Assembly: GCA_017507805.1 (NCBI GenBank)
Contig: JAFWAC010000032.1
Span: 36,825-100,824 of the forward strand
Length of the DNA: 64,000 nt
Direction: 5' to 3'
DNA from: Clostridia bacterium
Lineage (GTDB): Bacteria; Bacillota; Clostridia; Oscillospirales; Acutalibacteraceae
The translations under genes and the position numbers were made by a program. The notes beneath the pieces were generated by a model. It had not been told where the DNA came from, ran no database searches, and was given only the letters and a program-made list of their open reading frames with translations. Each line of letters starts with the position of its first letter. Within the stretch, counting starts at the first letter, position 1. Of the stretch, positions 1-64,000 are shown piece by piece.

Positions 1-2
1 AA

Positions 3-395
3 ATAGAAGCAAAGAAAAAATCCCCTTCCTCTGAGGTAGCACCGCAAAGGCGTCCTGAGCCTGCCGCAAGGGTTGTCGGCGGAGGAAAGGCGGGTAAAAC
101 CGTCAGCTTCAATCCGGCGCAGATGCAGGTTGTGCTTGTAAAGCCTGAAAGATATGATGATGTCACTTCGATTGCTGACCATCTCAATGACAGAAAAACA
201 GTTGTTTTAAATCTTGAAGCGGCTGACAGGGAGCTTTCGCGCAGAATTGTTGACTTTTTAAGCGGCGCAACCTATGCTAATCACGGAAATATGCGTAAGG
301 TTTCCAAAGGAACCTTTCTTATCGTTCCCAACGGCGTTGATATGATGGGTGAATTGATGCTTGAGGACTTTGAAGAAAGTCACATGTATTTTTAA
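3..395 (+). CDS. sepF: Cell division protein SepF, 3' part
   Basis: C-terminal ~130 codons of SepF, which binds FtsZ and links the Z-ring to the membrane at midcell. The frame is open to the left edge, so the N-terminal membrane-binding helix is outside the window. A charged, proline-containing linker leads into the compact SepF domain, with VVLVKPERYDD, LNLEAADRELSRR and the FLIVPNGVDM strand typical of the family. The stop codon overlaps the start of the next gene by one base, which indicates translational coupling in a division cluster (SepF, YlmH, DivIVA, LspA, RluD) that is conserved in Firmicutes. Identification is firm. Confidence 0.93.
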   Translation: MEAKKKSPSSEVAPQRRPEPAARVVGGGKAGKTVSFNPAQMQVVLVKPERYDDVTSIADHLNDRKTVVLNLEAADRELSRRIVDFLSGATYANHGNMRKVSKGTFLIVPNGVDMMGELMLEDFEESHMYF

Positions 396-1129
396 TGGAT
401 ACAGAGCTTCTTGTAGCAAGAATTAAGGATACTGCCGATATTTGCGATAAAACACAGAAACCGAAATTTCTTGGATTTCTTTCTGCCGAAGAGGCTGTTT
501 TAGCTGAAAGACTGCTAAAAACCTCAATTGTATCTTTCAAGCTTTTCGGCGGATATGAGGATGCACAGCGTGTGATGCTCGGATGCTTTCCCGATTGGGT
601 GGAAAACCGAAAATTTCCTATCACTCCAATCACCTTCACATATCGCCCGGTTGACACTTTAAGCCACCGTGATTTTTTAGGAAGTCTTATGGCTTTAGGT
701 CTTAAAAGAGAGGCGGTTGGCGATATACTGATAGAGCAGGGAAAAGCTGTTGTTTTTGTAACTGATGAGGTTGCCGATTATATTATAAATCAAATCCAAA
801 AAATCGGCAGAACAGGTGTCATATCGCAGCTCGGATACTGTTCACCTTTGCCGCAAGCCGGTGTGCTTGCAGAGTTTTCGGACACAATTGCTTCCGAAAG
901 ACTTGATTGTGTTATTTCGGCGCTTTGCAAAATTTCCCGCGGTGCGGCTGTTGAAAAAATATCCGAGGGTTATGTTCGGGTTAATTCGGTTTTGTGTGAA
1001 AAGATTACCAGAACGGTTGTAGAAGGCGATGTAATAACTGTTCGCGGCAACGGAAAATTCGTTGCCGATTCGCTGTCTGATAAAACAAAAAAGAACCGTA
1101 TTGTCTTTAAATACAGAAAATACATATAG
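395..1129 (+). CDS. ylmH: YlmH-like S4-domain RNA-binding protein
   Basis: 244-residue RNA-binding protein of the YlmH family. The N-terminal two thirds carry the YlmH central fold (DFLGSLMALGLKREAVGDIL; GKAVVFVTDEVADYI). The last ~70 residues form an S4 domain (RLDCVISALCKISRGAA, followed by EGYVRVN and the basic GDVITVRGNGKF). YlmH sits next to division genes in Gram-positives and has been linked to septum placement and rescue of stalled ribosomes. Its ATG overlaps the sepF stop (395), so it is translationally coupled. A ribosome binding site for divIVA follows immediately. Length and position both match the family. Confidence 0.9.
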   Translation: MDTELLVARIKDTADICDKTQKPKFLGFLSAEEAVLAERLLKTSIVSFKLFGGYEDAQRVMLGCFPDWVENRKFPITPITFTYRPVDTLSHRDFLGSLMALGLKREAVGDILIEQGKAVVFVTDEVADYIINQIQKIGRTGVISQLGYCSPLPQAGVLAEFSDTIASERLDCVISALCKISRGAAVEKISEGYVRVNSVLCEKITRTVVEGDVITVRGNGKFVADSLSDKTKKNRIVFKYRKYI

Positions 1130-1144
1130 AGGTGGTTTGTAATT

Positions 1145-1915
1145 ATGCTTAATGCGGCCGAAATTAAAAATATCCGTTTTTCAAAAAGTGTCGGCGGATA
1201 TAAACAGGAAGAGGTTGAAATCTTTCTTGACAAGGTTGTAGCAGATTATGCAATGTTTGAGAGAACGGTTAAGGATTTCCAACAAAAAATTGAGGAAATC
1301 ACTAAGGAAAATGAGGAACTGAAGGCATCACAAAGCAGTATTCAAAATGTTTTGTTAAGTGCACAGCGCCTTGCTGACCGCATTGTGAATGAAGCAAAGG
1401 AAAAGAGTGAGGAAATAATCCGTAACGCAGAGGCAAATATTTCTGTAATAACCGCCCGTGAAAAGGAGCTTTCTGCAACCTTTGAATTAAAAGCACAGGA
1501 TAGAAAGAATGCTTTAGAAAAAGAGCTTGCCGATATGGTTAATAATGCAAAGGTAAAGGCTGAAAGTATTACTGCCGCAGCAGAGGACAGTGTTGCCCGT
1601 CAACAGCTTTTATACGATAAGCTTAAAATGGAAATTGCCGCTTTTAAGGCTGGGGTCACTGCAAAATACAAGGAACATCTCGAAATTTTGAGTACAATAC
1701 CTGACTCTGTTCCTATGGACCCGAAGCGTATGGCTGAAGTGGTTGCCACCACCTTGGAAAAGGAACCAAAGGCGGAGGAGTTTATTAAGCCCACAACATC
1801 AGCGGAAAAGGAAGCTTCCTCCCAAAAGAATTTTTTTGATGAACCCAAAGAAGAAAAAGACTTCGGATTTAAGGTAGAGAATACCGATGCTTCCGATGAC
1901 GAATGGGAAGATTAA
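1145..1915 (+). CDS. divIVA: DivIVA-domain septum-site protein
   Basis: 256-residue coiled-coil protein of the DivIVA/GpsB family, which marks negatively curved membrane at poles and septa. The N-terminal lipid-binding segment is clear (LNAAEIKNIRFSKSVGGYKQEEVEIFLD), followed by an almost continuous coiled coil (residues ~30-190) rich in Glu, Lys and Ala heptads, then an acidic low-complexity tail (residues ~205-256). The start is preceded by AGAGGTGG. The stop lies 15 bases before lspA. The order after sepF-ylmH is the standard Firmicutes one, so the assignment does not rest on the domain alone. Confidence 0.93.
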   Translation: MLNAAEIKNIRFSKSVGGYKQEEVEIFLDKVVADYAMFERTVKDFQQKIEEITKENEELKASQSSIQNVLLSAQRLADRIVNEAKEKSEEIIRNAEANISVITAREKELSATFELKAQDRKNALEKELADMVNNAKVKAESITAAAEDSVARQQLLYDKLKMEIAAFKAGVTAKYKEHLEILSTIPDSVPMDPKRMAEVVATTLEKEPKAEEFIKPTTSAEKEASSQKNFFDEPKEEKDFGFKVENTDASDDEWED

Positions 1916-1930
1916 CAGGGGAGATAAGCT

Positions 1931-2449
1931 TTGATTTCGTGTGTTTTCGCTTTGATTTGCTCGGTTATAGTTCTGCTCTTAGATCAGCTCACAAAAGCGT
2001 ATGTTGCCGCTGAGTTCACTTTGGGACAGTCTGCTGAGCTTATAAACGGATTTGTTGAGCTTAGCTATATTCACAATCGCGGCGCGGCTTGGGGAATATT
2101 CAACGGCAATACTTTTTTCCTTTTAGCAATTACTGCAGTTACTATGATAGTATGCATTATTTTTTTGATAAAAACAGGCTTTAAAAAACCACTGCTTTTT
2201 TGGGCAGTGTCTTTGGTGATTTCAGGCGGTTTGGGAAATTTGATTGACCGAATTTTCAGAAACGGAAATGTTATTGATTTCTTTCATTTTGAATTTTGGC
2301 CGCAGTTTCCCGTGTTCAATGTTGCTGATTGTGCAATTGTTATCGGCGCAGGCTTGCTTCTGCTTTATTTTGTCATTGATGCAATAACAGAGTATAAGAA
2401 TAAAGACAACGCCGAAAAAACGGAGCTTTCTGAAAATGCAGATAGTTGA
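1931..2449 (+). CDS. lspA: Lipoprotein signal peptidase (SPase II)
   Basis: 172-residue integral membrane aspartyl protease that cleaves prolipoprotein signal peptides after lipidation. Four hydrophobic helices are visible. The two catalytic aspartates lie in GNLIDRIFRNG and FNVADCAIVIG, the family signatures. Translation starts at TTG 1931, 6 bases after AGGGGAGATAAG. The extended charged tail after the last helix is variable in the family. The gene overlaps the next one by 14 bases. Its clients in this window include the lipoproteins at 6185 (minus), 21148 and 40376. Confidence 0.95.
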   Translation: MISCVFALICSVIVLLLDQLTKAYVAAEFTLGQSAELINGFVELSYIHNRGAAWGIFNGNTFFLLAITAVTMIVCIIFLIKTGFKKPLLFWAVSLVISGGLGNLIDRIFRNGNVIDFFHFEFWPQFPVFNVADCAIVIGAGLLLLYFVIDAITEYKNKDNAEKTELSENADS

Positions 2450-3344
2450 GGAGATTTTTAACGGTGACGAGCTTACAAGGCTTGATGCTTTTATTCCGCA
2501 ATTTACCGAGCTTTCCCGTTCGCGTGCGGCAGAGCTGATTGAGACGGGAAATGTTACTGTAAACGGCAGCAAAGCTTCGAAAAAGCTAAAGCTTCATAAC
2601 GGCGATAAGGTGAAGGTTGTTATTCCCCGACCGCAAGAATATACTGCTATACCTGAAAATATTCCGCTTGATATAGTGTATGAGGATGATTTTCTCCTTG
2701 TTGTTAATAAGCCGAAGGGTATGGTTGTTCATCCTGCGGCAGGAAATTATGACGGAACGCTTGTAAATGCTCTTATGTATCATTGCGGGGCTTCCTTGTC
2801 CGGTATCAACGGTGTGATGCGCCCGGGAATAGTACATAGAATTGATAAAAATACCAGCGGTCTTTTAATGGTTGCAAAAAACGATTATTCCCACAACTCA
2901 TTGGCTTTACAAATCAAGGAACATTCCTTCACGCGTGAATATGCCGCAGTGGTTTACGGTAATTTAAAAAACGATGAGGGTACTATAAATGCTCCGATAG
3001 GCAGACATCCAGTAAAGCGAAAGCAAATGGCTGTTGTGTCAAGCGGGGGCAGGGATGCCGTTACTCATTATAAGGTTGTCGAAAGGCTTAACGGTTTTAC
3101 ATATACAAATTTGCGCCTTGAAACCGGAAGAACACATCAGATAAGGGTACATATGGCATATATCGGACATCCTGTAGCAGGTGATGATGTCTACGGGCCT
3201 AAAAGGGTTATTACCGAGCTTTGCGGTCAATGCTTGCATGCTCAAAAAATCGGTTTTGTTCATCCTGATAGTAAGCAGTATATGGAATTCACTTCTTCCT
3301 TACCGAACTATTTTGTTAATTTTTTAAATAGGAGTAGAATTTAA
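2436..3344 (+). CDS. rluD: RluD-type 23S rRNA pseudouridine synthase
   Basis: 302-residue RluA/RluD-family enzyme that isomerises uridine to pseudouridine in rRNA. It has an N-terminal S4 RNA-binding domain (RLDAFIPQFTELSRSRAAEL, VTVNGSKASKKLKLHNGDKV) and a catalytic domain with the family motif HRIDKNTSGLLMVAK, whose Asp is the nucleophile, plus the late GRTHQIRVHMAYIGHPV motif. It starts inside lspA (14-base overlap) and ends on the ATG of the next gene (TAATG), consistent with a single operon. The exact uridines modified cannot be read from sequence. Confidence 0.93.
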   Translation: MQIVEEIFNGDELTRLDAFIPQFTELSRSRAAELIETGNVTVNGSKASKKLKLHNGDKVKVVIPRPQEYTAIPENIPLDIVYEDDFLLVVNKPKGMVVHPAAGNYDGTLVNALMYHCGASLSGINGVMRPGIVHRIDKNTSGLLMVAKNDYSHNSLALQIKEHSFTREYAAVVYGNLKNDEGTINAPIGRHPVKRKQMAVVSSGGRDAVTHYKVVERLNGFTYTNLRLETGRTHQIRVHMAYIGHPVAGDDVYGPKRVITELCGQCLHAQKIGFVHPDSKQYMEFTSSLPNYFVNFLNRSRI

Positions 3345-4174
3345 TGGGAATATTTAGCGGTTGCTTATTAGCAAGTGATATTGACGGTACTTTAATGAAT
3401 AACGGATACATTAATCCTAAGAATATTGAGAGGATTAAATATTTTGTAGAAAACGGCGGCTGCTTTGTTCTTTGCACCGGTAGAAGCTTAGGTGCCATTA
3501 ATATGGTTATTGAAAAGATAGATTGTATTTCCTATGCTATTGTTTTGAACGGCTGTGCAATTTATGATTTTAATAAAAATAAGCCGGTTTTTGAAAACTT
3601 TGTTCCCGAAAAGGATTATAAAATAGCAGAGCATGTTATTCAAAGTGGTATTAATGTGGGAATAGAGGCCCATGTAAGCGGCGAGGTTTTTAATCTTAAG
3701 GTTACTCAGGAAACAATCGACCATCAAGCTTATGAATGGCTTAAAAGTAAGGATGTCTCGTTTAAAGAGGCATGCAAATATAAATGGAATAAGGTGCTTT
3801 ATGCCTTTGACAATGCTGAGGATGCCGAAAAAATCAAAAAGCTTATTTCTGAACAAAAGACCGATTGCTTTTTCCTTGACACCTGTGCTGTGATTGACGG
3901 TCACCTCAGAAATTATTACGAGCAGTTACCCAAAGGTGTTTCTAAAGACAAGGCGCTTTTGCAATTGGCGAAGCTTTTAGGTATAAAGAGGGAACGGGTT
4001 TTTGCTGCAGGGGATTATTTTAATGATATTGAAATGTTAAAAACGGCTCATGTTTCCGCTGTCCCTATGGATTCTCCTGATGAGGTTAAGCAATGTGCAG
4101 ATTATTTAACTGTATCTTGCGATGACGGGGCGGTAGCCGATTTTATAGATTATTTAGGTAAATTATTGTCGTAA
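3344..4174 (+). CDS. Cof-type HAD-IIB sugar phosphatase family protein
   Basis: 276-residue cytosolic haloacid-dehalogenase hydrolase. Motif I is ASDIDGTLMNNGYI (nucleophile and acid/base Asp), motif II is LCTGRSL, and the C-terminal motif IV is AAGDYFNDIEML, with the conserved Lys in LPKGVSKDKALLQL. The type IIB cap lies between them. Enzymes of this group dephosphorylate sugar phosphates and similar metabolites, but substrate cannot be deduced. It overlaps the rluD stop by one base, so it is the last coupled gene of the division cluster. A 33-base gap separates it from the transketolase pair. Confidence 0.88.
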   Translation: MGIFSGCLLASDIDGTLMNNGYINPKNIERIKYFVENGGCFVLCTGRSLGAINMVIEKIDCISYAIVLNGCAIYDFNKNKPVFENFVPEKDYKIAEHVIQSGINVGIEAHVSGEVFNLKVTQETIDHQAYEWLKSKDVSFKEACKYKWNKVLYAFDNAEDAEKIKKLISEQKTDCFFLDTCAVIDGHLRNYYEQLPKGVSKDKALLQLAKLLGIKRERVFAAGDYFNDIEMLKTAHVSAVPMDSPDEVKQCADYLTVSCDDGAVADFIDYLGKLLS

Positions 4175-4207
4175 AAAAGCGGCATTTAATATGAAAGGAT
4201 GGAAAAG

Positions 4208-5044
4208 ATGGACAGTGCAGTTAAAAAGGAATTACAGGTCACTGCTTGTAAGGTAAGAATGGGCATTATCGAAGGGGTACATGCCGCAAAATCCGGTCAT
4301 CCGGGCGGCTCACTTTCTTGTGCAGATATTTTAACCTATCTTTATTTCAAGCATATGAATGTTGATTCTCAAAATCCCAAAAAGGAGGATAGGGACCGTT
4401 TTGTTCTCTCAAAGGGACATGCGGCGCCTGCTTTGTATTCTGTTTTGGCACATCGCGGTTATTTTGATACAGAGCTGCTTAACACCTTGCGTCAACCCGA
4501 AAGTATTTTACAGGGTCACCCCGATATGAAGCATATACCCGGAGTTGATATGTCATCCGGTTCTTTGGGACAGGGCATTTCAGCAGCGGTAGGGATGGCT
4601 CTTTCGGCTAAGCATTTCGGTGACACCTATAATGTGTATTCGGTTTTGGGTGACGGTGAAATAGAGGAAGGTCAGGTTTGGGAGGCTGCTATGTTTGCCG
4701 CAAACAAGGGACTTTCTAATTTGACCGTATTTGTTGATTTGAATAATCTTCAGATTGACGGTACTATTGATGAGGTAAACTCCGCAAAGCCCGTGGATAA
4801 AAAGTTTGAAGCCTTTAATTGGCATACAATTGTGATTGACGGTCATGATTTTGAGCAAATTGAAGCCGCCCTGAAAGAGGCTGCTGCTATTGACAAGCCG
4901 GTTGCAATTATCGCTAACACCGTTAAGGGTAAAGGTGTTTCTTACATGGAAAATGCAGTTGGTTGGCATGGCTCTGCTCCTAATGATGAGTTGTATGAGC
5001 AGGCAATGGCAGAGCTTAAAAATGCTCTTGCTGAGCTTCAATAA
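4208..5044 (+). CDS. Transketolase, N-terminal (thiamine-binding) subunit
   Basis: 278-residue alpha half of a split transketolase, a two-gene form common in Clostridia. Visible motifs are GHPGGSLSCADIL, LSKGHAAPALYSVL, DMSSGSLGQGISAAVGMAL and the thiamine-diphosphate motif GDGEIEEGQVWEA...NLTVFVDLNN. It works with the next gene to transfer two-carbon units in the pentose phosphate pathway. I prefer ATG 4208 over ATG 4199, because the only Shine-Dalgarno (GAAAGGATGG) abuts 4199 but is correctly spaced for 4208. The stop is 14 bases from the partner's start. Confidence 0.93.
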   Translation: MDSAVKKELQVTACKVRMGIIEGVHAAKSGHPGGSLSCADILTYLYFKHMNVDSQNPKKEDRDRFVLSKGHAAPALYSVLAHRGYFDTELLNTLRQPESILQGHPDMKHIPGVDMSSGSLGQGISAAVGMALSAKHFGDTYNVYSVLGDGEIEEGQVWEAAMFAANKGLSNLTVFVDLNNLQIDGTIDEVNSAKPVDKKFEAFNWHTIVIDGHDFEQIEAALKEAAAIDKPVAIIANTVKGKGVSYMENAVGWHGSAPNDELYEQAMAELKNALAELQ

Positions 5045-5058
5045 GGAGGAAATGCAAA

Positions 5059-6006
5059 ATGTCAGAAATTAAAAAGGTTGCAACAAGAGCAGGCTTTGGT
5101 ACAGCCCTGGTTGAATTGGGCGCTAAAAGAGATGACTTTGTTGTGTTGGATGCAGACCTTGCAGCGGCAACACAAACCGGAATGTTCAAAAAAGCATTCC
5201 CGGAAAGATTTTATGATTGCGGTATCGCAGAACAAAATATGATGGGTATTGCCGCAGGTATTGCCGCAACAGGAAAAAAGGTGATTTGCAGCTCCTTTGC
5301 AATGTTTGCTGCAGGACGCGCTTACGAGCAGGTTAGAAATTCTGTCGGCTATCCTCACCTTAATGTTATAATCGGAGCTACCCATGCCGGTATTTCTGTT
5401 GGCGAAGATGGTGCTACACATCAATGCTGTGAGGATATTGCGCTTATGCGTACCATCCCCGGAATGACAATTATCAATCCTGCCGATGAAACCGAAGCAA
5501 AGTTAGCTGTTGAAGCTGCTTTAGAGGTTGACGGTCCTGTTTATATGCGTTTTGGTCGCCTTGCCGTTCCGGTTATTTTTGGTGATGATTATAAGTTTGA
5601 AATCGGTAAGGGCGTTGAGCTTAAGGACGGTACTGATGTTACAATTATCGCTACCGGTCTTATGGTTGACGAAGCAATGCAGGCTTATGAGCTGTTGAAG
5701 CAGGAGGGTATAAGCGCACGCATTATTAATATGCATACCATAAAGCCTTTGGATAAAGAAATAGTATTCAAGGCGGCTAAAGAAACAGGTGCTATCGTAA
5801 CCGCAGAGGAGCATTCTGTAATCGGCGGTCTCGGCAGTGCAGTAAGTGAGGTTTTAGCTGAGGAATATCCCGTTCCGGTTGTAAAGCTTGGCGTTTACGA
5901 TGTATTCGGTCATTCCGGTCCGGCACCTAAATTACTTGACGAGTTCGGTTTAAGAGCAGTAAACATTGTTGAAAAAGCAAAAAAAGCTATCGCAATGAAA
6001 AAATAA
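5059..6006 (+). CDS. Transketolase, C-terminal subunit
   Basis: 315-residue beta half of transketolase, carrying the pyrimidine-binding and C-terminal domains. It shows the FYDCGIAEQNMMGIAAGIA motif with the catalytic Glu that activates the thiamine cofactor, GATHAGISVGEDGATHQ, and the regulatory-domain segment VTAEEHSVIGGLGSAVSEVL. Its start has a strong AAGGAGG 9 bases upstream. Paired with the preceding subunit, it gives a complete transketolase. A stem-loop terminator follows within 60 bases and closes the operon. Confidence 0.94.
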   Translation: MSEIKKVATRAGFGTALVELGAKRDDFVVLDADLAAATQTGMFKKAFPERFYDCGIAEQNMMGIAAGIAATGKKVICSSFAMFAAGRAYEQVRNSVGYPHLNVIIGATHAGISVGEDGATHQCCEDIALMRTIPGMTIINPADETEAKLAVEAALEVDGPVYMRFGRLAVPVIFGDDYKFEIGKGVELKDGTDVTIIATGLMVDEAMQAYELLKQEGISARIINMHTIKPLDKEIVFKAAKETGAIVTAEEHSVIGGLGSAVSEVLAEEYPVPVVKLGVYDVFGHSGPAPKLLDEFGLRAVNIVEKAKKAIAMKK

Positions 6007-6058
6007 TATATATAAGAATAAACCGTAAGGTATTACGGGTTGTACTCTTAAGGACATT

Positions 6059-6095
6059 AAAAAAGGATGTGTAGAAATTCTACACATCCTTTTAA
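6059..6095 (+). terminator. Rho-independent terminator after transketolase
   Basis: Near-perfect inverted repeat with arms AAAAGGATGTGTAGAA (6061-6076) and TTCTACACATCCTTTT (6078-6093), followed by AATTTT. It ends the plus-strand housekeeping operon and, read backwards, could also stop the minus-strand unit that ends at 6185. Confidence 0.88.
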
Positions 6096-6184
6096 TTTTG
6101 TCTCATACCGTAACAAACAGGGAAAATACACACCTCTATTTCCACTTGTTATGTGAACCTAAAACCATTAAAATACTTATTCTT

Positions 6185-6679
6185 TTATATGTCGTTGTGG
6201 AAGTAATATAGGGTTTGAGTTTGTGTGTCAAAAAAGTAAATATCATAATACACAAGCGAAGAGGTTTTTGTTCCATCATCCCAAGTAGTAGTTGATTTTT
6301 TAGATTCTATATAAAAGTAATCCTCATTATCAATAACGGTTCTATCAAAATAATAGTTTACAACAATTTCGCATGAAGCGTCATCTTCTTGAAAAGTTTC
6401 AATCCAAGATTCAAAATCGTCTAAATGCTCGTTAATTTCATTTAAATCAGATTCGCTTATTTGAGTAAAGTATTTATTTTCTGCAAAATCTACGGAATCA
6501 TAATGATACTTTGCATAAACAGTATAGTCCTGAAATTCTCCTTGCGTGTAAAATACGCTGTCTTTATATTTGCCCAATGATTTTAAAACCCCACGCTTTG
6601 GTGCTGTACACGCAGAAAGAGATATTACAATCACAAAAATACAAAGGCTAACAATTGCGTTTTTTGTTAAATATTTCAT
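6185..6679 (-). CDS. Small lipoprotein of unknown function
   Basis: 164-residue predicted lipoprotein that I do not recognise. The N-terminus is a short basic stretch, a hydrophobic helix and the lipobox LSAC (Cys ~24), followed by a soluble domain rich in Asp, Glu, Tyr and Phe. There is no enzymatic motif. AGGA precedes the ATG. It lies 19 bases downstream of the alpha-galactosidase on the same strand, so it is probably co-transcribed with it, but the link may be positional only. A surface role is inferred from the lipobox. Confidence 0.7.
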
Positions 6680-6698
6680 AGTAAAATTTTCCTATTAT

Positions 6699-8828
6699 TT
6701 AACCGTCAATTTCGAGTTTTTTTAAATATATGCTTGTAGCAGTATATTGAGACATTGGTCTTACCTTAAGGGTGTTGCCGTTTTTTGAAATTACTGTATT
6801 GTAGAACTCCGCGGCAACGCTGTAGCCTGACGGTATCGGAATACAGATTTCTGTTTTACACGGATTTTTAAAAGCATGAGCTATTACAAGAATTTCATCC
6901 TTACCTTGTCTCACTGCCACCTGCGTTCCTTCGGCGTGACGCATTGAAGCACTGCGATTACCGTAAATGCGGGTGGTTCCTTTCATTAAAATGTTGTGAA
7001 GCTTATTATAGTAATCGATTCCGTTTTCGAAAATTTCCCATTGCTCGTCTGTAAGCTCTGTTATATCACCTGACATACAAAGCCTTCCGAAAAATGCACC
7101 GCAAAGAGAATAAATTTCACGCTCGGTTGTATCGTCATTGTGTAATACCGACCATAAAAGCTCCTGACGAGGTAGCATAAGATTATGAAGATTTGCCGCG
7201 ATGTAGGGTATTTCCTTACATTCGTGTGCATCTGTTGCAGAGGTAACACCTGTAAGCCCCATCATAAGCGGTTCTGCTCTATGACCTCCCGAAGCGCAGT
7301 TTTCTATTACAATATCGGGGATTTCCTGTTTAATTTTTCGGAAAAAGTCACAAACTGCACTTAAATGGCTGTTAAGTCCCGCACCTAAGCTGTCATCACC
7401 GTCACAGCCGATGCCGATACTACCGTTATAATCCACCTTAAGGTAGCCAAAGCCACAAACTTTTAAAAGACCGATAACATGCTCTGTAAGGTGATTTATA
7501 ACCTCAGGTTTTCTTAAATCCCAGAATTTCCTCCAACCTGCACAATTAATAACAATACCGTGTTTTTTAAGGAAAAGATCTTCGTGAGTATCATAAAGAG
7601 GGCATTTAAGTGTGACACATTCAAAATCAAACCAAATTCCGGGCACCATACCTAAAGCTCTTATTTGGTCGCAAAGAGCTTTCATATCGGGGAATATTTT
7701 TTTATCAATTTCCCAAATTCCGTTACCCTGCTGTGCGTTGTAGCACCCTTCGCTCCAACCGGCATCGATTACCATATATTTTATTCCGCGGTTTTTAAGT
7801 GCTTCTGCATAGGTAAGCATTTTTTCTTGGGTGGGGAAGCCCCATGATGTGCAATATTCGTTATATTGCACTGCAAAAAGCTCAGCTTCGCCATAGGCAT
7901 CGCAAGGAATGTTGTAAAGCTGTGTAATTCGGGAGCAAGCATCCTCCAAATCAATATCGGAGGTGCTTATATATGCCTCCGGAGAGACAAGTTTTTCTCC
8001 GGGTGACACATTTTTAAACCAACTGCCAAATTCTGCATCGGCATAGCCGCCGGAAAAAGAGAGGGTGTCAGAAAGACGGGTAAGCTCCATTTGCCAAGAA
8101 CCGTTGTGTGCAAGAGAAGCTGCCCAGAAAACACCTTGCTCACTGTCCTCAACAGCCGCTGTTGGGAAATATTTTGTGGTTGGGTGACTTCCAATCGAAC
8201 CGAATTTTTCATTTGGTCTGAAGCAATGCAACCACGGTTTTTCAAGTCCTAACTGCTCTATGGTAGATACATTATGTCTGCCCTCTAAGCTCCAACCGCC
8301 GTGAAAACGGTGCAGCTTTATTTTACCTGTCATATCACCCTCAGAGAAAGGGGAGAGGTTATCAAGTGAAAAGCTCGATAATAACTCAACACAGAAATTC
8401 CTGTCGCTTTCATTTTTAAACTCGGTTTTAACTTTAAAGGCATCAAAGCCTTTTCTGTATTCGAGTGTATGTGTTACGCTGTATCCCTCGTCAGAACGCA
8501 TAATTGTAATAACGATACAGTTGTTTTCGCTTTCCTCTAAGCTTTGGCTAATAAACTTCAGCCTTTCAAGATTTTCCGCAAGCTTTAATGTGTTGCCGTT
8601 GGCAGGTCCGCTGTGGTGATGACTTAAATGCACCTGTGCTATTGACCCCGTAACCCATTGACGGCTGAAATCAGCACGCGGATTTACCTCTGTGATATTA
8701 GGCAATTCCCAACTTTTAGCAAGCTTGATTTCTTTTTTTTCGGGGACAAGGTGCATAATCACCTTGTCTTCATCGTCTATTATATAAATAACTACTGTAT
8801 CGCCGAATTTATATCTTTTTGTCTGCAT
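6699..8828 (-). CDS. GH36 alpha-galactosidase
   Basis: 709-residue cytosolic glycoside hydrolase (no signal peptide) that releases terminal alpha-galactose from oligosaccharides. An N-terminal beta-sandwich (LSHHHSGPANG, SFSLDNLSPFSEGD, GGWSLEGRHN) is followed by the TIM barrel: YMVIDAGWSEGCYN, the nucleophile Asp in FGYLKVDYN (~463), ENCASGGHRAEPLM and the acid/base Asp in SATDAHE (~531). Length and domain order match GH36. GGGAGG lies 8 bases before the ATG. It is the middle gene of the regulator/galactosidase/lipoprotein unit, and the AraC protein upstream is the likely regulator. Confidence 0.92.
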   Translation of the reverse strand: MQTKRYKFGDTVVIYIIDDEDKVIMHLVPEKKEIKLAKSWELPNITEVNPRADFSRQWVTGSIAQVHLSHHHSGPANGNTLKLAENLERLKFISQSLEESENNCIVITIMRSDEGYSVTHTLEYRKGFDAFKVKTEFKNESDRNFCVELLSSFSLDNLSPFSEGDMTGKIKLHRFHGGWSLEGRHNVSTIEQLGLEKPWLHCFRPNEKFGSIGSHPTTKYFPTAAVEDSEQGVFWAASLAHNGSWQMELTRLSDTLSFSGGYADAEFGSWFKNVSPGEKLVSPEAYISTSDIDLEDACSRITQLYNIPCDAYGEAELFAVQYNEYCTSWGFPTQEKMLTYAEALKNRGIKYMVIDAGWSEGCYNAQQGNGIWEIDKKIFPDMKALCDQIRALGMVPGIWFDFECVTLKCPLYDTHEDLFLKKHGIVINCAGWRKFWDLRKPEVINHLTEHVIGLLKVCGFGYLKVDYNGSIGIGCDGDDSLGAGLNSHLSAVCDFFRKIKQEIPDIVIENCASGGHRAEPLMMGLTGVTSATDAHECKEIPYIAANLHNLMLPRQELLWSVLHNDDTTEREIYSLCGAFFGRLCMSGDITELTDEQWEIFENGIDYYNKLHNILMKGTTRIYGNRSASMRHAEGTQVAVRQGKDEILVIAHAFKNPCKTEICIPIPSGYSVAAEFYNTVISKNGNTLKVRPMSQYTATSIYLKKLEIDG

Positions 8829-8854
8829 AAATTTTCCTCCCTATAGTAAATATT

Positions 8855-9616
8855 TTAAAAATGTTTTCTGTATTCTGATGGTAGATAACCTGTTACTTTT
8901 TTAAAATATTTGGAAAAATGATTGTAATCATTAAAGCCGCAAAGCTCACTGATTTTAACTAACGATAAATCACCGCTTTGTAAATAATTTTGTGCCAAAA
9001 GTATGCGTTCCTTCATTATAACATCATATATGCTGGTGTTAAGCTCCTGCTTGAAAAGATTACAGCAATAGGATGGCGACAGCGATACCTGTTCCGCTAC
9101 ATCGCGCAGTGAGATGCGTTCTGTATAATGCTCGGAAATGTATTTCAACATAATTTTTAAATGCGGATTTATGTAGTTGTTTTTAAGACGCTCCCGTAGA
9201 TATGCAATTATAAGACTTATACAAATACTTGTTTGTTCATCATAATATTGCCGCAATGGGAGAAAATGTGTTCCTCCAAATATATTCTCCAAAACATGGT
9301 ATATGTCTCTGAGCTCCGAGGTAAAACAGTTTTCGAGATAATCAGGCAAATCAATGTTACCGTCATAAAAGAAATTAAGACTGTAATAATGCGTTTGCGT
9401 GTCAGAACGCTTGAACAGAACCCGATGATCTCCGGGGCGTATCAAAATACCGTTTCCGGATGATATTGTGTAATGCTTATCGTTGATTTTATAAAAAAAT
9501 TCGCCTTTTATTACGAAAGTGAGATCGTAATAGTTGATATAATCATCCAAAGATAGCGATGGAGTTGTTTTGTAATTTCTGTGGGTGTAAAGCCTTAGCT
9601 TATAATCATTCGACAA
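8855..9616 (-). CDS. AraC-family transcriptional regulator
   Basis: 253-residue regulator with an N-terminal cupin-like sensing domain (YDLTFVIKGEFFYKIN, GNGILIRPGDHRVLF) and a C-terminal double helix-turn-helix (ISLRDVAEQVSLSPSYCCNLFKQ; ISELCGFNDYNHFSKYFKK then TGYLPSEYRK). Family members bind a sugar and recruit polymerase. Translation starts at TTG 9616, with GGGAG 7-8 bases upstream. It sits between the minus-strand GH36 unit and the plus-strand glycan locus, so it is placed to control both. The effector is not known. Confidence 0.92.
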   Translation of the reverse strand: MSNDYKLRLYTHRNYKTTPSLSLDDYINYYDLTFVIKGEFFYKINDKHYTISSGNGILIRPGDHRVLFKRSDTQTHYYSLNFFYDGNIDLPDYLENCFTSELRDIYHVLENIFGGTHFLPLRQYYDEQTSICISLIIAYLRERLKNNYINPHLKIMLKYISEHYTERISLRDVAEQVSLSPSYCCNLFKQELNTSIYDVIMKERILLAQNYLQSGDLSLVKISELCGFNDYNHFSKYFKKVTGYLPSEYRKHF

Positions 9617-9668
9617 AAAATCACTCCCGTTCCGGCATGGGCGGTTTCACCGCTTAAAGCTCAGGAGC

Positions 9669-9697
9669 ATTATAGCAAGATTTTACTTTTATGTCAA
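9669..9697 (-). promoter_or_regulatory. Consensus sigma-70-type promoter for the AraC/GH36 unit
   Basis: Reading the minus strand, TTGACA (9692-9697) and TATAAT (9669-9674) are both perfect and separated by 17 bases, 52 bases upstream of the TTG start of the regulator. It is the best promoter in the window. Confidence 0.85.
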
Positions 9698-9821
9698 GCA
9701 TTATAATATAGTTTTGAAAATGATTTTTAGTGTATTTTTTGCGTAAAATCATTAATTTATAAGAAAAATTTACACTTCAAATATTGTAAATAGATAAATT
9801 TTACCCCTAATTCCAATATTT

Positions 9822-9852
9822 CACTAAAATTTAACAAAATGTCGTTTTAGTG
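9822..9852. promoter_or_regulatory. Dyad CACTAAAA-N15-TTTTAGTG, candidate operator
   Basis: An 8-bp inverted repeat (9822-9829 and 9845-9852) in the AT-rich 467-base divergent region between the AraC gene and the plus-strand locus. No ORF covers it. Its centre-to-centre spacing is about two helical turns, as expected for a dimeric regulator site, but AraC-type sites are usually direct repeats, so the bound factor is unknown. Confidence 0.35.
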
Positions 9853-9906
9853 GCAAGAAATCGTAAGATTACACTAATATGGCGCATTTTGCATAAGATT
9901 ATTCGA

Positions 9907-9936
9907 TTGACAAAAACCTATATAATACATTACAAT
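9907..9936 (+). promoter_or_regulatory. Candidate promoter of the large glycan locus
   Basis: TTGACA (9907-9912), an 18-base spacer and TACAAT (9931-9936), about 150 bases before the first gene of the locus. A TATAAT also occurs at 9921 but has no usable -35. The long leader after it shows no riboswitch that I recognise. Confidence 0.5.
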
Positions 9937-10083
9937 TTTAATGTAGGAAATTATCGATGAGTAAGGCTGAAAAAACTCCTAAATTCCGATTTTTACAAAT
10001 GTTCAGGTTTTCAAAATAAATTTAAAGGGAGTGATAGGTTTTAATTTCTCAGCAACTCTAAATTAAGAAAGGAAGAATTATCT

Positions 10084-13000
10084 ATGAAGCAAACAATCAA
10101 AAAATTATTGACTTTAGCATTAAGCCTTGCAATCGTGCTTTCGGCAATGGTGTTTGCAGTACCGGCTCAGGCTATAAGCCAAGACACAGCCACAGATTTT
10201 ATGGCAGGTAATTACGGTATATTCATGCATTATTTACCCTCCGGTGATGCCAAGACTGACCTCGAAGCCTGGAATGAGCAGGTTGCAAGCTTTAATGTGG
10301 ATACCGTGGCAATGCAGGCACACGAGGCAGGCGCCAAATGGGTTACAATTACATTAACCCAATCCAACGGTTTTTATTGTATACCTATGGATGACGAAGC
10401 TATTGTGGAAGCCTTTGGCGGCAACTATGGTGTAGACGCAGAAAACGATTTGGTATTAAAACTCTATGAAGCACTTTCGGAATACGGTATTAAGCTTATG
10501 CTTTATTGGATACCAGGTGCACCTTCAGGCGAGGATGAGGTCGCTGTCTCTATTGCAACAAGCCTTGGCGCTACCGAAAAAGCCTCTGACGGTAACTATG
10601 TACTTAACGATACAACTGTTGAAAAAATGAGCACTGTTATGGAGGTTGTTTCAAGACGTTACGGCGATATGGTTGCCGGCTGGTGGATAGATTCCTGCTA
10701 CGAAAGAGTAGGCTTTAGTGAGGATTATGCCAATCTGGAGGCTGCTGCCTTGCGTGCGGGTAACCCTGATGCAGTTATTGCATTTAACAGCGGTATAAGC
10801 GGTGACAAGCCCGAGGATGTTCGTTATGCTTGTGAAAGCTATGCTGCCGGTGAAATCTGCAATTACGGCAATCTTGACACAGTTAGCATTTATGATTATT
10901 CTGCAACAGGCCGTTGGACACCTAAGGGCTACCAAAAACATTATCTTACCTTCTTGGGCGAGAATTGGGGAGACTCCAATGCGGAGCGCTATGACACAAA
11001 CGAGCTTGTTGCTCATGTGACCGAAAATCTTTTAAAGAAGGGCTGTGCACTTTCTTTGGATGTAGGTTGCGGTACTAACGGTACTTTTGACCCCGAACAG
11101 CTTAATCAGGTTGTTGCAATTAACACTGCTATGAACAGCAACCCTGAGCTTGGATTTGATTTTGAAAACGGTCAGAACTTAATGGGCGTTGTTTCGAATG
11201 TTTATGAAGGTAAAGACCATTATTCCAATGACAGCGCTTATGTTCAGCTTAGCACCGAGGACGAAGCACTTAACGGAAAAGCTTCTCTAAAGATATTACC
11301 CTCGGAAGGCAACAGCCGTACAGATATCCTGGTTGCACATTCTTACCTTACAGAGGGTGCGCCTAACCGCTTGAATATTAAGGGTAACACTGATTTTTCT
11401 AAGTCTGATTTTACCAATCTTTCGGGTATTATGATGCGCGTTAAGATTGAAAACGATACTGCTACCTCAAATCATTCGATTGGTTTTTATTTATCTCAAA
11501 CAGGCTTATCGCATCTAACTGTATTAGGTAATAAAATGGTGCTTTACAATGCAGACGGCAGCAAATTTAATGTTTATGATAAGGCATTGCCTGCCGGCTT
11601 TGACGGTTTCGTATTTATTCCTTTCAAAAATGCTCACAGCATTCATGAGTTTGAGCCGGGTAAGGCATATTCCAATTATACAAACAACCCAGATGTTATG
11701 GTTGATTTTGCAAAGGATTATAAGCTGGACATCCGTCTCAATTCTTCAAATTGGAACGGTGCTACCGTTTTAATTGACGATGTTAATTACTATTACGGTG
11801 AGAACGATGCGGATGCATGGAATACAATGCGTGCTTTAGGTTATGATATTACTCAGGCAGAGCAACCCGAAGTTTATTCATTCCCGCTTAACGGTGAAAA
11901 TCTCTGGAAGCCGATTCCTTCTACAATGTTAATTGCCAAAACCGTTACAACCGGTGGTGTTGCAGGTTGGCCTAAATATAATAATCTGCCTTCCATCCTA
12001 ACAAACGATCCTGATGAGGTTTTGAATGGCAATGTTTCTATGAAAATTTCTGTTGATATCAATAGCTTTAATTGGACGGGTCTCAACTCTATTGCTGCTT
12101 TAAAGGTCACTACCGATCCTTTTACCGTTGCCGGTGTAGAAGCTCTTTCGACAGAAAAAATTAAATCAGCTGCTTCTAATAAATATGCTTATTTAAAGCT
12201 TAGGATTAAAATTCCTGCTACTAATAGTGCATTATCTTTTTATCCCATTATTGAACAAAACGGAAATCGTTTTGTTATTGAAGAAAATATATTGGCATAT
12301 AATGCGGACGGTTCTGTGAATTCAAGTGTAATCCTTAATTCCGGCGGTCCTGTTAGCTTGCCTTCCGGCTTTGACGGTTATTTGTATGCACCTATTTACA
12401 GTATTAAAGCTGCGGATTTCAATGATTATACATATACTCCCACCGGAAGTCCTGTATATCAGTCAGATGCTACTGCACCTGACCTCGATCAGAATTTTGA
12501 GCTTCGTTTCCAATTTTCTACATCAAGCACAACAGGAGATCTTAATGTAGCAAACATCTATTTTGATGATATTGATGTGGTTTACGGTACAGGTACTGAT
12601 TTGCCGTATAACTTTGACGATTTCTCAAAAACAACTCCTACCGTATACGGTCAAGTTACTAAAACATGGGGCTATCCTCCAATAAACAATATTAGCTATC
12701 TGACAAGTGAAAATGCTCTTAACGGTCAAGCTTCTATTAAGGTTGATATTCAAAATCTTTATAAATCTGAAAATTCATCCTACTATTACTATAATGCCGT
12801 TAAATTTGCAAATGTACCTGCTGTTACAGATGATGGTATAGCAGGCGTTATGTATAGATTGAAGCTTGAAAATGATACTAATACCGAAACACACCGCATG
12901 TATTTAGTTTTGACACAATCAGAAATGGCTGAAACCTGTGTTGGCGGTAATGCTATAAAGCTTTATGATGCAGAGGGCAACGCCCTTGTTAAAGGCACTG

Positions 13001-14181
13001 ATTATACAACCGATGTCCTTGGTGTTGATATTCCTATCGGCTTTGACGGTTTTGTATTTGTTCCTTATAAGAATTTCTATAACAGAACACAAAACGGAAA
13101 GCCTGTAGTTGATATTTCTGCCGAACACAATTTAGAGCTTTGGTTCTGGGGTACTAACACTGCAACAGATGGTGTTTATAAATGGCAGAATGTTGATGCG
13201 TTGATTGATGATGTCAGCTATTATTCTGTTGCTGATGCAGATGCCGGTCTTACCGATGTTGACGTCTGGAACGCAATGAAAAGCTTAGGCTATGATATTA
13301 TGAAGGCTCAACAGCCTGCTTCCTATTCCATTCCTCTCGATTTCGAGGGCTTTGAAGCTCCGTTTAATAAGGTTACCTCTTGGTATAGCAAGGGAACAGA
13401 CGGTAATTACGGTCAGTATTATACAAAATATGATTTTGTTGGCGGAGAATCTGCGCTTTCCGGTAAGGCTTCCTTGAAGGTAACTGCCGGCGCAAGTGAT
13501 GCTTATAATGCAGAAGGCAGAAACTTTATAAGAGCTGAAACCACACAGGCTGTATTTAACGGTATTCCTTCGCTTGACAAAGAAACGCTTTCACTTGCCA
13601 ACACGAATTTTGCTTATATTACTATGCGTGTTAAGGTGCCCTTTGGCGGAGACGGCTATAGCTTCCAGCTTTTCTTAAATCAGACAGGTGTTACTCAAAA
13701 CGGTATGTGTGCTACACACGGCTATACTGCCGAGGGTGTTTATACTCAGTTCGTTACCGATGACGGTGTGACAACATTGCCCTCAGGCTTTGACGGTACT
13801 ATCTATATTCCGGTAGCAAACGCAACCGCAAGAACTGAGCTTACCGATGAAAGCGGTAATAAATATCGTCCTACCTATAGAAAGAGCGCTGAGTATATGG
13901 TTGACCTTACACAGCAATTTAAGCTTTCTATAAATCTTCAGGATACCGATTGGGAAGGAAAGTCACTTATCATAGATGATATAACTCTTGAAATTGACGG
14001 TGTAATGGGCGATATCAACGGTGACGGTTCAGCAAACGGTGCTGATTTGGTAATTGTTTCAAATCATATTTTAGGTATTGACAGAAGCTACGGTGTTGCT
14101 TGTGATATTACAGGCGAGGGTGCTGTTAATATTATTGATCTTATCCGTTTGAAGAAAATTATTGCGAACATTGCCTCATAA
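10084..14181 (+). CDS. Secreted GH29-like protein with four beta-sandwich repeats and a dockerin
   Basis: 1365-residue exported protein. The signal peptide is residues 1-30 (ends VPAQA). Residues ~35-350 form an alpha-L-fucosidase (GH29)-like barrel with GWWIDSCY carrying the expected nucleophile Asp (~202), but the usual His-His pair is replaced by TLTQSNGFYC. Four ~240-residue repeats start near residues 358, 599, 841 and 1082, each with a xxGFDGxxxxP strand and a terminal IDD motif, and resemble carbohydrate-binding beta-sandwiches. The C-terminus (1307-1365) is a type I dockerin with GDINGDGSANGADL and CDITGEGAVNIIDL. It opens the glycan locus, with GGAAG before its ATG. Fucosidase activity is inferred. 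Confidence 0.85.
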   Translation: MKQTIKKLLTLALSLAIVLSAMVFAVPAQAISQDTATDFMAGNYGIFMHYLPSGDAKTDLEAWNEQVASFNVDTVAMQAHEAGAKWVTITLTQSNGFYCIPMDDEAIVEAFGGNYGVDAENDLVLKLYEALSEYGIKLMLYWIPGAPSGEDEVAVSIATSLGATEKASDGNYVLNDTTVEKMSTVMEVVSRRYGDMVAGWWIDSCYERVGFSEDYANLEAAALRAGNPDAVIAFNSGISGDKPEDVRYACESYAAGEICNYGNLDTVSIYDYSATGRWTPKGYQKHYLTFLGENWGDSNAERYDTNELVAHVTENLLKKGCALSLDVGCGTNGTFDPEQLNQVVAINTAMNSNPELGFDFENGQNLMGVVSNVYEGKDHYSNDSAYVQLSTEDEALNGKASLKILPSEGNSRTDILVAHSYLTEGAPNRLNIKGNTDFSKSDFTNLSGIMMRVKIENDTATSNHSIGFYLSQTGLSHLTVLGNKMVLYNADGSKFNVYDKALPAGFDGFVFIPFKNAHSIHEFEPGKAYSNYTNNPDVMVDFAKDYKLDIRLNSSNWNGATVLIDDVNYYYGENDADAWNTMRALGYDITQAEQPEVYSFPLNGENLWKPIPSTMLIAKTVTTGGVAGWPKYNNLPSILTNDPDEVLNGNVSMKISVDINSFNWTGLNSIAALKVTTDPFTVAGVEALSTEKIKSAASNKYAYLKLRIKIPATNSALSFYPIIEQNGNRFVIEENILAYNADGSVNSSVILNSGGPVSLPSGFDGYLYAPIYSIKAADFNDYTYTPTGSPVYQSDATAPDLDQNFELRFQFSTSSTTGDLNVANIYFDDIDVVYGTGTDLPYNFDDFSKTTPTVYGQVTKTWGYPPINNISYLTSENALNGQASIKVDIQNLYKSENSSYYYYNAVKFANVPAVTDDGIAGVMYRLKLENDTNTETHRMYLVLTQSEMAETCVGGNAIKLYDAEGNALVKGTDYTTDVLGVDIPIGFDGFVFVPYKNFYNRTQNGKPVVDISAEHNLELWFWGTNTATDGVYKWQNVDALIDDVSYYSVADADAGLTDVDVWNAMKSLGYDIMKAQQPASYSIPLDFEGFEAPFNKVTSWYSKGTDGNYGQYYTKYDFVGGESALSGKASLKVTAGASDAYNAEGRNFIRAETTQAVFNGIPSLDKETLSLANTNFAYITMRVKVPFGGDGYSFQLFLNQTGVTQNGMCATHGYTAEGVYTQFVTDDGVTTLPSGFDGTIYIPVANATARTELTDESGNKYRPTYRKSAEYMVDLTQQFKLSINLQDTDWEGKSLIIDDITLEIDGVMGDINGDGSANGADLVIVSNHILGIDRSYGVACDITGEGAVNIIDLIRLKKIIANIAS

Positions 14182-14197
14182 TTTTAATTGACTGATA

Positions 14198-14231
14198 GTG
14201 TAGGGATCGGTGGAAACACCGTTCCCTACAC
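14198..14231. repeat. GTAGGGA-type palindromic stem-loop
   Basis: Arms GTGTAGGGATCGGTG and CACCGTTCCCTACAC with a GAAA tetraloop and one mismatch. No T-run follows, so it is a poor terminator. It may be a dispersed palindrome (a related CCGTCCCTACA occurs at 48504-48514) or an mRNA 3' stabiliser. Confidence 0.6.
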
Positions 14232-14353
14232 GCGCTGAATTATGGGGGATTACGATTTCAGTATTTAATTAAAAAAATAAAATTATACAAGAGTGTTATC
14301 TTGTGTTACTTTATTTTTTTAATCAATGTATTTTGATTTTTTCGGAGGCTGTT

Positions 14354-17179
14354 ATGAAAAAATATATTAAAGCTTTTTTGTGCTTGGTTTTATCTGCCGG
14401 TATTGTTGTTGGGCAGACATTTAATGCATCTGCTCAGATAATAAGTGTTGAAATCAGCCAAAAAGAGGAGTATACGGCATACACTGTATATTCTGAAAAG
14501 GCAGTAGAAAACAATTCGGGTAAGGGTATTTCTCTCACGGCCGAACAGCTTGCCGAAAAATCGGACGGGGTTGAAATTCTTGAAAATTATAAGGATTTGA
14601 ACGGCAAATCAATAAATACACCGGAGGGCAGCACTGTCAGCTGGAAGGCTGATGTGACAGAGGGTTGGTACACAATGAGAATTACCTACTATCTGTCGGA
14701 AAGCCGTTCTAATTATGCCCAAAGAAAAATTTTAATAAATGGTGAAGTTCCTTTTGAGGAAGCCGCAAATATCAACCTTTACTGCGCTTTTATCGATGAA
14801 AAAGGAATAATTACCGACTATTACGGTAACGATATTCGCTCAACTCAGGTTATTAGCCCAATGTGGCTGACAACCGATATTTACGACAAGGTACAATACA
14901 GAACTACACCGTTGAAATTTTATTTAAAGAATGGCGATCTTGTAACTCTTGATGCCGTTACTGAGGATTTGATTATTAGTACCGTTGAGCTTTTACCATA
15001 CTGTGAGCTTAAAACCTACAGTGAGGTATCTGCTGAGTATGAGCAATCGGGTTATTTGGAAGCTAAAAATGTTTGTGATATTTATCAGGCAGAAGCTCCT
15101 AATTATAAAACCGATCCCACCGTTTTACCCGCAACCGATAACAATGCCTCCACAGTACCTCAGGACAGCTATCTTATAAAGCTTAACAAAATAAGTGGCG
15201 GTAATTGGAAAAGCTCGGGACAAAAGCTTTGCTGGAAAATTTATGTTCCAAAAGCCGGTCTTTACAATATCACGCTTAAGACAAAGCAAAGCTCTGACAG
15301 AGGTACATATTCTACAAGACGCTTGTATATCAACGGCGAAGTGCCTTTCAGTGAGGCTAACTGTATAAAATTCCTTTATTCGAGGAATTGGGAAAATATC
15401 ACCTTGGGCGCTGACGGAAATCCTTGGCTTTTCTACCTGAAGGAAGGGGAAAACACCATTGAGCTTGAGGCAACCTTGGGTGATATGGGTGTTGTTTTGC
15501 AGGAAGCAAGCGATATTCTTGAGGAGCTTAATAAAATATACCGTGAGCTTCTTGTGGTTACAGGCTCCACACCTGACAAATACCGCAATTATAACCTTGA
15601 TAAGCTTTTACCCGATACCTTGAGCAATATCGCAGTTCAAAAAGACCGTCTTAACAATGTTTTAAATGCCATTTATGAAATAACAGGCAAAAAAGGCAGC
15701 AATCTTTCGATTTTCAGTACCATTATCAATCAGCTTGATGAATTTTGTAAAGACGATGAAAAAATTCCTACCGGTTTTGAGTATTATAAGACCAACATCG
15801 GTTCCTTCGGAACATGGATTACAAGTGCTCTGTCACAGCCCTTGGACTTGGATTATATTGTTGTAAGCAGTCCTGAAAAAGAGCTTCCGAAGGCACAGGT
15901 AAATGTCTTTAAAAAATTCACAAGCTGGCTCACATCTTTTATTGCCTCCTTTGTTGTTGATTATGACAGTATAGGTAATATGACCGAAAACACAAAAAAG
16001 CCTATCACTGTCTGGATGACCTCCGGCAGAGATCAAATGCAAATATTAAAGGTGCTTATTCAAAATTCATTTATACAGCAAACCGGTATTAATGTTAAGC
16101 TTGAAAATGTTGAAGCCGGTGCTATTTTAAAGGCTATTGCTGCGAATAACGGTCCTGATGTGCTTATTGGCGCAAGTGTTTCTGACCCTGTAAACTATGC
16201 GCTTAGAAATGCGGCATATAATCTTAATAAGTTTGAGGATATTGATGAGGTTACTGCACGCTTCTACGATGAAAATTTAGTTCCTTTAAGCTTTGGCGGT
16301 GGCTTGTTTGCTTTACCCGAAACGCTCACCTTTGACATTATGTTTTACAGAACTGATATAATGAACGAGCTTGGAATTTCTATTCCTGAAACATGGGATG
16401 ATGTGACCGAGGTAATATCAATTCTGCAAAAGAATAATATGACCTTTGGTTTACCGGTGGCAGATATTGTCGGTACATACGCAACCTTTCTTTATCAGCA
16501 CGGTGGAGAGCTTTATAACGAGGACGGAAGCCTTTGCCTGCTTACAGAGCTTGTGAATACAGAAGCCTTCAATATGCTTACAAACTATTTTGATAATTAT
16601 TCCTTGGAGCTTTCATATAATCTTGTAAACCGCTTCAGAACGGGTGAAATCCCGATAGCCATAGCTGATATCGCAACCTATAACAATCTTATGGTTTCAG
16701 CGCCTGAAATTGAGGGCTTGTGGGGAATAGCTCTGTTGCCCGGAATAAAACAGGATGACGGAAGTATCAACCGCACAGGATATGTAACCACAACAAGCAG
16801 TATGGTGCTTAACGGTACGGATATGCCCAACGAAGCCTATGAGTTCATAAAATGGTGGACAACTGACGAGATTCAGTCAGAATTCGGTACAGAGCTTGAA
16901 AGCATATTAGGTCCGTCATCAAGATACCTTACCGCGAACAAAAAGGCTTTTGAAGCACTTCCTTGGAATGAGGCAGAGCTTCAGGTTATCGACACACAGC
17001 TTTCTGCTGCTAAGGCTGTTCCACAGGTGCCCGGAAGCTATTACATTGCCCGTCATCTCAACAACGCTTTCCGTGCTATTGTAATTTCGGGCGAGGATTT
17101 AAGAGACACTCTTTCAAAATATAATGAAACAATCAATGCAGAGCTAAAAACCAAACGCCAAGAGTTTGATTTGGATTAA
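14354..17179 (+). CDS. ABC sugar-binding protein fused to N-terminal beta-sandwich modules
   Basis: 941-residue exported protein. ATG 14354 is chosen because CGGAGG lies 7 bases upstream; an earlier in-frame ATG at 14303 lacks one. The signal peptide ends near NASAQ with no lipobox Cys. Residues ~20-400 contain two related modules (RKILINGEVPFEEA and RRLYINGEVPFSEA) that look like carbohydrate-binding sandwiches. After a helical linker, residues ~540-941 form a family-1 extracellular solute-binding protein (ITVWMTSGRDQM, GPDVLIGASVSDPVNYAL, AYEFIKWWTTDEIQ). It is followed within 19 bases by its permease genes. The fusion is unusual: a typical binding protein has ~420-450 residues. Confidence 0.82.
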   Translation: MKKYIKAFLCLVLSAGIVVGQTFNASAQIISVEISQKEEYTAYTVYSEKAVENNSGKGISLTAEQLAEKSDGVEILENYKDLNGKSINTPEGSTVSWKADVTEGWYTMRITYYLSESRSNYAQRKILINGEVPFEEAANINLYCAFIDEKGIITDYYGNDIRSTQVISPMWLTTDIYDKVQYRTTPLKFYLKNGDLVTLDAVTEDLIISTVELLPYCELKTYSEVSAEYEQSGYLEAKNVCDIYQAEAPNYKTDPTVLPATDNNASTVPQDSYLIKLNKISGGNWKSSGQKLCWKIYVPKAGLYNITLKTKQSSDRGTYSTRRLYINGEVPFSEANCIKFLYSRNWENITLGADGNPWLFYLKEGENTIELEATLGDMGVVLQEASDILEELNKIYRELLVVTGSTPDKYRNYNLDKLLPDTLSNIAVQKDRLNNVLNAIYEITGKKGSNLSIFSTIINQLDEFCKDDEKIPTGFEYYKTNIGSFGTWITSALSQPLDLDYIVVSSPEKELPKAQVNVFKKFTSWLTSFIASFVVDYDSIGNMTENTKKPITVWMTSGRDQMQILKVLIQNSFIQQTGINVKLENVEAGAILKAIAANNGPDVLIGASVSDPVNYALRNAAYNLNKFEDIDEVTARFYDENLVPLSFGGGLFALPETLTFDIMFYRTDIMNELGISIPETWDDVTEVISILQKNNMTFGLPVADIVGTYATFLYQHGGELYNEDGSLCLLTELVNTEAFNMLTNYFDNYSLELSYNLVNRFRTGEIPIAIADIATYNNLMVSAPEIEGLWGIALLPGIKQDDGSINRTGYVTTTSSMVLNGTDMPNEAYEFIKWWTTDEIQSEFGTELESILGPSSRYLTANKKAFEALPWNEAELQVIDTQLSAAKAVPQVPGSYYIARHLNNAFRAIVISGEDLRDTLSKYNETINAELKTKRQEFDLD

Positions 17180-17197
17180 AGGAGGAGGCACAATATT

Positions 17198-18130
17198 ATG
17201 AACGGTAATTTAAAGGCCTTGTCCTTTAAGGAAAAAATGAAATATCAGTTAGACCTTGCCAAAAAGAATTATGATTGCTATTTGTTTTTGGCGCCATTTG
17301 GATTGTTATTTATTGCATTTGTGGTAATGCCGGTTTTTATTTCGATATTCTTTGGGTTTACGGATTATAACCTTCTTGAAGCGCCGGGATTTGTCGGTCT
17401 GCAAAACTATCAGAAGCTTTTGGTAAACGATGAAATATTTACACAGGCTTTTCGTAACACGATGATTATTGCTGTTGTTGTGGGACCGTTGGGATATTTT
17501 GCTTCTCTTATGATTGCGTGGCAGATAAACGAGCTCAATAATGTTCTGCGTGCAATAATGGTAACTATTATGTATGCTCCGTCTATTTCCGGCGGTGCGA
17601 TTGTAATCTGGCAATATATTTTCAGCAACGATTCCTACGGCTATATAAACAGCTTTTTAATGAGCTGGGGCTTTATTCAGGAGCCGATACAATTTTTATC
17701 CGATACCAAGTATATGCTTACGATTGTTATTATTGTAATGGTATGGATGAGCTTGGGCGCCGGATTTCTTTCCTTTGTTGCCGGTCTTAAAACTGTGGAT
17801 AAAAGCCAATATGAAGCAGGTTATATTGACGGTATAAACAGTCGCTGGCAAGAGCTTTGGTTTATAACCCTTCCGTCAATGAAACCGCAATTGATGTTCG
17901 GTGCGGTTATGAGCATTACAAATGCTTTTTCTGCCGGTGCTGTTTCTACCCAGATGTTCGGTTCACCAAGCACCGATTATGCGGCACATACAATTATTAA
18001 TCACTTGGAAGACTACGGCGGTGTTCGTTTCGAGCTTGGCTATGCATGCACAATAGCTACCGTGTTATTTGTTATGATGATTGCTATTAACGAAATCATA
18101 CAAAGGCTCTTAAATAAGGTGGGCAGTTAA
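17198..18130 (+). CDS. Sugar ABC transporter permease (MalF-type)
   Basis: 310-residue inner-membrane permease with six predicted helices. The EAA loop that contacts the ATPase is EAGYIDGINSRWQELWFITLP, the hallmark of binding-protein-dependent importers. The N-terminal segment (CYLFLAPFGLLFIAFVVMPV) is typical of the MalF/UgpA group. It follows the binding protein by 18 bases with a GGAGGAGG site, and the MalG-type partner starts 2 bases after its stop. With these it forms the first of two importers in the locus; no ATPase gene is present. Confidence 0.93.
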   Translation: MNGNLKALSFKEKMKYQLDLAKKNYDCYLFLAPFGLLFIAFVVMPVFISIFFGFTDYNLLEAPGFVGLQNYQKLLVNDEIFTQAFRNTMIIAVVVGPLGYFASLMIAWQINELNNVLRAIMVTIMYAPSISGGAIVIWQYIFSNDSYGYINSFLMSWGFIQEPIQFLSDTKYMLTIVIIVMVWMSLGAGFLSFVAGLKTVDKSQYEAGYIDGINSRWQELWFITLPSMKPQLMFGAVMSITNAFSAGAVSTQMFGSPSTDYAAHTIINHLEDYGGVRFELGYACTIATVLFVMMIAINEIIQRLLNKVGS

Positions 18131-18132
18131 TA

Positions 18133-19017
18133 ATGGCTAAAAATAAAGAAAAAAAGTTAAAGCGGATATCCCGTGCCGGTCTTGCAAGGTCGGTAGGAGG
18201 CAGTGTATTTAATTTTTTGGTACTCTGCGTTATCGCGGCTTTTATGGTACTGCCGCTATTATATGTAGTCAGTAATGCTTTCAAGCCGTTGGATGAAATC
18301 TTTGTATATCCGCCGAGACTTTATGTAATTAATCCTACAATTGATAATTTCACCAATCTGGCATCACTTATGTCATCATCTTGGATACCTTTTTCAAGAT
18401 ATATCTTTAACTCGGTATTCATTACCGCTGTTGCAACCTTTTTGCAGATAATATTTGCTTCTATGGCGGCTTATGTGCTCGAAAAGCGTGAGTTTCCGGG
18501 CAGAAAAATATTCTTTAAGCTTGTAGTCACCTCGCTTATGTTCAGCACTGCGGTTACTGCTATACCAAACTACATAATTATGAACAGCTTAGGTATAGTT
18601 AATACATATTTCGCACTAATTTTACCGGCCGCGGCGTCCTCAATGGGGCTTTATCTCATGAAGCAGTTTATGACAACAAGTATTCCTAATGCCGTATTGG
18701 AGGCTGCCCGTGTTGACGGCGCAAATGAATTTCTGATATTTTGGCGGATAGTTATGCCACTTGTAAAGCCTGCTTGGCTTACACTTATAATTTTTGCCTT
18801 TCAATCTATTTGGGCAACAACAGGTAACGGTCTTATTTACAGTGAAACCATGAAGCCTTTGAATTATGCGTTAAATCAGGTTGTAACCGGAGGTATTTCG
18901 CGCACAGGCTCAGCAGCTGCTGTAGCATTTATAATGCTTTTACCGCCTTTGACCGTATTTATAATTTCACAAAGTAATATTCTCAATACCATGGCATCGT
19001 CCGGTATTAAGGAATAA
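18133..19017 (+). CDS. Sugar ABC transporter permease (MalG-type)
   Basis: 294-residue permease, partner of the preceding gene. It has six hydrophobic segments, the N-terminal signature LPLLYVVSNAFKPLDE, and the EAA motif EAARVDGANEFLIFWRIVMP. The C-terminus NTMASSGIKE matches the MalG group. The 2-base gap indicates tight coupling. It is probably energised by a shared MsmK-like ATPase encoded elsewhere, as in many Clostridia. The substrate should be an oligosaccharide released by the neighbouring hydrolases, but this is inference. Confidence 0.93.
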   Translation: MAKNKEKKLKRISRAGLARSVGGSVFNFLVLCVIAAFMVLPLLYVVSNAFKPLDEIFVYPPRLYVINPTIDNFTNLASLMSSSWIPFSRYIFNSVFITAVATFLQIIFASMAAYVLEKREFPGRKIFFKLVVTSLMFSTAVTAIPNYIIMNSLGIVNTYFALILPAAASSMGLYLMKQFMTTSIPNAVLEAARVDGANEFLIFWRIVMPLVKPAWLTLIIFAFQSIWATTGNGLIYSETMKPLNYALNQVVTGGISRTGSAAAVAFIMLLPPLTVFIISQSNILNTMASSGIKE

Positions 19018-19036
19018 TCGTAGGGAGGATTAAGGC

Positions 19037-21112
19037 TTGAAAAAAACAGTTCGTATTTTGGGTGTGTTGCTTGCCGTTATTTGCTTGATTTCTGCTTTTA
19101 CATACACAGCAACGGCTAAAACCCCGAATAACAGCTTTACCTACGATTTGGAAAACAATGCGATTTCTGCACCCCAAGCGGCAGAATTTTGCCTTAATAT
19201 AACCGGCGAGGAGTTAGGGATTGGCAGCTTTTCCGAGCCGACAGATGTTTTCAGCGACACGCAGGGCAGACTTTATATTGTTGATAAAGGTAATTCCCGT
19301 ATTGTTATAACCGATGTTCACGGCAGACTTCTTAAGATTCTCGATTCCTTCAATAATAACGGCACAACCGATAAGCTTAATTTACCCGAGGGTATTACAG
19401 TTACCGAAGCAGGGGATATCTATATTTGTGATACAGGGAATTTCCGTTTAGTTCACTTAAATCCCGATTATAGCCTTAAAAGGATAATTAAAGCTCCTAC
19501 TGCTGCGGTTTTAGGTGAGGAATTTGAATTTACCCCTGTTAAAATTGCGGTCGATAAGCTTAACCGTATTTATGTTGTTTCCAGAAATTTCAATTCCGGT
19601 ATTATAGAGCTTAATAAGGAAGGCGTTTTTAATGAAATATACGGCTCTATTAAGGTTACCTACAGTGTAACGGATATATTGTGGAATATGGTTTCAACCA
19701 AAGCACAGAAGGAACGCTCGATTGCTTTGGTGCCTAACGAATATAGCAGTGTTTGTGTTGATGAAAATAATTTTGTTTATGCCTGCTCTGCATATTACGA
19801 TTCTACTTCGAGTTCTTCTGGCTCTGTCAAAAAGCTTAACGCACTTGGCAATAATGTTCTTGACGGTGTTCCCGATGAATCAATAAACCGTAATGTAAAA
19901 GGTACATATATCGGTCCTGAAACCTATGTTGATATATGCTCGATGGGTAACGAAATTTACGGTTTGCTTGATAACACCCGCGGCAGAATATTTGTTTACA
20001 ATAACGATGGCGATATGCTCTTTGAATTTGGCGGTAAGGGTATTTATAATACAACCTTCGGTACGGTGGCTGCCATCAGCTACTCGAACGGATATTTTTA
20101 CATTGCCGACTCCCGAAACGATTTTATTTCTGTGTTTGCTCTTACCGATTATGCAAAGCTGTTTTTAAGTGCTGCAGAATACCATAGCATTGGAGATTAT
20201 GAAGCTGAAAATTCAGTTTGGGAAGAAATTTATAAGCTAAACAATAACAGTATTTGTGCTATCAGGAATTTCGGCAGGGTAAATTACCGCGAAGGTGATT
20301 ATATCGAAGCAATGAAATATTTTAAGCTTGCGAATGACCGCAAAGCTTATTCGGAAGCCTTTGAAAAACAGAGAAAAATCGTTATAAACGATAATTTTAC
20401 CCTCATATTCATATCATCAATCGTTATTGTGATTTTGATTATATGCTTTATGGTTTATAAGTCAAAGCATAAAAAAGAATTTGAAAATAAACAATCCTAC
20501 AGGGCAACTCTCAGTTATTCAACAAAGGTCATTTTCAGACCGATAAGCGGATTTTGGGATATGAAACGGGAGCGTTACGGTAGCACCGCCGCCGCTGTAA
20601 CAATACTTTCGGTCGTAACCCTGATGTATGCACTTTACAGTAGTCTGGAAGGCTTCATATTTACAAGCGGTACAAAATCCGCAAGCTTTGTTATGGGTTT
20701 AATTACTGTTCTGTTGCCGTTTTTCCTTTTTATAATGTGCAATTGGTGTGTATCTAACCTTATGGACGGAGAGGGAAGCTTTAAATATATTTTTATGGGC
20801 ACTTCTTACGCCCTGACACCTATGATTTTTATATTGCCGGTGTTACTTGTAATGTCAAGGGTTATGACTATGGCTGAGGACAGTGTATATACCCTGGTTA
20901 TCGGTATAATGCTTTTATGGGTTGCATATTTAATAATTTGCTCTAATATGCAAATCCATTCTTATTCAATGAGCAAAACCGTTTTGGTTTTGGTGATAAC
21001 CTTACTTGTTATGGTTATAGTGATTTTCCTTGCAATGCTTATTTTTGCACTCGCACAAAAGGTAGTGGGAGTTGCAGTTGATATGTATAACGAGCTGTAT
21101 CTGCGGTTTTAG
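19037..21112 (+). CDS. NHL-repeat/YIP1 membrane protein
   Basis: 691-residue protein of unknown role. It starts at TTG 19037 after TAGGGAGG, with a signal peptide ending near TATA. Residues ~50-370 contain NHL beta-propeller repeats (EPTDVFSDTQGRLYIVDKG, LNLPEGITVTEAGDIYICDTG), then a short TPR-like stretch (RNFGRVNYREGDYIEAMKYF), one helix (~455-475) and a YIP1-type multi-helix membrane domain (~500-691). Such proteins recur beside DUF5696 proteins and sugar permeases in Firmicutes carbohydrate loci, suggesting an accessory transport or sensing role, but no activity is known. It is co-directional with tight spacing. Confidence 0.8.
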   Translation: MKKTVRILGVLLAVICLISAFTYTATAKTPNNSFTYDLENNAISAPQAAEFCLNITGEELGIGSFSEPTDVFSDTQGRLYIVDKGNSRIVITDVHGRLLKILDSFNNNGTTDKLNLPEGITVTEAGDIYICDTGNFRLVHLNPDYSLKRIIKAPTAAVLGEEFEFTPVKIAVDKLNRIYVVSRNFNSGIIELNKEGVFNEIYGSIKVTYSVTDILWNMVSTKAQKERSIALVPNEYSSVCVDENNFVYACSAYYDSTSSSSGSVKKLNALGNNVLDGVPDESINRNVKGTYIGPETYVDICSMGNEIYGLLDNTRGRIFVYNNDGDMLFEFGGKGIYNTTFGTVAAISYSNGYFYIADSRNDFISVFALTDYAKLFLSAAEYHSIGDYEAENSVWEEIYKLNNNSICAIRNFGRVNYREGDYIEAMKYFKLANDRKAYSEAFEKQRKIVINDNFTLIFISSIVIVILIICFMVYKSKHKKEFENKQSYRATLSYSTKVIFRPISGFWDMKRERYGSTAAAVTILSVVTLMYALYSSLEGFIFTSGTKSASFVMGLITVLLPFFLFIMCNWCVSNLMDGEGSFKYIFMGTSYALTPMIFILPVLLVMSRVMTMAEDSVYTLVIGIMLLWVAYLIICSNMQIHSYSMSKTVLVLVITLLVMVIVIFLAMLIFALAQKVVGVAVDMYNELYLRF

Positions 21113-21147
21113 TTTGCAGACTGATTTTACGGGAGGTTTTTAAAAGG

Positions 21148-23691
21148 ATGAAAAAAAGAATATTAAGTCTTATATTCATTTTTGCCCTGTGCTTATCAGG
21201 CTGCGGCGGCAATGCTTCGGTTGCTTCACGAGACGAAAACTGTGTCTATGTTGAAAACGGTACTGCAAAAAACGATATAACCGCAACCGAAATGACGGTT
21301 GTGGCTGAAAATAACAGATTGAGGCTTAGCATAAATTATAATACTACCGATATTGAAGTTTTGGATAAAACTTCGGGACATTCCTGGAGAAGTAATGCTG
21401 TGAACCATAAAAGTGCAGCCATCGGTAATGTTTTGGAAATTACCTATTTGAATTCATCGGGTAAGGTGGCTACCATGAATTCTATGGACGATAGCATTAA
21501 GAAAGGTCAGTTTACCGTATCTGAAATTGAAAACGGTGTATATGTAAAGTATTCGTTCGGTGATATTATTTCCAATATAATCTATCCAACATATATTTCT
21601 GCCGAACGGTTTAATGAATTTCTTGAAAAAATGTCTAAACGACAGCAAGCGATAGTTGGTCCCCTATATATTCATTTAGCAGATGGAATTTACAGTGACG
21701 AAATGTATGCCGATTTTCTTGAGCAGTATCCTTATGCGAAGGGAAAGGATGCTTATGTTTTAAGAGAAGGTGAGCTTTTATCCAATGTTAAGAAGCAGAT
21801 AACCACCGCATTTTCGGACGCAGGATACACAGAGGAGGATTTAAAAAAGGATTCCGCAGAATTCGGTGTTGACTCAACAGTCGGCACTACCACAAACATA
21901 CAGTTTAATGTCGGTGTTGAATACACCTTGAATAACGAAGGACTCTTAGTGCGGTGTCCGAAAGAGGATATTTTCTGGACCGACTCTGTCAACGGCATTG
22001 AAAAGCTTTCTTTGTTGCCGTATTTCGGGGTACCATCGCTCGGTGACGAAGGTTATTTCCTGATTCCTGACGGCTCAGGCTCAATTATGAGCTTTTATAA
22101 CGGAACAGAAGCTGCCGGTCAAACTCTTACAATGTCGGTATATGGCGAAAATCTTTCTGTAAATGCGAATGAGAAAATTTATAACAGCGAGCAGGTTATT
22201 TTGCCGATTTACGGTATAAAAACCAATAACAGCGCAGTATTGGCAATAATTGAAAACGGTGATGCCATTTCGGATATTAATGCAGTTTCCGGTACAGACT
22301 CATTAGCCGCGCGTATATGGTCAAGCTTTAATTTACTTGATACTCAGTTAGTTTATGCAAAATCCCTTTCTACCAAGAATACAAATATTGCAAATGCATC
22401 ATATACGATGGAACAGGCAACTGCTTACGAGGGTGATATTGCTGTAAGATATAATTTCTTATCCGGCGATAACGCAAATTATACCGGTATGGCAAAGGTA
22501 TATTCTAATTACCTTTTCGGTGATAAAAAGACTAAGTCTAATCAAATTCCGCTTTATCTTGATGTAATCCATGCTGTGGATTATACCGAGGTCGCTGTTG
22601 GATTTTCCCGTGATGTTGTAAGTACAATCACAACCTTTGAACAGACAGAAAAAATTTCTGATGCGTTGAAAAATGCCGGCATTGAAAGACAGAATATTAT
22701 TTTGTCCGGTTGGCAAAAAAACGGTTTGAGAACAGGTTATGCCGATAATATTAAAATACTTTCCGATGCCGGCGGAAAAAAAGGATTACTTTCTTTAATC
22801 GAAAATTTGAATAACGGTAATATAAATGTGTTTCCTGACCTTGATGTTCAGCTAACATATAAATCTGCACTCGGCAGTAATATAAAGAAATCTTTAGTTT
22901 CCAGAAGTCTTGTGCAACAGATTGCAAAGCTCAATTCGTTTAATTTATCAACATTCCAAAAGAAGGATTATATTGCTTATGTGATGACTCCTGAATATAC
23001 TGCCGATAATATAAAGAAAATTCCGGAATTACTTTCAGATTATGGCTTATCATCTGTTTCGTTAAGATATTTGGGTAAATACAACATCCCTGATTATGAT
23101 GACGGTGATGTTGTGGACCGTCAAGAAGCCTCTGTGATTATTGCCAAGGCTTTGAATGAAAGCAAAGAAAAATATTCAAGTATTCTAACCCAAACGGGCA
23201 ACGCCTATACGGCACCTTTTATGAGCGATATAATTAAGTTGCCGCTTTATAGCAAACGGTATAACAACACCGTGGAAATCCCCTTTACCGCAATGGTTTA
23301 CAACGGTCATGTCAATTTTTCCGGAAAGGCGCTTAATCTTAACGGCGGAACTCAAAAAGACCTTTTAAAACTTATTGAATCGAATGCAGGATTGCTTTAC
23401 TCTGTATCTTGGGAAAGAGACAGCAATCTTACAGACAGTGAATTTCATGAATATTATTCCATTTGCTTTGAGGATTTAAAGGATGTAATAATACAAAATT
23501 ATGAATATGTTTCCAATGCATTGTCTGATGTTTACGGTCGGTCTGTGGCTAACCACGAGATTTTACAAACCAATGTTGTCAAGGTAACTTATGAAAACGG
23601 AGTATATTTTATAATTAATTATAATGAATATGCCGTTAATGTACTTGGTACTGAGGTTGCGGCAAACAGCTATGTAAAGGGAGGTAATTAA
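21148..23691 (+). CDS. DUF5696-type lipoprotein
   Basis: 847-residue lipoprotein with a basic N-terminus, hydrophobic core and lipobox LSGCGG (Cys ~18). The body matches what I know of DUF5696 proteins: an N-terminal beta-rich part (LRLSINYNTTDIEVLDKTSG, PDGSGSIMSFYNG) and a C-terminal barrel-like part (VGFSRDVVSTITTF, ERQNIILSGWQKNGLRTGY, VFPDLDVQLTY). These lipoproteins lie between YIP1 proteins and permease pairs in other Firmicutes, as here (2 bases before the next permease). Function is unestablished; a barrel-like glycan-binding or hydrolytic domain is possible. Confidence 0.75.
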   Translation: MKKRILSLIFIFALCLSGCGGNASVASRDENCVYVENGTAKNDITATEMTVVAENNRLRLSINYNTTDIEVLDKTSGHSWRSNAVNHKSAAIGNVLEITYLNSSGKVATMNSMDDSIKKGQFTVSEIENGVYVKYSFGDIISNIIYPTYISAERFNEFLEKMSKRQQAIVGPLYIHLADGIYSDEMYADFLEQYPYAKGKDAYVLREGELLSNVKKQITTAFSDAGYTEEDLKKDSAEFGVDSTVGTTTNIQFNVGVEYTLNNEGLLVRCPKEDIFWTDSVNGIEKLSLLPYFGVPSLGDEGYFLIPDGSGSIMSFYNGTEAAGQTLTMSVYGENLSVNANEKIYNSEQVILPIYGIKTNNSAVLAIIENGDAISDINAVSGTDSLAARIWSSFNLLDTQLVYAKSLSTKNTNIANASYTMEQATAYEGDIAVRYNFLSGDNANYTGMAKVYSNYLFGDKKTKSNQIPLYLDVIHAVDYTEVAVGFSRDVVSTITTFEQTEKISDALKNAGIERQNIILSGWQKNGLRTGYADNIKILSDAGGKKGLLSLIENLNNGNINVFPDLDVQLTYKSALGSNIKKSLVSRSLVQQIAKLNSFNLSTFQKKDYIAYVMTPEYTADNIKKIPELLSDYGLSSVSLRYLGKYNIPDYDDGDVVDRQEASVIIAKALNESKEKYSSILTQTGNAYTAPFMSDIIKLPLYSKRYNNTVEIPFTAMVYNGHVNFSGKALNLNGGTQKDLLKLIESNAGLLYSVSWERDSNLTDSEFHEYYSICFEDLKDVIIQNYEYVSNALSDVYGRSVANHEILQTNVVKVTYENGVYFIINYNEYAVNVLGTEVAANSYVKGGN

Positions 23692-23693
23692 GG

Positions 23694-24599
23694 GTGAAAA
23701 ACAAAAAAACGCTTTCCTTTGAAAGAAGACAGGCGAGAAGCGGTTACATATTTTGCCTCCCGTTTATTATAGGTTTTATTCTGTTTGTGGGCTTCCCACT
23801 TATTAAGGTGATTGGATTTAGCTTTCATAATCTATTTGTGGGTACTGTTACTTATGATACAGAATTTGTTGGATTAGAGCATTATAACAGAATTTTGTTT
23901 GTTGATCCTGATTTCAGAAAAACGGTTGTAAGCTCGATAGGCGAGATGTTATTTAATGTTCCTGTTGTAGTAATGTTCTCGTTTTTTATAGCGAGCTTGC
24001 TTAATCAAAGATTTATTGGCAGAACGGTATTCAGAGCAATACTTTTCTTGCCGGTGGTTTTTGCTTCAGGATTAGTTACCTCGATTACAAGCGGTGACTT
24101 TATCAGCAATAATATGCAGAATATCGGCAGCCTTTCGGGTGAGTCGAATGCGATGTTTGCCGGCACCTTTACAGACATATTACTTGAGATGGATATCGGT
24201 AACGGAGTTGTTGAGTTTATAGAGGATTTGGTTTCCAGAATTGAGGACATTACTACTATGGCGGCGGTGCCCTCGGTTATATTTCTTTCGGGTATGCAAT
24301 CAATTTCTCCAAGCGTTTTTGAAGCGTCTTATATTGAAGGTGCTTCCGGTTGGGACGTGTTTTGGAAAATAACCTTTCCCATGGTAAGCCCTTTGGTGCT
24401 TGTAAATATTGTTTATTGTATCGTAGACTCGTTCACAAGCGCTACAAATACCGCAATTACATCTATACATAATGTATTGTTTGTTAATGCAAAGTATGGA
24501 TTAGGCTCAGCAATGGCTATTTTTTATCTTGCAATTGTCGGTGTCTTTATTGCGGTAGTGTTTGTTTTGATAAGGAGGTTGGTGTACTATTATGACTAA
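23694..24599 (+). CDS. Sugar ABC transporter permease (second MalF-type)
   Basis: 301-residue membrane permease starting at GTG 23694, right after AGGGAGG at the end of the upstream gene. The N-terminal SGYIFCLPFIIGFILFVGFP is typical. The EAA loop is EASYIEGASGWDVFWKITFP. A loop of ~45 residues between the third and fourth helices is longer than in the first permease pair. It overlaps the next permease by 8 bases. With it, it forms the second importer of the locus; the probable binding protein is the lipoprotein at 40376 or the DUF5696 protein. Confidence 0.92.
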   Translation: MKNKKTLSFERRQARSGYIFCLPFIIGFILFVGFPLIKVIGFSFHNLFVGTVTYDTEFVGLEHYNRILFVDPDFRKTVVSSIGEMLFNVPVVVMFSFFIASLLNQRFIGRTVFRAILFLPVVFASGLVTSITSGDFISNNMQNIGSLSGESNAMFAGTFTDILLEMDIGNGVVEFIEDLVSRIEDITTMAAVPSVIFLSGMQSISPSVFEASYIEGASGWDVFWKITFPMVSPLVLVNIVYCIVDSFTSATNTAITSIHNVLFVNAKYGLGSAMAIFYLAIVGVFIAVVFVLIRRLVYYYD

Positions 24600-25545
24600 C
24601 ACGCAATCTGCCTATAAAGCTTATAATCCTAAGATAGTAAAAACAAAGAAAATTGCAGGTAAAAGTGTTATTTCGATACTGAGATTTTTCTTTCTTTTTG
24701 GTATCAGCTTCGTAATAATTTATCCTATTTTGTCAATGATTTGCGGCTCTTTTATGTCGGTAGACGATTTGGTTGATATTACGGTTAAATATTTCCCCAA
24801 AAATTTCACATTTGATAATTATGTAAAAGCGGCAAAAGCGCTGAATTTTCCTGACACATTAATTACATCGGTTATAATTTTTGGGATAACCTCATTGCTT
24901 CAGGCTTTTTCATGTACCCTTGTGGGTTATGGGCTGGCAAGATTTAAATTCAAGCTTAACGGATTGATTTTTATCTGTGTAATAATTCAGTTGCTTATTC
25001 CGCCTGATACTATAATGCTTACAAGATACATAGAGTTTCGTTATTTTGATTTATTCGGTTTGGGCAATCTATTCGGTTTAGATTCTATAAATCTGACCTC
25101 AACGGCATTACCGTTATATGTTTTGGGTATAACCGGAACGGGACTTAAAAACGGTCTTTTTATATTTATGCTGAGACAGTATTTTAAGGGCTTGCCTAAA
25201 TCGCTTGAAGAAGCTGCGTATGTTGACGGTTGTAATCCGTTCAGAGCATTTGTTTCGATTATGTTACCGTGTGCAAAAACTATGATGGTGACCATATTCC
25301 TGTTTTCCTTTGTTTGGCTTTGGACTGATATGACCGTTGCTCCGACACTTACAACAAGTGATATTTTGGTCAATATGACATATATGATAAAATCAACGAT
25401 GGAGGATAATTCGGGCGGTTTGGTGACCTCTCTGCTTAAAAATTCCGGTGTTGTACTTATAATACTTCCTGTTGTGATTGTCTATTTAGTGTGTCAAAAG
25501 GCTTTCATTCAAGGTATCGAAAGCTCCGGTATAACCGGAACTTAA
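24592..25545 (+). CDS. Sugar ABC transporter permease (second MalG-type)
   Basis: 317-residue permease overlapping the preceding gene by 8 bases, with a GGAGG in the upstream coding end. It shows six helices, ISFVIIYPILSMICGSFM near the N-terminus and the EAA motif EAAYVDGCNPFRAFVSIMLP. The C-terminus (ALIQGIESSGITGT-like, ending IESSGITGT) is typical of the MalG group. It completes a second heterodimeric permease in the locus. No nucleotide-binding subunit lies anywhere in the window. Confidence 0.92.
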   Translation: MTNTQSAYKAYNPKIVKTKKIAGKSVISILRFFFLFGISFVIIYPILSMICGSFMSVDDLVDITVKYFPKNFTFDNYVKAAKALNFPDTLITSVIIFGITSLLQAFSCTLVGYGLARFKFKLNGLIFICVIIQLLIPPDTIMLTRYIEFRYFDLFGLGNLFGLDSINLTSTALPLYVLGITGTGLKNGLFIFMLRQYFKGLPKSLEEAAYVDGCNPFRAFVSIMLPCAKTMMVTIFLFSFVWLWTDMTVAPTLTTSDILVNMTYMIKSTMEDNSGGLVTSLLKNSGVVLIILPVVIVYLVCQKAFIQGIESSGITGT

Positions 25546-25563
25546 AATTAATAAGAAAGGTTT

Positions 25564-28500
25564 GTGAGAAAAGTGAAAATGAATGTGACGCTAAAAAAGC
25601 TTATGAGCTGTCCAAAAACGTTACTTGCTGTTTTGTGCGCTTTTTGCGTTTTTTTGAGCTCCGCAATTTATTCTGTAATAGCTATATCAGCACAGAATGT
25701 TGTTCAGCCTGAAAACTATTCACTACCGCTTACATTTGATGAACAGTATAATCCGTTTGTTCAGATTGATAATGTATACAGCAATACCGAGCATTGGACT
25801 AATAACGGAATAGAGCTTGTCGGCGGTGAAGAAGCACTGAACGGTGAATATTCTTTAAAAATTGAAAATATCCGTTCAGGTAATACAAGAACTGAGATAA
25901 GCTGGGCTAAAATTGAGGGTAACCCCGATTTCAGTACAAATGATTTCACTGCCGTCACAGGTATTATGCTTCGTGTAAAAATAGAAAACGATGGAAACAC
26001 AAGCCATAAATTCAGATTGACATTGTCACAATCCGGACTTTCCGGATACACTTGTATGGCAAGGTTGGGTACGCTCTATAATGCAGACGGTAGCTTCCGT
26101 GGCACAATATCAAGTGCAGATGCCGGTCTTGCCGGTGTATTGCCTGCCGGTTTTGACGGCTTTATATTCCTGCCCTTTGCAGAAGCACGCGGTCAGCATA
26201 CATGCATTCAAAATGCTTACGATAATTACTCAACAGCTCCGCAACATATGGTTGATCTTTCAGAAAATTATAGAATGACTTTTATTATGCTTGAGAACAA
26301 CTGGGCGGGCTGTGATGTTTATATTGATGATATTTCATATTATTCGGGAACCGAACAAACAGAGCATCTTGATTTACTGAAAGCAAAGGGTTATAATATT
26401 ACTGCTGTTATTCAGCCTGAAAAATACACCTTACCCCTTTCTTTTGAAGATTTATACAATCCTTTTGTTTCGGTTGACAATGTATATGACAGCGCCGACC
26501 ATTGGGTGAATTCGGGTGTCGGTCTTATAAATAACGACAGTGTTTTAAACGGTGAATATTCTCTCAAAATCGATGCTATCAGAAACGGAAACTCGAGAAC
26601 TGAGGTTACTTGGGCGAAAATGAAGGGAAATCCCGATTTCAGCAAGACCGATTTTTCAAAGGTCAGCGGTATAATGCTGCGTCTTAAGATTACAGGCAGC
26701 AAAAGTACAGCAGCTTTACCTTTCGCAATCAGGTTAAGGCAGGGAAGTCTGCAAGCCACTTGCCTCGGCAGAGCTGCAAAGCTTTATGACCTTGACGGTA
26801 ATGTTGTTGCACATTCCAACAGGGCGCTTTTGGTTAATCTACCGGCTGATTTTGACGGATATGTATTTTTCCCGTTTAGCGAAGCTCAGAGTATGAATGT
26901 TACAGTTCAGGGCTACTATGATAAATATGAAACATATCCGCAGAGCATGGTTGACCTTTCGCAGGATTTCCAGATGTATTTTTATATGGAAACTAACAGT
27001 TGGAGTGGCTGTGAGGTTTATATTGATGATATGGATTACTATAGCGGTAACACTCATATTGACCATATCAATAAGCTTTTAGAGTTGGGATATGCGCCGA
27101 CAGCTGTTCCACAGCCCGAAAAATATACATTGCCTCTTACTTTTGAGGAAAAATATAATCCTTTCGTTCAGGTCGATAATGTATATGACAATTCTGACCA
27201 TTGGGTAAATGAGGGCGTTGGACTTATAAGTGATGATAATGTTTTAAACGGCAATTATTCACTTAAAATTGATGCCATAAGGGACGGCAACTCAAGAACC
27301 GAGGTTAGCTGGGCAAAGATGAAGGGAAATCCCGATTTCAGCAAGTCGGATTTTTCGAAGGTTAGTGGTATAATGCTGCGCCTTAAGGTTACGGGAAGCA
27401 GCAGTAACGATGCATTACCCTTTGCAATCCGTATATATCAAAGTGGGTTAAATCACACCTGCCTTGGTAACAACGCAATGCTTTATGACCTTGAGGGTAA
27501 TGTGATTGCCCATAACAACAGAACACTTGCAGTAAACCTGCCGGCTGATTTTGACGGATATGTATTTTTACCTTTCAAAACGGCTCAAAGTCTTACCGTA
27601 ACTGTTGCAGGATTTTACGATAGCTATCAGACATATCCCGATAATTTAGCCGACCTTTCCAAGGATTTCCAAATGTTCCTTTACATGAATGGTGAAAAAT
27701 GGAGTGGCTGTGAGGTTTATATTGATGATATAAGCTATTACAGCGGCAATAACCATGCAGACCACTTAAGCCATATTAAAGGATTGGGTTATTCGGGAAT
27801 TACAGCCGTAGCTCAGCCCGAAAGATATTCATTCCCGCTTAATTTTGACGACTTGTTTATGCCTTTTACAGGTGTAAATAATATCTATGATGCCACAGAG
27901 CATCAAAGTGATTCCGGCATAAAGCTCACAGGCAAGAGCGAGGCCCTTAACGGCACCGAATCCGTTAAATTTGAAGCTATAAAGAAAGGAAATTCCCGCA
28001 CTGAAACTAATTGGGTTAAAATGTCGGGAATAAACGGCTTCAGTGCTGACGGCTTTGGCGGTATGACCGGTATTATGATGAGGGTTAAGATAAAGGGTGA
28101 CACAGGCAACGATTCTCACCCGTTTGCCCTGCGCTTTAAACAGTCGGGTGTAAAAGAAGCTACAACACTCGGCAGGGGAGCTGCGCTTTATGACCTTAAG
28201 GGAAACAAAATTGCCGTAACCACAACAACCTTAAAAATAGATTTACCTGCAGGTTTTGACGGTTTTGTCTTTATGCCTTTTTCTGAAGCACAAAGCCTTT
28301 CGGTAACTGTACCGGGCTCTTATGATAAATATGAGACTTATCCTGAAAATATGGTAGATTTATCAAAAGATTATACTATGATTGTATATCTGGGTAACAG
28401 TAGCTGGAATGGCTTAGAGGTATATATAGATGATATGACAATATATACCGGAAATGAACATTCCGATCATATTGAATTGATTAAGTCGTTAGGCTACAAG

Positions 28501-30792
28501 GGCATTACTGCAGTGCCCCAGCCCAGCCGTTACAGCTTTCCCTTTACTTTTGATGACGGAATTATGCCTTTTACCGGTGTGAATAATATTTATGATGCTG
28601 CTGAGCATCAATCAAGCACCGGCATAGTTCTTACCGACAAATCCGAGGCATTAATCGGTACTGCTTCTGCTAAATTTGAAGCTATAAAGGCAGAAAATTC
28701 CCGTACTGAATCTAACCGTGTTAAAATGGCGGCTGTAAAGGGATTTAGCACGAAGGATTTCAGCAAAATAACCGGCGTTATGATGAGGGTTAAAATTGCA
28801 AATGACACTTCAGAAAAATCACATCCTTTTGCGTTGCGTATGTGGCAGTCCGGCGTTGCAAACCCCACAAGTCTTGGTAGAGGGGCAAAGCTTTATGATC
28901 TTGAAGGCTACGGTATATCTGCAAAAACCAATAACCTTAACATTAATCTTCCTGCCGGTTTTGACGGATATGTGTTTATGTCTTTCGAACAGGCGCAAAG
29001 CCTTACTGTAACCGTACCGGGCTCTTATGATAAATATGCCACTTATCCCGAAAGTTTGGTTGACCTTTCAAAAGAATTCACCATGGCGGTTTACCTTGGT
29101 GACAGCAGTTGGAACGGTACTACGGTTTATATCGATGATGTGCAATTCTATTCAGGTGACGAGCATATCAACATTCTTAAAGAAAAATATGATGGTATAA
29201 AGGCTGTGCAGCAGCCGCAATGCTATGAATTGCCGCTTACCTTTGATACCGGTATGAGACCATGGCTTCCTGCGGTTGATGATGGTTTGCGTGCCTGGAA
29301 AGAAAATATTTACGGTACTGCCGCCTCATTAACATACGGAAAAACCACTATAAGTGACCGTGACGGTATGGTTATTCAGTTTAACAAGGATATTACTGAC
29401 AGTAACTACTATACCTCCGGCGCTGAGGTTAAGGTTGCAGACGGCTCAAAAGGAATTATGCTGAGACTTAAAACCAATGCAGGAGAAGGTGCAACCATAG
29501 GCTTGCGTACTGACTACGGCGAGTCCGGTGTTGACAGCGTACTATTTGGTAAACCCGGCTTCCTTTACGATCTTAACGGTAATTCTGTTGACCTGGCAAT
29601 GGGCGGTTACCATTGGAGAGGCATTTATCTGCCCGAAAATTTTGACGGCTTCGTATTTGTTCCCTTCAGCGGTGGTTTTGTCGAAGCTAAAAACAAATAT
29701 ACCAAAGATATAGACGGCTGGAAATTTGAAAATGTTATAAGAACCTTACAGCTTATTTTCTTTGGCGATGTTTGGGCAGGTGCTAAGGTCGAAATAGATT
29801 ATATAGGCGTTTATAAGGATACCCAATATCTACAGTATATTGCAAATTGTGGCTATGAGCTCGATTATGACACAGGTATAATCCCTTATGCTATATTGGG
29901 CGAAGGCAAGGATTTATTCTATTTCACTACGATATTAAGTGAAAACTTTGACCAGAAATCCTTAGAAAAATTAAAGGAATGGACAATAGTGGACAGTAAG
30001 AGTGAAGCTTCCTTAAGCGGTCATTATAAAAACAATGTTTCGCTCGAAAACGGCAGCCTGAGGCTTCAGTATAAGAAGGAAAGCGTTGGCGGTCAGAGCT
30101 ATACTGCCGGAGCAATCCTTTCTAAAACTCCTTATGGCTACGGTTATTACGAAGCTTCCATTAAGCTTCCCAAAATAGCGGGGACAAATTCCTCTTTTGC
30201 GATTGTCACCGAAAACGATTTCCGACAGGGCGGTACAACCTTTAGTATTGATATTGCATATCTTAATAAGCAGTATGAGCTTATGAACGGTTACCGTTAT
30301 ATGAAGGACGGAAAATCGTTGGCGCGTGGCGGAGAAATCGTTGACGGCGGTGTGCATCCGGAAAAAGCCTCCTCCTCTTACGGCGGAAACTTCCACACCT
30401 ACGGACTAATGTATACATACAGTTATCTCCGTTTTTATGTTGACGGTGTGCTTGTTCGCGAAATCGCAAATGATTTTGCCAGAGGAAATGTTTATATAAG
30501 CATTTCAGGTGATGTAACAGATGAATTATCCGAGCCACTTAGCAGTGATAATGATTCTATTTATGTGGATTATATAAGGTATTGGGAAGTTGATACCGAT
30601 GAAATGGGGCTTTACGATACCGCCGTTTTGAATACATCGGCTTCCGACAATACAAAAACCGATGTTGAAATCAGCAAAGAGAACACAACCTCCGTTGCTT
30701 TGATTATTCTTGTTTCTGCTCTTGGCGCTGTTACAATAACAGGTTATGTATTAATAGCAATATTATTCGGCAAAGGAAAGGTGGGTAAGTGA
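25564..30792 (+). CDS. Giant surface protein: six glycan-binding-like repeats, GH16-like domain, membrane anchor
   Basis: 1742-residue exported protein. Start is uncertain between GTG 25564, GTG 25573 and ATG 25579 (AGAAAGG ends at 25560). After a signal peptide come six ~235-residue repeats beginning near residues 52, 289, 522, 756, 990 and 1223, each opening with QPxxYxLPLTFD and ending with a YIDDxxYYSG strand; the sixth is diverged. Residues ~1457-1680 form a GH16/concanavalin-type sandwich (YGYYEASIKLPKIAG, HTYGLMYTYSYLRFYVDG), but its active-site strand reads FSIDIAYLN where GH16 enzymes have ExDxxE, so it is probably non-catalytic. A hydrophobic helix (~1700-1735) with a basic tail anchors it. 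Likely a glycan-capture protein. Confidence 0.82.
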   Translation: MRKVKMNVTLKKLMSCPKTLLAVLCAFCVFLSSAIYSVIAISAQNVVQPENYSLPLTFDEQYNPFVQIDNVYSNTEHWTNNGIELVGGEEALNGEYSLKIENIRSGNTRTEISWAKIEGNPDFSTNDFTAVTGIMLRVKIENDGNTSHKFRLTLSQSGLSGYTCMARLGTLYNADGSFRGTISSADAGLAGVLPAGFDGFIFLPFAEARGQHTCIQNAYDNYSTAPQHMVDLSENYRMTFIMLENNWAGCDVYIDDISYYSGTEQTEHLDLLKAKGYNITAVIQPEKYTLPLSFEDLYNPFVSVDNVYDSADHWVNSGVGLINNDSVLNGEYSLKIDAIRNGNSRTEVTWAKMKGNPDFSKTDFSKVSGIMLRLKITGSKSTAALPFAIRLRQGSLQATCLGRAAKLYDLDGNVVAHSNRALLVNLPADFDGYVFFPFSEAQSMNVTVQGYYDKYETYPQSMVDLSQDFQMYFYMETNSWSGCEVYIDDMDYYSGNTHIDHINKLLELGYAPTAVPQPEKYTLPLTFEEKYNPFVQVDNVYDNSDHWVNEGVGLISDDNVLNGNYSLKIDAIRDGNSRTEVSWAKMKGNPDFSKSDFSKVSGIMLRLKVTGSSSNDALPFAIRIYQSGLNHTCLGNNAMLYDLEGNVIAHNNRTLAVNLPADFDGYVFLPFKTAQSLTVTVAGFYDSYQTYPDNLADLSKDFQMFLYMNGEKWSGCEVYIDDISYYSGNNHADHLSHIKGLGYSGITAVAQPERYSFPLNFDDLFMPFTGVNNIYDATEHQSDSGIKLTGKSEALNGTESVKFEAIKKGNSRTETNWVKMSGINGFSADGFGGMTGIMMRVKIKGDTGNDSHPFALRFKQSGVKEATTLGRGAALYDLKGNKIAVTTTTLKIDLPAGFDGFVFMPFSEAQSLSVTVPGSYDKYETYPENMVDLSKDYTMIVYLGNSSWNGLEVYIDDMTIYTGNEHSDHIELIKSLGYKGITAVPQPSRYSFPFTFDDGIMPFTGVNNIYDAAEHQSSTGIVLTDKSEALIGTASAKFEAIKAENSRTESNRVKMAAVKGFSTKDFSKITGVMMRVKIANDTSEKSHPFALRMWQSGVANPTSLGRGAKLYDLEGYGISAKTNNLNINLPAGFDGYVFMSFEQAQSLTVTVPGSYDKYATYPESLVDLSKEFTMAVYLGDSSWNGTTVYIDDVQFYSGDEHINILKEKYDGIKAVQQPQCYELPLTFDTGMRPWLPAVDDGLRAWKENIYGTAASLTYGKTTISDRDGMVIQFNKDITDSNYYTSGAEVKVADGSKGIMLRLKTNAGEGATIGLRTDYGESGVDSVLFGKPGFLYDLNGNSVDLAMGGYHWRGIYLPENFDGFVFVPFSGGFVEAKNKYTKDIDGWKFENVIRTLQLIFFGDVWAGAKVEIDYIGVYKDTQYLQYIANCGYELDYDTGIIPYAILGEGKDLFYFTTILSENFDQKSLEKLKEWTIVDSKSEASLSGHYKNNVSLENGSLRLQYKKESVGGQSYTAGAILSKTPYGYGYYEASIKLPKIAGTNSSFAIVTENDFRQGGTTFSIDIAYLNKQYELMNGYRYMKDGKSLARGGEIVDGGVHPEKASSSYGGNFHTYGLMYTYSYLRFYVDGVLVREIANDFARGNVYISISGDVTDELSEPLSSDNDSIYVDYIRYWEVDTDEMGLYDTAVLNTSASDNTKTDVEISKENTTSVALIILVSALGAVTITGYVLIAILFGKGKVGK

Positions 30793-30794
30793 TT

Positions 30795-32084
30795 ATGAAA
30801 AATATATTTAAAAAAGCATTTTTGTTTTTAGTATGTACGGCTTTGCTTACCGCCTTATCAGTAGGTACTTCGCTTACCGCAAAGGCAGAAAAATACAATT
30901 CCAATACCGATTGGATGGCCGGCAAGTACGGTATTTCAATGCATTACCTGCACGAAAATGCAGGAGGTCAAGGCTCAACTGTTGAAACCTTTAGTGCGGC
31001 AGTTGCACAGTTTGATGTAGAAAAATTCGCAAAAATTGCTAATGAGGTTGGTGCTTCGTGGGTTCTCCTTACTGTTTCTCAGTCTACGGGTGTTACATGC
31101 GCACCTAATCCTGTAATGGAGGAGCTTTCGGGCTTGAAGCTCGGAACTGACCGCGATTTGATTGCCGATGTCTACGATGCTTTGGAGCCCTACGGTATAA
31201 GGCTTATGCTTTATTTTCACGGCGGCGTACCCACGGGTAACACGGCCCTCGCCAAGGCTATGGGTGCTAATGAGCGTGTAGGTCAAGCGGATGCCAGCAT
31301 AGGTCAGTCTACGGGCAACTATGTATATAAATATTCCACCTCCGAGCACATAGCTGCTATGTATAAGGATTTTTCTGACCGTTACGGTGAAAAAATTTCA
31401 GGTTATTGGATTGACGGTTGCTATGATAACTGCGGGTTTAACGAGCGCATTGCAAAGCTTTATGTCACCGCATTGAAGTCGGGCAATCCCAATGCATTGG
31501 TTGCCCTTAACCGCGGTACTAAAACCACCGATGTTCATTACGAGGGTGAGGATTACCATTGCGGTGAGCGCTGGTCACCCGCTGCCGGCGAAAATATGAA
31601 CACTATCTATAAGGATAACATTACAAGCCGTTGGACCGAATCCGGCCGTCAACAGCAAATATGGAGCTATCTCGGCAGTAATTGGGGACAGGGCGGTACT
31701 TCTCACAATACACAGGAAATGATTGAAAAAACCTATGAAATAATTTCGGCCGGCGCCGCAGTCACATGGGATATTTGCTCAACATCAATTGATAAAAAGG
31801 GTACCATTGATGCTGGTCAATTGGAACAGCTAAGGGCATTAAAGAAATATATTGACAGTAAACCCGAAATCAAGGTTGAGGCAACTCCCACAGATAAAGG
31901 GGAGGACCCTCTGACGATTAAGGAAGAAATCAAGGTTGAAAACACACCTGTTTCTGATACTTCGGTTGACGAGGTTAAGGTTGAAAAGGTCAATTATGAT
32001 TTGTGGCTATATGTAGCTCTCGGAGCAGAGGCTTTACTCATCGCCGGTGCTGTTGTGCTGTTTGTATTAAAGAAAAAAGCTTAG
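30795..32084 (+). CDS. Membrane-anchored GH29-like protein
   Basis: 429-residue exported protein. ATG 30795 has GGTGGG 9 bases upstream; a GTG at 30789 overlapping the previous stop is the alternative. It has a signal peptide ending at TAKA, a GH29-like barrel closely related to the first gene of the locus (GKYGISMHYLHENAG, LMLYFHGGVP, nucleophile motif GYWIDGCYDNCGF, ~205), a charged linker (residues ~355-395) and a C-terminal helix YVALGAEALLIAGAVVLFVL with a KKKA tail. It is therefore probably an outer-face anchored enzyme. The substrate motif TVSQSTGVTCAPN replaces the canonical fucosidase histidines. Confidence 0.82.
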   Translation: MKNIFKKAFLFLVCTALLTALSVGTSLTAKAEKYNSNTDWMAGKYGISMHYLHENAGGQGSTVETFSAAVAQFDVEKFAKIANEVGASWVLLTVSQSTGVTCAPNPVMEELSGLKLGTDRDLIADVYDALEPYGIRLMLYFHGGVPTGNTALAKAMGANERVGQADASIGQSTGNYVYKYSTSEHIAAMYKDFSDRYGEKISGYWIDGCYDNCGFNERIAKLYVTALKSGNPNALVALNRGTKTTDVHYEGEDYHCGERWSPAAGENMNTIYKDNITSRWTESGRQQQIWSYLGSNWGQGGTSHNTQEMIEKTYEIISAGAAVTWDICSTSIDKKGTIDAGQLEQLRALKKYIDSKPEIKVEATPTDKGEDPLTIKEEIKVENTPVSDTSVDEVKVEKVNYDLWLYVALGAEALLIAGAVVLFVLKKKA

Positions 32085-32091
32085 TTTAAAA

Positions 32092-32123
32092 AGCTTGACG
32101 GTAGCTAACACTGCCGTCAAGCT
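32092..32123 (+). other. Intercistronic stem-loop
   Basis: Arms AGCTTGACGGTAG and CTGCCGTCAAGCT with a 6-base loop between the anchored GH29-like gene and the isomerase gene. No T-run follows, so partial termination, RNA processing or 3'-end protection are all possible. Confidence 0.6.
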
Positions 32124-32173
32124 GAATGACAAAATCATTAATACTATGATTTGTCAATTATGGGGGATTTACT

Positions 32174-32914
32174 ATGATTAAAATCGGAGTTGCCGATTAT
32201 GGCATGAATGTCTGGGAAGGCGCTTTATATGATTATAAATACCGTCTCGAAGTGCTTAAAGGTATCGGTTATGACGGACTTGAAAGATTAGAGGCAAAAA
32301 ATCAGACAGAGGCAATTGAATTCTCTGCCGATGCCAAGGCTTTGGGTATGGATTTTGCAACCTGCCGTGCAACCTGTCCCATGGAGACACTGCGTTTCTC
32401 GGCGGCACTTGGAAAAAAATATGTCTGGACGGAATCGTCATCTAATGATTTTGAAACCTTTTGCCGTCAAACAAATCATCAGGCAAGGGTTGCCGCAAGG
32501 TTTGGTGTTAAGGTAGGACTTCACAACCATTTGGGATTGATTGTGGAAACCCATGAACAGCTCGATGAATTTATGAAAAAATGTCCCGAATGCGGCTTGA
32601 TATTGGATGTTGGTCATCTTGCGGCGGCAGGAGGCGACCCGTTAAAAGCAATTAGTGATTATGCAGACCGTATTGTTATGGTTCATGTAAAAGATTTTGT
32701 CTATAAGGATAAGGATGCCAAAAATTGGTGGGACAGACTCGGGTTTTGTGAGCTGGGCGCCGGTGAAATGGGTGACTTAAATAAAGAAATATTATTTGCT
32801 ATTAAAAAAGTCGGATATAACGGTTGGATTTGTGTTGAGCATGACGCACATTTGAGAGAGCCGATTGAGGATCTCAAAATCAGCCGTGAATATATTAAAA
32901 GCTGTGGACTATAA
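32174..32914 (+). CDS. Sugar phosphate isomerase/epimerase family (AP-endonuclease-2 fold)
   Basis: 246-residue cytosolic TIM-barrel protein of the xylose isomerase-like family. Likely metal ligands appear in KVGLHNHLGL, LILDVGHLAAAGGDP, MVHVKDFVYKDKD and the final VEHDAHLREP strand. Family members isomerise or epimerise keto/aldo sugars, often beside Gfo/Idh/MocA dehydrogenases, which is the case here (next gene 12 bases downstream). It starts at ATG 32174 after a GGGGG run. The likely job is to convert a released monosaccharide or its oxidised form; the actual reaction is unknown. Confidence 0.87.
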   Translation: MIKIGVADYGMNVWEGALYDYKYRLEVLKGIGYDGLERLEAKNQTEAIEFSADAKALGMDFATCRATCPMETLRFSAALGKKYVWTESSSNDFETFCRQTNHQARVAARFGVKVGLHNHLGLIVETHEQLDEFMKKCPECGLILDVGHLAAAGGDPLKAISDYADRIVMVHVKDFVYKDKDAKNWWDRLGFCELGAGEMGDLNKEILFAIKKVGYNGWICVEHDAHLREPIEDLKISREYIKSCGL

Positions 32915-32926
32915 GGGGATTTAGTT

Positions 32927-33997
32927 ATGCAAAAACCAATTAAATTAGGTATAGTAGGACTTGGCCGTGCAGGTTGGGGAATGCATTTAGAGGAAATTAA
33001 AAACAAAACAGACAAATTTGAGGTTGTGGCAGTTTGTGATATTTTGCCTGACCGAAATCAAAAAACTGCAGAGAGACTCGGTTGCCGTACTTATAACAGC
33101 ATAGACGAGCTTATCGCTGACAGCGAGGTTGAAATAGTAGATATCGCTACAAGAACCTGCGATCATTTTGAACATGCAATGAAAGCGCTTAAGGCAGGTA
33201 AGGATGTGATACTTGAAAAGCCAATCTGTATGTCCTATGAAGAAGCCTGTATACTTTACAATAATGCAAATAAACCGGGCTTGCCCCGTCTGTATGCCAG
33301 ACAGAACCGTAGATTTGAAAAGGTTTATAGTATTGTAAAGGAAACCGTTGATTCAGGCATTTTGGGCAAGGTTTTTGAAATCACTGTATCACAGCTTGGT
33401 TACCAACGCCGTGATGATTGGCAGACCTTAAGTGAATTTGGCGGCGGTCAACTGCTTAATTGGGGTCCACACATAATCGACCATTCGCTTATGTTGCTTG
33501 ATTCTCCTGTGAAAAAACAGTACGGTGATATGAAGCTTGCGGCCGCCGGCGGTGATTGCGAGGATCATTTTTCTATCCATTTCATAGGTGAAAACAACCG
33601 TAAGGTGAATATGTGCATCAGCGGCTCTGCCGCCTTAAATAACGGCCGTTGCTTTGTGGCTTATGGTACACGGGGCGCTATAGAATGTGTAAACAACGAT
33701 ATACATCTTAAGTACATAAATCCCGAACAAAAATTGCCTCCCGTCAAATCAAGCGCCGCCACTCCCGGTTCGTCTTTCGGTGCTTCGGGCACATTTGAAT
33801 CGGCAGTAAATCCCGATTGGATTGAAGAAAGCTATAAGATAACAAGCGAGGACTTGACCGTTATTTGGGATTATATTTACGAAAATTACCGCAACGGTGC
33901 AGATTATCCCATTAAGGATATAGAAGTGCTTAATTTGATGAAGGTAATCAGCCGGCTTAAGTCAGAAAACGATATTACTGTTTTAACGGAGGAGTAA
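32927..33997 (+). CDS. Gfo/Idh/MocA-family oxidoreductase
   Basis: 356-residue NAD(P)-dependent sugar dehydrogenase-type enzyme. The Rossmann motif is GIVGLGRAGWGMH, followed by VVAVCDILPDR and the family signature EKPICMSYEEA. The C-terminal alpha/beta domain contains WGPHIIDHSLMLLDSP, the usual substrate-binding His region. It works in the cytosol, probably oxidising a sugar or inositol-like compound together with the isomerase upstream. The GH95 gene begins 5 bases after its stop. A second member of the family is at 41886. Confidence 0.9.
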   Translation: MQKPIKLGIVGLGRAGWGMHLEEIKNKTDKFEVVAVCDILPDRNQKTAERLGCRTYNSIDELIADSEVEIVDIATRTCDHFEHAMKALKAGKDVILEKPICMSYEEACILYNNANKPGLPRLYARQNRRFEKVYSIVKETVDSGILGKVFEITVSQLGYQRRDDWQTLSEFGGGQLLNWGPHIIDHSLMLLDSPVKKQYGDMKLAAAGGDCEDHFSIHFIGENNRKVNMCISGSAALNNGRCFVAYGTRGAIECVNNDIHLKYINPEQKLPPVKSSAATPGSSFGASGTFESAVNPDWIEESYKITSEDLTVIWDYIYENYRNGADYPIKDIEVLNLMKVISRLKSENDITVLTEE

Positions 33998-34002
33998 CCG
34001 TA

Positions 34003-36327
34003 ATGCAAAAAGAGTATATATTGCGTTATAACGCACCCGCCGCGGATTATGAAGCAGATGTTTGTTTGGATAGTTTCAATTCCCGGGAGTCATATAAAGA
34101 TATAGATAATCCCTGGGAAAGTCATTCTTTACCTTTAGGTAACGGTTATTTAGGTGCTTGTGTTTTTGGCGGTACGGTTACGGAACGAATACAAATCACA
34201 GAAAACAGCTTTGCTAACCCAATGGGTAAGAGGTGCGGTGCAGGGCTTAATAGCTTGGCAGAAATTTATATCAATTTCGGTCATACAGAAGCTTTGGATT
34301 ACGAAAGAAAGCTTTCACTTAACAACGCAGTGGCATCAACCGAATACAGCTTTAACGGTGTTAGCTACAAGAGGGAATACTTTGCTTCTGCCGCAGATAA
34401 GGCTTTGGTTTTAAAGCTTACTGCCGATAAAAACGGCTCTCTTTCCTTTACTTTCAGAGTACATTCTCCTTTTGATAAGGATTATTGTCAGATTCCCGGC
34501 GATGATATGGGTAAGAAAAGTGAAGTTTCGGTTGAAAATAACCGTATCATTCTCACAAGCCTTTTGAATTATTATCAGGTAATCGGTGAGCTTGCTGCTC
34601 AAATAGAATCCGATGGTACAGTTAGTAGCGAGGGTGATATACTTAAAGTAGAAAATGCTTCGTTAGCAGTGATTTACATTTCCGTTGGAACAAACTATGA
34701 GCTGTGCGAGCAGGTTTTCTCTGAAAACGAACCTCAACAAAAGTTAAAGGGTATGCCGCATCCTCACGATAAGGTTATGTCAGCTTTGGAAAAAGCGGTT
34801 GCAAAGGGTTATGACGCCTTGCTTAATGCCCATTTGAAGGAGCATTCAAAATATTTTGACCGCGTTGAGTTTGATATCGGCGGTACTGACGATGATTATA
34901 CAGACCGGCTATTGGAAGCTTACAAAACAGAAGGAGGGAATTATTTAGAAGAACTGTTTTTCCAATATGGCAGATATCTTTTAATAACCTCCTGCAAACC
35001 CGATACACTTCCTCCAAACCTGCAGGGTATTTGGAATCAGTATTCCGATGCTCCTTGGACCTCCGGCTATTGGCATAATGTTAATATACAAATGAATTAT
35101 TGGATGGCATTTGGTTGCAATCTTACTGACAGATTCCAAGCCTATATCAATTATTTCAAAGCATACCTTCCGCGTGCCAGAAGATGGGCGGATAGTTATA
35201 TGTGCAAGTATTTTCCTGAAGCTGACAGTGGGGACGGAAAAAACGGCTGGTGTATAGGAACAGGCGCATGGCCTTATTATTTCTACGGAGTAGGCACCAA
35301 TGACCATTCAGGACCGGGAACCACCGCTTTTACAGCTATGCTCTTTTGGGATTATTATGATTATACAAGGGATTTAAAAATACTTGAAAATATAACCTAT
35401 CCTGCATTATATGAGGCTTCGCTGTATCTTTCAAAAATTCTTATATTTAAAGACGGTAAATGGATTATTAAACATTCCGCTTCGCCTGAACAGTATAACG
35501 GAAGTACGCATTATCGTACCGAAGGCGCCGCCTTTGACCAGCAGATGTGCTATGAGGCTTTTGTTACCACTGTGCGCGCCGCAAAGCTTTTGAACCGTAA
35601 CGATGATAAGCTTATAAAGGAATTAGAGGAAAAAATTCCTTTGCTTGCGCCTTATGAGTATGGAAAATCAGGTCAAATCAAGGAATACACAGAAGAGGAG
35701 TATTACGGTGATATTGGCGAGAAAGAACACCGTCATATTTCACACCTTTTAGGTATTTACCCCGGTGTTTGCGCCGATTTTGATGATGTTGAACTTATAA
35801 AGGCTGTGAAAACAACCTTGGAGTATAGAGGTCATGTTGATATAGGCTGGGCTTCCATGCATCGTATGTGCCTTTGGGCAAGAGTGCAGGAGTCGCAAAA
35901 GGCTTATGATGAGCTTGCTTTAATGATGCGCAGATGTATTAAACCTAATTTGTGGAATGCCGCCAGAGATCCTTTCCAGATTGACGGTAATTTCGGTGCG
36001 TGTGCCGGCGTTCTTGAAATGCTGTTGCAAAGTCATAAGGGGTATATCGAGTTAATACCTAACCTGACCGAAAAATGGAGCAAGGGCAATTTCAAAGGAC
36101 TTATTGCGCGCGGCGGTTTTGAGGTAGATCTCGTTTGGGATAACTGTCTGCCGAAGGTAGCAACAATTAAAGCGTTAAGCGGTGTTCCTCTAACTTTGAA
36201 AATACCTCAAGGCGCAGATGTGACTGTTGAGTGTAACTCAGTATTATGCAATCATACTGTCAATGACGGTATTATGAATTTAGATGTAAAGACCGGAGAA
36301 AAATATACAGTTGTTTTCAACTATTAA
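34003..36327 (+). CDS. GH95 alpha-L-fucosidase family protein
   Basis: 774-residue enzyme without signal peptide, so probably cytosolic. It has an N-terminal sandwich domain (LPLGNGYLGACVFGG, ITENSFANPMG) and a (alpha/alpha)6 barrel. The catalytic set of GH95 is present: the two Asn in NVNIQMNYW (~359), the acid Glu in SPEQYNG (~494) and the Asp in PFQIDGNFGACAG (~659), plus HRHISHLLGIYPG. GH95 members cleave alpha-1,2-fucose, while some prefer alpha-L-galactose. It starts 5 bases after the dehydrogenase stop, with ACGGAGG just upstream. It gives the strongest evidence that the locus handles fucosylated glycans. Confidence 0.93.
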   Translation: MQKEYILRYNAPAADYEADVCLDSFNSRESYKDIDNPWESHSLPLGNGYLGACVFGGTVTERIQITENSFANPMGKRCGAGLNSLAEIYINFGHTEALDYERKLSLNNAVASTEYSFNGVSYKREYFASAADKALVLKLTADKNGSLSFTFRVHSPFDKDYCQIPGDDMGKKSEVSVENNRIILTSLLNYYQVIGELAAQIESDGTVSSEGDILKVENASLAVIYISVGTNYELCEQVFSENEPQQKLKGMPHPHDKVMSALEKAVAKGYDALLNAHLKEHSKYFDRVEFDIGGTDDDYTDRLLEAYKTEGGNYLEELFFQYGRYLLITSCKPDTLPPNLQGIWNQYSDAPWTSGYWHNVNIQMNYWMAFGCNLTDRFQAYINYFKAYLPRARRWADSYMCKYFPEADSGDGKNGWCIGTGAWPYYFYGVGTNDHSGPGTTAFTAMLFWDYYDYTRDLKILENITYPALYEASLYLSKILIFKDGKWIIKHSASPEQYNGSTHYRTEGAAFDQQMCYEAFVTTVRAAKLLNRNDDKLIKELEEKIPLLAPYEYGKSGQIKEYTEEEYYGDIGEKEHRHISHLLGIYPGVCADFDDVELIKAVKTTLEYRGHVDIGWASMHRMCLWARVQESQKAYDELALMMRRCIKPNLWNAARDPFQIDGNFGACAGVLEMLLQSHKGYIELIPNLTEKWSKGNFKGLIARGGFEVDLVWDNCLPKVATIKALSGVPLTLKIPQGADVTVECNSVLCNHTVNDGIMNLDVKTGEKYTVVFNY

Positions 36328-36341
36328 TAGGGGCGATAATT

Positions 36342-37280
36342 ATGTCAAATGCTACCGATAGATTTTTATCAAGAAAATGGGGTGTAATGAATCATTATCT
36401 CAACGGAATGCAAAACGGTAATCTTAAAGACCGAAATCCCACAGCAAAAATTACCGATTGGAATACCTGTGTTAATGAATTTGACACCGAAAAATTAGCG
36501 TATAATCTACATAAAATGGGCGCCGGATATTATCTTTTCACACTTATGCAGGGAACAAAATATATTTGTGCCCCTAACGCTACCTTTGATAAATATGCGG
36601 GAACAAATCCGGGTGAGGCTTGCTCACTGAGGGACCTGCCTGCCGACCTCATCAAGGCATTTAAAAAATACGATATAGACCTGTTTCTTTATTATACAGG
36701 TGACGGTCCGCACCTTTCTACCGACCTTAAGCCTGATTTGCAGCTTGGTAATCCAAGAGGTACAGTTACACAGGAGTATGTAGAAAAATGGACCGAGGTA
36801 TTGCATGAATTTTCCGAGCGCTACGGCACAGATGTTAAGGGCTGGTGGATTGACGGTGCTTACAGATGGTTGGGGCTTACGGATGAATATCTTGCATATT
36901 TCCACCGTGCAATCAAAGCAGGAAATCCTGATGCTGTAACGGCTTTCAATGTTTTAGGAACAGGTCGATACGGTAAAGGCTTTGCCGGTGAAGAATATGT
37001 TGCAGGCGAACGCAATGATTTTGATATGTATCCTATTGAGCGCTTGACCGATGGAAAGCAAAGTCATATTTTAGCTCCGTTAGGTATATTGCCTGAGAAT
37101 ATGGGTGGAGGCGCTTGGGCATACGGCGGTTGCAAAAGAAACCGTGAATATATGTTGAATTATATAAAGGGTGCAAATGCCGCCGGCGCTCCTGTTACCG
37201 TTGATATTGTTGTTTACCGTGACGGCTCCTTTGATAAAGAACAACAAGAGCTGCTCGAATGGGTAGGTCAAAGGCTTTAA
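36342..37280 (+). CDS. Cytosolic GH29-like protein, paralogue 3
   Basis: 312-residue stand-alone GH29-like barrel without signal peptide. It shares MNHYLNGMQNGNLKDRNP and DWNTCVNEFDTEKLAYNL with the paralogue at 39411, including a 32-base identical stretch (36453-36484). The nucleophile motif is GWWIDGAYRW (Asp ~170). The usual fucosidase His-His is replaced by FTLMQGTKYICAPN. It probably acts on imported oligosaccharides. It is spaced 14 bases after the GH95 gene. Specificity is unknown and may differ from fucose. Confidence 0.82.
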   Translation: MSNATDRFLSRKWGVMNHYLNGMQNGNLKDRNPTAKITDWNTCVNEFDTEKLAYNLHKMGAGYYLFTLMQGTKYICAPNATFDKYAGTNPGEACSLRDLPADLIKAFKKYDIDLFLYYTGDGPHLSTDLKPDLQLGNPRGTVTQEYVEKWTEVLHEFSERYGTDVKGWWIDGAYRWLGLTDEYLAYFHRAIKAGNPDAVTAFNVLGTGRYGKGFAGEEYVAGERNDFDMYPIERLTDGKQSHILAPLGILPENMGGGAWAYGGCKRNREYMLNYIKGANAAGAPVTVDIVVYRDGSFDKEQQELLEWVGQRL

Positions 37281-37310
37281 CGGTCTTGTTACTTAAAAAG
37301 GAGCTTTTAT

Positions 37311-38255
37311 ATGGAAAATATTTTAAAAGAAGCCATTAACAGTAAAGGCAAAGCAAAAATTCTTATAGTTGGTGACAGCATCGGTGACGGTAGCTGTGCC
37401 ACAAAAAATAATAAATGGTCGTATTTGGTTGCTAATAAGCTAAAAAAGAAATACGCTTGTAACAACATATCCCTGACTAATATTTGCGTTGGCGGAACAG
37501 ACTCGCTTTTCGGATATCATACCTTGCGAAAACTGAGCGACAGAATGGTTTTTGATCTTGTATTTGTTTGTCACGGCGAAAATGACAAGCAGGAAACTTT
37601 TCCTTTTTATTATGAGGTGTTGCTTAGAAATATTCGCTTGAAACAGCCTGGAGCCGCTATTGTTTGCATATTAGAAAGCAGTCAGCGTGATTATACTCCT
37701 AAAATCAAAGCAATACAGACACTTGCCGAAAAATACGGTTGTGCCGTTGCAGACACAATAAAAGCTTTTTCCGAAAGCGGCAAGCCTTACGATATGCTCA
37801 GCTGTGACGGAGTTCATGTTAATGATCTTGGAGCTAAGGTCTATGCTGATGAGATATACCGTGTTGTAAACGATAGCTTAATTTCGCCCAAAGAACTACC
37901 TGAGCCTGGTGATGAAAGGGTAAAGGATTACGATTATTACCGTTTTATTCCCAGACAGGAAATGCAGTATAATTTAGCCGATTACCGCCTTAGAACAGTT
38001 GCCGCAAATATTATGGTTTCATACCTTCAGGCACCAAATGCCGAAGGCTTTACAGCTTGGCTTGACGGTGCACCTGTATTTGAGCAAAGCTTTAAGCATA
38101 ATTTTAATTTTGTATGGGAACGCATTTGCTGTGTTAATTGTGAAAACGGTGAAAAAACGGTAACTGTAACACTTGCGGATGAAACCGATGTTAATTTGCT
38201 TCTCGGTGTAATAATCACAGCGCCAACACCGGACGGAATATTGTTGGAGGGTTAA
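37311..38255 (+). CDS. SGNH/GDSL hydrolase (probable carbohydrate esterase)
   Basis: 314-residue cytosolic esterase-type protein. The SGNH blocks are visible: Ser in ILIVGDSIGDGS, Gly in GGTDSLFGYHTL, Asn in CHGENDKQ, and the Asp/His pair in SCDGVHVNDLG. Residues ~205-314 form an extra C-terminal beta-rich domain (YYRFIPRQEMQYNLADYRL) of unknown function. It is likely to remove O-acetyl groups from imported sugars, as expected for SGNH enzymes in such loci. It has a good AAAGGAG site and is 3 bases from the next gene. Confidence 0.83.
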   Translation: MENILKEAINSKGKAKILIVGDSIGDGSCATKNNKWSYLVANKLKKKYACNNISLTNICVGGTDSLFGYHTLRKLSDRMVFDLVFVCHGENDKQETFPFYYEVLLRNIRLKQPGAAIVCILESSQRDYTPKIKAIQTLAEKYGCAVADTIKAFSESGKPYDMLSCDGVHVNDLGAKVYADEIYRVVNDSLISPKELPEPGDERVKDYDYYRFIPRQEMQYNLADYRLRTVAANIMVSYLQAPNAEGFTAWLDGAPVFEQSFKHNFNFVWERICCVNCENGEKTVTVTLADETDVNLLLGVIITAPTPDGILLEG

Positions 38256-38258
38256 TAA

Positions 38259-39407
38259 ATGGATACTTATCAAATTATTCCAAAAGAATATGAAGTTTTA
38301 GGCGAATTACCTGATCCTTTTATATTTGATAACGGTAAAATAATAGAAAGCAAAAGCGAATGGCAGCTCAGGCGGAAAGAAATTTATAAAACCGCTGTAG
38401 AAATGCAGTACGGCACAATCCCTCCGAAGCCTGAATTTTTGGAATTTGAACCTTTGAGAGATACTTATTATGATTACTGTCCATATCTCGTTAAAACAGG
38501 CACAAGAGAAAATCCCTTAACCTTTACAATGATGCTCATAAGACCGTTGGGAGAAGGTCCGTTTCCTGTTGTGGTTGACGGTGATTTATGCTTCAAATAC
38601 CCCTACGATAAGGAATTCATAAGTCAGTTTGTTAATAACGGAATTGCTTTAGCCCTTTTCAATCGCACAGATTTTGCTCCCGATAGAAAAGCTTCGGGCA
38701 GAAACGGTCAGCTATATAATGCTTATCCGGAGTATACCTTCGGTGCTTTAGGCGCATGGGCTTGGGGTTATTCAAGGTGTGTCGATGTGTTGGAACAGCT
38801 CAAGTTTATCGATAAGGATTGTATTGCTTTTACCGGACACTCCCGCGGCGGAAAGGCGGCTATGCTTGCAGGCGTTTTGGATGAGCGCGCGGCTATTGTT
38901 AATCCAAATAATTCGGGCGCCGGCTCCTGTGGCTGTTATCGTGTGCATATGCTTGCCGACAGGACAGACGGTAAAGAGGAACGAAATGAGACTCTTAAGG
39001 ATTTAAGCGGAAATATCAGCTTTTGGATGGGACCGGAAATTCTTAAATATGCCGAGTGTGAACAAAACCTTCCGTTTGACGAGCATTTTTTAAAAGCACT
39101 TGTCGCACCGCGTGTACTGCTTATGACAGAAGCTGACGATGACATTTGGGCTAATCCAATTGGAAATTTCCAAACATCTCTTGCCGCTAAGGAGGTTTAC
39201 CGCTTCTTGGACGCTGAGGACAATATATTTTTGCATTTCAGAAAAGGAATACATTTCCATGCATTAGATGATTTGAAAACCTTAATTGCTGTTATAAAAC
39301 ATACCAAGTCGGGCGAAGCTTTGCCTGATGGCTTTGGGCGTGTGCCTATTTCTGATATTAAGCCTATATACAGTTGGAAATGTCCCGAAAAAAAGGAGGG
39401 CGAATAA
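38259..39407 (+). CDS. Alpha/beta hydrolase, CE15-like esterase
   Basis: 382-residue cytosolic alpha/beta hydrolase. The nucleophile elbow is FTGHSRGGKAAMLAG, with the helix AWAWGYSRCVDVLEQL before it and a C-terminal His in KGIHFHALDDL. The arrangement, including the Arg-Gly-Gly-Lys after the Ser and the Gly/Trp-rich approach, resembles CE15 glucuronoyl esterases and related acyl esterases. No signal peptide is seen, which is unusual for a wall-directed CE15. It is 3 bases after the SGNH gene and 3 bases before the next GH29-like gene, so the pair probably deacylates imported glycans. Substrate is inferred. Confidence 0.75.
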   Translation: MDTYQIIPKEYEVLGELPDPFIFDNGKIIESKSEWQLRRKEIYKTAVEMQYGTIPPKPEFLEFEPLRDTYYDYCPYLVKTGTRENPLTFTMMLIRPLGEGPFPVVVDGDLCFKYPYDKEFISQFVNNGIALALFNRTDFAPDRKASGRNGQLYNAYPEYTFGALGAWAWGYSRCVDVLEQLKFIDKDCIAFTGHSRGGKAAMLAGVLDERAAIVNPNNSGAGSCGCYRVHMLADRTDGKEERNETLKDLSGNISFWMGPEILKYAECEQNLPFDEHFLKALVAPRVLLMTEADDDIWANPIGNFQTSLAAKEVYRFLDAEDNIFLHFRKGIHFHALDDLKTLIAVIKHTKSGEALPDGFGRVPISDIKPIYSWKCPEKKEGE

Positions 39408-39410
39408 AAA

Positions 39411-40355
39411 ATGTCACAGGAGCTGTTAGATAATTTTCTGGCAAAAAAATGGGGTGTTTTTAACCATTACCTCAAACCTATGCAAAACGGCGAGCTCAAG
39501 GACCGCAATCCAAGCGGACGAATAACCGATTGGAATACCTGTGTTAATGAATTTGATACTGAAAAATTAGCATATAACCTTCATAAAATGGGTGCAGGCT
39601 ATTATATGATAACCTTAAATCAGGCAACAAGGTATATGTGTGCGCCCAATACTGCATTTGACAAGCTTATAGGCACAAAACCGGGTGAAGCATGCTCCTT
39701 GAGAGACCTTCCGGCCGATATTCATAAATCACTTTCGAAATATGGAATTGACCTTTTCCTTTATATGTGTTCAAACGGACCGTGGTTGGAAAAAGAATTA
39801 GACGGCAATGTTATTTTTCTTGATAATCCTCGCCGCCGTGTCAATGACGCTTATGTTGAAGCATGGGCTACGGTTATGCAGGAATATTCCGAACGCTATG
39901 GTGACAGGGTAAAAGGATGGTGGATTGACAGCTGCTATAAATCTGTCGGTTTTACAGATGACCATCTTAAAACATTCCATAAAGCTCTGAAAGCCGGTAA
40001 TCCCGATGCCTTGATTGCTTTTAATGTAAGAGGTACCACGCGTTATGGCAGAGGATGCTCTTTGGAGGAGTATGTATGCGGAGAGCTTAATGATTTTGAC
40101 AAGCTTCCTATTGACCGTTATGCTGACGGTGCACAAGGACACATTTTAGTACCCTTAGGCATATTACCCAAGTGGGCAGGCGGCGGAGCATGGGCTTTTC
40201 CGGGATGTTGCCGCAGTAAGGAGCATATCCTCAATTATATTCGCCGTGCAAATGAGATAGGCGTGCCTGTTAGTGTTGATATCGTGGTTTACCGTGATGG
40301 CTCCTTCCAGGCAGAACAACAGGAATTACTGACCTATATAGGTCATAATTTATAA
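39411..40355 (+). CDS. Cytosolic GH29-like protein, paralogue 4
   Basis: 314-residue GH29-like protein, close paralogue of the gene at 36342 (same opening VFNHYLKPMQNGELKDRNP and a 32-base identical stretch at 39525-39556). The nucleophile motif is GWWIDSCYKSVGF (Asp ~172). The histidine position reads ITLNQATRYMCAPN. No signal peptide is present. The start lies within the strong AAAAGGAGG after the esterase gene. The pair probably arose by local duplication, and sequence divergence may reflect two linkages or sugars. The binding protein gene follows 20 bases downstream. Confidence 0.82.
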   Translation: MSQELLDNFLAKKWGVFNHYLKPMQNGELKDRNPSGRITDWNTCVNEFDTEKLAYNLHKMGAGYYMITLNQATRYMCAPNTAFDKLIGTKPGEACSLRDLPADIHKSLSKYGIDLFLYMCSNGPWLEKELDGNVIFLDNPRRRVNDAYVEAWATVMQEYSERYGDRVKGWWIDSCYKSVGFTDDHLKTFHKALKAGNPDALIAFNVRGTTRYGRGCSLEEYVCGELNDFDKLPIDRYADGAQGHILVPLGILPKWAGGGAWAFPGCCRSKEHILNYIRRANEIGVPVSVDIVVYRDGSFQAEQQELLTYIGHNL

Positions 40356-40375
40356 AAAATTAAAGGAGAAAAATT

Positions 40376-41812
40376 ATGAAAACTTTATTAAAGCGTTTAG
40401 CTATCATTGTGCTGTGCTTAGCTTTGGCTTGTGTTGGTGCAGGCTGCGGAGCAAAAGACACCGGTTCGGACGGTAAGCCTGTAAGCGGTTCTGACGGCGA
40501 AACGGAAACAAAGGTAAGTCAGGAATTTCTTGACAGTCTTAAAGGAATGAGCATTAAAATCGCTTATCCTGACAAATGGCGTGTAGTAGGCGCAGACCCG
40601 ATTGCCGATGAATGGGCAATGAATGTTAACGAGGTTGCTAAGGAATTGGGTATTACCATAACCGAGGAATATCTTACTAACAAAGCAAACGGTGCAACCT
40701 TTGTAACCGAATGTCTTGCCGGTAATTATGCAGGTAATATTCTTGGTGTTCTTGGCGGTGCAGTTTTCACAGGTGTTCAGAGTAAGGCATGGGCTCCTCT
40801 TGATGATGCAATTAAAGAGGCGGGTATTAATTTGAATTCCAAATATTATGCTAAATATATGAACAAGTATAACAATGTTGATAACGGACAGTACGGTATA
40901 ACCTTTAACGGTGCCAATATGCAGGAATTCTTGGCATTATACTATAATGTTAATATGATTACTGTTGATAACAAGCTTGAAGATCCTCTTGACCTTTATA
41001 ACAAAGGTGAATGGAACTTTGATAAGTTCGAGGAGTACTGCAAAAAGCTTACTAAAACCGATGCTTCCGGTCAGATAAGTATATATGGCTGTCAGCTGAT
41101 GGCTAACGCAAGTATGCCTCACTTTATTATGGCAAACGGCGGAAGCATAGGTAAGCTTGACGAAAGCGGTAAGTGGTATCAAAGCCTTGCGGAAAGCAAG
41201 ACCATTAATGCGCTTAATTATCTTTACAAATGGTTATATCAGGATAGATGTATTTATGTTCCTACAGGTGCTTGGGGAACATCCTTTATTAACCTCTACG
41301 AGGGAACTGCCGCTATGACACTCGGTACATATTACTGTGCTACCAATGCTTATATGAAGCTTACAGACGAGGGTGGCTTGGGTATTGTTCCGTTGCCGTT
41401 AGGTCCTGACGGTGATAAGTCTGACCTTTTCAAAAACAATGGCGGGTCTGCTTATGTAATTCCTGCAGCTTACAAGGATGATGCGGCAAAATATGTTTAT
41501 GTTCTTGACAGAATAGCTGCTAAGTGGTATGATCGCTATGAGGCAGTTAATGCAAGACAGCTTGCCGCTGTGTTCTATGAGGATAAGTATTATGACCTTT
41601 ACAGCAAGCTTGCAAGCGGAGAAATGATTACAGGCTTCAATGAGGACTATTGCTGTCTCGTAAAGGATGGCTCCGGCTACAGTGCTACAATGCTTGGTAT
41701 TAATATGCAAAACGGTGTTTCACCTGCAACTGCTGTTGCAACCTTCTCAACTGCGATGCAAAACGAGCAAAACGATCTTCAGGGCGACAATCGTTGGACC
41801 GGATTTAACTAA
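40376..41812 (+). CDS. ABC sugar-binding lipoprotein
   Basis: 478-residue extracellular solute-binding protein. The signal peptide has a lipobox VGAGCGAK (Cys ~24), then a Gly/Ser/Asp-rich linker and the type 1 binding fold (MSIKIAYPDKWRVVG, WAPLDDAIKEAGIN, YGITFNGANMQEFLALYYN). It has the usual family length and, unlike the binding protein at 14354, carries no extra modules. It most likely feeds one of the two permease pairs upstream. GGAGAA precedes its ATG. A 44-base perfect palindrome follows the stop. Confidence 0.9.
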   Translation: MKTLLKRLAIIVLCLALACVGAGCGAKDTGSDGKPVSGSDGETETKVSQEFLDSLKGMSIKIAYPDKWRVVGADPIADEWAMNVNEVAKELGITITEEYLTNKANGATFVTECLAGNYAGNILGVLGGAVFTGVQSKAWAPLDDAIKEAGINLNSKYYAKYMNKYNNVDNGQYGITFNGANMQEFLALYYNVNMITVDNKLEDPLDLYNKGEWNFDKFEEYCKKLTKTDASGQISIYGCQLMANASMPHFIMANGGSIGKLDESGKWYQSLAESKTINALNYLYKWLYQDRCIYVPTGAWGTSFINLYEGTAAMTLGTYYCATNAYMKLTDEGGLGIVPLPLGPDGDKSDLFKNNGGSAYVIPAAYKDDAAKYVYVLDRIAAKWYDRYEAVNARQLAAVFYEDKYYDLYSKLASGEMITGFNEDYCCLVKDGSGYSATMLGINMQNGVSPATAVATFSTAMQNEQNDLQGDNRWTGFN

Positions 41813-41817
41813 CTTTA

Positions 41818-41861
41818 ATATTAAGCATAGTGCGGTAAATTTACCGCACTATGCTTAATAT
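41818..41861. repeat. 44-bp perfect palindrome
   Basis: Both arms are 22 bases with no loop (centre between 41839 and 41840), containing AAGCATAGTGCGGTAAA and its exact complement. There is no T-run after it. It may be a terminator with a poor tail, an mRNA stabiliser after the abundant binding-protein message, or a protein-binding site. Confidence 0.7.
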
Positions 41862-41885
41862 AAACTGTTTGTTTGAGGATTTACA

Positions 41886-43061
41886 ATGGGGAATAAAATT
41901 AAAACAGCTGTTATAGGTGTAGGGAATATGGGTACAGCGCATGCAAAAGCGCTGTTTTCAAATCAGGTTGCCGGCTTGGAGCTTTGCGCACTTTGTGACT
42001 GCGACATTTCAAGACACGATTTTTGTAAAACGGTTTTACCGCAAATTCCTTTGTTTAAAGATTGGAAAACTTTAATCGACAGCGGTATTGCAGAAGCAGT
42101 TATTATTGCAGTACCTCATAATTTGCATTGTGACATAGCTGAATATGCATTAAAAAGCAACTTGAATGTTGTTTTAGAAAAACCTGTGGATGTTTCTGTT
42201 TCTAAGGCTATAGCTTTGAACCGTGTTGCTCAAAAAAGCGACAAGGTTTTTGCAATGATGTTTAATCAACGAACCAATGAGCTTTATAGTAAGGCACGCA
42301 ATATCGTTAGAAGCGGCGCTTTGGGTGAGCTTAAACGAAGTGTCTGGATTATAACTAATTGGTACAGAACTCAGCAATACTATAATTCGGGCAATTGGCG
42401 CGCCTCGTGGGCAGGTGAAGGCGGTGGGGTTTTACTCAACCAAGCACCGCACAATCTTGATTTGTGGCAGTGGATATGCGGTATGCCGATTTCGGTTACC
42501 GGTTATTGTGATGTTGCAAAATATCATAACATTGAGGTTGAGGATGATGCTACGATATTTGTGCGCTATAAAAATGGCGCTACCGGTACATTTATAACAT
42601 CAACGGGTGAATATCCCGGTACAAACAGATTGGAAATTTCCGGCGATTTGGGCAAGATTGTTATTGAAAACGGTAAACTGAAATGGTGGAAGCTTAATAT
42701 GTCTGAACGGGAGTACTGTTTCAACGCCGATAATCCTAACTATAGTCTTAAATATGAATATAGTGAAATCAGTGCCGAAAAACCCGAAACTGCACATATA
42801 GGTATCCTGCAAAATTTTGCAAATGCTATTTTATATAACGAGGAATTAATTTCCCCCGGAACAGACGGCATTTTTGAATTATCCCTATCAAATGCGGCTT
42901 ATCTTTCCTCTTGGCAGGGTAATTTATCTGTAAATCTGCCGTTAGATTGTGCGGAATTTGACCGCATTTTAGCCGAAAAAATTAAAAATTCAAATTTAAA
43001 GAAATCAAGTCCTGACCACGAGGACGGTGAATACCTGCCTCGTTGGCATGTGCAGTGGTGA
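41886..43061 (+). CDS. Gfo/Idh/MocA-family oxidoreductase (second)
   Basis: 391-residue dehydrogenase-type protein with Rossmann motif AVIGVGNMGTAHAKAL, EKPVDVSVSKAIALN and the substrate-side motif NQAPHNLDLWQWICGMP. It resembles sugar dehydrogenases that act in the breakdown of uncommon sugars. It is only distantly similar to the family member at 32927. The CapA-like gene overlaps or abuts its stop. The cofactor is probably NAD(P); the substrate is unknown. Confidence 0.9.
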   Translation: MGNKIKTAVIGVGNMGTAHAKALFSNQVAGLELCALCDCDISRHDFCKTVLPQIPLFKDWKTLIDSGIAEAVIIAVPHNLHCDIAEYALKSNLNVVLEKPVDVSVSKAIALNRVAQKSDKVFAMMFNQRTNELYSKARNIVRSGALGELKRSVWIITNWYRTQQYYNSGNWRASWAGEGGGVLLNQAPHNLDLWQWICGMPISVTGYCDVAKYHNIEVEDDATIFVRYKNGATGTFITSTGEYPGTNRLEISGDLGKIVIENGKLKWWKLNMSEREYCFNADNPNYSLKYEYSEISAEKPETAHIGILQNFANAILYNEELISPGTDGIFELSLSNAAYLSSWQGNLSVNLPLDCAEFDRILAEKIKNSNLKKSSPDHEDGEYLPRWHVQW

Positions 43062-43066
43062 TTGTT

Positions 43067-44239
43067 ATGAAAATTTTATTTGCAGCCGATATGTGCTTTA
43101 ACCGATTCGAAAATTTGCCATCAAAATCTTTATTACATAGCTATTTTAATTCTGTTAAGCCTGTTTTTGAAACAACAGATTTCAGTATGCTTAATTTGGA
43201 ATGTGTCCTGTATGACGGTGACAATACCCCAATAATTAAAAGCGGTCCTGCGCTAAAAGCAGAAAGTGGATTTGTGGAAGCCTTAAGCTTTCTAAATGTG
43301 GATGTTGCAGGTCTTGCTAATAATCACACGGGCGATTATCGGGATGAAGCCATTTTTGATACCATAAACCTGCTTGCAAAAAATAATATTGCTTCAATCG
43401 GTGCAGGAGAGAATATAACACAGGCATATCTACCTTATGTTTTCGAAAAGGACGGTATTAAGGTTGCTGTGCTTGCAATTTGTGAAAACGAGTTTGGTGT
43501 TGCTGATAATGATAGGGCAGGGGTTGCAGGATTTAACCTTGTTCGCACTGCGAAAGCTATAAGAGAAGCTAAAGAAAGCGCAGATAGGGTAGTGGTATTC
43601 TTTCATGGCGGAAATGAAAATAACCCCTTTCCATCACCGGGAAAAACCGAATTATATCGCTATATAATCGATTTGGGCGCTGACGCATTTATTGGTATGC
43701 ACACTCACTGTCCACAAGGCTATGAAATTTATAACGGCAAGCCTATAGTTTATAGTATGGGTAACTTTTATTTTCCTGTAAAGGCTGAAGGTGCACGTGC
43801 CGATTTAAACAATAATTGGTATTTCGGTTATATGACAGAGCTTGATATAACTAAGGAGCAAATTAAAATAAATGTTCATCCATACCATTTTGGCAGTCTT
43901 GAAAATCCGACTATGGAGTTGTTGTCGGGCGACCGAAAAGAAAGCTTTATGAAATATCTTAACGATATTTCTGTTCCTATCTCCGATGCTGAGCAAATTA
44001 AGCATTTGTTTAATATTTGGTGTACTACCAGGGGCATCACCTATTCTGCTATGCTCAAATATTCTCATGATATGGAAAAGAACGGCGCTTCACTTTGCTG
44101 TCACATGAAAAACGATTTCAGTTGTGAAGCTCACAACGAGCTTGTAAGAAATACGCTTGATATGTGTTACTTTGATACGATTGAAAGATATTCTGCTTTG
44201 CAGGATGAAATCAATCAATATTGCGTTATAAAGCTTTAG
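43067..44239 (+). CDS. CapA-like metallophosphatase-fold protein
   Basis: 390-residue protein of the poly-gamma-glutamate capsule CapA family (calcineurin-like fold). Motifs are LFAADMCFNRFENL, the metal-binding SMLNLECVLYDGDN, VAGLANNHTGDYRDEA, FFHGGNENNPFPSPG and IGMHTHCPQGYE. CapA proteins in sugar loci are not necessarily capsule enzymes and may be hydrolases of unknown substrate. ATG 43067 is chosen; GTG 43058 would overlap the previous stop. No signal peptide or membrane helix is seen, unlike classic CapA, so a cytosolic role is likely. Last gene of the locus. Confidence 0.82.
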   Translation: MKILFAADMCFNRFENLPSKSLLHSYFNSVKPVFETTDFSMLNLECVLYDGDNTPIIKSGPALKAESGFVEALSFLNVDVAGLANNHTGDYRDEAIFDTINLLAKNNIASIGAGENITQAYLPYVFEKDGIKVAVLAICENEFGVADNDRAGVAGFNLVRTAKAIREAKESADRVVVFFHGGNENNPFPSPGKTELYRYIIDLGADAFIGMHTHCPQGYEIYNGKPIVYSMGNFYFPVKAEGARADLNNNWYFGYMTELDITKEQIKINVHPYHFGSLENPTMELLSGDRKESFMKYLNDISVPISDAEQIKHLFNIWCTTRGITYSAMLKYSHDMEKNGASLCCHMKNDFSCEAHNELVRNTLDMCYFDTIERYSALQDEINQYCVIKL

Positions 44240-44264
44240 CTATTACTCTACAATCATTATAACA

Positions 44265-44297
44265 AACCCCGATGTCTTTTTAAATGACATCGGGGTT
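44265..44297. terminator. Stem-loop at the convergent end of the glycan locus
   Basis: Arms AACCCCGATGTC and GACATCGGGGTT with a 9-base loop, between the convergent CapA-like and SDR genes. The T-tract is weak on both strands, but the stem is strong and the position fits a shared terminator. Confidence 0.75.
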
Positions 44298-44317
44298 GAC
44301 TAATATATGGTAGTGTT

Positions 44318-45052
44318 TTAAATCACAAATCCGCCGTTAATTCCTAATACTTGACCGGTTATGTAATCTGCTTTATCAGAAGCTAAAAATTCAATTGCGG
44401 CGGCGATTTCGTCTGCACTGCCCATACGACCTAAAGGAATTGTGCTGACAAAATCACTAAGCTCCTCAACCGTAAGATTAGAATTCATACTCGTTTCAAT
44501 AAGTCCGGGAGCAATGGCATTAACGGTTATACCGCTTGGAGCTAATTCCTTTGCTAACGCCTTTGTCAAACCAATAACACCTGCTTTGGCGGCGGAGTAA
44601 GCCACCTCACAGGAGGCACCAACCTGACCCCACATAGATGAAATATTGATTATTTTACCTGCCTGACGGCTAACCATTGAGGGAATAACAGATTTACAAC
44701 AGTTGAAAACTCCCTTTAGATTTACATCCATTATTCTGTCGAAATCTATTTCATCAGTATCGGTAATAAGCTCCTGATGTGCAATTCCCGCATTATTTAC
44801 AAGAATATCCAAGGAACCGAATTTGTAAAGGGTTTCTTTAACCATAAGCTCAACCTCAAGGCGATTGGCAACATTTGCCTTTTGAGTAATTACAGAGTAG
44901 CCGTTATCGGTTAAGGATTTGCAGAGTAGGGAAGCGGACTCGTATGAGTTGTTATAATTTATAACTACATTGTATCCCTTTTGCGCAAACAGAATTGCCG
45001 TTGCCGCACCGATTCCTTTCGAGGAACCTGTAATAAGAACAGTTTTTTTCAT
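44318..45052 (-). CDS. SDR-family oxidoreductase (FabG-like)
   Basis: 244-residue short-chain dehydrogenase with the NAD(P) motif TGSSKGIGAATAI, the NNAG structural motif (LVNNAGIAHQE), the catalytic Ser and Tyr-xxx-Lys in INISSMWG and VAYSAAKAGVIGL, and PGLIETSM. Start at 45052 is supported by GGAGAG 9 bases upstream; a longer start at 45106 has no such site. It is a single gene transcribed towards the glycan locus. It may be a 3-oxoacyl-ACP reductase or a sugar/alcohol dehydrogenase, and the context does not decide which. Confidence 0.88.
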   Translation of the reverse strand: MKKTVLITGSSKGIGAATAILFAQKGYNVVINYNNSYESASLLCKSLTDNGYSVITQKANVANRLEVELMVKETLYKFGSLDILVNNAGIAHQELITDTDEIDFDRIMDVNLKGVFNCCKSVIPSMVSRQAGKIINISSMWGQVGASCEVAYSAAKAGVIGLTKALAKELAPSGITVNAIAPGLIETSMNSNLTVEELSDFVSTIPLGRMGSADEIAAAIEFLASDKADYITGQVLGINGGFVI

Positions 45053-45136
45053 ATTAAGTCTCTCCGTGTAAAAAATCTTTTTTATTAGTATAACATATAT
45101 AGACAAAAAATTAAAGTATTATTTTACAATAAATTG

Positions 45137-45344
45137 GGTTGACATAAAAACAACATCGGCACATATAGTATGGTTTACATAATAGGTTTACATAATATTT
45201 AGGGTGAACAAAAATAATAGTTGACATAACTTTTGAAATGTTGTATAACTATATTACAGCTTAGTTCTATCTTGCTTTTGATAAGCCTTGCTTCAGTATT
45301 TTGGGGCGGCTGATTTTTTTCGCTATAAGAGTTAGTTTACATAA
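45137..45344 (+). repeat. Five copies of a GTTTACATAA-type repeat in a 411-base gene-free region
   Basis: The motif (A/G)GTT(T/G)ACATAA occurs at 45137-45147, 45172-45182, 45185-45195, 45219-45229 and 45334-45344, all in the same direction. It equals the XerD-binding half of Firmicutes dif sites, and two copies include the TTGACA -35 of predicted promoters. It lies directly upstream of the SpoIIM/Xer operon. No gene or RNA family that I recognise is in the rest of the region (45053-45463). Confidence 0.7.
45221..45249 (+). promoter_or_regulatory. Promoter of the SpoIIM/Xer unit
   Basis: TTGACA (45221-45226), 17-base spacer, TATAAC (45244-45249), about 215 bases before SpoIIM. The -35 lies inside the fourth GTTGACATAA repeat, so any factor binding the repeat would compete with polymerase. 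A second, weaker candidate begins with TTGACA at 45139. Confidence 0.6.
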
Positions 45345-45463
45345 CATCGTGTAAAATTCCATATTTTGTGTGATAGAAATATAATATCACTAAATATAGA
45401 AATAGTTTTCAGGAATATCTTGTCCTTTTTTTGCATAGTATTACTTGAACGGAGTGATGTTAA

Positions 45464-46096
45464 ATGCAAAAGGGAAAAGTAGTTAATTTAAGAAGCTGTA
45501 ATAAAATATTTGAATTTGCTGTTAAAAACAATTTCTTGATTTTGTTGACAACGGTTTTTATTATCGGTCTTTGTATCGGTGTGTTTACCTTCGGAAAGTA
45601 TGAGACTGTCTCGCTGTTTTCTGATTGGTATATTGAGGATATGATAAGTGAAAGGTCAAATGACGGATTTTTAAATATTGTTTTAAATTCTTTTATTGGT
45701 TCTGCAATGCTTCTTTTGCTTGTTTTCATATGCGGCTCGTCTTTTATGGGGGTTTTGTTAATTCCTTTGTTTGTGGGTCTTAAAAGCTTTTTACACGGCA
45801 GTATTGCCGCAATGCTTTATTCGGTTTATTCTTTAAAGGGAATTGCCTTTCATGCGGTTATAATTTTACCTGCTTCAATCATCGTTACAGTGGTATTGCT
45901 TATCTCAGCTAAAGAGGCTATGCGTTTTTCGGTTTTGCTGGCGCGTGTCACATTGCCGCAATCGGCACCGATAAATATTTCGTTAGAGTTTAAGGGATAT
46001 TGTGTAAAATTTTTAATTATTTCTGTCTTCGTTTTACTTTCGGCAGTTGTTGATGCCATAATATCTTGTAATTTTTTAAACAGCTTTACGCTGTGA
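45464..46096 (+). CDS. spoIIM: Stage II sporulation protein M-like membrane protein
   Basis: 210-residue integral membrane protein with about five helices, of the SpoIIM family. SpoIIM acts with SpoIIP and SpoIID in thinning septal peptidoglycan during engulfment of the forespore. The characteristic core ILNSFIGSAMLLLLVFICG...SSFMGVLLIPLFVGLKSFLHGS and the His/Gly-rich middle are present. ACGGAG precedes the ATG by 9 bases. Its stop almost overlaps a Xer recombinase gene, an arrangement common in sporulating Clostridia. Confidence 0.87.
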   Translation: MQKGKVVNLRSCNKIFEFAVKNNFLILLTTVFIIGLCIGVFTFGKYETVSLFSDWYIEDMISERSNDGFLNIVLNSFIGSAMLLLLVFICGSSFMGVLLIPLFVGLKSFLHGSIAAMLYSVYSLKGIAFHAVIILPASIIVTVVLLISAKEAMRFSVLLARVTLPQSAPINISLEFKGYCVKFLIISVFVLLSAVVDAIISCNFLNSFTL

Positions 46097-46116
46097 TTTT
46101 TTGTAGGGGGTGCAGT

Positions 46117-47004
46117 ATGAAGAATTATATAGATATTTTTAAAACCTATCTTGTTGAAACAAAAAAAGCTTCTCGTAATACTGTGGAATCCTACATTCGC
46201 GATATAGAGCAATTTTCAGCTTATTGTGTTGGAATTAAAATAACAGATTTAAGTGTTATCGACACAAATGCCTTAAACGGCTATTTAGAGTATCTTTCTG
46301 TTATAGGTAAGTCGGATGCCACTAAAACACGAATTGTCGCTTCCTTGCGCTCTTATTACCGTTTCTTGATAAGTCAGGGTATAGTCCGTAAAAATCCGGT
46401 TGACGGTATTAAAATTAAAAAAGCACAGAAAAAGCTTCCCGGAATTTTGACCTCAAATGAAATCGTACTCTTGCTTGCACAACCCTCGGCAGGTGACTAT
46501 AAAAGTATCAGAGATAAAGCTATGTTGGAGCTTTTATATGCCACCGGAATTAAGGTTTCGGAGCTTATAGATTTAAAGGTAACTGATGTTAATCTGCAAA
46601 TAGGTATAATTCATTTACATACCGATAAATCGGAGCGTATAATTCCACTTTATCCTGCGGCTATTAAGAGTGTTGCAGAATATCTTGTTAATGTTAGACC
46701 TGCAATCGTTCTTGACAGTAATGAGGATAAGCTTTTCACAAATATGACCGGTCAGCATATGTCCCGTCAGGGCTTTTGGAAAATAATTAAGCATTATGCA
46801 GATACTGCCGGTATAAAAAAGGAAATCACACCTCACACCTTAAGACATTCCTTTGCGGCGCATCTTTTGGAAAACGGCGCAAAGCTAACAGATATCAAGG
46901 AGCTTTTGGGTCATTCTGACATTTCCTCAACTCAGGTCTATGCTCAGCTTATGAAAAGCAAATACACCTCTGCCTATGCAAGATTTCATCCCTTGGCAAA
47001 ATAA
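46117..47004 (+). CDS. xerD: XerD-like tyrosine recombinase with Arg-to-Lys change
   Basis: 295-residue tyrosine recombinase. Start at ATG 46117 fits AGGGGG 7 bases upstream; the earlier GTG at 46093 overlaps SpoIIM. It has an N-terminal SAM-like domain (LVETKKASRNTVESYIRDIE) and a catalytic domain with TPHTLRHSFAAHLL, LLGHSDISSTQVYAQL (nucleophile Tyr). The first catalytic Arg is a Lys: LYATGIKVSELIDL (codon AAG) where XerD has GLRVSEL. The family resolves chromosome dimers at dif. Whether this copy is fully active is uncertain. Terminator follows. Confidence 0.88.
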   Translation: MKNYIDIFKTYLVETKKASRNTVESYIRDIEQFSAYCVGIKITDLSVIDTNALNGYLEYLSVIGKSDATKTRIVASLRSYYRFLISQGIVRKNPVDGIKIKKAQKKLPGILTSNEIVLLLAQPSAGDYKSIRDKAMLELLYATGIKVSELIDLKVTDVNLQIGIIHLHTDKSERIIPLYPAAIKSVAEYLVNVRPAIVLDSNEDKLFTNMTGQHMSRQGFWKIIKHYADTAGIKKEITPHTLRHSFAAHLLENGAKLTDIKELLGHSDISSTQVYAQLMKSKYTSAYARFHPLAK

Positions 47005-47042
47005 AAATACGACTAACTCTACTCATACGAGTAGGGCGGCAA

Positions 47043-47092
47043 AAAAACGGACACATCATGCGAGTATTATCCAATATGATGTGTCCGTTTTT
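47043..47092. terminator. Bidirectional terminator
   Basis: Arms ACGGACACATCAT (47047-47059) and ATGATGTGTCCGT (47076-47088), preceded by seven A and followed by TTTTT, between the convergent Xer and glycosidase genes. Confidence 0.9.
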
Positions 47093-47096
47093 GTAA

Positions 47097-48317
47097 TTAA
47101 ATTAAAATTCTTTTTAAAGCAATATATGGTAAAACGCCCGAAGTGCCGTATTTAAGACCGCTAAAATTAGTTGTGTTTTCATTTATCCATTCAAACGGAG
47201 CACCGATTTTTTCATAATTTTTAGTGTGATTTTCAAAATCTCTTAAAAGGCTAAATGCCAAATTTTTATCTTGAAGTGAAATGGCATAAGCATACCAACC
47301 CGTTGGGGTTGCCCAATAACCTCCGTTTTGATAGGTATTATATTCCAAAATAGTAGATTCCCAAGCGGTGTTTTCTGCAAAATCATCGGTTGTCAGAATG
47401 TGGCGAACATAACCGTCCACAACGGCAGTTTTGTCCTCATAAGCTTTTTTTAGTGCTTTAATTATTTTTGGAGCTGCACTTATTCCCGAATATACCGCGT
47501 AAGCGGTTGCCCATATATCGTGCTGCTTACATAAACCGGTCGCAGAATAGAACCATCCGCTGTTTTCATCATAAAAAACTTCTAATATACTGTTTTTGAT
47601 TTTTTCTGCCTCAGTCTTATAGAAGTTCTGTTTTTGGGGAATATTTTCGAATAGCATTTCTAAAGTTTTTGAAGCGTTGTATCTTAGAATTGATGCCATT
47701 AATAATTCACCGCTTTTTTTAATTGCATCAACAAAACCCCAATCAACTGTAAATTTTTCTTTTTCACTTAAACAGAGAGCGCTTTCAGCATCAATATTAT
47801 AACCCACAAAGGTATGTTCAAGAATTTCAGCTAATGTTAAACCGCGGTAAATATTTTGAAGAATTGATTTGTCACCGCTTTGTTCAATATAAAATCCTAC
47901 CATCATAATGAAATAATAGTTATCGCAGAAAGGCGGATAAATTCCATAGGTACCGTCACCTTGATTTTTCCCTGATTCATAAGTACCCGGATAAAAAACG
48001 GGATTACCATCGTAGTTAATGTGATCAGCAACAGCATAGGGTGGAACTATAAGGTTATTTTCAAGATACAAGGTCTCTTTTCCGTTTTGCCCACATAAAG
48101 CTATAATTTCAATGTAGGATTTTAAAATACTATCGGGTATTAATCCACTTTCAGCCATCATAGCACAATCTCTAACCCAAAAGCTTATATATTTTTCATC
48201 ACCCGAAGGCAATAATAACGGCATAACCTTTTCCTTACCAAAATAGCTGACACGTTTTTCAAAAGTGCAATCGGCAATAGTTTTTATCGCCAGATCCCTC
48301 AAAAATTTTAAATCCAT
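47097..48317 (-). CDS. Six-hairpin glycosidase-like protein
   Basis: 406-residue cytosolic (alpha/alpha)6-barrel protein related to GH63/trehalase/MGH-type enzymes. Visible are FWVRDCAMMAESGL, GIYPPFCDNYYFIMMV, DWGFVDAIKKSGELL, IWATAYAVYSG, NTAWESTILEYN and the substrate-groove stretch NGGYWATPTGWYAYAI. Acidic residues are in the right places for a hydrolase, but the specificity is unknown. A longer form from GTG 48329 is possible; ATG 48317 has GGTGAC before it. It stands alone between terminators, so it is not clearly part of the main glycan locus. Confidence 0.72.
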   Translation of the reverse strand: MDLKFLRDLAIKTIADCTFEKRVSYFGKEKVMPLLLPSGDEKYISFWVRDCAMMAESGLIPDSILKSYIEIIALCGQNGKETLYLENNLIVPPYAVADHINYDGNPVFYPGTYESGKNQGDGTYGIYPPFCDNYYFIMMVGFYIEQSGDKSILQNIYRGLTLAEILEHTFVGYNIDAESALCLSEKEKFTVDWGFVDAIKKSGELLMASILRYNASKTLEMLFENIPQKQNFYKTEAEKIKNSILEVFYDENSGWFYSATGLCKQHDIWATAYAVYSGISAAPKIIKALKKAYEDKTAVVDGYVRHILTTDDFAENTAWESTILEYNTYQNGGYWATPTGWYAYAISLQDKNLAFSLLRDFENHTKNYEKIGAPFEWINENTTNFSGLKYGTSGVLPYIALKRILI

Positions 48318-48518
48318 TTCAGTCACCACAGCTTTAATTAAAATAACATATGTGTGTATTGTATTATTTTATAAAAAGAATGTCAAGAAAAAAGTAGACA
48401 CCTCACCCGAGAATATAATAGCAAAGATAAACAAAGCAAATTTACTTATATTTAATTGCATAATATTATTTTATAGGAATTATATCATAGGACAGTCGAG
48501 GACGCCCGTCCCTACAAA

Positions 48519-48548
48519 AAAGGACTTAGAAAAAATCCTAAGTCCTTT
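48519..48548 (-). terminator. Terminator of the GGGtGRT/NifU-like operon
   Basis: Arms AAAGGACTTAG and CTAAGTCCTTT with an 8-base loop. On the minus strand a run of T follows. Just right of it (48550-48580) is an ACGCATTACACATTGCGCATT-like tract, cut here to its repeated ATTAC/TGCGC words, of the sort often seen as intergenic filler in Clostridia. Confidence 0.85.
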
Positions 48549-48580
48549 AAAATTACGCATTACACATTGCGCATTTCGAA

Positions 48581-49582
48581 TTATTTATTAAGTGCTTCAT
48601 TCACTGCAACTGCGCAAGCAACAGTCATACCAACCATGGGGTTGTTACCTGCACCAATCAAGCCCATCATTTCCACATGGGCAGGCACAGAGGATGAACC
48701 TGCAAACTGAGCATCAGAGTGCATACGGCCCATTGTATCGGTCATACCGTAAGAAGCGGGACCTGCAGCCATATTATCGGGGTGGAGTGTACGACCTGTG
48801 CCGCCGCCGGAAGCAACAGAGAAATATTTTTTACCCTGTTCGATGCATTCCTTTTTATAGGTGCCTGCAACCGGATGCTGGAAGCGGGTGGGGTTGGTAG
48901 AGTTACCGGTGATGGAAACATCAACGCCCTCTTTATGCATGATAGCAACGCCTTCGCGAACATCGTCTGCACCGTAGCAGCGAACCTTTGCGCGCTCGCC
49001 GTTAGAATAAGCAGTTTCCTCAACAATCTTAAGCTCGCCTGTAAAATAATCGAACTGTGTCTGAACATAGGTGAAGCCGTTGATTCTGGAAATAATCTTT
49101 GCAGCATCCTTACCGAGACCGTTAAGAACTACGCGTAAAGGCTCTTTACGAGCTTTATTTGCACTACGAGCCAAGCCAATAGCGCCTTCTGCCGCAGCAA
49201 AGGATTCGTGACCTGCCAAGAAAGCAAAGCACTTTGTTTCCTCGCGGAGAAGCATTGCACCGAGGTTACCGTGACCGAGACCAACCTTGCGGTCATCAGC
49301 AACAGATCCGGGGATACAGAACGACTGCAAACCAACACCGATTTTCTCAGCAGCTTCAGCAGCTGTTTTAACCTCATCCTTAATAGCGATAGCACAACCA
49401 ACAACATAAGCCCAAGCAGCATTTTCAAAGCAGATTGGCTGAATACCTTTAACGATGTTATAAGCATCAACGCCGGCTTTATCGCAAATTTCTTTAGCTT
49501 CCTCGATAGAGGAGATGCCGTGTTTAGCAAGCTCTGCGTTGATTTGATTTATTCTTCTGTCATAACTTTCAAATAATGCCAT
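48581..49582 (-). CDS. GGGtGRT protein
   Basis: 333-residue cytosolic protein of the family named for its SVASGGGTGRTLHPDN motif. It also has AFLAGHESFAAAEGAIGLA, IVKGIQPICFENAAWAYV and MGRMHSDAQFAGSSSVP. The family is found in anaerobes and is nearly always paired with the NifU-like gene upstream, as here (15-base gap). Its function is not established; an iron-sulfur or redox-linked role is inferred from the partner. AGGGAGG precedes the ATG. The pair forms a two-gene minus-strand operon with its own promoter and terminator. Confidence 0.9.
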   Translation of the reverse strand: MALFESYDRRINQINAELAKHGISSIEEAKEICDKAGVDAYNIVKGIQPICFENAAWAYVVGCAIAIKDEVKTAAEAAEKIGVGLQSFCIPGSVADDRKVGLGHGNLGAMLLREETKCFAFLAGHESFAAAEGAIGLARSANKARKEPLRVVLNGLGKDAAKIISRINGFTYVQTQFDYFTGELKIVEETAYSNGERAKVRCYGADDVREGVAIMHKEGVDVSITGNSTNPTRFQHPVAGTYKKECIEQGKKYFSVASGGGTGRTLHPDNMAAGPASYGMTDTMGRMHSDAQFAGSSSVPAHVEMMGLIGAGNNPMVGMTVACAVAVNEALNK

Positions 49583-49597
49583 TTCACTAAACCTCCC

Positions 49598-50290
49598 TTA
49601 TTCTTCTCTGGGGTCGATAAGCTTCGCAGCATCATCAACGCGTCCGTACTGACCGCTTGCCTTTTCCAAAGCCTCATTAGCGTCCATACCTTTTTTAATC
49701 ATATCCATCATTTTGCCAAGGTGAACAAACTTATAACCGATAATAGTATCGTTGTCGTCAACAGCAATCTTAGTGATATAACCCTCTGCAAGCTCCAAAT
49801 AACGGGGACCCTTAGCTAAAGTAGCATAGGTAGTACCGCACTGTGAGCGAAGTCCCTTGCCCAAGTCCTCAAGACCGGCACCGATGGGGAGACCGTCCTC
49901 TGAGAAAGCAGTTTGTGTACGGCCGTAAACAATCTGCAAAAACAGCTCGCGCATAGCGGTGTTAATTGCATCGCAAACAAGGTCGGTATTAAGTGCTTCA
50001 AGAATGGTTTTACCAACAAGAATTTCAGAAGCCATAGCAGCAGAGTGTGTCATACCGGAGCAACCGATAGTCTCAACCAAAGCCTCCTGAATAATACCCT
50101 CCTTAACATTAAGGGTGAGCTTGCAGGTGCCCTGTTGAGGCGCACACCAACCGATACCGTGAGTTAAGCCGGAAACATCTTTAACTTCCTTAACCTGAAC
50201 CCATTTGCCTTCCTCCGGAATGGGGGCAGGACCGTGATATGTGCCCTTGGCAAGGGGACACATATTTTCAACTTCATGTGAATAGTTCAT
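49598..50290 (-). CDS. NifU/IscU-like iron-sulfur scaffold protein
   Basis: 230-residue scaffold-type protein. ATG 50290 is chosen for its AAAGGAG 8 bases upstream; a start at 50398 has none. Conserved cysteines lie in MCPLAKGTYHG, GWCAPQQGTC, TIGCSGMTHSAAMASEIL and GLRSQCGTTYATLAKG, the IscU-like arrangement for holding a nascent cluster. The C-terminal ~60 residues (KFVHLGKMMDMIKKGMDANEA) are an addition beyond IscU. It pairs with the GGGtGRT protein, and both probably act in iron-sulfur metabolism. Confidence 0.88.
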   Translation of the reverse strand: MNYSHEVENMCPLAKGTYHGPAPIPEEGKWVQVKEVKDVSGLTHGIGWCAPQQGTCKLTLNVKEGIIQEALVETIGCSGMTHSAAMASEILVGKTILEALNTDLVCDAINTAMRELFLQIVYGRTQTAFSEDGLPIGAGLEDLGKGLRSQCGTTYATLAKGPRYLELAEGYITKIAVDDNDTIIGYKFVHLGKMMDMIKKGMDANEALEKASGQYGRVDDAAKLIDPREE

Positions 50291-50339
50291 ATATGTACTC
50301 CTTTCAAAATAATTGGACAATTTTGTCACATTGTTCTTA

Positions 50340-50368
50340 ATTATAGCACAATCTAACAAAAAAGACAA
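50340..50368 (-). promoter_or_regulatory. Promoter of the NifU-like/GGGtGRT operon
   Basis: On the minus strand TTGTCT (50363-50368), 17 bases, TATAAT (50340-50345). Downstream, GACAA-TT-TTGTC (50316-50327) is a small dyad that could be an operator between promoter and start codon. Confidence 0.7.
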
Positions 50369-50391
50369 GGTTTTGTAATGAAAAAATATAG

Positions 50392-50420
50392 TTGCCAAAT
50401 CAATGAAAAATTGTTACAAT
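50392..50420 (+). promoter_or_regulatory. Promoter of the cyclophilin gene
   Basis: TTGCCA (50392-50397), 17-base spacer, TACAAT (50415-50420), 30 bases before ATG 50451. It is divergent from the NifU-like promoter, and the two -35 boxes are only ~25 bases apart. Confidence 0.7.
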
Positions 50421-50450
50421 TAATAAAATATCTTTTGGAGGAAATAAAAT

Positions 50451-51047
50451 ATGTCTTGTTATCAATTAAACGCGCCTGCAAGCGGTGATACCGTTGCGGT
50501 AATGAAAACATCGATGGGGGAGATAAAAATAAAGCTTTTCCCTAAAGAAGCACCAAAGGCAGTAGAAAACTTTACTACCCATGCTAAAGATGGTTATTAC
50601 AACGGTCTTATTTTCCACAGGGTAATAAAAGACTTTATGATTCAGGGCGGCGACCCGATGGGAACAGGTATAGGCGGAGAATCTATATGGGGTCATAGCT
50701 TTGAGGATGAATTTGATCCTGCACTTCACAATCTGCGCGGTGCACTTTCTATGGCAAATGCCGGACCTAATACAAATGGCAGTCAGTTCTTTATTGTTCA
50801 GGCAAAAACAGTTCCCGGAAATATGATTGAACAAATGAAGCAAATGCCGGATTCGTTCCCCGGGAGCATTGTCGATGCTTATGCAAAATCAGGAGGCACA
50901 CCATGGCTTGATTTCCGTCACACGGTTTTCGGTCAGGTTATTGAGGGAATGGATGTTGTAGATGCCATTGCAGAAACTAAGGTTTCCGGCTCAGATAAGC
51001 CTGTTGACGATGTTGTAATAAATGAAATTGAAATTATAACCCTTTAA
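50451..51047 (+). CDS. Cyclophilin-type peptidyl-prolyl isomerase
   Basis: 198-residue cytosolic peptidyl-prolyl cis-trans isomerase. The catalytic core is intact: [21 protein letters not shown] with the Phe, Arg and Gln of the active site, [34 protein letters not shown]. No signal peptide is present. A TTTGGAGG site lies upstream. It is probably a single-gene transcript, driven by its own promoter and ended by a strong stem-loop that also contains the start signal of the next gene. Confidence 0.93.
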
Positions 51048-51053
51048 TTGTAT

Positions 51054-51097
51054 AAAACCACTCCTTTTGAAAAAAATAACTCAAAAGGAGTGGTTTT
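51054..51097 (+). terminator. Stem-loop that buries the SpoVAC ribosome binding site
   Basis: Perfect 17-bp stem: AAAACCACTCCTTTTGA (51054-51070) and TCAAAAGGAGTGGTTTT (51081-51097), loop of 10. It looks like the cyclophilin terminator. The right arm contains AAAAGGAG, the only Shine-Dalgarno for SpoVAC at 51101. Confidence 0.85.
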
Positions 51098-51100
51098 ATT

Positions 51101-51544
51101 ATGCGCCCAACCAATAAAGAATACGGAAAAACCGTAAAAAAGCTTTCGCCGCCATCGCCAAAAATCAAGGATTTTGTTCTGGCATACCTTGTAGGCGGTC
51201 TTATATGCGTTATCGGTCAGCTTTTTATGGAGCTATATCAATATATGGGTTTAACACCCAAGCAGGTTAAGATGGCAATTCCTATAACATTAATATTTAT
51301 TGCCGCACTACTAACAGGTATTAAACTGTTTGATAAAATAGCAAAGCATGCAGGTGCTGGGACTTTAGTGCCGATTACCGGCTTTGCAAATGCCGTTGTT
51401 TCACCTGCAATCGAATTCAAAAGCGAAGGTTGGGTGTTAGGTCTTGGTGCTAAGATGTTCACAATAGCAGGACCTGTTATCGTATATGGCACAATCGCAA
51501 GTGTGATTTATGGAGTTATTTATTGGATAACATCACTATTTTAA
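51101..51544 (+). CDS. spoVAC: Stage V sporulation protein AC
   Basis: 147-residue membrane protein with four helices, a component of the SpoVA channel that moves dipicolinic acid into the developing spore and releases it at germination. The family core is intact: PITGFANAVVSPAIEFKSEG, VLGLGAKMFTIAGPVIVYG. It normally stands with spoVAD and spoVAE, but here no such genes follow: a terminator comes 3 bases after the stop and then minus-strand genes. A decayed 3' copy lies at 55.8 kb. Its ribosome binding site is inside the stem of the preceding hairpin. Confidence 0.92.
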   Translation: MRPTNKEYGKTVKKLSPPSPKIKDFVLAYLVGGLICVIGQLFMELYQYMGLTPKQVKMAIPITLIFIAALLTGIKLFDKIAKHAGAGTLVPITGFANAVVSPAIEFKSEGWVLGLGAKMFTIAGPVIVYGTIASVIYGVIYWITSLF

Positions 51545-51546
51545 CT

Positions 51547-51583
51547 AAAAGACCGAGATTCTATAAATGAATCCCGGTCTTTT
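51547..51583. terminator. Terminator between SpoVAC and the GH110-like gene
   Basis: Arms AAAAGACCGAGATTC and GAATCCCGGTCTTTT with one mismatch and a 7-base loop, placed between convergent genes. Confidence 0.85.
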
Positions 51584-51586
51584 AAA

Positions 51587-53203
51587 TTAAATATCAAAAA
51601 AATTCTCATTTTCAACATCAAAAGTATTATCTTTGACGATTAATTCTTTTACGCCGCTGGCACTAATAGCATATCGCTTAATCTTTGAAAAGTGATTTCC
51701 TATAATCTCTACCTTTTTGTGGATTTTTGGTGCAATATCGTCAGGAACTCCATCAATTCCGATTCTTAAAAATGATTTTCCTCCTCGTCCGTTGCAATTA
51801 TCCAAAAAATTGTTTCGATAAACGAGGTGATTTACCCTCCCTGATTCGTACCAGTATTTAGCCAAATCCAAGCATAGTAGTGCGGCATTGCAATTACAGA
51901 ATCGGTTTTCTTCTATTAAAATTTCCCCACCACCTGAAATGCGAATATGTGGAAAATTGAAAAAATAATTATCATGTAAATGTACATCTGGCATTCTGTC
52001 AGGATTTTCAATCAAAAAGCCTTTTTGAATTTTGTCAAAACCGTAAGAAAAATGCCCCTTGATGATAATGTTTTTACCGTCGGTATCCTTAAAATATGCA
52101 TCCTCCACGTGAAATTCAGCTACCACATCAAATGTGGTATTGTCAATAATCTCCAAACGGTCGCCCGGGCGATAAGGATTGAAATAATACTGTTCGTAAT
52201 GTTTAATGGAGGAATAAATTGTATCAGTATCTGCAGTAACGACTTCAGTATACATTCCATGAATATTCAAAACGTCATCCATAGTATCTGAAATTGTGCA
52301 ATTTTTAATTTCCAAAGTGCCGTCGCAATTGATAAAATGCATAGCATCGGCTGTTAGCGTCATACAATCGTCAGAATGGAATTTTGCATCTGTAGAAAAA
52401 CCGTTTATTAAAATATTGCGGGACAATTGAGCTACAATACCCATTCCGATTCCCCGTCTTACTGTAATATTGCAAAGTTCAATTTTTTCAGAGCGATCCA
52501 GACAAATGACATCGACTTTTCGTTTGCCACCGTCAATAATTGAACCAACAACCGTCTCATCAAAACAACAATATGATGGTGTATCACTACGATAACGGGC
52601 GTAAATACCGGTTGGTGTTTCGCAAACATCGCACTTTATCAGAGATGCAGGTAGATTGCTCATATCCACATTGCAATCACCTATAGCAAAATACTGCACT
52701 TTATGATGATCAAGAGCATGCAGAGAAAACAGTTCATTTTTACTCGAAATAATTTCGCACTCTCTTTGGAAATAGAGATTGTTATTTTCAATAAAAAAAG
52801 GTGAAATATCTCTGTCTATATCCATATAAACGCCGTCATCTGTTTTGTCGTGGATATTGAATTTTACTAGTGGTGTATGTGAGGTATCTAAGTTAATATT
52901 ACGAATGATAATTTTTTTGCTTTGAGAAACCATAAATGGGAAAACAATATCGTGAAAAACAAAAATCGAATTATGCCCGTCAATGATTAAATTTTCCATA
53001 TCTAAAATAGGAAATACTATGTGTTTATCGCAGGCAGAATTATTGCTTACAGCAAAGAATTCTTTTCTTGTAGCTTCTCTATAAAAATGATATTCGCCAT
53101 TTTTAAAGTGCAATTCTCCGCCACCGTTTGCTTTAAGATTTTCCAATGCCTCTATTACTGTAGGGGTGGCATTTTTTTCTGTATGAGTAATCTGAATAAT
53201 CAT
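51587..53203 (-). CDS. GH110-like right-handed beta-helix protein (alpha-galactosidase family)
   Basis: 538-residue protein without signal peptide. Beta-helix repeats run through most of it. The segment DSDDCMTLTADAMHF-like (SDDCMTLTADAMHFINC) followed by TMDDVLNIHGMYTEV (~308) resembles the GH110 alpha-1,3-galactosidase signature, in which the Asp pair before N(I/V)HG is catalytic, and an early FVFHDIVFPFMVSQSKK matches too. GH110 enzymes remove alpha-1,3-galactose, for example from blood-group B glycans. It is the downstream member of a minus-strand trio with the GH32-like and SASA genes. The family call is from motif memory only. Confidence 0.68.
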   Translation of the reverse strand: MIIQITHTEKNATPTVIEALENLKANGGGELHFKNGEYHFYREATRKEFFAVSNNSACDKHIVFPILDMENLIIDGHNSIFVFHDIVFPFMVSQSKKIIIRNINLDTSHTPLVKFNIHDKTDDGVYMDIDRDISPFFIENNNLYFQRECEIISSKNELFSLHALDHHKVQYFAIGDCNVDMSNLPASLIKCDVCETPTGIYARYRSDTPSYCCFDETVVGSIIDGGKRKVDVICLDRSEKIELCNITVRRGIGMGIVAQLSRNILINGFSTDAKFHSDDCMTLTADAMHFINCDGTLEIKNCTISDTMDDVLNIHGMYTEVVTADTDTIYSSIKHYEQYYFNPYRPGDRLEIIDNTTFDVVAEFHVEDAYFKDTDGKNIIIKGHFSYGFDKIQKGFLIENPDRMPDVHLHDNYFFNFPHIRISGGGEILIEENRFCNCNAALLCLDLAKYWYESGRVNHLVYRNNFLDNCNGRGGKSFLRIGIDGVPDDIAPKIHKKVEIIGNHFSKIKRYAISASGVKELIVKDNTFDVENENFFDI

Positions 53204-53359
53204 TATTTATTCCTCCTCAAATGAAATAATACAAAAATTTATATATTAAGCCAAGTTTTATCTTGCCTTCTAACATAAAAGCAATGTTTAAGTTGCATAA
53301 TATAATCTCTCTATTTTATTTTATTATAACACACCACTTAATAGTGTAAATATCTTTTC

Positions 53360-53400
53360 AACCACTGTGTAATCGGTCAAGCCGTTTTGAAGTGGTTTTT
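53360..53400 (+). other. Weak stem-loop in the GH110-like/GH32-like gap
   Basis: AACCACT and AGTGGTT flank a 24-base loop and are followed by five T on the plus strand, although no plus-strand gene lies upstream. Rest of the 53204-53424 gap is AT-rich and shows nothing else I recognise. Confidence 0.35.
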
Positions 53401-53424
53401 AAAATTTGGGGATATTTTTTAAAA

Positions 53425-54930
53425 TCAATTTTCAAGCTCATATACCTTAAAATTAGAAATTCGAGCTTTTCCCGAGTAAGAGAAAAGTCCTGGAACAATA
53501 TGAGATTTAGTTTCCATACCACATTCTATAAATAATATGTCATTTATGTATACCTCAAGTTGTCCTTCCATTGCTATTACTCTAACATTGAGCTTGTTAT
53601 TGTTTGCAAAAGGAAATTGTCGCGTATTTATCGGTTCAACCATCCCTTTATTGAATGAGATTAAATTATTGATTTTATCAAATGAGATATAATTTGCTGA
53701 CCACACATAATCAGCCCACGCAAGACAGCCCAAATTTTCTGTTTTATATATTTCTTCTATTTTGTTATCCGAACAATAAAGAACTAAACCGGCTTCTTCA
53801 AAATCTCCTGAAATATTAAACTCGACCTCTAATGATTTTACGGAATCAATACTTGCTTTGAAAGCCTGCAAGCTGTTTTTATAACCCGTTACTTCAATAT
53901 ATTTATCATTCTTATTAATCTCACCTGCTGTAACATTCCTCCAAGCAAAGGTTGCCGGAATGCGTACAAAATCGGGATTATCCCATTGGTTTTTGGTACG
54001 CAAACCATTTAAAATATCGGTATAATACGGTTTTATTACTCCGTCAATTGCTTTAACTTCTTTGGGTAATGAAAGGGCATAACCATATTCGCTTCTTTCT
54101 ATATACATAGCATATAACTTGTTTTTATATTCAACACAGCGCAACGCATAACCGTTATTTATGCGTGTGCTACCTAAGAAAACATTGTCATCGCAACATT
54201 GAAAGATACCGTTAGGTGAGCTTGAAAAGGTTGCGATAATATATGAATTTAAATTCGGGTCTGAAACGGCACCTTTTGCACCGTATTGAGTATTTGTCAT
54301 AAAGGTCATATACCATTTACCATCTATTTTAAATACATTTGGCACTTCAATAACACCGTTAAATTCCGGAATATATATAATTTTTTGCTTATGCCAATTA
54401 ATTAAGTCGGTACTCTCTGCAACACCGATAACTCCTAATTCTCCGCGGTCTTTTATATTTGCCATAGCTGCAAAATATCCAAAATATTTTTTGCGTTCAT
54501 CATCATATATGACAAACATATCGCGGCAATCGGTTTTCTGTCCCTTTTCGCGCACAACAAACAATTCTTTATCCAAATCTAAAATCGGATTATTTTCATA
54601 TTCGGAAAAATGCTCCAGATCCTTTGATATTGCAAGTCCGATTTTTTCCGAACCAAAATGGTCACGCATAGTGTAATAAAGATAATATATGCCGTCTTTT
54701 TCTACTGCACACCCTGTATATTTTCCGAGACAATCATCAGGATATTGTTCCTCAGGAAGCGTCTCCAAGATATCGCGCATTTTTGTGAAATGCAATAAAT
54801 CCTTTGTATAGATATGTCCTACATTCCAATTTTCACCCGGATGCGACTTCAAATGAAATGCATGAATATTATCATTAACATTCAAATACCATGCATCCCA
54901 CATATTAAAATATGTGCCTTTATATTTCAT
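53425..54930 (-). CDS. GH32/GH-J-like beta-propeller glycosidase
   Basis: 501-residue cytosolic protein with the five-bladed propeller of GH32/GH43-type enzymes and a C-terminal sandwich (~360-500, LamG/GH32C-like). The opening YFNMWDAWYLNVND places an Asp at the nucleophile blade, DCRDMFVIYDD takes the place of the GH32 RDP motif, and IEVPNVFK that of the EC(P/D) acid/base Glu. These are non-standard versions, so fructan specificity is doubtful. The start is supported by GAAAGG upstream, 48 bases after the SASA gene. Substrate unknown. Confidence 0.7.
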   Translation of the reverse strand: MKYKGTYFNMWDAWYLNVNDNIHAFHLKSHPGENWNVGHIYTKDLLHFTKMRDILETLPEEQYPDDCLGKYTGCAVEKDGIYYLYYTMRDHFGSEKIGLAISKDLEHFSEYENNPILDLDKELFVVREKGQKTDCRDMFVIYDDERKKYFGYFAAMANIKDRGELGVIGVAESTDLINWHKQKIIYIPEFNGVIEVPNVFKIDGKWYMTFMTNTQYGAKGAVSDPNLNSYIIATFSSSPNGIFQCCDDNVFLGSTRINNGYALRCVEYKNKLYAMYIERSEYGYALSLPKEVKAIDGVIKPYYTDILNGLRTKNQWDNPDFVRIPATFAWRNVTAGEINKNDKYIEVTGYKNSLQAFKASIDSVKSLEVEFNISGDFEEAGLVLYCSDNKIEEIYKTENLGCLAWADYVWSANYISFDKINNLISFNKGMVEPINTRQFPFANNNKLNVRVIAMEGQLEVYINDILFIECGMETKSHIVPGLFSYSGKARISNFKVYELEN

Positions 54931-54981
54931 AACGAGAGTTTTCCTTTCTATATCAATTCATTGCAGAAAGCCCTTGGCGCT

Positions 54982-55719
54982 TTACAGCAATTCCATTTCA
55001 TTGCGTAATATATCTTGTTTTATGTTTTTCTTTCCAACAGTGTCTGTTCGCCTATTCAGCTTTTCAAACTCCTCAAAATACCTAATTCCAAAATCATAAA
55101 GAGATTGGGCGTTAAAATGAAGATTATCAGGATTGCTTGTCAAACCTTTAGCCGAAGCAAAGCCAACCATTTCGTTGTCTGTTGCAATAGCTTGGAGGGC
55201 ATGATTAATATGGACATAGCTCTCTAAAGGGTAAAATTCAAGATATTCACCTAAGCCACCCAAAACAAACGGAACATCGTTTAGCTTAAGTTCTTTTCGT
55301 AAAGCCTTCATCATAGTTTCAAACCGTACCTGATAGGTGGGGTAGAGGGTATCGTTACAGTCACTCTCGCCCTGATGCCAAAGGACACCAACGATTTCGG
55401 ATGTACGAGCCGCAAGCCTTGCGTTATTCACTGCGTTGTCAAACAGTAATTCTCCGGGCATCCATTGGTCAAGCTTTGTTCCGCCATCTGCGCAACAAAT
55501 CAGTCCCACATCCACATTATATTTTTTTGAATAAGCTTCAGCAAAGCTTTCGGCAAGGCAAACGCCGGAAAAACTTCTATCAGGATTGATTGGACGGAAC
55601 ATTTTCTGCCAGCGCCCGTTGCGTAATGTATAAATGCGGCTTGTGTCAATTTCGTGCGCCTCGTTCAAATTACCACGACCCGCCATATTGGATTGTCCGA
55701 TTAATAAAAATGAGTGCAT
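54982..55719 (-). CDS. SASA-domain carbohydrate esterase
   Basis: 245-residue SGNH-fold esterase of the sialate O-acetylesterase (SASA/CE6) group. The motif set is complete: FLLIGQSNMAGRG with the nucleophile Ser, CADGGTKLDQWMPGE, VLWHQGESDCND, and the catalytic Asp/His in NPDNLHFNAQ. No signal peptide, so it would act on imported sugars. First gene of the trio with the GH32-like and GH110-like genes. It might remove acetyl groups from xylo- or sialo-type glycans; which one is not decidable. Confidence 0.88.
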   Translation of the reverse strand: MHSFLLIGQSNMAGRGNLNEAHEIDTSRIYTLRNGRWQKMFRPINPDRSFSGVCLAESFAEAYSKKYNVDVGLICCADGGTKLDQWMPGELLFDNAVNNARLAARTSEIVGVLWHQGESDCNDTLYPTYQVRFETMMKALRKELKLNDVPFVLGGLGEYLEFYPLESYVHINHALQAIATDNEMVGFASAKGLTSNPDNLHFNAQSLYDFGIRYFEEFEKLNRRTDTVGKKNIKQDILRNEMELL

Positions 55720-55818
55720 AACTATTCCTTACTTTCAAATGGTTTTAAATATTATATCATATTGTAATTTTAATGTAAATATTTTTACAAATCACTATGT
55801 TCTATATTGACAGCAGCT

Positions 55819-55920
55819 GAGAGTTTGGTTTTGGGACCTGGTACTAAAACGTTCACCATAGCGGGTTCTATTATCGTTTATTACACACTTGAGAGTGTAG
55901 TGTATAGGGTCTTTTATTAA
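55819..55920 (+). pseudogene. Decayed 3' fragment of spoVAC
   Basis: Plus-strand reading frame EXXVLGxGxKxFTIAGxxIVY ending in TAA 55918-55920. It aligns without gaps to SpoVAC residues ~105-137: 20 of 33 positions are identical, including VLG, FTIAG, IVY and the final VxY. No start codon or 5' half is present. It is not a known gene and was probably left by an old duplication or rearrangement around the 51.6-55.7 kb cassette. Confidence 0.78.
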
Positions 55921-55939
55921 ATAACAACATTGTTTTAAA

Positions 55940-55968
55940 AAAGGCTTGACCAACTCGGGCAAGCCTTT
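55940..55968 (-). terminator. Terminator of the 55.97-57.66 kb minus-strand genes
   Basis: Arms AAAGGCTTG and CAAGCCTTT with an 11-base loop. On the minus strand six or more T follow, as expected for a terminator after the ORF ending at 55974. Confidence 0.8.
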
Positions 55969-55973
55969 AATGT

Positions 55974-56159
55974 TTATTTTTTCGAAAAAACTGTTACTAT
56001 ACCCATTGGTATACCAAATAATGCCCAAGTTGCAAAATAAATTATTAGCCAAGGTATATCACTTATAACTATAGGCATACCATCCAACCATAACATTAAA
56101 GCAGAAAATATCATCATTGCGGGATTAAAAAGAGAAGCAAATAAAAAACCCGAGAACAT
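55974..56159 (-). CDS. Small membrane protein, possibly the 3' part of a degraded gene
   Basis: From ATG 56159, 61 residues with two hydrophobic segments (FLFASLFNPAMMIFSALMLWL; WLIIYFATWALFGIPMGIV). The same frame stays open upstream to ~56395, giving a basic, soluble N-terminal half (HASYLRFNDYFEGNI, KKLNKEEKSKVFNVFG) but without any ATG, GTG or TTG. So either the true start is lost or non-standard, or this is the end of a broken gene that overlaps the preceding ORF. Function unknown. Confidence 0.5.
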   Translation of the reverse strand: MFSGFLFASLFNPAMMIFSALMLWLDGMPIVISDIPWLIIYFATWALFGIPMGIVTVFSKK

Positions 56160-56319
56160 AAAGGTAATTAAAAAAAGTGTAAATTTATCATATAAAGAAC
56201 CGAATACATTAAAAACCTTCGATTTTTCTTCTTTATTTAATTTTTTAAATTCTGCTTTTTTAGTAACAATTTTTATTTTGTCTTCAAGCGGTGTTTTTAT
56301 ATTGCCTTCAAAATAGTCG

Positions 56320-57656
56320 TTAAACCTTAAATATGATGCGTGTTTTTTTACCCTTACAGTTAAAGCGGCAAGTATTGATATCGGTCATTTCTTGGTTTGA
56401 TTTAAGAAACTCTGTTCCATATATAAACCATACGTCAATATGGTTTTCGTTTATAAATTCTTCACAATGTATATGATGCACGGCATTTTTTTCAAACGCT
56501 ATGGTGTATGATAGATTATAAGCTTCGAATAGATGAATACCTTTTAGATTTGATTTTTTGTAATAATCGGGATATACTCCATCATAACCATACTCTTGCA
56601 TTATATTAGTTACTTTATTTTTAAACGTAGTTATAGTGCCTTTTGTTTTTTGGGTTACAATTTCAAAAGGATAATCTTTTTGTGAATCATTAATTAAATC
56701 ATGAATTTCTTGCCATAAAGGTTTATATTTTATTAAATTAAGTTTATTAGTTAATTGATGGGATAAGAATGTTCTGCGTTTTTCTGATGTATTTTTTGAT
56801 TCTATTTTTTTTATTAAAGGTGATAATTCTAAAAAATTGTGTTTTTCAATTAATGTTTTAAAAATAGAAACTGACTGTGTTGTGTTGTCGTAAGAAAATG
56901 ATAAATATTTAATTTCGTTTAGTAGGGGTAATAATTCTATTTCTAACTTATTGAGCGAATTTTCAAACTCTTGTTTATCTAAGATACAAAGTGAAATATT
57001 CAGTAATTGTTCCCAAGGTGTACTGTAAAGATATGAATTTGTTGGGTTGAAACTTATGATTTCAGTTTTAGCCGAAGTGAAAGTAACGCTCATTTCAAAT
57101 TCTGTATCATCAAACAAAGAAGCTTCTCCCGTTAATTTATAAATGCCTTTTTCGTTTGTTAAAGAACAATTTTCTAAAAACAGAAGGTATCAAATTTTTT
57201 GTCCTCAGAATATTTTGCATCAAATAAAATAAGTTTTTCTTCATATGCAGCAGTAGAATTAACTATAATTTCTAAAACATCGTCTGACAATTTGAAATCA
57301 TTATTAACATAATATTCACGTTCAAAGATATGAATAAAAGCCTTTTTGACATTTTCGGGAAATTCTTCACAGGTTTTGTTAATTTGTTGTTCCAAAGCAC
57401 CACCGTTCGAAACGATAAATTCACTGCAAGATTCCAAAAATAATATAAATTCTTTGTCACATAAAGTATTTAATTGTTTCATAATACTTTCGGGGTATTC
57501 TTGTTTAGAAACGTAGTTTTTATATATCCAATTTCTAATTTTATTTTGCTTTTTTATATTGTTTGTTTTCATTTTTTTATCAAATTTCAATTTTGCAAAA
57601 TTGAAAAATAAAGAAAAATCCTCGATAAGTTCAATATTAAAATCTTTAATATCCAT
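56320..57656 (-). pseudogene. Hypothetical protein split by a frameshift
   Basis: Two ORFs in different frames (57174-57656, 160 residues; 56320-57117, 265 residues) are best read as one ~445-residue protein. Adding one base to the A5 run at 57176-57180 (T5 in the gene) fuses DTFCF to LENCSLTNEKGIYKLTGEAS, which leads without a break into the second ORF. The C-terminus CRFNCKGKKTRIIFKV looks natural. No signal peptide or membrane helix. I do not recognise the family with confidence. Low GC. It may be a recent pseudogene or an assembly slip. Confidence 0.68.
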
Positions 57657-57757
57657 TTTATTACTCCATTGAGCATGTATAGTTATGTATTGTTTAAAAA
57701 ATTTACTAATTTGCGAAAATATAGGAAACTTTTTGTTTGTACAGATTTAGGAAATAG

Positions 57758-58389
57758 CTAAATACCGATTGGTTTATCGGTATAAAGTGCTTCCTTATAA
57801 GTGGTTTTTTCTGTAATCCCAAGAGCAGGAACAAGATAAGATAAAACTTGATTTGCAAAGGTCTCTGTGCCGATAGAGGTATAGTAATGAACGGGATCGG
57901 AATGTGCTTCTGCAGGAAGTGTCAGGGAAGTGGTGTAAAGATCATTTACAATGAATCCGTACTTTTTTACAATAGAAACCGCACATTTGTTGTATTTATT
58001 AATTTCATCGTTATATCGCTTAAAGTCTTTTTCCATCTTTTCGGACAGTACAGAAGTTGATGTTGCGAATATTACCGCAGCTTCAGGAAACACCTTTTTG
58101 ATACGAATACAAATGCGATCAATATAATAAGCATATATATATCTAAAGGTGTATGAGGTTCTTCCTCAAACAATCGAAGGCAATCCCAGAGACCGGCATT
58201 CCAATGAACAACATCAAACTTCCTGTCCGGCGCAAGTGTTTTATATTCATGAATATAACGCAACACATAAGATGCAAAACGACAATTTTCCGTGGGGAAA
58301 TAAACAGAAGCAAACGGTTCTAAAGATTTTTGAACAGCCTTATCGTATCCCATTCGAATAGAATCGCCAATTAACAACACATTACTCAT
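57758..58389 (-). pseudogene. SGNH hydrolase gene frameshifted at an AT repeat
   Basis: The 5' part (NVLLIGDSIRMGYDKAV with the Ser; VVHWNAGLWDCLRL with the Asn) and the 3' part (VFPEAAVIFATSTSV; HSDPVHYYTSIG with the Asp/His) lie in different frames. They join perfectly if (AT)5 at 58133-58142 is shortened by one unit, giving DIYAYYIDRICIRIKK across the break. Complete, it would be a ~210-residue SGNH esterase like those elsewhere in the window. ATG 58389 is preferred because GAGG sits 7 bases upstream. Confidence 0.78.
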
Positions 58390-58439
58390 ACACATACCTC
58401 ATTTTAATAATCCTTTCTGCTTTAAGCATTTTTTATTAT

Positions 58440-59768
58440 TTATAAACCTTTAGCTTTAAGATTGCTCACTAAGCTTACATAAAATTCTCTGACATCAAAT
58501 CCGTTAATATTTTCTCTGTTTAAATCGATTATATCGCCGTGTGAAATACCGCGTTTTTTAATTGGTCTTAATAAAGTATATTTTTCTCCCCATTTAAAAG
58601 ATTTTTCGTTCACAAGACCGTCATTTTCACCGCTAAAATGCTTAACTAAGTGATATGAAAAGTTTAAGGGAAATTTTCCGCCTTTTGCCTTAGCCATTAC
58701 TGACCCCACACTTTGACAGTAAACTTCTTGCGGTGTTATTAATTCGGAATTCAGCCGATTACAATAAGCTACGGTCAAATCATTGACCGCCGCAAGAAAA
58801 TCCGGGTTTGCTTCACCAAATTTTTTCACTGTTGAATTATATGTTTTTGCCACTTTGTTTTTAACCTCAGAAGGTATTTTAGTTAGTAGGTAATCAGCAA
58901 ATAAACAACCCCTATGCGGTGTGTTTATTGTTGTAAGTGATGCAACACGCTTGGCGACACCGAGCTTTGAAATTGCACAACGACAATCTAATCCACCCTT
59001 TGAGTGAGCGATAATATTCACCTTATCCACTCCGTTTTTCTCTGTTATTTCTTCAATGCGCATTTTAAGATATGCGGCACTATCAGCAATCGAAGCAGCA
59101 GACGGGTGATTGCCATAGAAAATGGTAGCACCGTTTGTTTCTAATTCTTTCGGAATTCTACCCCAATAGTTGAAAAAACGCGTATCACGAAAAAACACAC
59201 CGTGTACCATAAGAATAGGGTACTTTGTGGCACAAAGTTTTTTATTTTTTCTTTGAATGTTTATTTGTTCCTTTTTGGCTTCGAAGCGACATTCACTCAC
59301 AGTTGTTTTTATTATGAAAAATAAGGCAACTAAATTCGCAATTGGTATCATACCGCAAATTATGCCCATAAGCCTTATTTTAATTCCCAACTGTGTAGAT
59401 GTTAGATATACGCAAATTATTCCGTTCCAAAATACAATAAAACTAACACAAAGACATAGAATTAGGCTCCAAATAAAAGTTATGTAATTATTAGATGGAG
59501 TTTTAAATGCAAGTGCTACTTGATAGATAGTAGAAAATATTATTGATATACCAAAAGAACATAATAGGGTAGAGCCGTGATAGCAAATCTTTAGCTTTTT
59601 ATTATGTGTTTTTATTGTGAAAATTCCTGCGAACAGATTTAAAAAAAGAAAAATCGGCACTATAACAAAAAGGTATTGTGGAAAATCTTTGATAAAAACA
59701 AAGCAATTAGCAATAAAACTCACTATAAATGCTTCTGCAAATATTGTAAAAATAAACATTATTTTCAC
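58440..59768 (-). CDS. Membrane-bound alpha/beta hydrolase (lipase-like)
   Basis: 442-residue protein with about five N-terminal membrane helices (residues ~1-165) and a C-terminal lipase-like alpha/beta hydrolase: oxyanion motif PILMVHGVFFRD, nucleophile elbow NIIAHSKGGLDCR, TINTPHRGC, and late Asp and His in GENDGLVNEKSF and ISHGDIIDLN. The domain resembles triacylglycerol lipases of the LipA/LipB type, but with a membrane-embedded first half. AAAAGGTG precedes the ATG. Probably an ester hydrolase at the membrane; substrate unknown. Confidence 0.8.
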   Translation of the reverse strand: MKIMFIFTIFAEAFIVSFIANCFVFIKDFPQYLFVIVPIFLFLNLFAGIFTIKTHNKKLKICYHGSTLLCSFGISIIFSTIYQVALAFKTPSNNYITFIWSLILCLCVSFIVFWNGIICVYLTSTQLGIKIRLMGIICGMIPIANLVALFFIIKTTVSECRFEAKKEQINIQRKNKKLCATKYPILMVHGVFFRDTRFFNYWGRIPKELETNGATIFYGNHPSAASIADSAAYLKMRIEEITEKNGVDKVNIIAHSKGGLDCRCAISKLGVAKRVASLTTINTPHRGCLFADYLLTKIPSEVKNKVAKTYNSTVKKFGEANPDFLAAVNDLTVAYCNRLNSELITPQEVYCQSVGSVMAKAKGGKFPLNFSYHLVKHFSGENDGLVNEKSFKWGEKYTLLRPIKKRGISHGDIIDLNRENINGFDVREFYVSLVSNLKAKGL

Positions 59769-60193
59769 CTTTTATAATATGGAATAATCGATTTTCTGAT
59801 ATTAACTCCCTTATATGTATATATATAATTGCTCGCTTGAGTTTTTGAAATAGGGAAGTTGAATGTTGACATAAAGTAAATAAGGCTGCCGAAATAATTT
59901 TGCGAACATTTCGACAGCCTGTTAAACACCACCTGGCAGTAAATATATAGCAAAATTATTATATCGCACAAACCAAATTACTGCAAGCAAAATTTACAAA
60001 GAACAGTAATTTGTTTATGATGAGAATAAAAATTATAATGTAGCAAGAAAGCGAAACTATATTTGTGGGGAAAAGTACAAAATCCTTAAACATTTTAAAA
60101 ATCCGATTAATGATAATAATTCCACTTTATCAGAACAATAATTAGTTGATACTAATCATAAAAGGGAATTCAGACCCTTAAAAATTTTATTAC
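59769..60193. other. Gene-free AT-rich stretch left of the nested element
   Basis: No convincing gene. It holds an imperfect stem-loop (AGGCTGCCGAAAT 59883-59895 with ATTTCGACAGCCT 59908-59920). Its last part, minus strand 60193-60156, codes for the original tail of the interrupted rep gene (see 62044-63108). The left boundary of the outer element should lie within this stretch, but I cannot place it. Confidence 0.5.
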
Positions 60194-60208
60194 GAATTGT
60201 ACTAAATG
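60194..60208 (+). repeat. Left att-like direct repeat
   Basis: GAATTGTACTAAATG, identical to 62113-62127. On the minus strand it encodes HLVQF of the interrupted rep gene. Confidence 0.8.
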
Positions 60209-60231
60209 TTCCGAGGTTTAGTGTCTATTCG
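60199..60231 (+). repeat. Left arm of an inverted end repeat
   Basis: GTACTAAATG, 8 bases, TTTAGTG, one base, CTATTCG. The same words recur in inverted orientation at 62023-62050 with a 4-base gap. ACTAAA and TTTAGT form a short dyad of the kind a tyrosine recombinase binds. Confidence 0.65.
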
Positions 60232-60262
60232 CCACTTGTTTGCACAGACTTACAGACAAGAA

Positions 60263-60294
60263 AAAACCGCCCCAAATGGGACGGTTTTCTTTTT
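60263..60294 (+). terminator. Terminator near the left end of the element
   Basis: AAAACCGCCCC and GGGACGGTTTT with an AAAT loop and a T-run. No plus-strand gene lies upstream in the integrated form, but in an excised circle it would come ~230 bases after the recombinase gene. Confidence 0.75.
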
Positions 60295-60298
60295 GACA

Positions 60299-60356
60299 CC
60301 GACAGCGCGTTATCAAGTAGTCAGCTTATAGAAACGCGTGGTCTAATGGCTGTCGG
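60299..60356 (+). other. Compound hairpin, candidate Rep origin
   Basis: Outer arms CCGACAGC (60299-60306) and GCTGTCGG (60349-60356) enclose inner arms CGCGTT (60306-60311) and AACGCG (60333-60338). Such nested hairpins upstream of rep are typical places for the Rep nick site. The function is inferred. Confidence 0.5.
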
Positions 60357-60410
60357 CTGAAAGACCAAGTCTCTCGCCACTGTTGACTATTCTAACAGAG
60401 GTGAGACCAA

Positions 60411-60584
60411 ATGTCAAGTATGAAATTTTTTTGCACCGATTGCCCGCATTACATTCCCAACAACGGCTACGGTCAAGAGCTTTGCGGTGTGGGTGAAAAC
60501 TTTGTTATTCTGAATGACGAGCCGAAGCCTTTTGTGACAATTCCTCCGCTGAATTGTCCGCACCGTGCGCAACTTTACGAGTGA
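60411..60584 (+). CDS. 57-residue Cys-rich protein of the element
   Basis: Short gene with a good AGAGGTGAG site 6 bases before ATG 60411. The product has CTDCPHYIP at the N-terminus, LCGVGENFVIL in the middle and LNCPHRAQLYE at the end, i.e. four or five Cys in CxxC-Px...CPH arrangement, suggesting one small zinc-binding fold. It lies 58 bases before the rep gene on the same strand and probably belongs to the same transcript. Possible roles are Rep accessory or copy-number control; I know no family for it. Confidence 0.7.
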   Translation: MSSMKFFCTDCPHYIPNNGYGQELCGVGENFVILNDEPKPFVTIPPLNCPHRAQLYE

Positions 60585-60642
60585 GCGCAACAGCCCAAGT
60601 CTTGAGCCACTGCTCCCGCCTTGAGGCGGGCGGGGGGTGGTG

Positions 60643-61410
60643 ATGGAAACCAAAGCAATGCAATCCCCGCGCGGAACGCGCGAGCTTGAAAAATGGACGG
60701 TTGAACAGCTTAAAAAATTCGGCTATGATGTGACCGAGCCTCACAAGCCCGAAAAGGAAAAAATCGGGCGGTTTTCAAGCTCCCTTAGCAGAAGCCGGCA
60801 GCGCGTTTTTGAAATCGCAATGTGCAACGAGTTTCACTTTTTCTGCACATTCACGCAGGATGAAAAACTGCGCGACCGCTTTGACCTTGGGGAGTTCCGA
60901 AAGGACTTTGCAATGCTCGTCCGTAATCTCAATCGGAATAGGGCAGAGGGCGAGAAAATTAAATACTTGCTCATTCCCGAAAAGCATAAAAATGGGGCTT
61001 GGCACATGCACGGACTTTTAATGGGCTTGACCGTGGCAGATTTGCGCCCTTTTACCCTTGATGAAAAACTGCCCGAGCGCATACGCGAGAAGCTTCGGAA
61101 AGGTGAAAAAATCTTTGATTGGAGCGCATATCGGACACGCTTCGGGTATTTCACTTGCACCGAAATTCAAAGCTCGGTCGGGTGCGCGAAATATATCACA
61201 AAATACATCACGAAGGATATGGAAAAGGATGTGCGCGAAGCGGGGCAACACCTCTTTTTTGCAAGCCAAGGATTGAAGCACCGTGAGCCGATTGTGACAA
61301 AGTGCTTCGACAAATGCCCGATTACGGATTGGGATTTTTCAAACAAGTATGTGATGACAAAAGATATTGAAATGCCCCGTCCTGAAAATGGGACGGAAAA
61401 ATCGAGTTGA
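60643..61410 (+). CDS. HUH-type rolling-circle replication initiator (Rep)
   Basis: 255-residue Rep. Motifs in order: FHFFCTFTQ (motif I), HUH metal-binding WHMHGLLMG (His ~121/123), and YITKYITKDM with the nicking Tyr (~184 or 188). An N-terminal basic Ser/Arg-rich stretch precedes them. The enzyme nicks one strand at the origin and stays linked to the 5' end. The start is GTG 60637/60640 or ATG 60643, just after a CCCGCC/GGCGGG hairpin and a G-run that could mask initiation. Similar Reps occur in small ssDNA phages and their satellites; no capsid gene is present. Confidence 0.87.
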   Translation: METKAMQSPRGTRELEKWTVEQLKKFGYDVTEPHKPEKEKIGRFSSSLSRSRQRVFEIAMCNEFHFFCTFTQDEKLRDRFDLGEFRKDFAMLVRNLNRNRAEGEKIKYLLIPEKHKNGAWHMHGLLMGLTVADLRPFTLDEKLPERIREKLRKGEKIFDWSAYRTRFGYFTCTEIQSSVGCAKYITKYITKDMEKDVREAGQHLFFASQGLKHREPIVTKCFDKCPITDWDFSNKYVMTKDIEMPRPENGTEKSS

Positions 61411-61442
61411 CAATTTTAGGAAAGGTAACAAGGTGAATAAAT

Positions 61443-61955
61443 ATGCGTAGTGAATGGATACCAAAGGGCGAGATTGAACATATACTCGCGTCATTAAATC
61501 CCGCAAATAGGTTAGTTTGTGAGGTCAGTTTGGCAACGGGTTTGCGCGTTTCCGATGTGCTTGCACTCAAGACAGAGCAAATCCGAAAAGAACGCTTTAC
61601 GGTGAGGGAGCAAAAAACGGGAAAATGCCGTACTGTGAGGTTGCCAGAAGCTTTGCGTGAGAGGTGCTTGTTGTGCTGTGGGACAGTGTATGTTTTTCAA
61701 GGCAGATTAAACGGCAGAAAACCGCGAACACGGCAAGCTGTTTTCAAGGATTTAAGGCGCGCCCGCGAACGCTTCAATATCAAAGCTAATCTAAGCTTGC
61801 ACAGCCTGAGAAAAGCATACGCTGTTGAGGAATACCGCAGAAGTGGGCGCGACCTGAAACGGGTGCAAAAATTGCTCAATCACGATAGCGAAGCTGTGAC
61901 TTTGCTTTATGCAATGGCAGACGAATTAACCCGCCGAAAAAAGTTCAAGGCTTGA
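61443..61955 (+). CDS. Minimal tyrosine recombinase (integrase)
   Basis: 170 residues that cover only the catalytic domain; the usual N-terminal DNA-binding domain is absent. All active-site residues are present: Arg35 in GLRVSDVL, Lys ~58/61 in REQKTGKCR, His120/Arg123 in LHSLRKAY, His147 in LLNHDSEA and Tyr156 in LLYAMAD. AGGTGA lies before ATG 61443. It is 32 bases after rep, in the same direction, so one operon. It should insert and excise the element at the GTACTAAATG sites. The single-domain form is unusual. Confidence 0.88.
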   Translation: MRSEWIPKGEIEHILASLNPANRLVCEVSLATGLRVSDVLALKTEQIRKERFTVREQKTGKCRTVRLPEALRERCLLCCGTVYVFQGRLNGRKPRTRQAVFKDLRRARERFNIKANLSLHSLRKAYAVEEYRRSGRDLKRVQKLLNHDSEAVTLLYAMADELTRRKKFKA

Positions 61956-62022
61956 CAATGGAAAAAAGGTGTGCTAAAATGAACTCGTTTAGACCGCAAA
62001 AATGTGATTTGGGGGTTCGTAC

Positions 62023-62050
62023 CGAATAGCACTAAACGCGCATTTAGTAC
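62023..62050 (-). repeat. Right arm of the inverted end repeat
   Basis: Reverse complement reads GTACTAAATG, CGCG, TTTAGTG, CTATTCG, matching the left arm at 60199-60231 except for the spacer. Located ~65 bases inside the right direct repeat and just after the recombinase gene. Confidence 0.65.
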
Positions 62051-63108
62051 CCCGCGAGGGGCTTGTAATTCACAGACGGCAAGTAGGGGCTTGCCGTTAA
62101 TTTCGGGACTGTGAATTGTACTAAATGAATACCGGTGTCAATTTGAGAACGCAGGAAGCAGAGGAACGCCGCCCACTCAACAGCCTCTTGAGCCTTATGA
62201 ATATTAGATATATCGTAAGGCGAAACTACAAATTCACCAAAACCGGTGCAAGCTTCTAAAAATGCCGCATAAACATTCTTACTCTGAACGAGAGTGTCAA
62301 AAACATTTTGAGCATAGGATTTACAACGATATTCCAATCGCCACCAATAATCAGGGTCACCCATAGCATTAAGAATAGCTTCAGCAACAGATGACTCGTG
62401 ACGCTCGTTAATTTCTACACGCTTATTGTAAAGCTGTAAAGTGCCTTTAGTAGAATTTCTACCTCCTACAGTAACATTGTAAGTAATATCATCAATAACA
62501 TCATCATATACATTGTCGACCTTAACCCATTGCCGATACTTGCCATCTGGACGCTTACGGATTAAACCACAGTTTAAATCAATCAAAGCATTTTCACGGT
62601 CATAAGCAGTAGCAGCGAAAGTGTGTATCATTGGAACTATCTGATTTTCCTTATCTAAAATATCACAGGCTAAGTCAATACGGCTACACTGAGGATTAAA
62701 TATAGAAATAGCATCAAGAAAATCACAAAAAGCATTATCGTGAAGCGAATTAATAAAACGGCAACCGTCACCGGAAATAGAAACAAGGATACCGTAAAGC
62801 TCACCACGCTTACCGCTGGGAGTATTTATTATCTTACCTTTTTCATCGGTATTATAAGCTAAAACAATAGAGGAAAAACCAACCTTTGGTATATGGTATC
62901 CGCATTTATAGAAACAGACACCACCACCAGGGCGCGGCTCAAAATCAGAAAGCTCCAATTCAGGAAGCTTATTAATAATAGCAAGAATTAACATGCCAAT
63001 ATCATCACAATCAAGACGGACATTAAGCCAATCGACAGTAAAAGAGTAATCAGAGGGCGAAAAGCCCTGGCGAACATCATAATCCGCGCGAGTTAAACTA
63101 ACATTCAT
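62044..63108 (-). CDS. Replication initiation factor (Rep_trans-type) with element-swapped tail
   Basis: 354-residue initiator of a second rolling-circle element. Motifs resemble the replication initiation factor family of filamentous phages and conjugative elements: VDWLNVRLDCDDIG, GILVSISGDGCRFI, SRIDLACDILDKE, GTLQLYNKRVEINER, WWRLEYRCKSYAQNVFD. ATG 63108 has AGGGGTG upstream. The last 22 residues after HLVQF come from the inserted element; in the left flank the same HLVQF continues as VIKIFKGLNSLL to a stop at 60156-60158, which is taken as the original end. Confidence 0.85.
   Translation of the reverse strand: MNVSLTRADYDVRQGFSPSDYSFTVDWLNVRLDCDDIGMLILAIINKLPELELSDFEPRPGGGVCFYKCGYHIPKVGFSSIVLAYNTDEKGKIINTPSGKRGELYGILVSISGDGCRFINSLHDNAFCDFLDAISIFNPQCSRIDLACDILDKENQIVPMIHTFAATAYDRENALIDLNCGLIRKRPDGKYRQWVKVDNVYDDVIDDITYNVTVGGRNSTKGTLQLYNKRVEINERHESSVAEAILNAMGDPDYWWRLEYRCKSYAQNVFDTLVQSKNVYAAFLEACTGFGEFVVSPYDISNIHKAQEAVEWAAFLCFLRSQIDTGIHLVQFTVPKLTASPYLPSVNYKPLAGY
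62067..62117. other. Two-level hairpin at the right end
   Basis: Outer arms AATTCACAG and CTGTGAATT enclose ACGGCAAG and CTTGCCGT (loop TAGGGG). It abuts the right direct repeat, so a folded single strand would present the att sequence at its base. It lies inside the new 3' end of the rep gene on the minus strand. Confidence 0.6.
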
Positions 63109-63130
63109 AATTGCACCCCTACAATATAAA

Positions 63131-63262
63131 TTAGTTGAAATAAAATAAACGCTTGAATAAACCAAAAAAAGAAAGCCAAATACAATAAAAAGGAAGAACT
63201 ATAGCAGCACCAATAGAAAAACGTTCAAAAAAATTATAAAAAAACTTATGATATTTTTCCAT
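63131..63262 (-). CDS. 43-residue single-span membrane protein
   Basis: Small gene between the promoter at 63.3 kb and rep. The protein starts MEKYHKFFYNFFERF, then has one strongly hydrophobic helix (IGAAIVLPFYCIWLSFFGLF) and a basic end KRLFYFN. TTGGAG lies 9 bases before ATG 63262. It is read in the same direction as rep, 22 bases upstream. Single-span proteins of this size are typical of filamentous-phage-like elements, but a coat protein role cannot be claimed because there is no signal peptide cleavage site. Confidence 0.65.
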   Translation of the reverse strand: MEKYHKFFYNFFERFSIGAAIVLPFYCIWLSFFGLFKRLFYFN

Positions 63263-63297
63263 AATATTGCACTCCAAAAATATAAATTTACAAGATT

Positions 63298-63326
63298 ATA
63301 ATAAACCCAAAAAAGCCAAAAGTCAA
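63298..63326 (-). promoter_or_regulatory. Promoter for the 43-residue gene and rep
   Basis: Minus strand TTGACT (63321-63326), 17-base spacer, TATTAT (63298-63303), directly after a terminator. It starts a separate transcript for the rep end of the outer element. Confidence 0.65.
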
Positions 63327-63340
63327 GTAAAAAAACGGAA

Positions 63341-63367
63341 GCCTGTAGGTGATACCTCTCTACAGGC
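63341..63367 (-). terminator. Terminator inside the outer element
   Basis: GCCTGTAG and CTACAGGC with an 11-base loop; on the minus strand TTCCGTTTTTTT follows. It ends transcripts from the 92-residue gene side. Confidence 0.82.
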
Positions 63368-63413
63368 GCGTAAAACCGAAACTTTTCAGCTGTCAATTTA
63401 CAAAAAAGCGAGC

Positions 63414-63433
63414 AATCAGAGCGAGCTCTGATT
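63414..63433. other. Short perfect hairpin, candidate origin
   Basis: AATCAGAG-CGAG-CTCTGATT in the ~120-base gene-free stretch between the 92-residue gene and the terminator. Possible replication-origin or packaging signal of the outer element; not tested. Confidence 0.4.
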
Positions 63434-63488
63434 ACACGCAAAAGGCAAATAAGAGGAGGGGGTAGGAAGGATGCGAAGCTTACCGGAA

Positions 63489-63767
63489 CTATTTAAGTAT
63501 ATACTTACGTATATTCGATAATGTCAGACCCTCGGGGAACGGCTGATACAGAACCTCTGAGCCTGCGACACGCTCTGAGCAAGTGCGCACTGTACTTGGG
63601 AAGCTTGTACCACGCGCCGAGACTTTGAAATTTAAGCAGCACAAACGGAATTTTTCATCAGGAGCTGTTTCCAGGAGATTAAAAAGGCAGTGATATATAA
63701 AATCCTCTGGATAAGGCTGTTCAAAGATACTGCTACCATCAGCGCGTATTATGTAATATTTTTTCAT
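63489..63767 (-). CDS. 92-residue hypothetical protein of the outer element
   Basis: Protein of 92 residues that I do not recognise, with the start MKKYYIIRADGSSIFEQP after AGAGGTATTT at a normal distance. No membrane helix or signal peptide. Two Cys in FRLCCLNF and one in VRTCSERV. It follows the 45-residue membrane protein gene by 32 bases, with a stem-loop between them. Its place in a minus-strand array ending in rep suggests an element gene, perhaps a small single-stranded DNA-binding or control protein; that is a guess. Confidence 0.6.
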   Translation of the reverse strand: MKKYYIIRADGSSIFEQPYPEDFIYHCLFNLLETAPDEKFRLCCLNFKVSARGTSFPSTVRTCSERVAGSEVLYQPFPEGLTLSNIRKYILK

Positions 63768-63790
63768 TATAAATACCTCTAAATCATTAA

Positions 63791-63811
63791 AAGCCGGAAC
63801 TAATCCGGCTT
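63791..63811. terminator. Stem-loop between the two small genes of the outer element
   Basis: AAGCCGGA-ACTAA-TCCGGCTT followed on the plus strand by a T-run, and on the minus strand by TTTTAATG. Its loop and one arm include the stop codon of the 45-residue gene, so it may attenuate transcription into the 92-residue gene. Confidence 0.65.
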
Positions 63812-63937
63812 TTTTTTACAATTTTTAATAAGTTCTACCACATCAGACCAAGCTGGCAGATATTTAGTTAAATACCACCTAATAGCAAAAGGTAAAACAA
63901 GGAAAATAATCGAAAAAGAAAATAAGTAAGCTTGCAT
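63800..63937 (-). CDS. 45-residue single-span membrane protein
   Basis: MQAYLFSFSIIFLVLPFAIR gives one N-terminal membrane helix, and the remainder is a soluble basic tail (KYLPAWSDVVELIKNCKKKPD). Start at 63937 follows an AGGTG at a slightly long distance. It lies just left of the end of a further minus-strand gene. Second tiny membrane protein of the element; such genes are typical of filamentous-phage-like replicons. Confidence 0.58.
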   Translation of the reverse strand: MQAYLFSFSIIFLVLPFAIRWYLTKYLPAWSDVVELIKNCKKKPD

Positions 63938-63947
63938 AAAAAAACAC

Positions 63948-64000
63948 CTATTCTAAATCAAAAATAACTCTCTCGGACATAGTGACCGACACATTTTTGA
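63948..64000 (-). CDS. 3' end of a further gene of the outer element
   Basis: The frame entering from the right edge reads NVSVTMSERVIFDLE and stops at 63948-63950, 10 bases before the start of the 45-residue gene. Only ~17 codons are visible; no family can be named. The short gap and same strand support it being real. Confidence 0.35.
   Translation of the reverse strand, partial: KNVSVTMSERVIFDLE

Follow-up and report, generated by a model that had tools for sequence, protein, structure and literature searches.

A 1919-bp Rep–recombinase unit of a Clostridia bacterium as a probable inovirus satellite at a probable dif site

Within the 64,000-nucleotide stretch of DNA analysed here (the window), a 1919-bp unit is, in our judgment, probably an integrated inovirus satellite. 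It would sit in the probable dif site, where chromosome dimers are resolved, of its Clostridia host and next to a probable inovirus (filamentous phage), in a manner that resembles TLCphi. In keeping with satellites of the TLCphi type, it encodes a replication protein of its own and lacks genes for a coat or for secretion.

Layout and genes of the element

The unit is bounded by direct repeats of GAATTGTACTAAATG (spacing 1919; Table 1), a sequence that occurs nowhere else in exact form in the assembly (2.34 Mb, 87.6% complete). Because a 15-mer repeat at 1.5–2.5 kb also arose in 8/1000 first-order Markov versions of 59500-63500, the repeat pair by itself is suggestive, and it is the relatives described below that make the element secure. 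Between the repeats lie three intact ORFs, just as the initial annotation had described: a Cys-rich protein of 57 amino acids, an HUH Rep, and a 170-residue tyrosine recombinase comprising a catalytic domain only (mini-Xer). Its description of an integrative element that couples a rolling-circle-type Rep to such a recombinase is likewise upheld.

In Rep, the HMH motif (residues 121-123) and Y184/Y188 were invariant in 6/6 aligned sequences. The PF00589 match of mini-Xer spans residues 5-160 of 170, and its open frame has no upstream extension; absent is the core-binding domain that, together with a catalytic domain, makes up a simple tyrosine recombinase as outlined in PMC8138268. IntI4 is among the solved-structure relatives of mini-Xer. 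Six residues of mini-Xer (R35, K58, H120, R123, H147, and Y156), whose catalytic roles we presume from knowledge of the family, were invariant in 9/9 aligned sequences, down to 32% identity. No Zot/pI or coat genes were found among the three proteins of 60194-62127, and a relaxase family match was absent from all three at E up to 1. The Cys-rich gene is not shared throughout; inspection by eye turned up similar small ORFs in the related loci L006 and L022 and also in L085, which holds another element type.

Several noncoding features recur when relatives are inspected by eye. Hairpins comparable to the terminator-like one were present in L006, L022, L024, and G049, and the promoter-like arrangement before the att hairpin was found in L006, L022, L024, and L025. 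The GGTCTAA motif of the putative origin recurs in L006 and G049, with GGTCTCAA in L022; the stems of this structure are altered yet still pair in L006, G049, and L022, and L024 differs.

Table 1. Features of the element and of its right-hand neighbor (positions in the window)
Feature	Position	Strand	Basis or remark
Left core (attL), left half of probable host dif	60194..60208	+	Repeat search
Left-end arm GTTTAGTGTCTATTCG	60216..60231	+	Predicted to pair with 62023-62037 in joined (circular) form
Terminator-like hairpin, T-rich run after	60263..60289	+	Sequence and fold
Putative origin structure	60299..60356	+	CCGACAGC/GCTGTCGG stem around second hairpin plus GGTCTAA; function inferred
Cys-rich 57-aa protein	60411..60584	+	Best family match no better than E 0.9
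Rep, HUH (two-tyrosine) replication initiator	60637..61410	+	PF23343 REP_ORF2-G2P, E 2.2e-11
Mini-Xer, 170-aa catalytic-domain-only tyrosine recombinase	61443..61955	+	PF00589, E 3.1e-20
Putative promoter-like TTGACA-N17-TAAAAT	61952..61980	+	By eye; reads toward/through att hairpin
First dif-like site of forked hairpin, CGAATAGCACTAAAC-GCG-CATTTAGTAC	62023..62050	+	
Att hairpin with small side hairpin	62041..62127	+	Fold, covariation
Right core (attR)	62113..62127	+	Repeat search; ends strong hairpin
Neighbor outside element: Rep_trans-type initiator of probable inovirus	62044..63108	-	PF02486, E 3.3e-06
Neighbor: 92-aa ORF of same probable inovirus	63489..63767	-	62.5% identity over 48 aa to L026 5808-5951

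Three features had escaped the initial annotation: the strong hairpin that ends in the right repeat, the probable half-dif nature of that repeat, and the probable inovirus replication gene at the right.

Relatives and the target site

The initial annotation had proposed a search for Rep–recombinase pairs elsewhere, and such pairs exist: rep adjoins the gene of a short Xer in 16 loci, which come from 15 bacterial genomes and one phage contig. Matching cores flank the unit on both sides in 15 of these 16 loci; the remaining one, L092, has a right core only, its left side being lost to the contig end. On these sequences, the Rep-Xer unit is mobile. When mini-Xer was aligned against viral contigs, 17 loci resulted, one of them the L010 contig; eight others were annotated, and these lacked Rep. 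No protein match to the gene neighbors left of the window site emerged from 33 loci, for most of which 1.5 kb of flank was covered.

What is the target of this unit? It is an 11-N6-11 palindrome, AATTATACAAAATGAATATTTTGTATAATT and variants, which occurs in 27/61 genomes of the genus and only once in 25 of these (reversed control, 0); the remaining 34, including the window's own, have no intact palindrome pattern. Inspected by eye, 23 of these 27 sites are unoccupied; in G060 this holds for a site that is flanked, as in the L006 locus, by a SpoIVB peptidase and polysaccharide-biosynthesis genes. Empty sites, whose absence the initial annotation had named as evidence against its reading, do exist. 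In the window, 60180-60207 matches the dif-like site and left flank of G042 (L103) at 27/28 positions, 14 of the positions being core. Only the left half of dif is seen there, and a search of the window's assembly for the right half returned no good match. A random target within the inovirus rep gene was ruled out, as the left flank resembles a dif flank.

GC skew was clear in one of four tests. In G058, it is positive in 8/10 10-kb bins before the site and negative in 10/10 from the site on, and the coding strand also switches at the dif-like site; G205 and G258 had no sharp switch, and G040, whose contig ends, gave no clear signal. In the window, the cumulative G-C maximum lies at 47 kb, 13 kb away from the element. 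In L085 and L086, the site coincides with the beginning of a full-length gene whose matches to XerC/XerD/XerA/XerS models are strong but below their curated cut-offs; the linked xerS-difSL module, as presented in PMC5357621, resembles this arrangement. Taken as sequence evidence, these observations make the target very probably the host dif, and the GAATTGTACTAAATG repeat is probably half of this dif as opposed to a private att core.

Inovirus neighbors

In three relatives (L086, L008, and L010), the unit is joined via a common core to an inovirus whose Zot gene scores above the PF05707 cut-off. The cores at the joints lie at 592/7181/9120 in L086 and at 2195/9708/11568 in L008, and L010 is a circular 11,033-bp contig in which inovirus and element are joined by two cores. 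In all three, the Rep-Xer module comes after the Rep_trans gene of the inovirus, both in one orientation, as would be expected if the module simply belonged to the inovirus genome. That reading is highly improbable. The module has its own core pair in each of these loci and is oppositely oriented in the window, which rules out a fixed inovirus part; further, 12/16 loci have no inovirus match.

Profile matches to Zot, coat, or Rep_trans occur in 4/16 loci, the window having Rep_trans only; no such match was found in the fetched stretches of the other 12. The Zot, coat, and sigma profiles include sequences from L026, L008, L010, L011, L006, and L022, such that matches there arise by construction, and the second row of the sigma profile is in the wrong frame. 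The 12 loci would suit an integrated rolling-circle plasmid or IME, with the inovirus neighbors merely using the same dif target. A plasmid origin would also agree with the plasmid records that carry a Rep relative (21/25 from Staphylococcus; those listed are small) and with the use of dif by other elements such as LME-1 (PMC9765430). We nonetheless consider it unlikely, in view of the two-core junction of inovirus and element on the circular L010 contig, the Xer-less Rep relatives that lie on stretches with Zot-like genes (L027, L076, L078, L079, L091, and L097), and the lack of a relaxase in the element.

In the window, the 3′ end of the neighboring initiator gene extends through the right core into the element. 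Its product scores 27.3 bits against PF02486 (cut-off, 29.6) and shares 28% identity with the Rep_trans-like protein found in L026. The L026 segment resembling the 92-aa ORF adjoins the L026 Rep_trans gene, giving the same order as in the window. The inovirus label of the neighbor derives from L026. There, the ATPase has an AAA match, a weak match to a Zot-like PHROG (E 0.004), and none to PF05707; these independent tests of the profile-based names weaken the inovirus assignment of both L026 and the window's neighbor. The neighbor runs off the contig end, and the window's assembly contains no Zot above the cut-off; among seven candidate stretches from a Rep_trans query of viral contigs, none was confirmed. 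From these similarities, the right neighbor is a probable inovirus. The proposal that the element is a satellite of another phage finds support for the family in the 3/16 loci joined to a Zot-bearing inovirus, together with the probable inovirus of the window. Packaging by a helper phage may be proposed from the genomic association, i.e., the three joints and the probable one in the window.

The folded attachment site and comparison with known systems

The segment 62030-62137 folds at -23.9 kcal/mol (z -4.2), a value reached by 0/200 shuffles. In the window element, a dif-like site at the right end and an inverted one formed across the joined ends are predicted to pair as a forked hairpin. We compared each of 13 elements' own left end with those of the others as pairing partners; L089 was also folded and was left out of the 13 because it comes from the same genus as L088. 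The own left end was the best of 13 partners in 7/13 elements (the window, L006, L022, L024, L028, L088, and, weakly, L086) and second in G049. It ranked 4th, 9th, 13th, 9th, and 13th in L093, L094, L095, L007, and L008, respectively. Five of the 13 elements thus have no junction-spanning pairing, and the fold is not general. Across all 13, the mean pairing gain was -7.1 kcal/mol for own ends vs. -2.4 for swapped ends, 0/20,000 random re-pairings equalled the real pairing, and the fraction of swapped ends that paired at least as well as the own end was 0.265. This all-13 test supersedes an earlier post-hoc split of seven vs. six elements chosen after the folds had been seen (0.017 vs. 0.54).

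Covariation was assessed in five elements of the genus: 10/35 pairs changed on both sides and 161/173 cells pair, compared with at most 8 and 153 in shuffles and at most 4 and 75 in slid versions. The att alignments are imperfect, the seven-row one being poor and the five-row one misplacing part of G049. In 5/7 elements the + strand gives a better fold than the - strand; the window and L028 are the exceptions. L008 is joined to an inovirus yet has no fold, and L086, the other joined element among the 13, has a gain of only -3.9. As judged from these predicted folds, the attachment site of the element is a junction-spanning forked hairpin on the plan of CTXphi, whose attP(+) likewise has two inverted dif-like sites, ~90 bp apart, in a forked hairpin of ~150 bp (PMC3089051). 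CTXphi differs in being a full phage that uses host XerCD. Its exchange of one pair of strands on (+) ssDNA is no more than conceivable for the element, given a weak strand bias.

Could the hairpin instead be a packaging signal, a single-strand origin, or a circle-only regulatory RNA (promoter, hairpin, terminator)? In the joined form, it lies downstream of a promoter-like motif and ahead of a terminator-like hairpin. Such a role is rather doubtful as a replacement for an attachment structure, because the core and two inverted dif-like sites lie within the hairpin, as they do in CTXphi; both readings may hold.

In the reading that we favor, the element would work as follows. Rolling-circle replication of the excised circle by Rep would release the coding (+) strand, in which the two inverted dif-like sites would pair as the forked hairpin. 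A tyrosine recombinase (the element's own mini-Xer, perhaps with host Xer) would then recombine the folded site, or a double-stranded version of it, with dif, leaving a core at both element ends. As the element has no coat or secretion genes, its coat must come from a helper, and it may exit the cell in virions of the neighboring inovirus, alone or as a co-molecule.

Host Xer alone might integrate and excise the element at dif, with mini-Xer as an accessory, a directionality factor, or a relic; we hold this to be a serious possibility, somewhat short of an even chance. In L085, three identical tandem units at a dif-like site have a related Rep but no recombinase among the listed ORFs, which suggests that recombination may depend partly or wholly on host Xer. 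In addition, profiles detect no Xer in the inoviruses of L008, L010, and L086, nor is a recombinase evident there by eye, and both TLCphi and CTXphi use host Xer (PMC4246890 and PMC3089051). A contribution from mini-Xer is favored by the invariance of its six presumed catalytic residues and by the adjacency of its gene to rep in all 16 loci. The word “self-contained” in the initial annotation is accordingly doubtful, considering the L085 units and a coat taken from a helper.

Since the repeat is half of a probable dif, the element would work like dif-integrating (IMEX) satellites such as TLCphi. By sequence it lies at a probable dif, as IMEXs do; IMEXs rely on host Xer and have no recombinase of their own, a property that the L085 units would have and that the element, with its mini-Xer gene, lacks. 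RS1, reportedly a filamentous-phage satellite of V. cholerae, can be likened to the element alongside TLCphi. The Rep type of the element presumably differs from that of TLCphi. As portrayed in PMC4246890, TLCphi also has its own replication module, no morphogenesis genes, a dif target, and an adjoining filamentous prophage; unlike the element, which has its own single-domain Xer, spans ~1.9 kb, and resides in Clostridia, it depends on host XerC/XerD. LME-1 and XerL of Legionellales share mobility, a dif mimic, and a single-recombinase dif/Xer system, but the host and the element type are different, and the consulted portion of PMC9765430 describes no Rep–mini-Xer pair. Another parallel is with integrons. 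Their cassettes are flanked by cores and have a 3′-terminal palindrome, features shared by the element, which in contrast carries its own Rep and recombinase and targets a dif-like site.

New relative to TLCphi are the dedicated minimal recombinase and the CTXphi-like folded site, in Clostridia. We can speculate, with little confidence, that a catalytic-domain-only recombinase is set for a folded single-stranded site and allows a 2-kb satellite to integrate at dif, and that satellite and inovirus form a two-part phage, the former giving the recombinase that the latter lacks and the latter the coat, even as one circle (L010). The element offers a compact system in which to study how a recombinase that lacks a core-binding domain selects its DNA, and perhaps for folded single strands as its substrate. 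It also points to candidate dif sites and inovirus satellites of Clostridia.

Gene content and relatives of the element

Three ORFs between exact 15-base direct repeats had been reported in the initial annotation, and the window sequence confirmed both features (see the table). The 15-mer core occurs only twice in the whole 36-contig assembly; in a Markov control, 8 of 1000 simulated sequences of the region held such a repeat at a spacing of 1.5–2.5 kb. Inside the unit, G+C steps from about 0.29 to 0.45–0.51. Family searches assigned the Rep to PF23343 and the recombinase to PF00589, and gave nothing better than E 0.9 for the Cys-rich protein.

Features of the window and of the loci compared
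Feature	Position	Remark
Left core	60194–60208	window
Cys-rich protein	60411–60584	window
HUH Rep	60637–61410	window
Mini-Xer	61443–61955	window
Right core	62113–62127	window
Strong predicted fold at right end (att hairpin)	62030–62137	window; -23.9 kcal/mol, z -4.2
Promoter-like motif	61952–61980	window
Putative Rep nick region	60299–60356	window
Rep_trans-type gene	62044–63108	right neighbour of element; homologue in L026
92-aa ORF		right neighbour of element; homologue in L026
Rep beside short Xer, 16 loci		window, L006, L007, L008, L010, L022, L024, L025, L028, L086, L088, L089, L092, L093, L094, L095
Solo att hairpins, left of core or dif-like site	L006 8391–8535; L024 near 6599–6715; L161 near 5190–5272
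Direct repeats of 93 and 273 bases, att-like arms	L094 6976–13330
Second unit in L094	about 10.7–13.1 kb	without Rep or Xer match
YafQ-type toxin gene (PF15738) and small partner ORF without Pfam match	L008 2465–2948	inside inovirus
Sigma-70 region 4 proteins	L006 11200–11646; L022 9172–9678	between mini-Xer and hairpin

Every presumed catalytic residue is present in the mini-Xer. Its predicted structure (pLDDT 85, pTM 0.83) resembles a catalytic domain in size and in the order of helices and strands, and its nearest solved relatives by profile are 4a8e ("probable tyrosine recombinase XerC-like"), 5hxy (XerA), 2a3v (IntI4) and XerD entries. Because simple tyrosine recombinases usually comprise a core-binding and a catalytic domain (PMC8138268), the mini-Xer is shorter than these.

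The initial annotation had called for a search for Rep-recombinase pairs elsewhere. Overlapping Rep searches, with the element's own genome counted, yielded 7 of 198 among relatives (E 1e-3), 19 of 394 in the order and 2 of 398 in the phylum (both E 1e-10), four loci in genome contigs, and two loci in viral contigs (five in a further search). Matches were also obtained by tblastn in 32 phage and 25 plasmid records, all below 60% identity and none spanning 80% of the Rep. Among 44 stretches annotated by profile, such pairs were indeed found: Rep adjoins a short Xer in 16 distinct loci, the window included (L058 and L077 duplicate the L010 contig, L033 is the end of that contig and L023 is the L006 locus; none of these was counted apart). 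Related Reps adjoin a full-length tyrosine integrase in L080, L081 and L084 and a large serine recombinase in L082 and L083 (by eye); L085 holds a Rep relative without any recombinase beside it. By eye, L080–L084 present several kinds of small Rep-recombinase elements in this order.

Cores and target site

Cores lie on both sides of the Rep-Xer pair in 15 of the 16 loci, and the units that could be measured span about 1.8–3.7 kb; the L025 element has its left end on a separate contig, L162. Beyond the right core, most loci carry an inverted arm plus a GAGGGGA-like motif, the two forming an 11-N(about 6)-11 palindrome. This arm and motif are absent 3' of the right core in the window and L010; the arm is imperfect in L022, and the motif is poor in L007 and L008. 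The palindrome was present in 27 of the 61 genomes of the genus, as a single copy in 25; G034 and G049 have two each, one per end of their element. Inspected by eye, the sites of G022, G034 and G049 are occupied, that of G060 retains a solo hairpin, and 23 of the 27 have no hairpin within 45 bases leftward. The solo att hairpins of L006, L024 and L161 look like scars of lost elements.

Judged from sequence, the target is very probably dif. The 28 positions 60180–60207 of the window include 14 of core, and 27 of the 28 agree with the corresponding stretch of the site in genome G042. In G058 the site coincides with a change of both GC skew and coding strand (10-kb resolution); no sharp skew switch occurs at the site in G205 or G258, and G040 is cut by a contig end. 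A full-length Xer-family gene lies next to the site in L085 and L086, an arrangement comparable to the linked recombinase gene and site of the xerS-difSL module (PMC5357621). Within window positions 44000–48000 the GC skew and the coding strand both switch at about 47 kb, and this stretch is probably the replication terminus region.

Joint arrays with inoviruses

Element and inovirus share arrays in L086 (core, 6.6-kb inovirus, core, 1939-bp element, core with dif right arm) and L008 (core, 7.5-kb inovirus, core, 1860-bp element, core). The 11,033-bp L010 contig, circular by an end overlap of 127 bases, carries an inovirus of about 9.2 kb, an element of about 1.8 kb and two cores differing at 3 positions; a chromosomal tandem array could give the same assembly. 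In each of the three, the Zot gene scores above the PF05707 cut-off, and neither an Xer (by profile) nor a recombinase (by eye) was found in the inovirus. PF02486 matches of the Rep_trans genes in L008 and L086 are well above cut-off.

To the right of the window's element, the Rep_trans-type gene and the 92-aa ORF stand in the same order as in L026, where a small membrane protein and an ATPase lie upstream as in an inovirus. Since this ATPase matches AAA and, only weakly, a Zot-like PHROG, we rate the window's neighbour, from its genes, as a probable inovirus. The window ends with its contig, and searches of the assembly recovered neither the remainder of the neighbour nor the right half of dif.

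Locus L085 (G442:C7:423500-443400) has three identical tandem units of 2,906 bp at a dif-like site, the full-length Xer gene adjoining; each encodes Rep, HTH-like and Cys-rich proteins and two 96-aa ORFs, and no recombinase of its own was seen. The repeats and second unit of L094 are reminiscent of a cassette array.

The word "satellite" is absent from the main text of PMC6813254, as are "Xer", "satellite" and "dif site" from that of PMC10061712, a paper about inoviruses from Enterocloster, a gut genus. The literature searched, a body that excludes bioRxiv preprints and the majority of subscription journals, yielded no description of a dif satellite with its own recombinase.

A predicted fold spanning the joined ends

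When the right end is joined to the left, as it would be in the circle, the predicted outer stem forms across the joint. Across the 13 tested elements whose ends are mapped, the own left end gave a mean folding gain of -7.1 kcal/mol and swapped ends one of -2.4; none of 20,000 random re-pairings did as well. The own left end ranked first of 13 for the window, L006, L022, L024, L028, L088 and, weakly, L086 (-3.9). It ranked second for G049, for whose right end L024 offers the better left-end partner (-12.1 vs. -7.5), fourth for L093, ninth for L094 and L007, and last for L095 and L008.

Among the five elements of the genus, both sides changed in 10 of 35 pairs and 161 of 173 cells pair, against maxima of 8 pairs and 153 cells in 500 shuffles and of 4 and 75 in slid versions. 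The structure was itself drawn from this alignment, a bias in its favour relative to the slid versions. Of the outer stem's 15 pairs, 6 are compensatory, which 1 of 500 shuffles attained; 68 of its 73 cells pair, which none of the 500 attained.

The promoter-like motif reads through the att hairpin; in the circle it would point toward a terminator-like hairpin, and in the window it is antisense to the neighbour's Rep_trans gene.

The junction-spanning hairpin is laid out like CTXphi att, whose (+) strand forms a 150-bp forked hairpin from two inverted dif-like sites about 90 bp apart (PMC3089051). Presumably, Rep would nick near the putative nick region, placed there because a structure in it changes yet keeps pairing (by eye), and so generate ssDNA. 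The folded site, or a duplex form of it, would then be recombined with dif by the mini-Xer, the host Xer or both.
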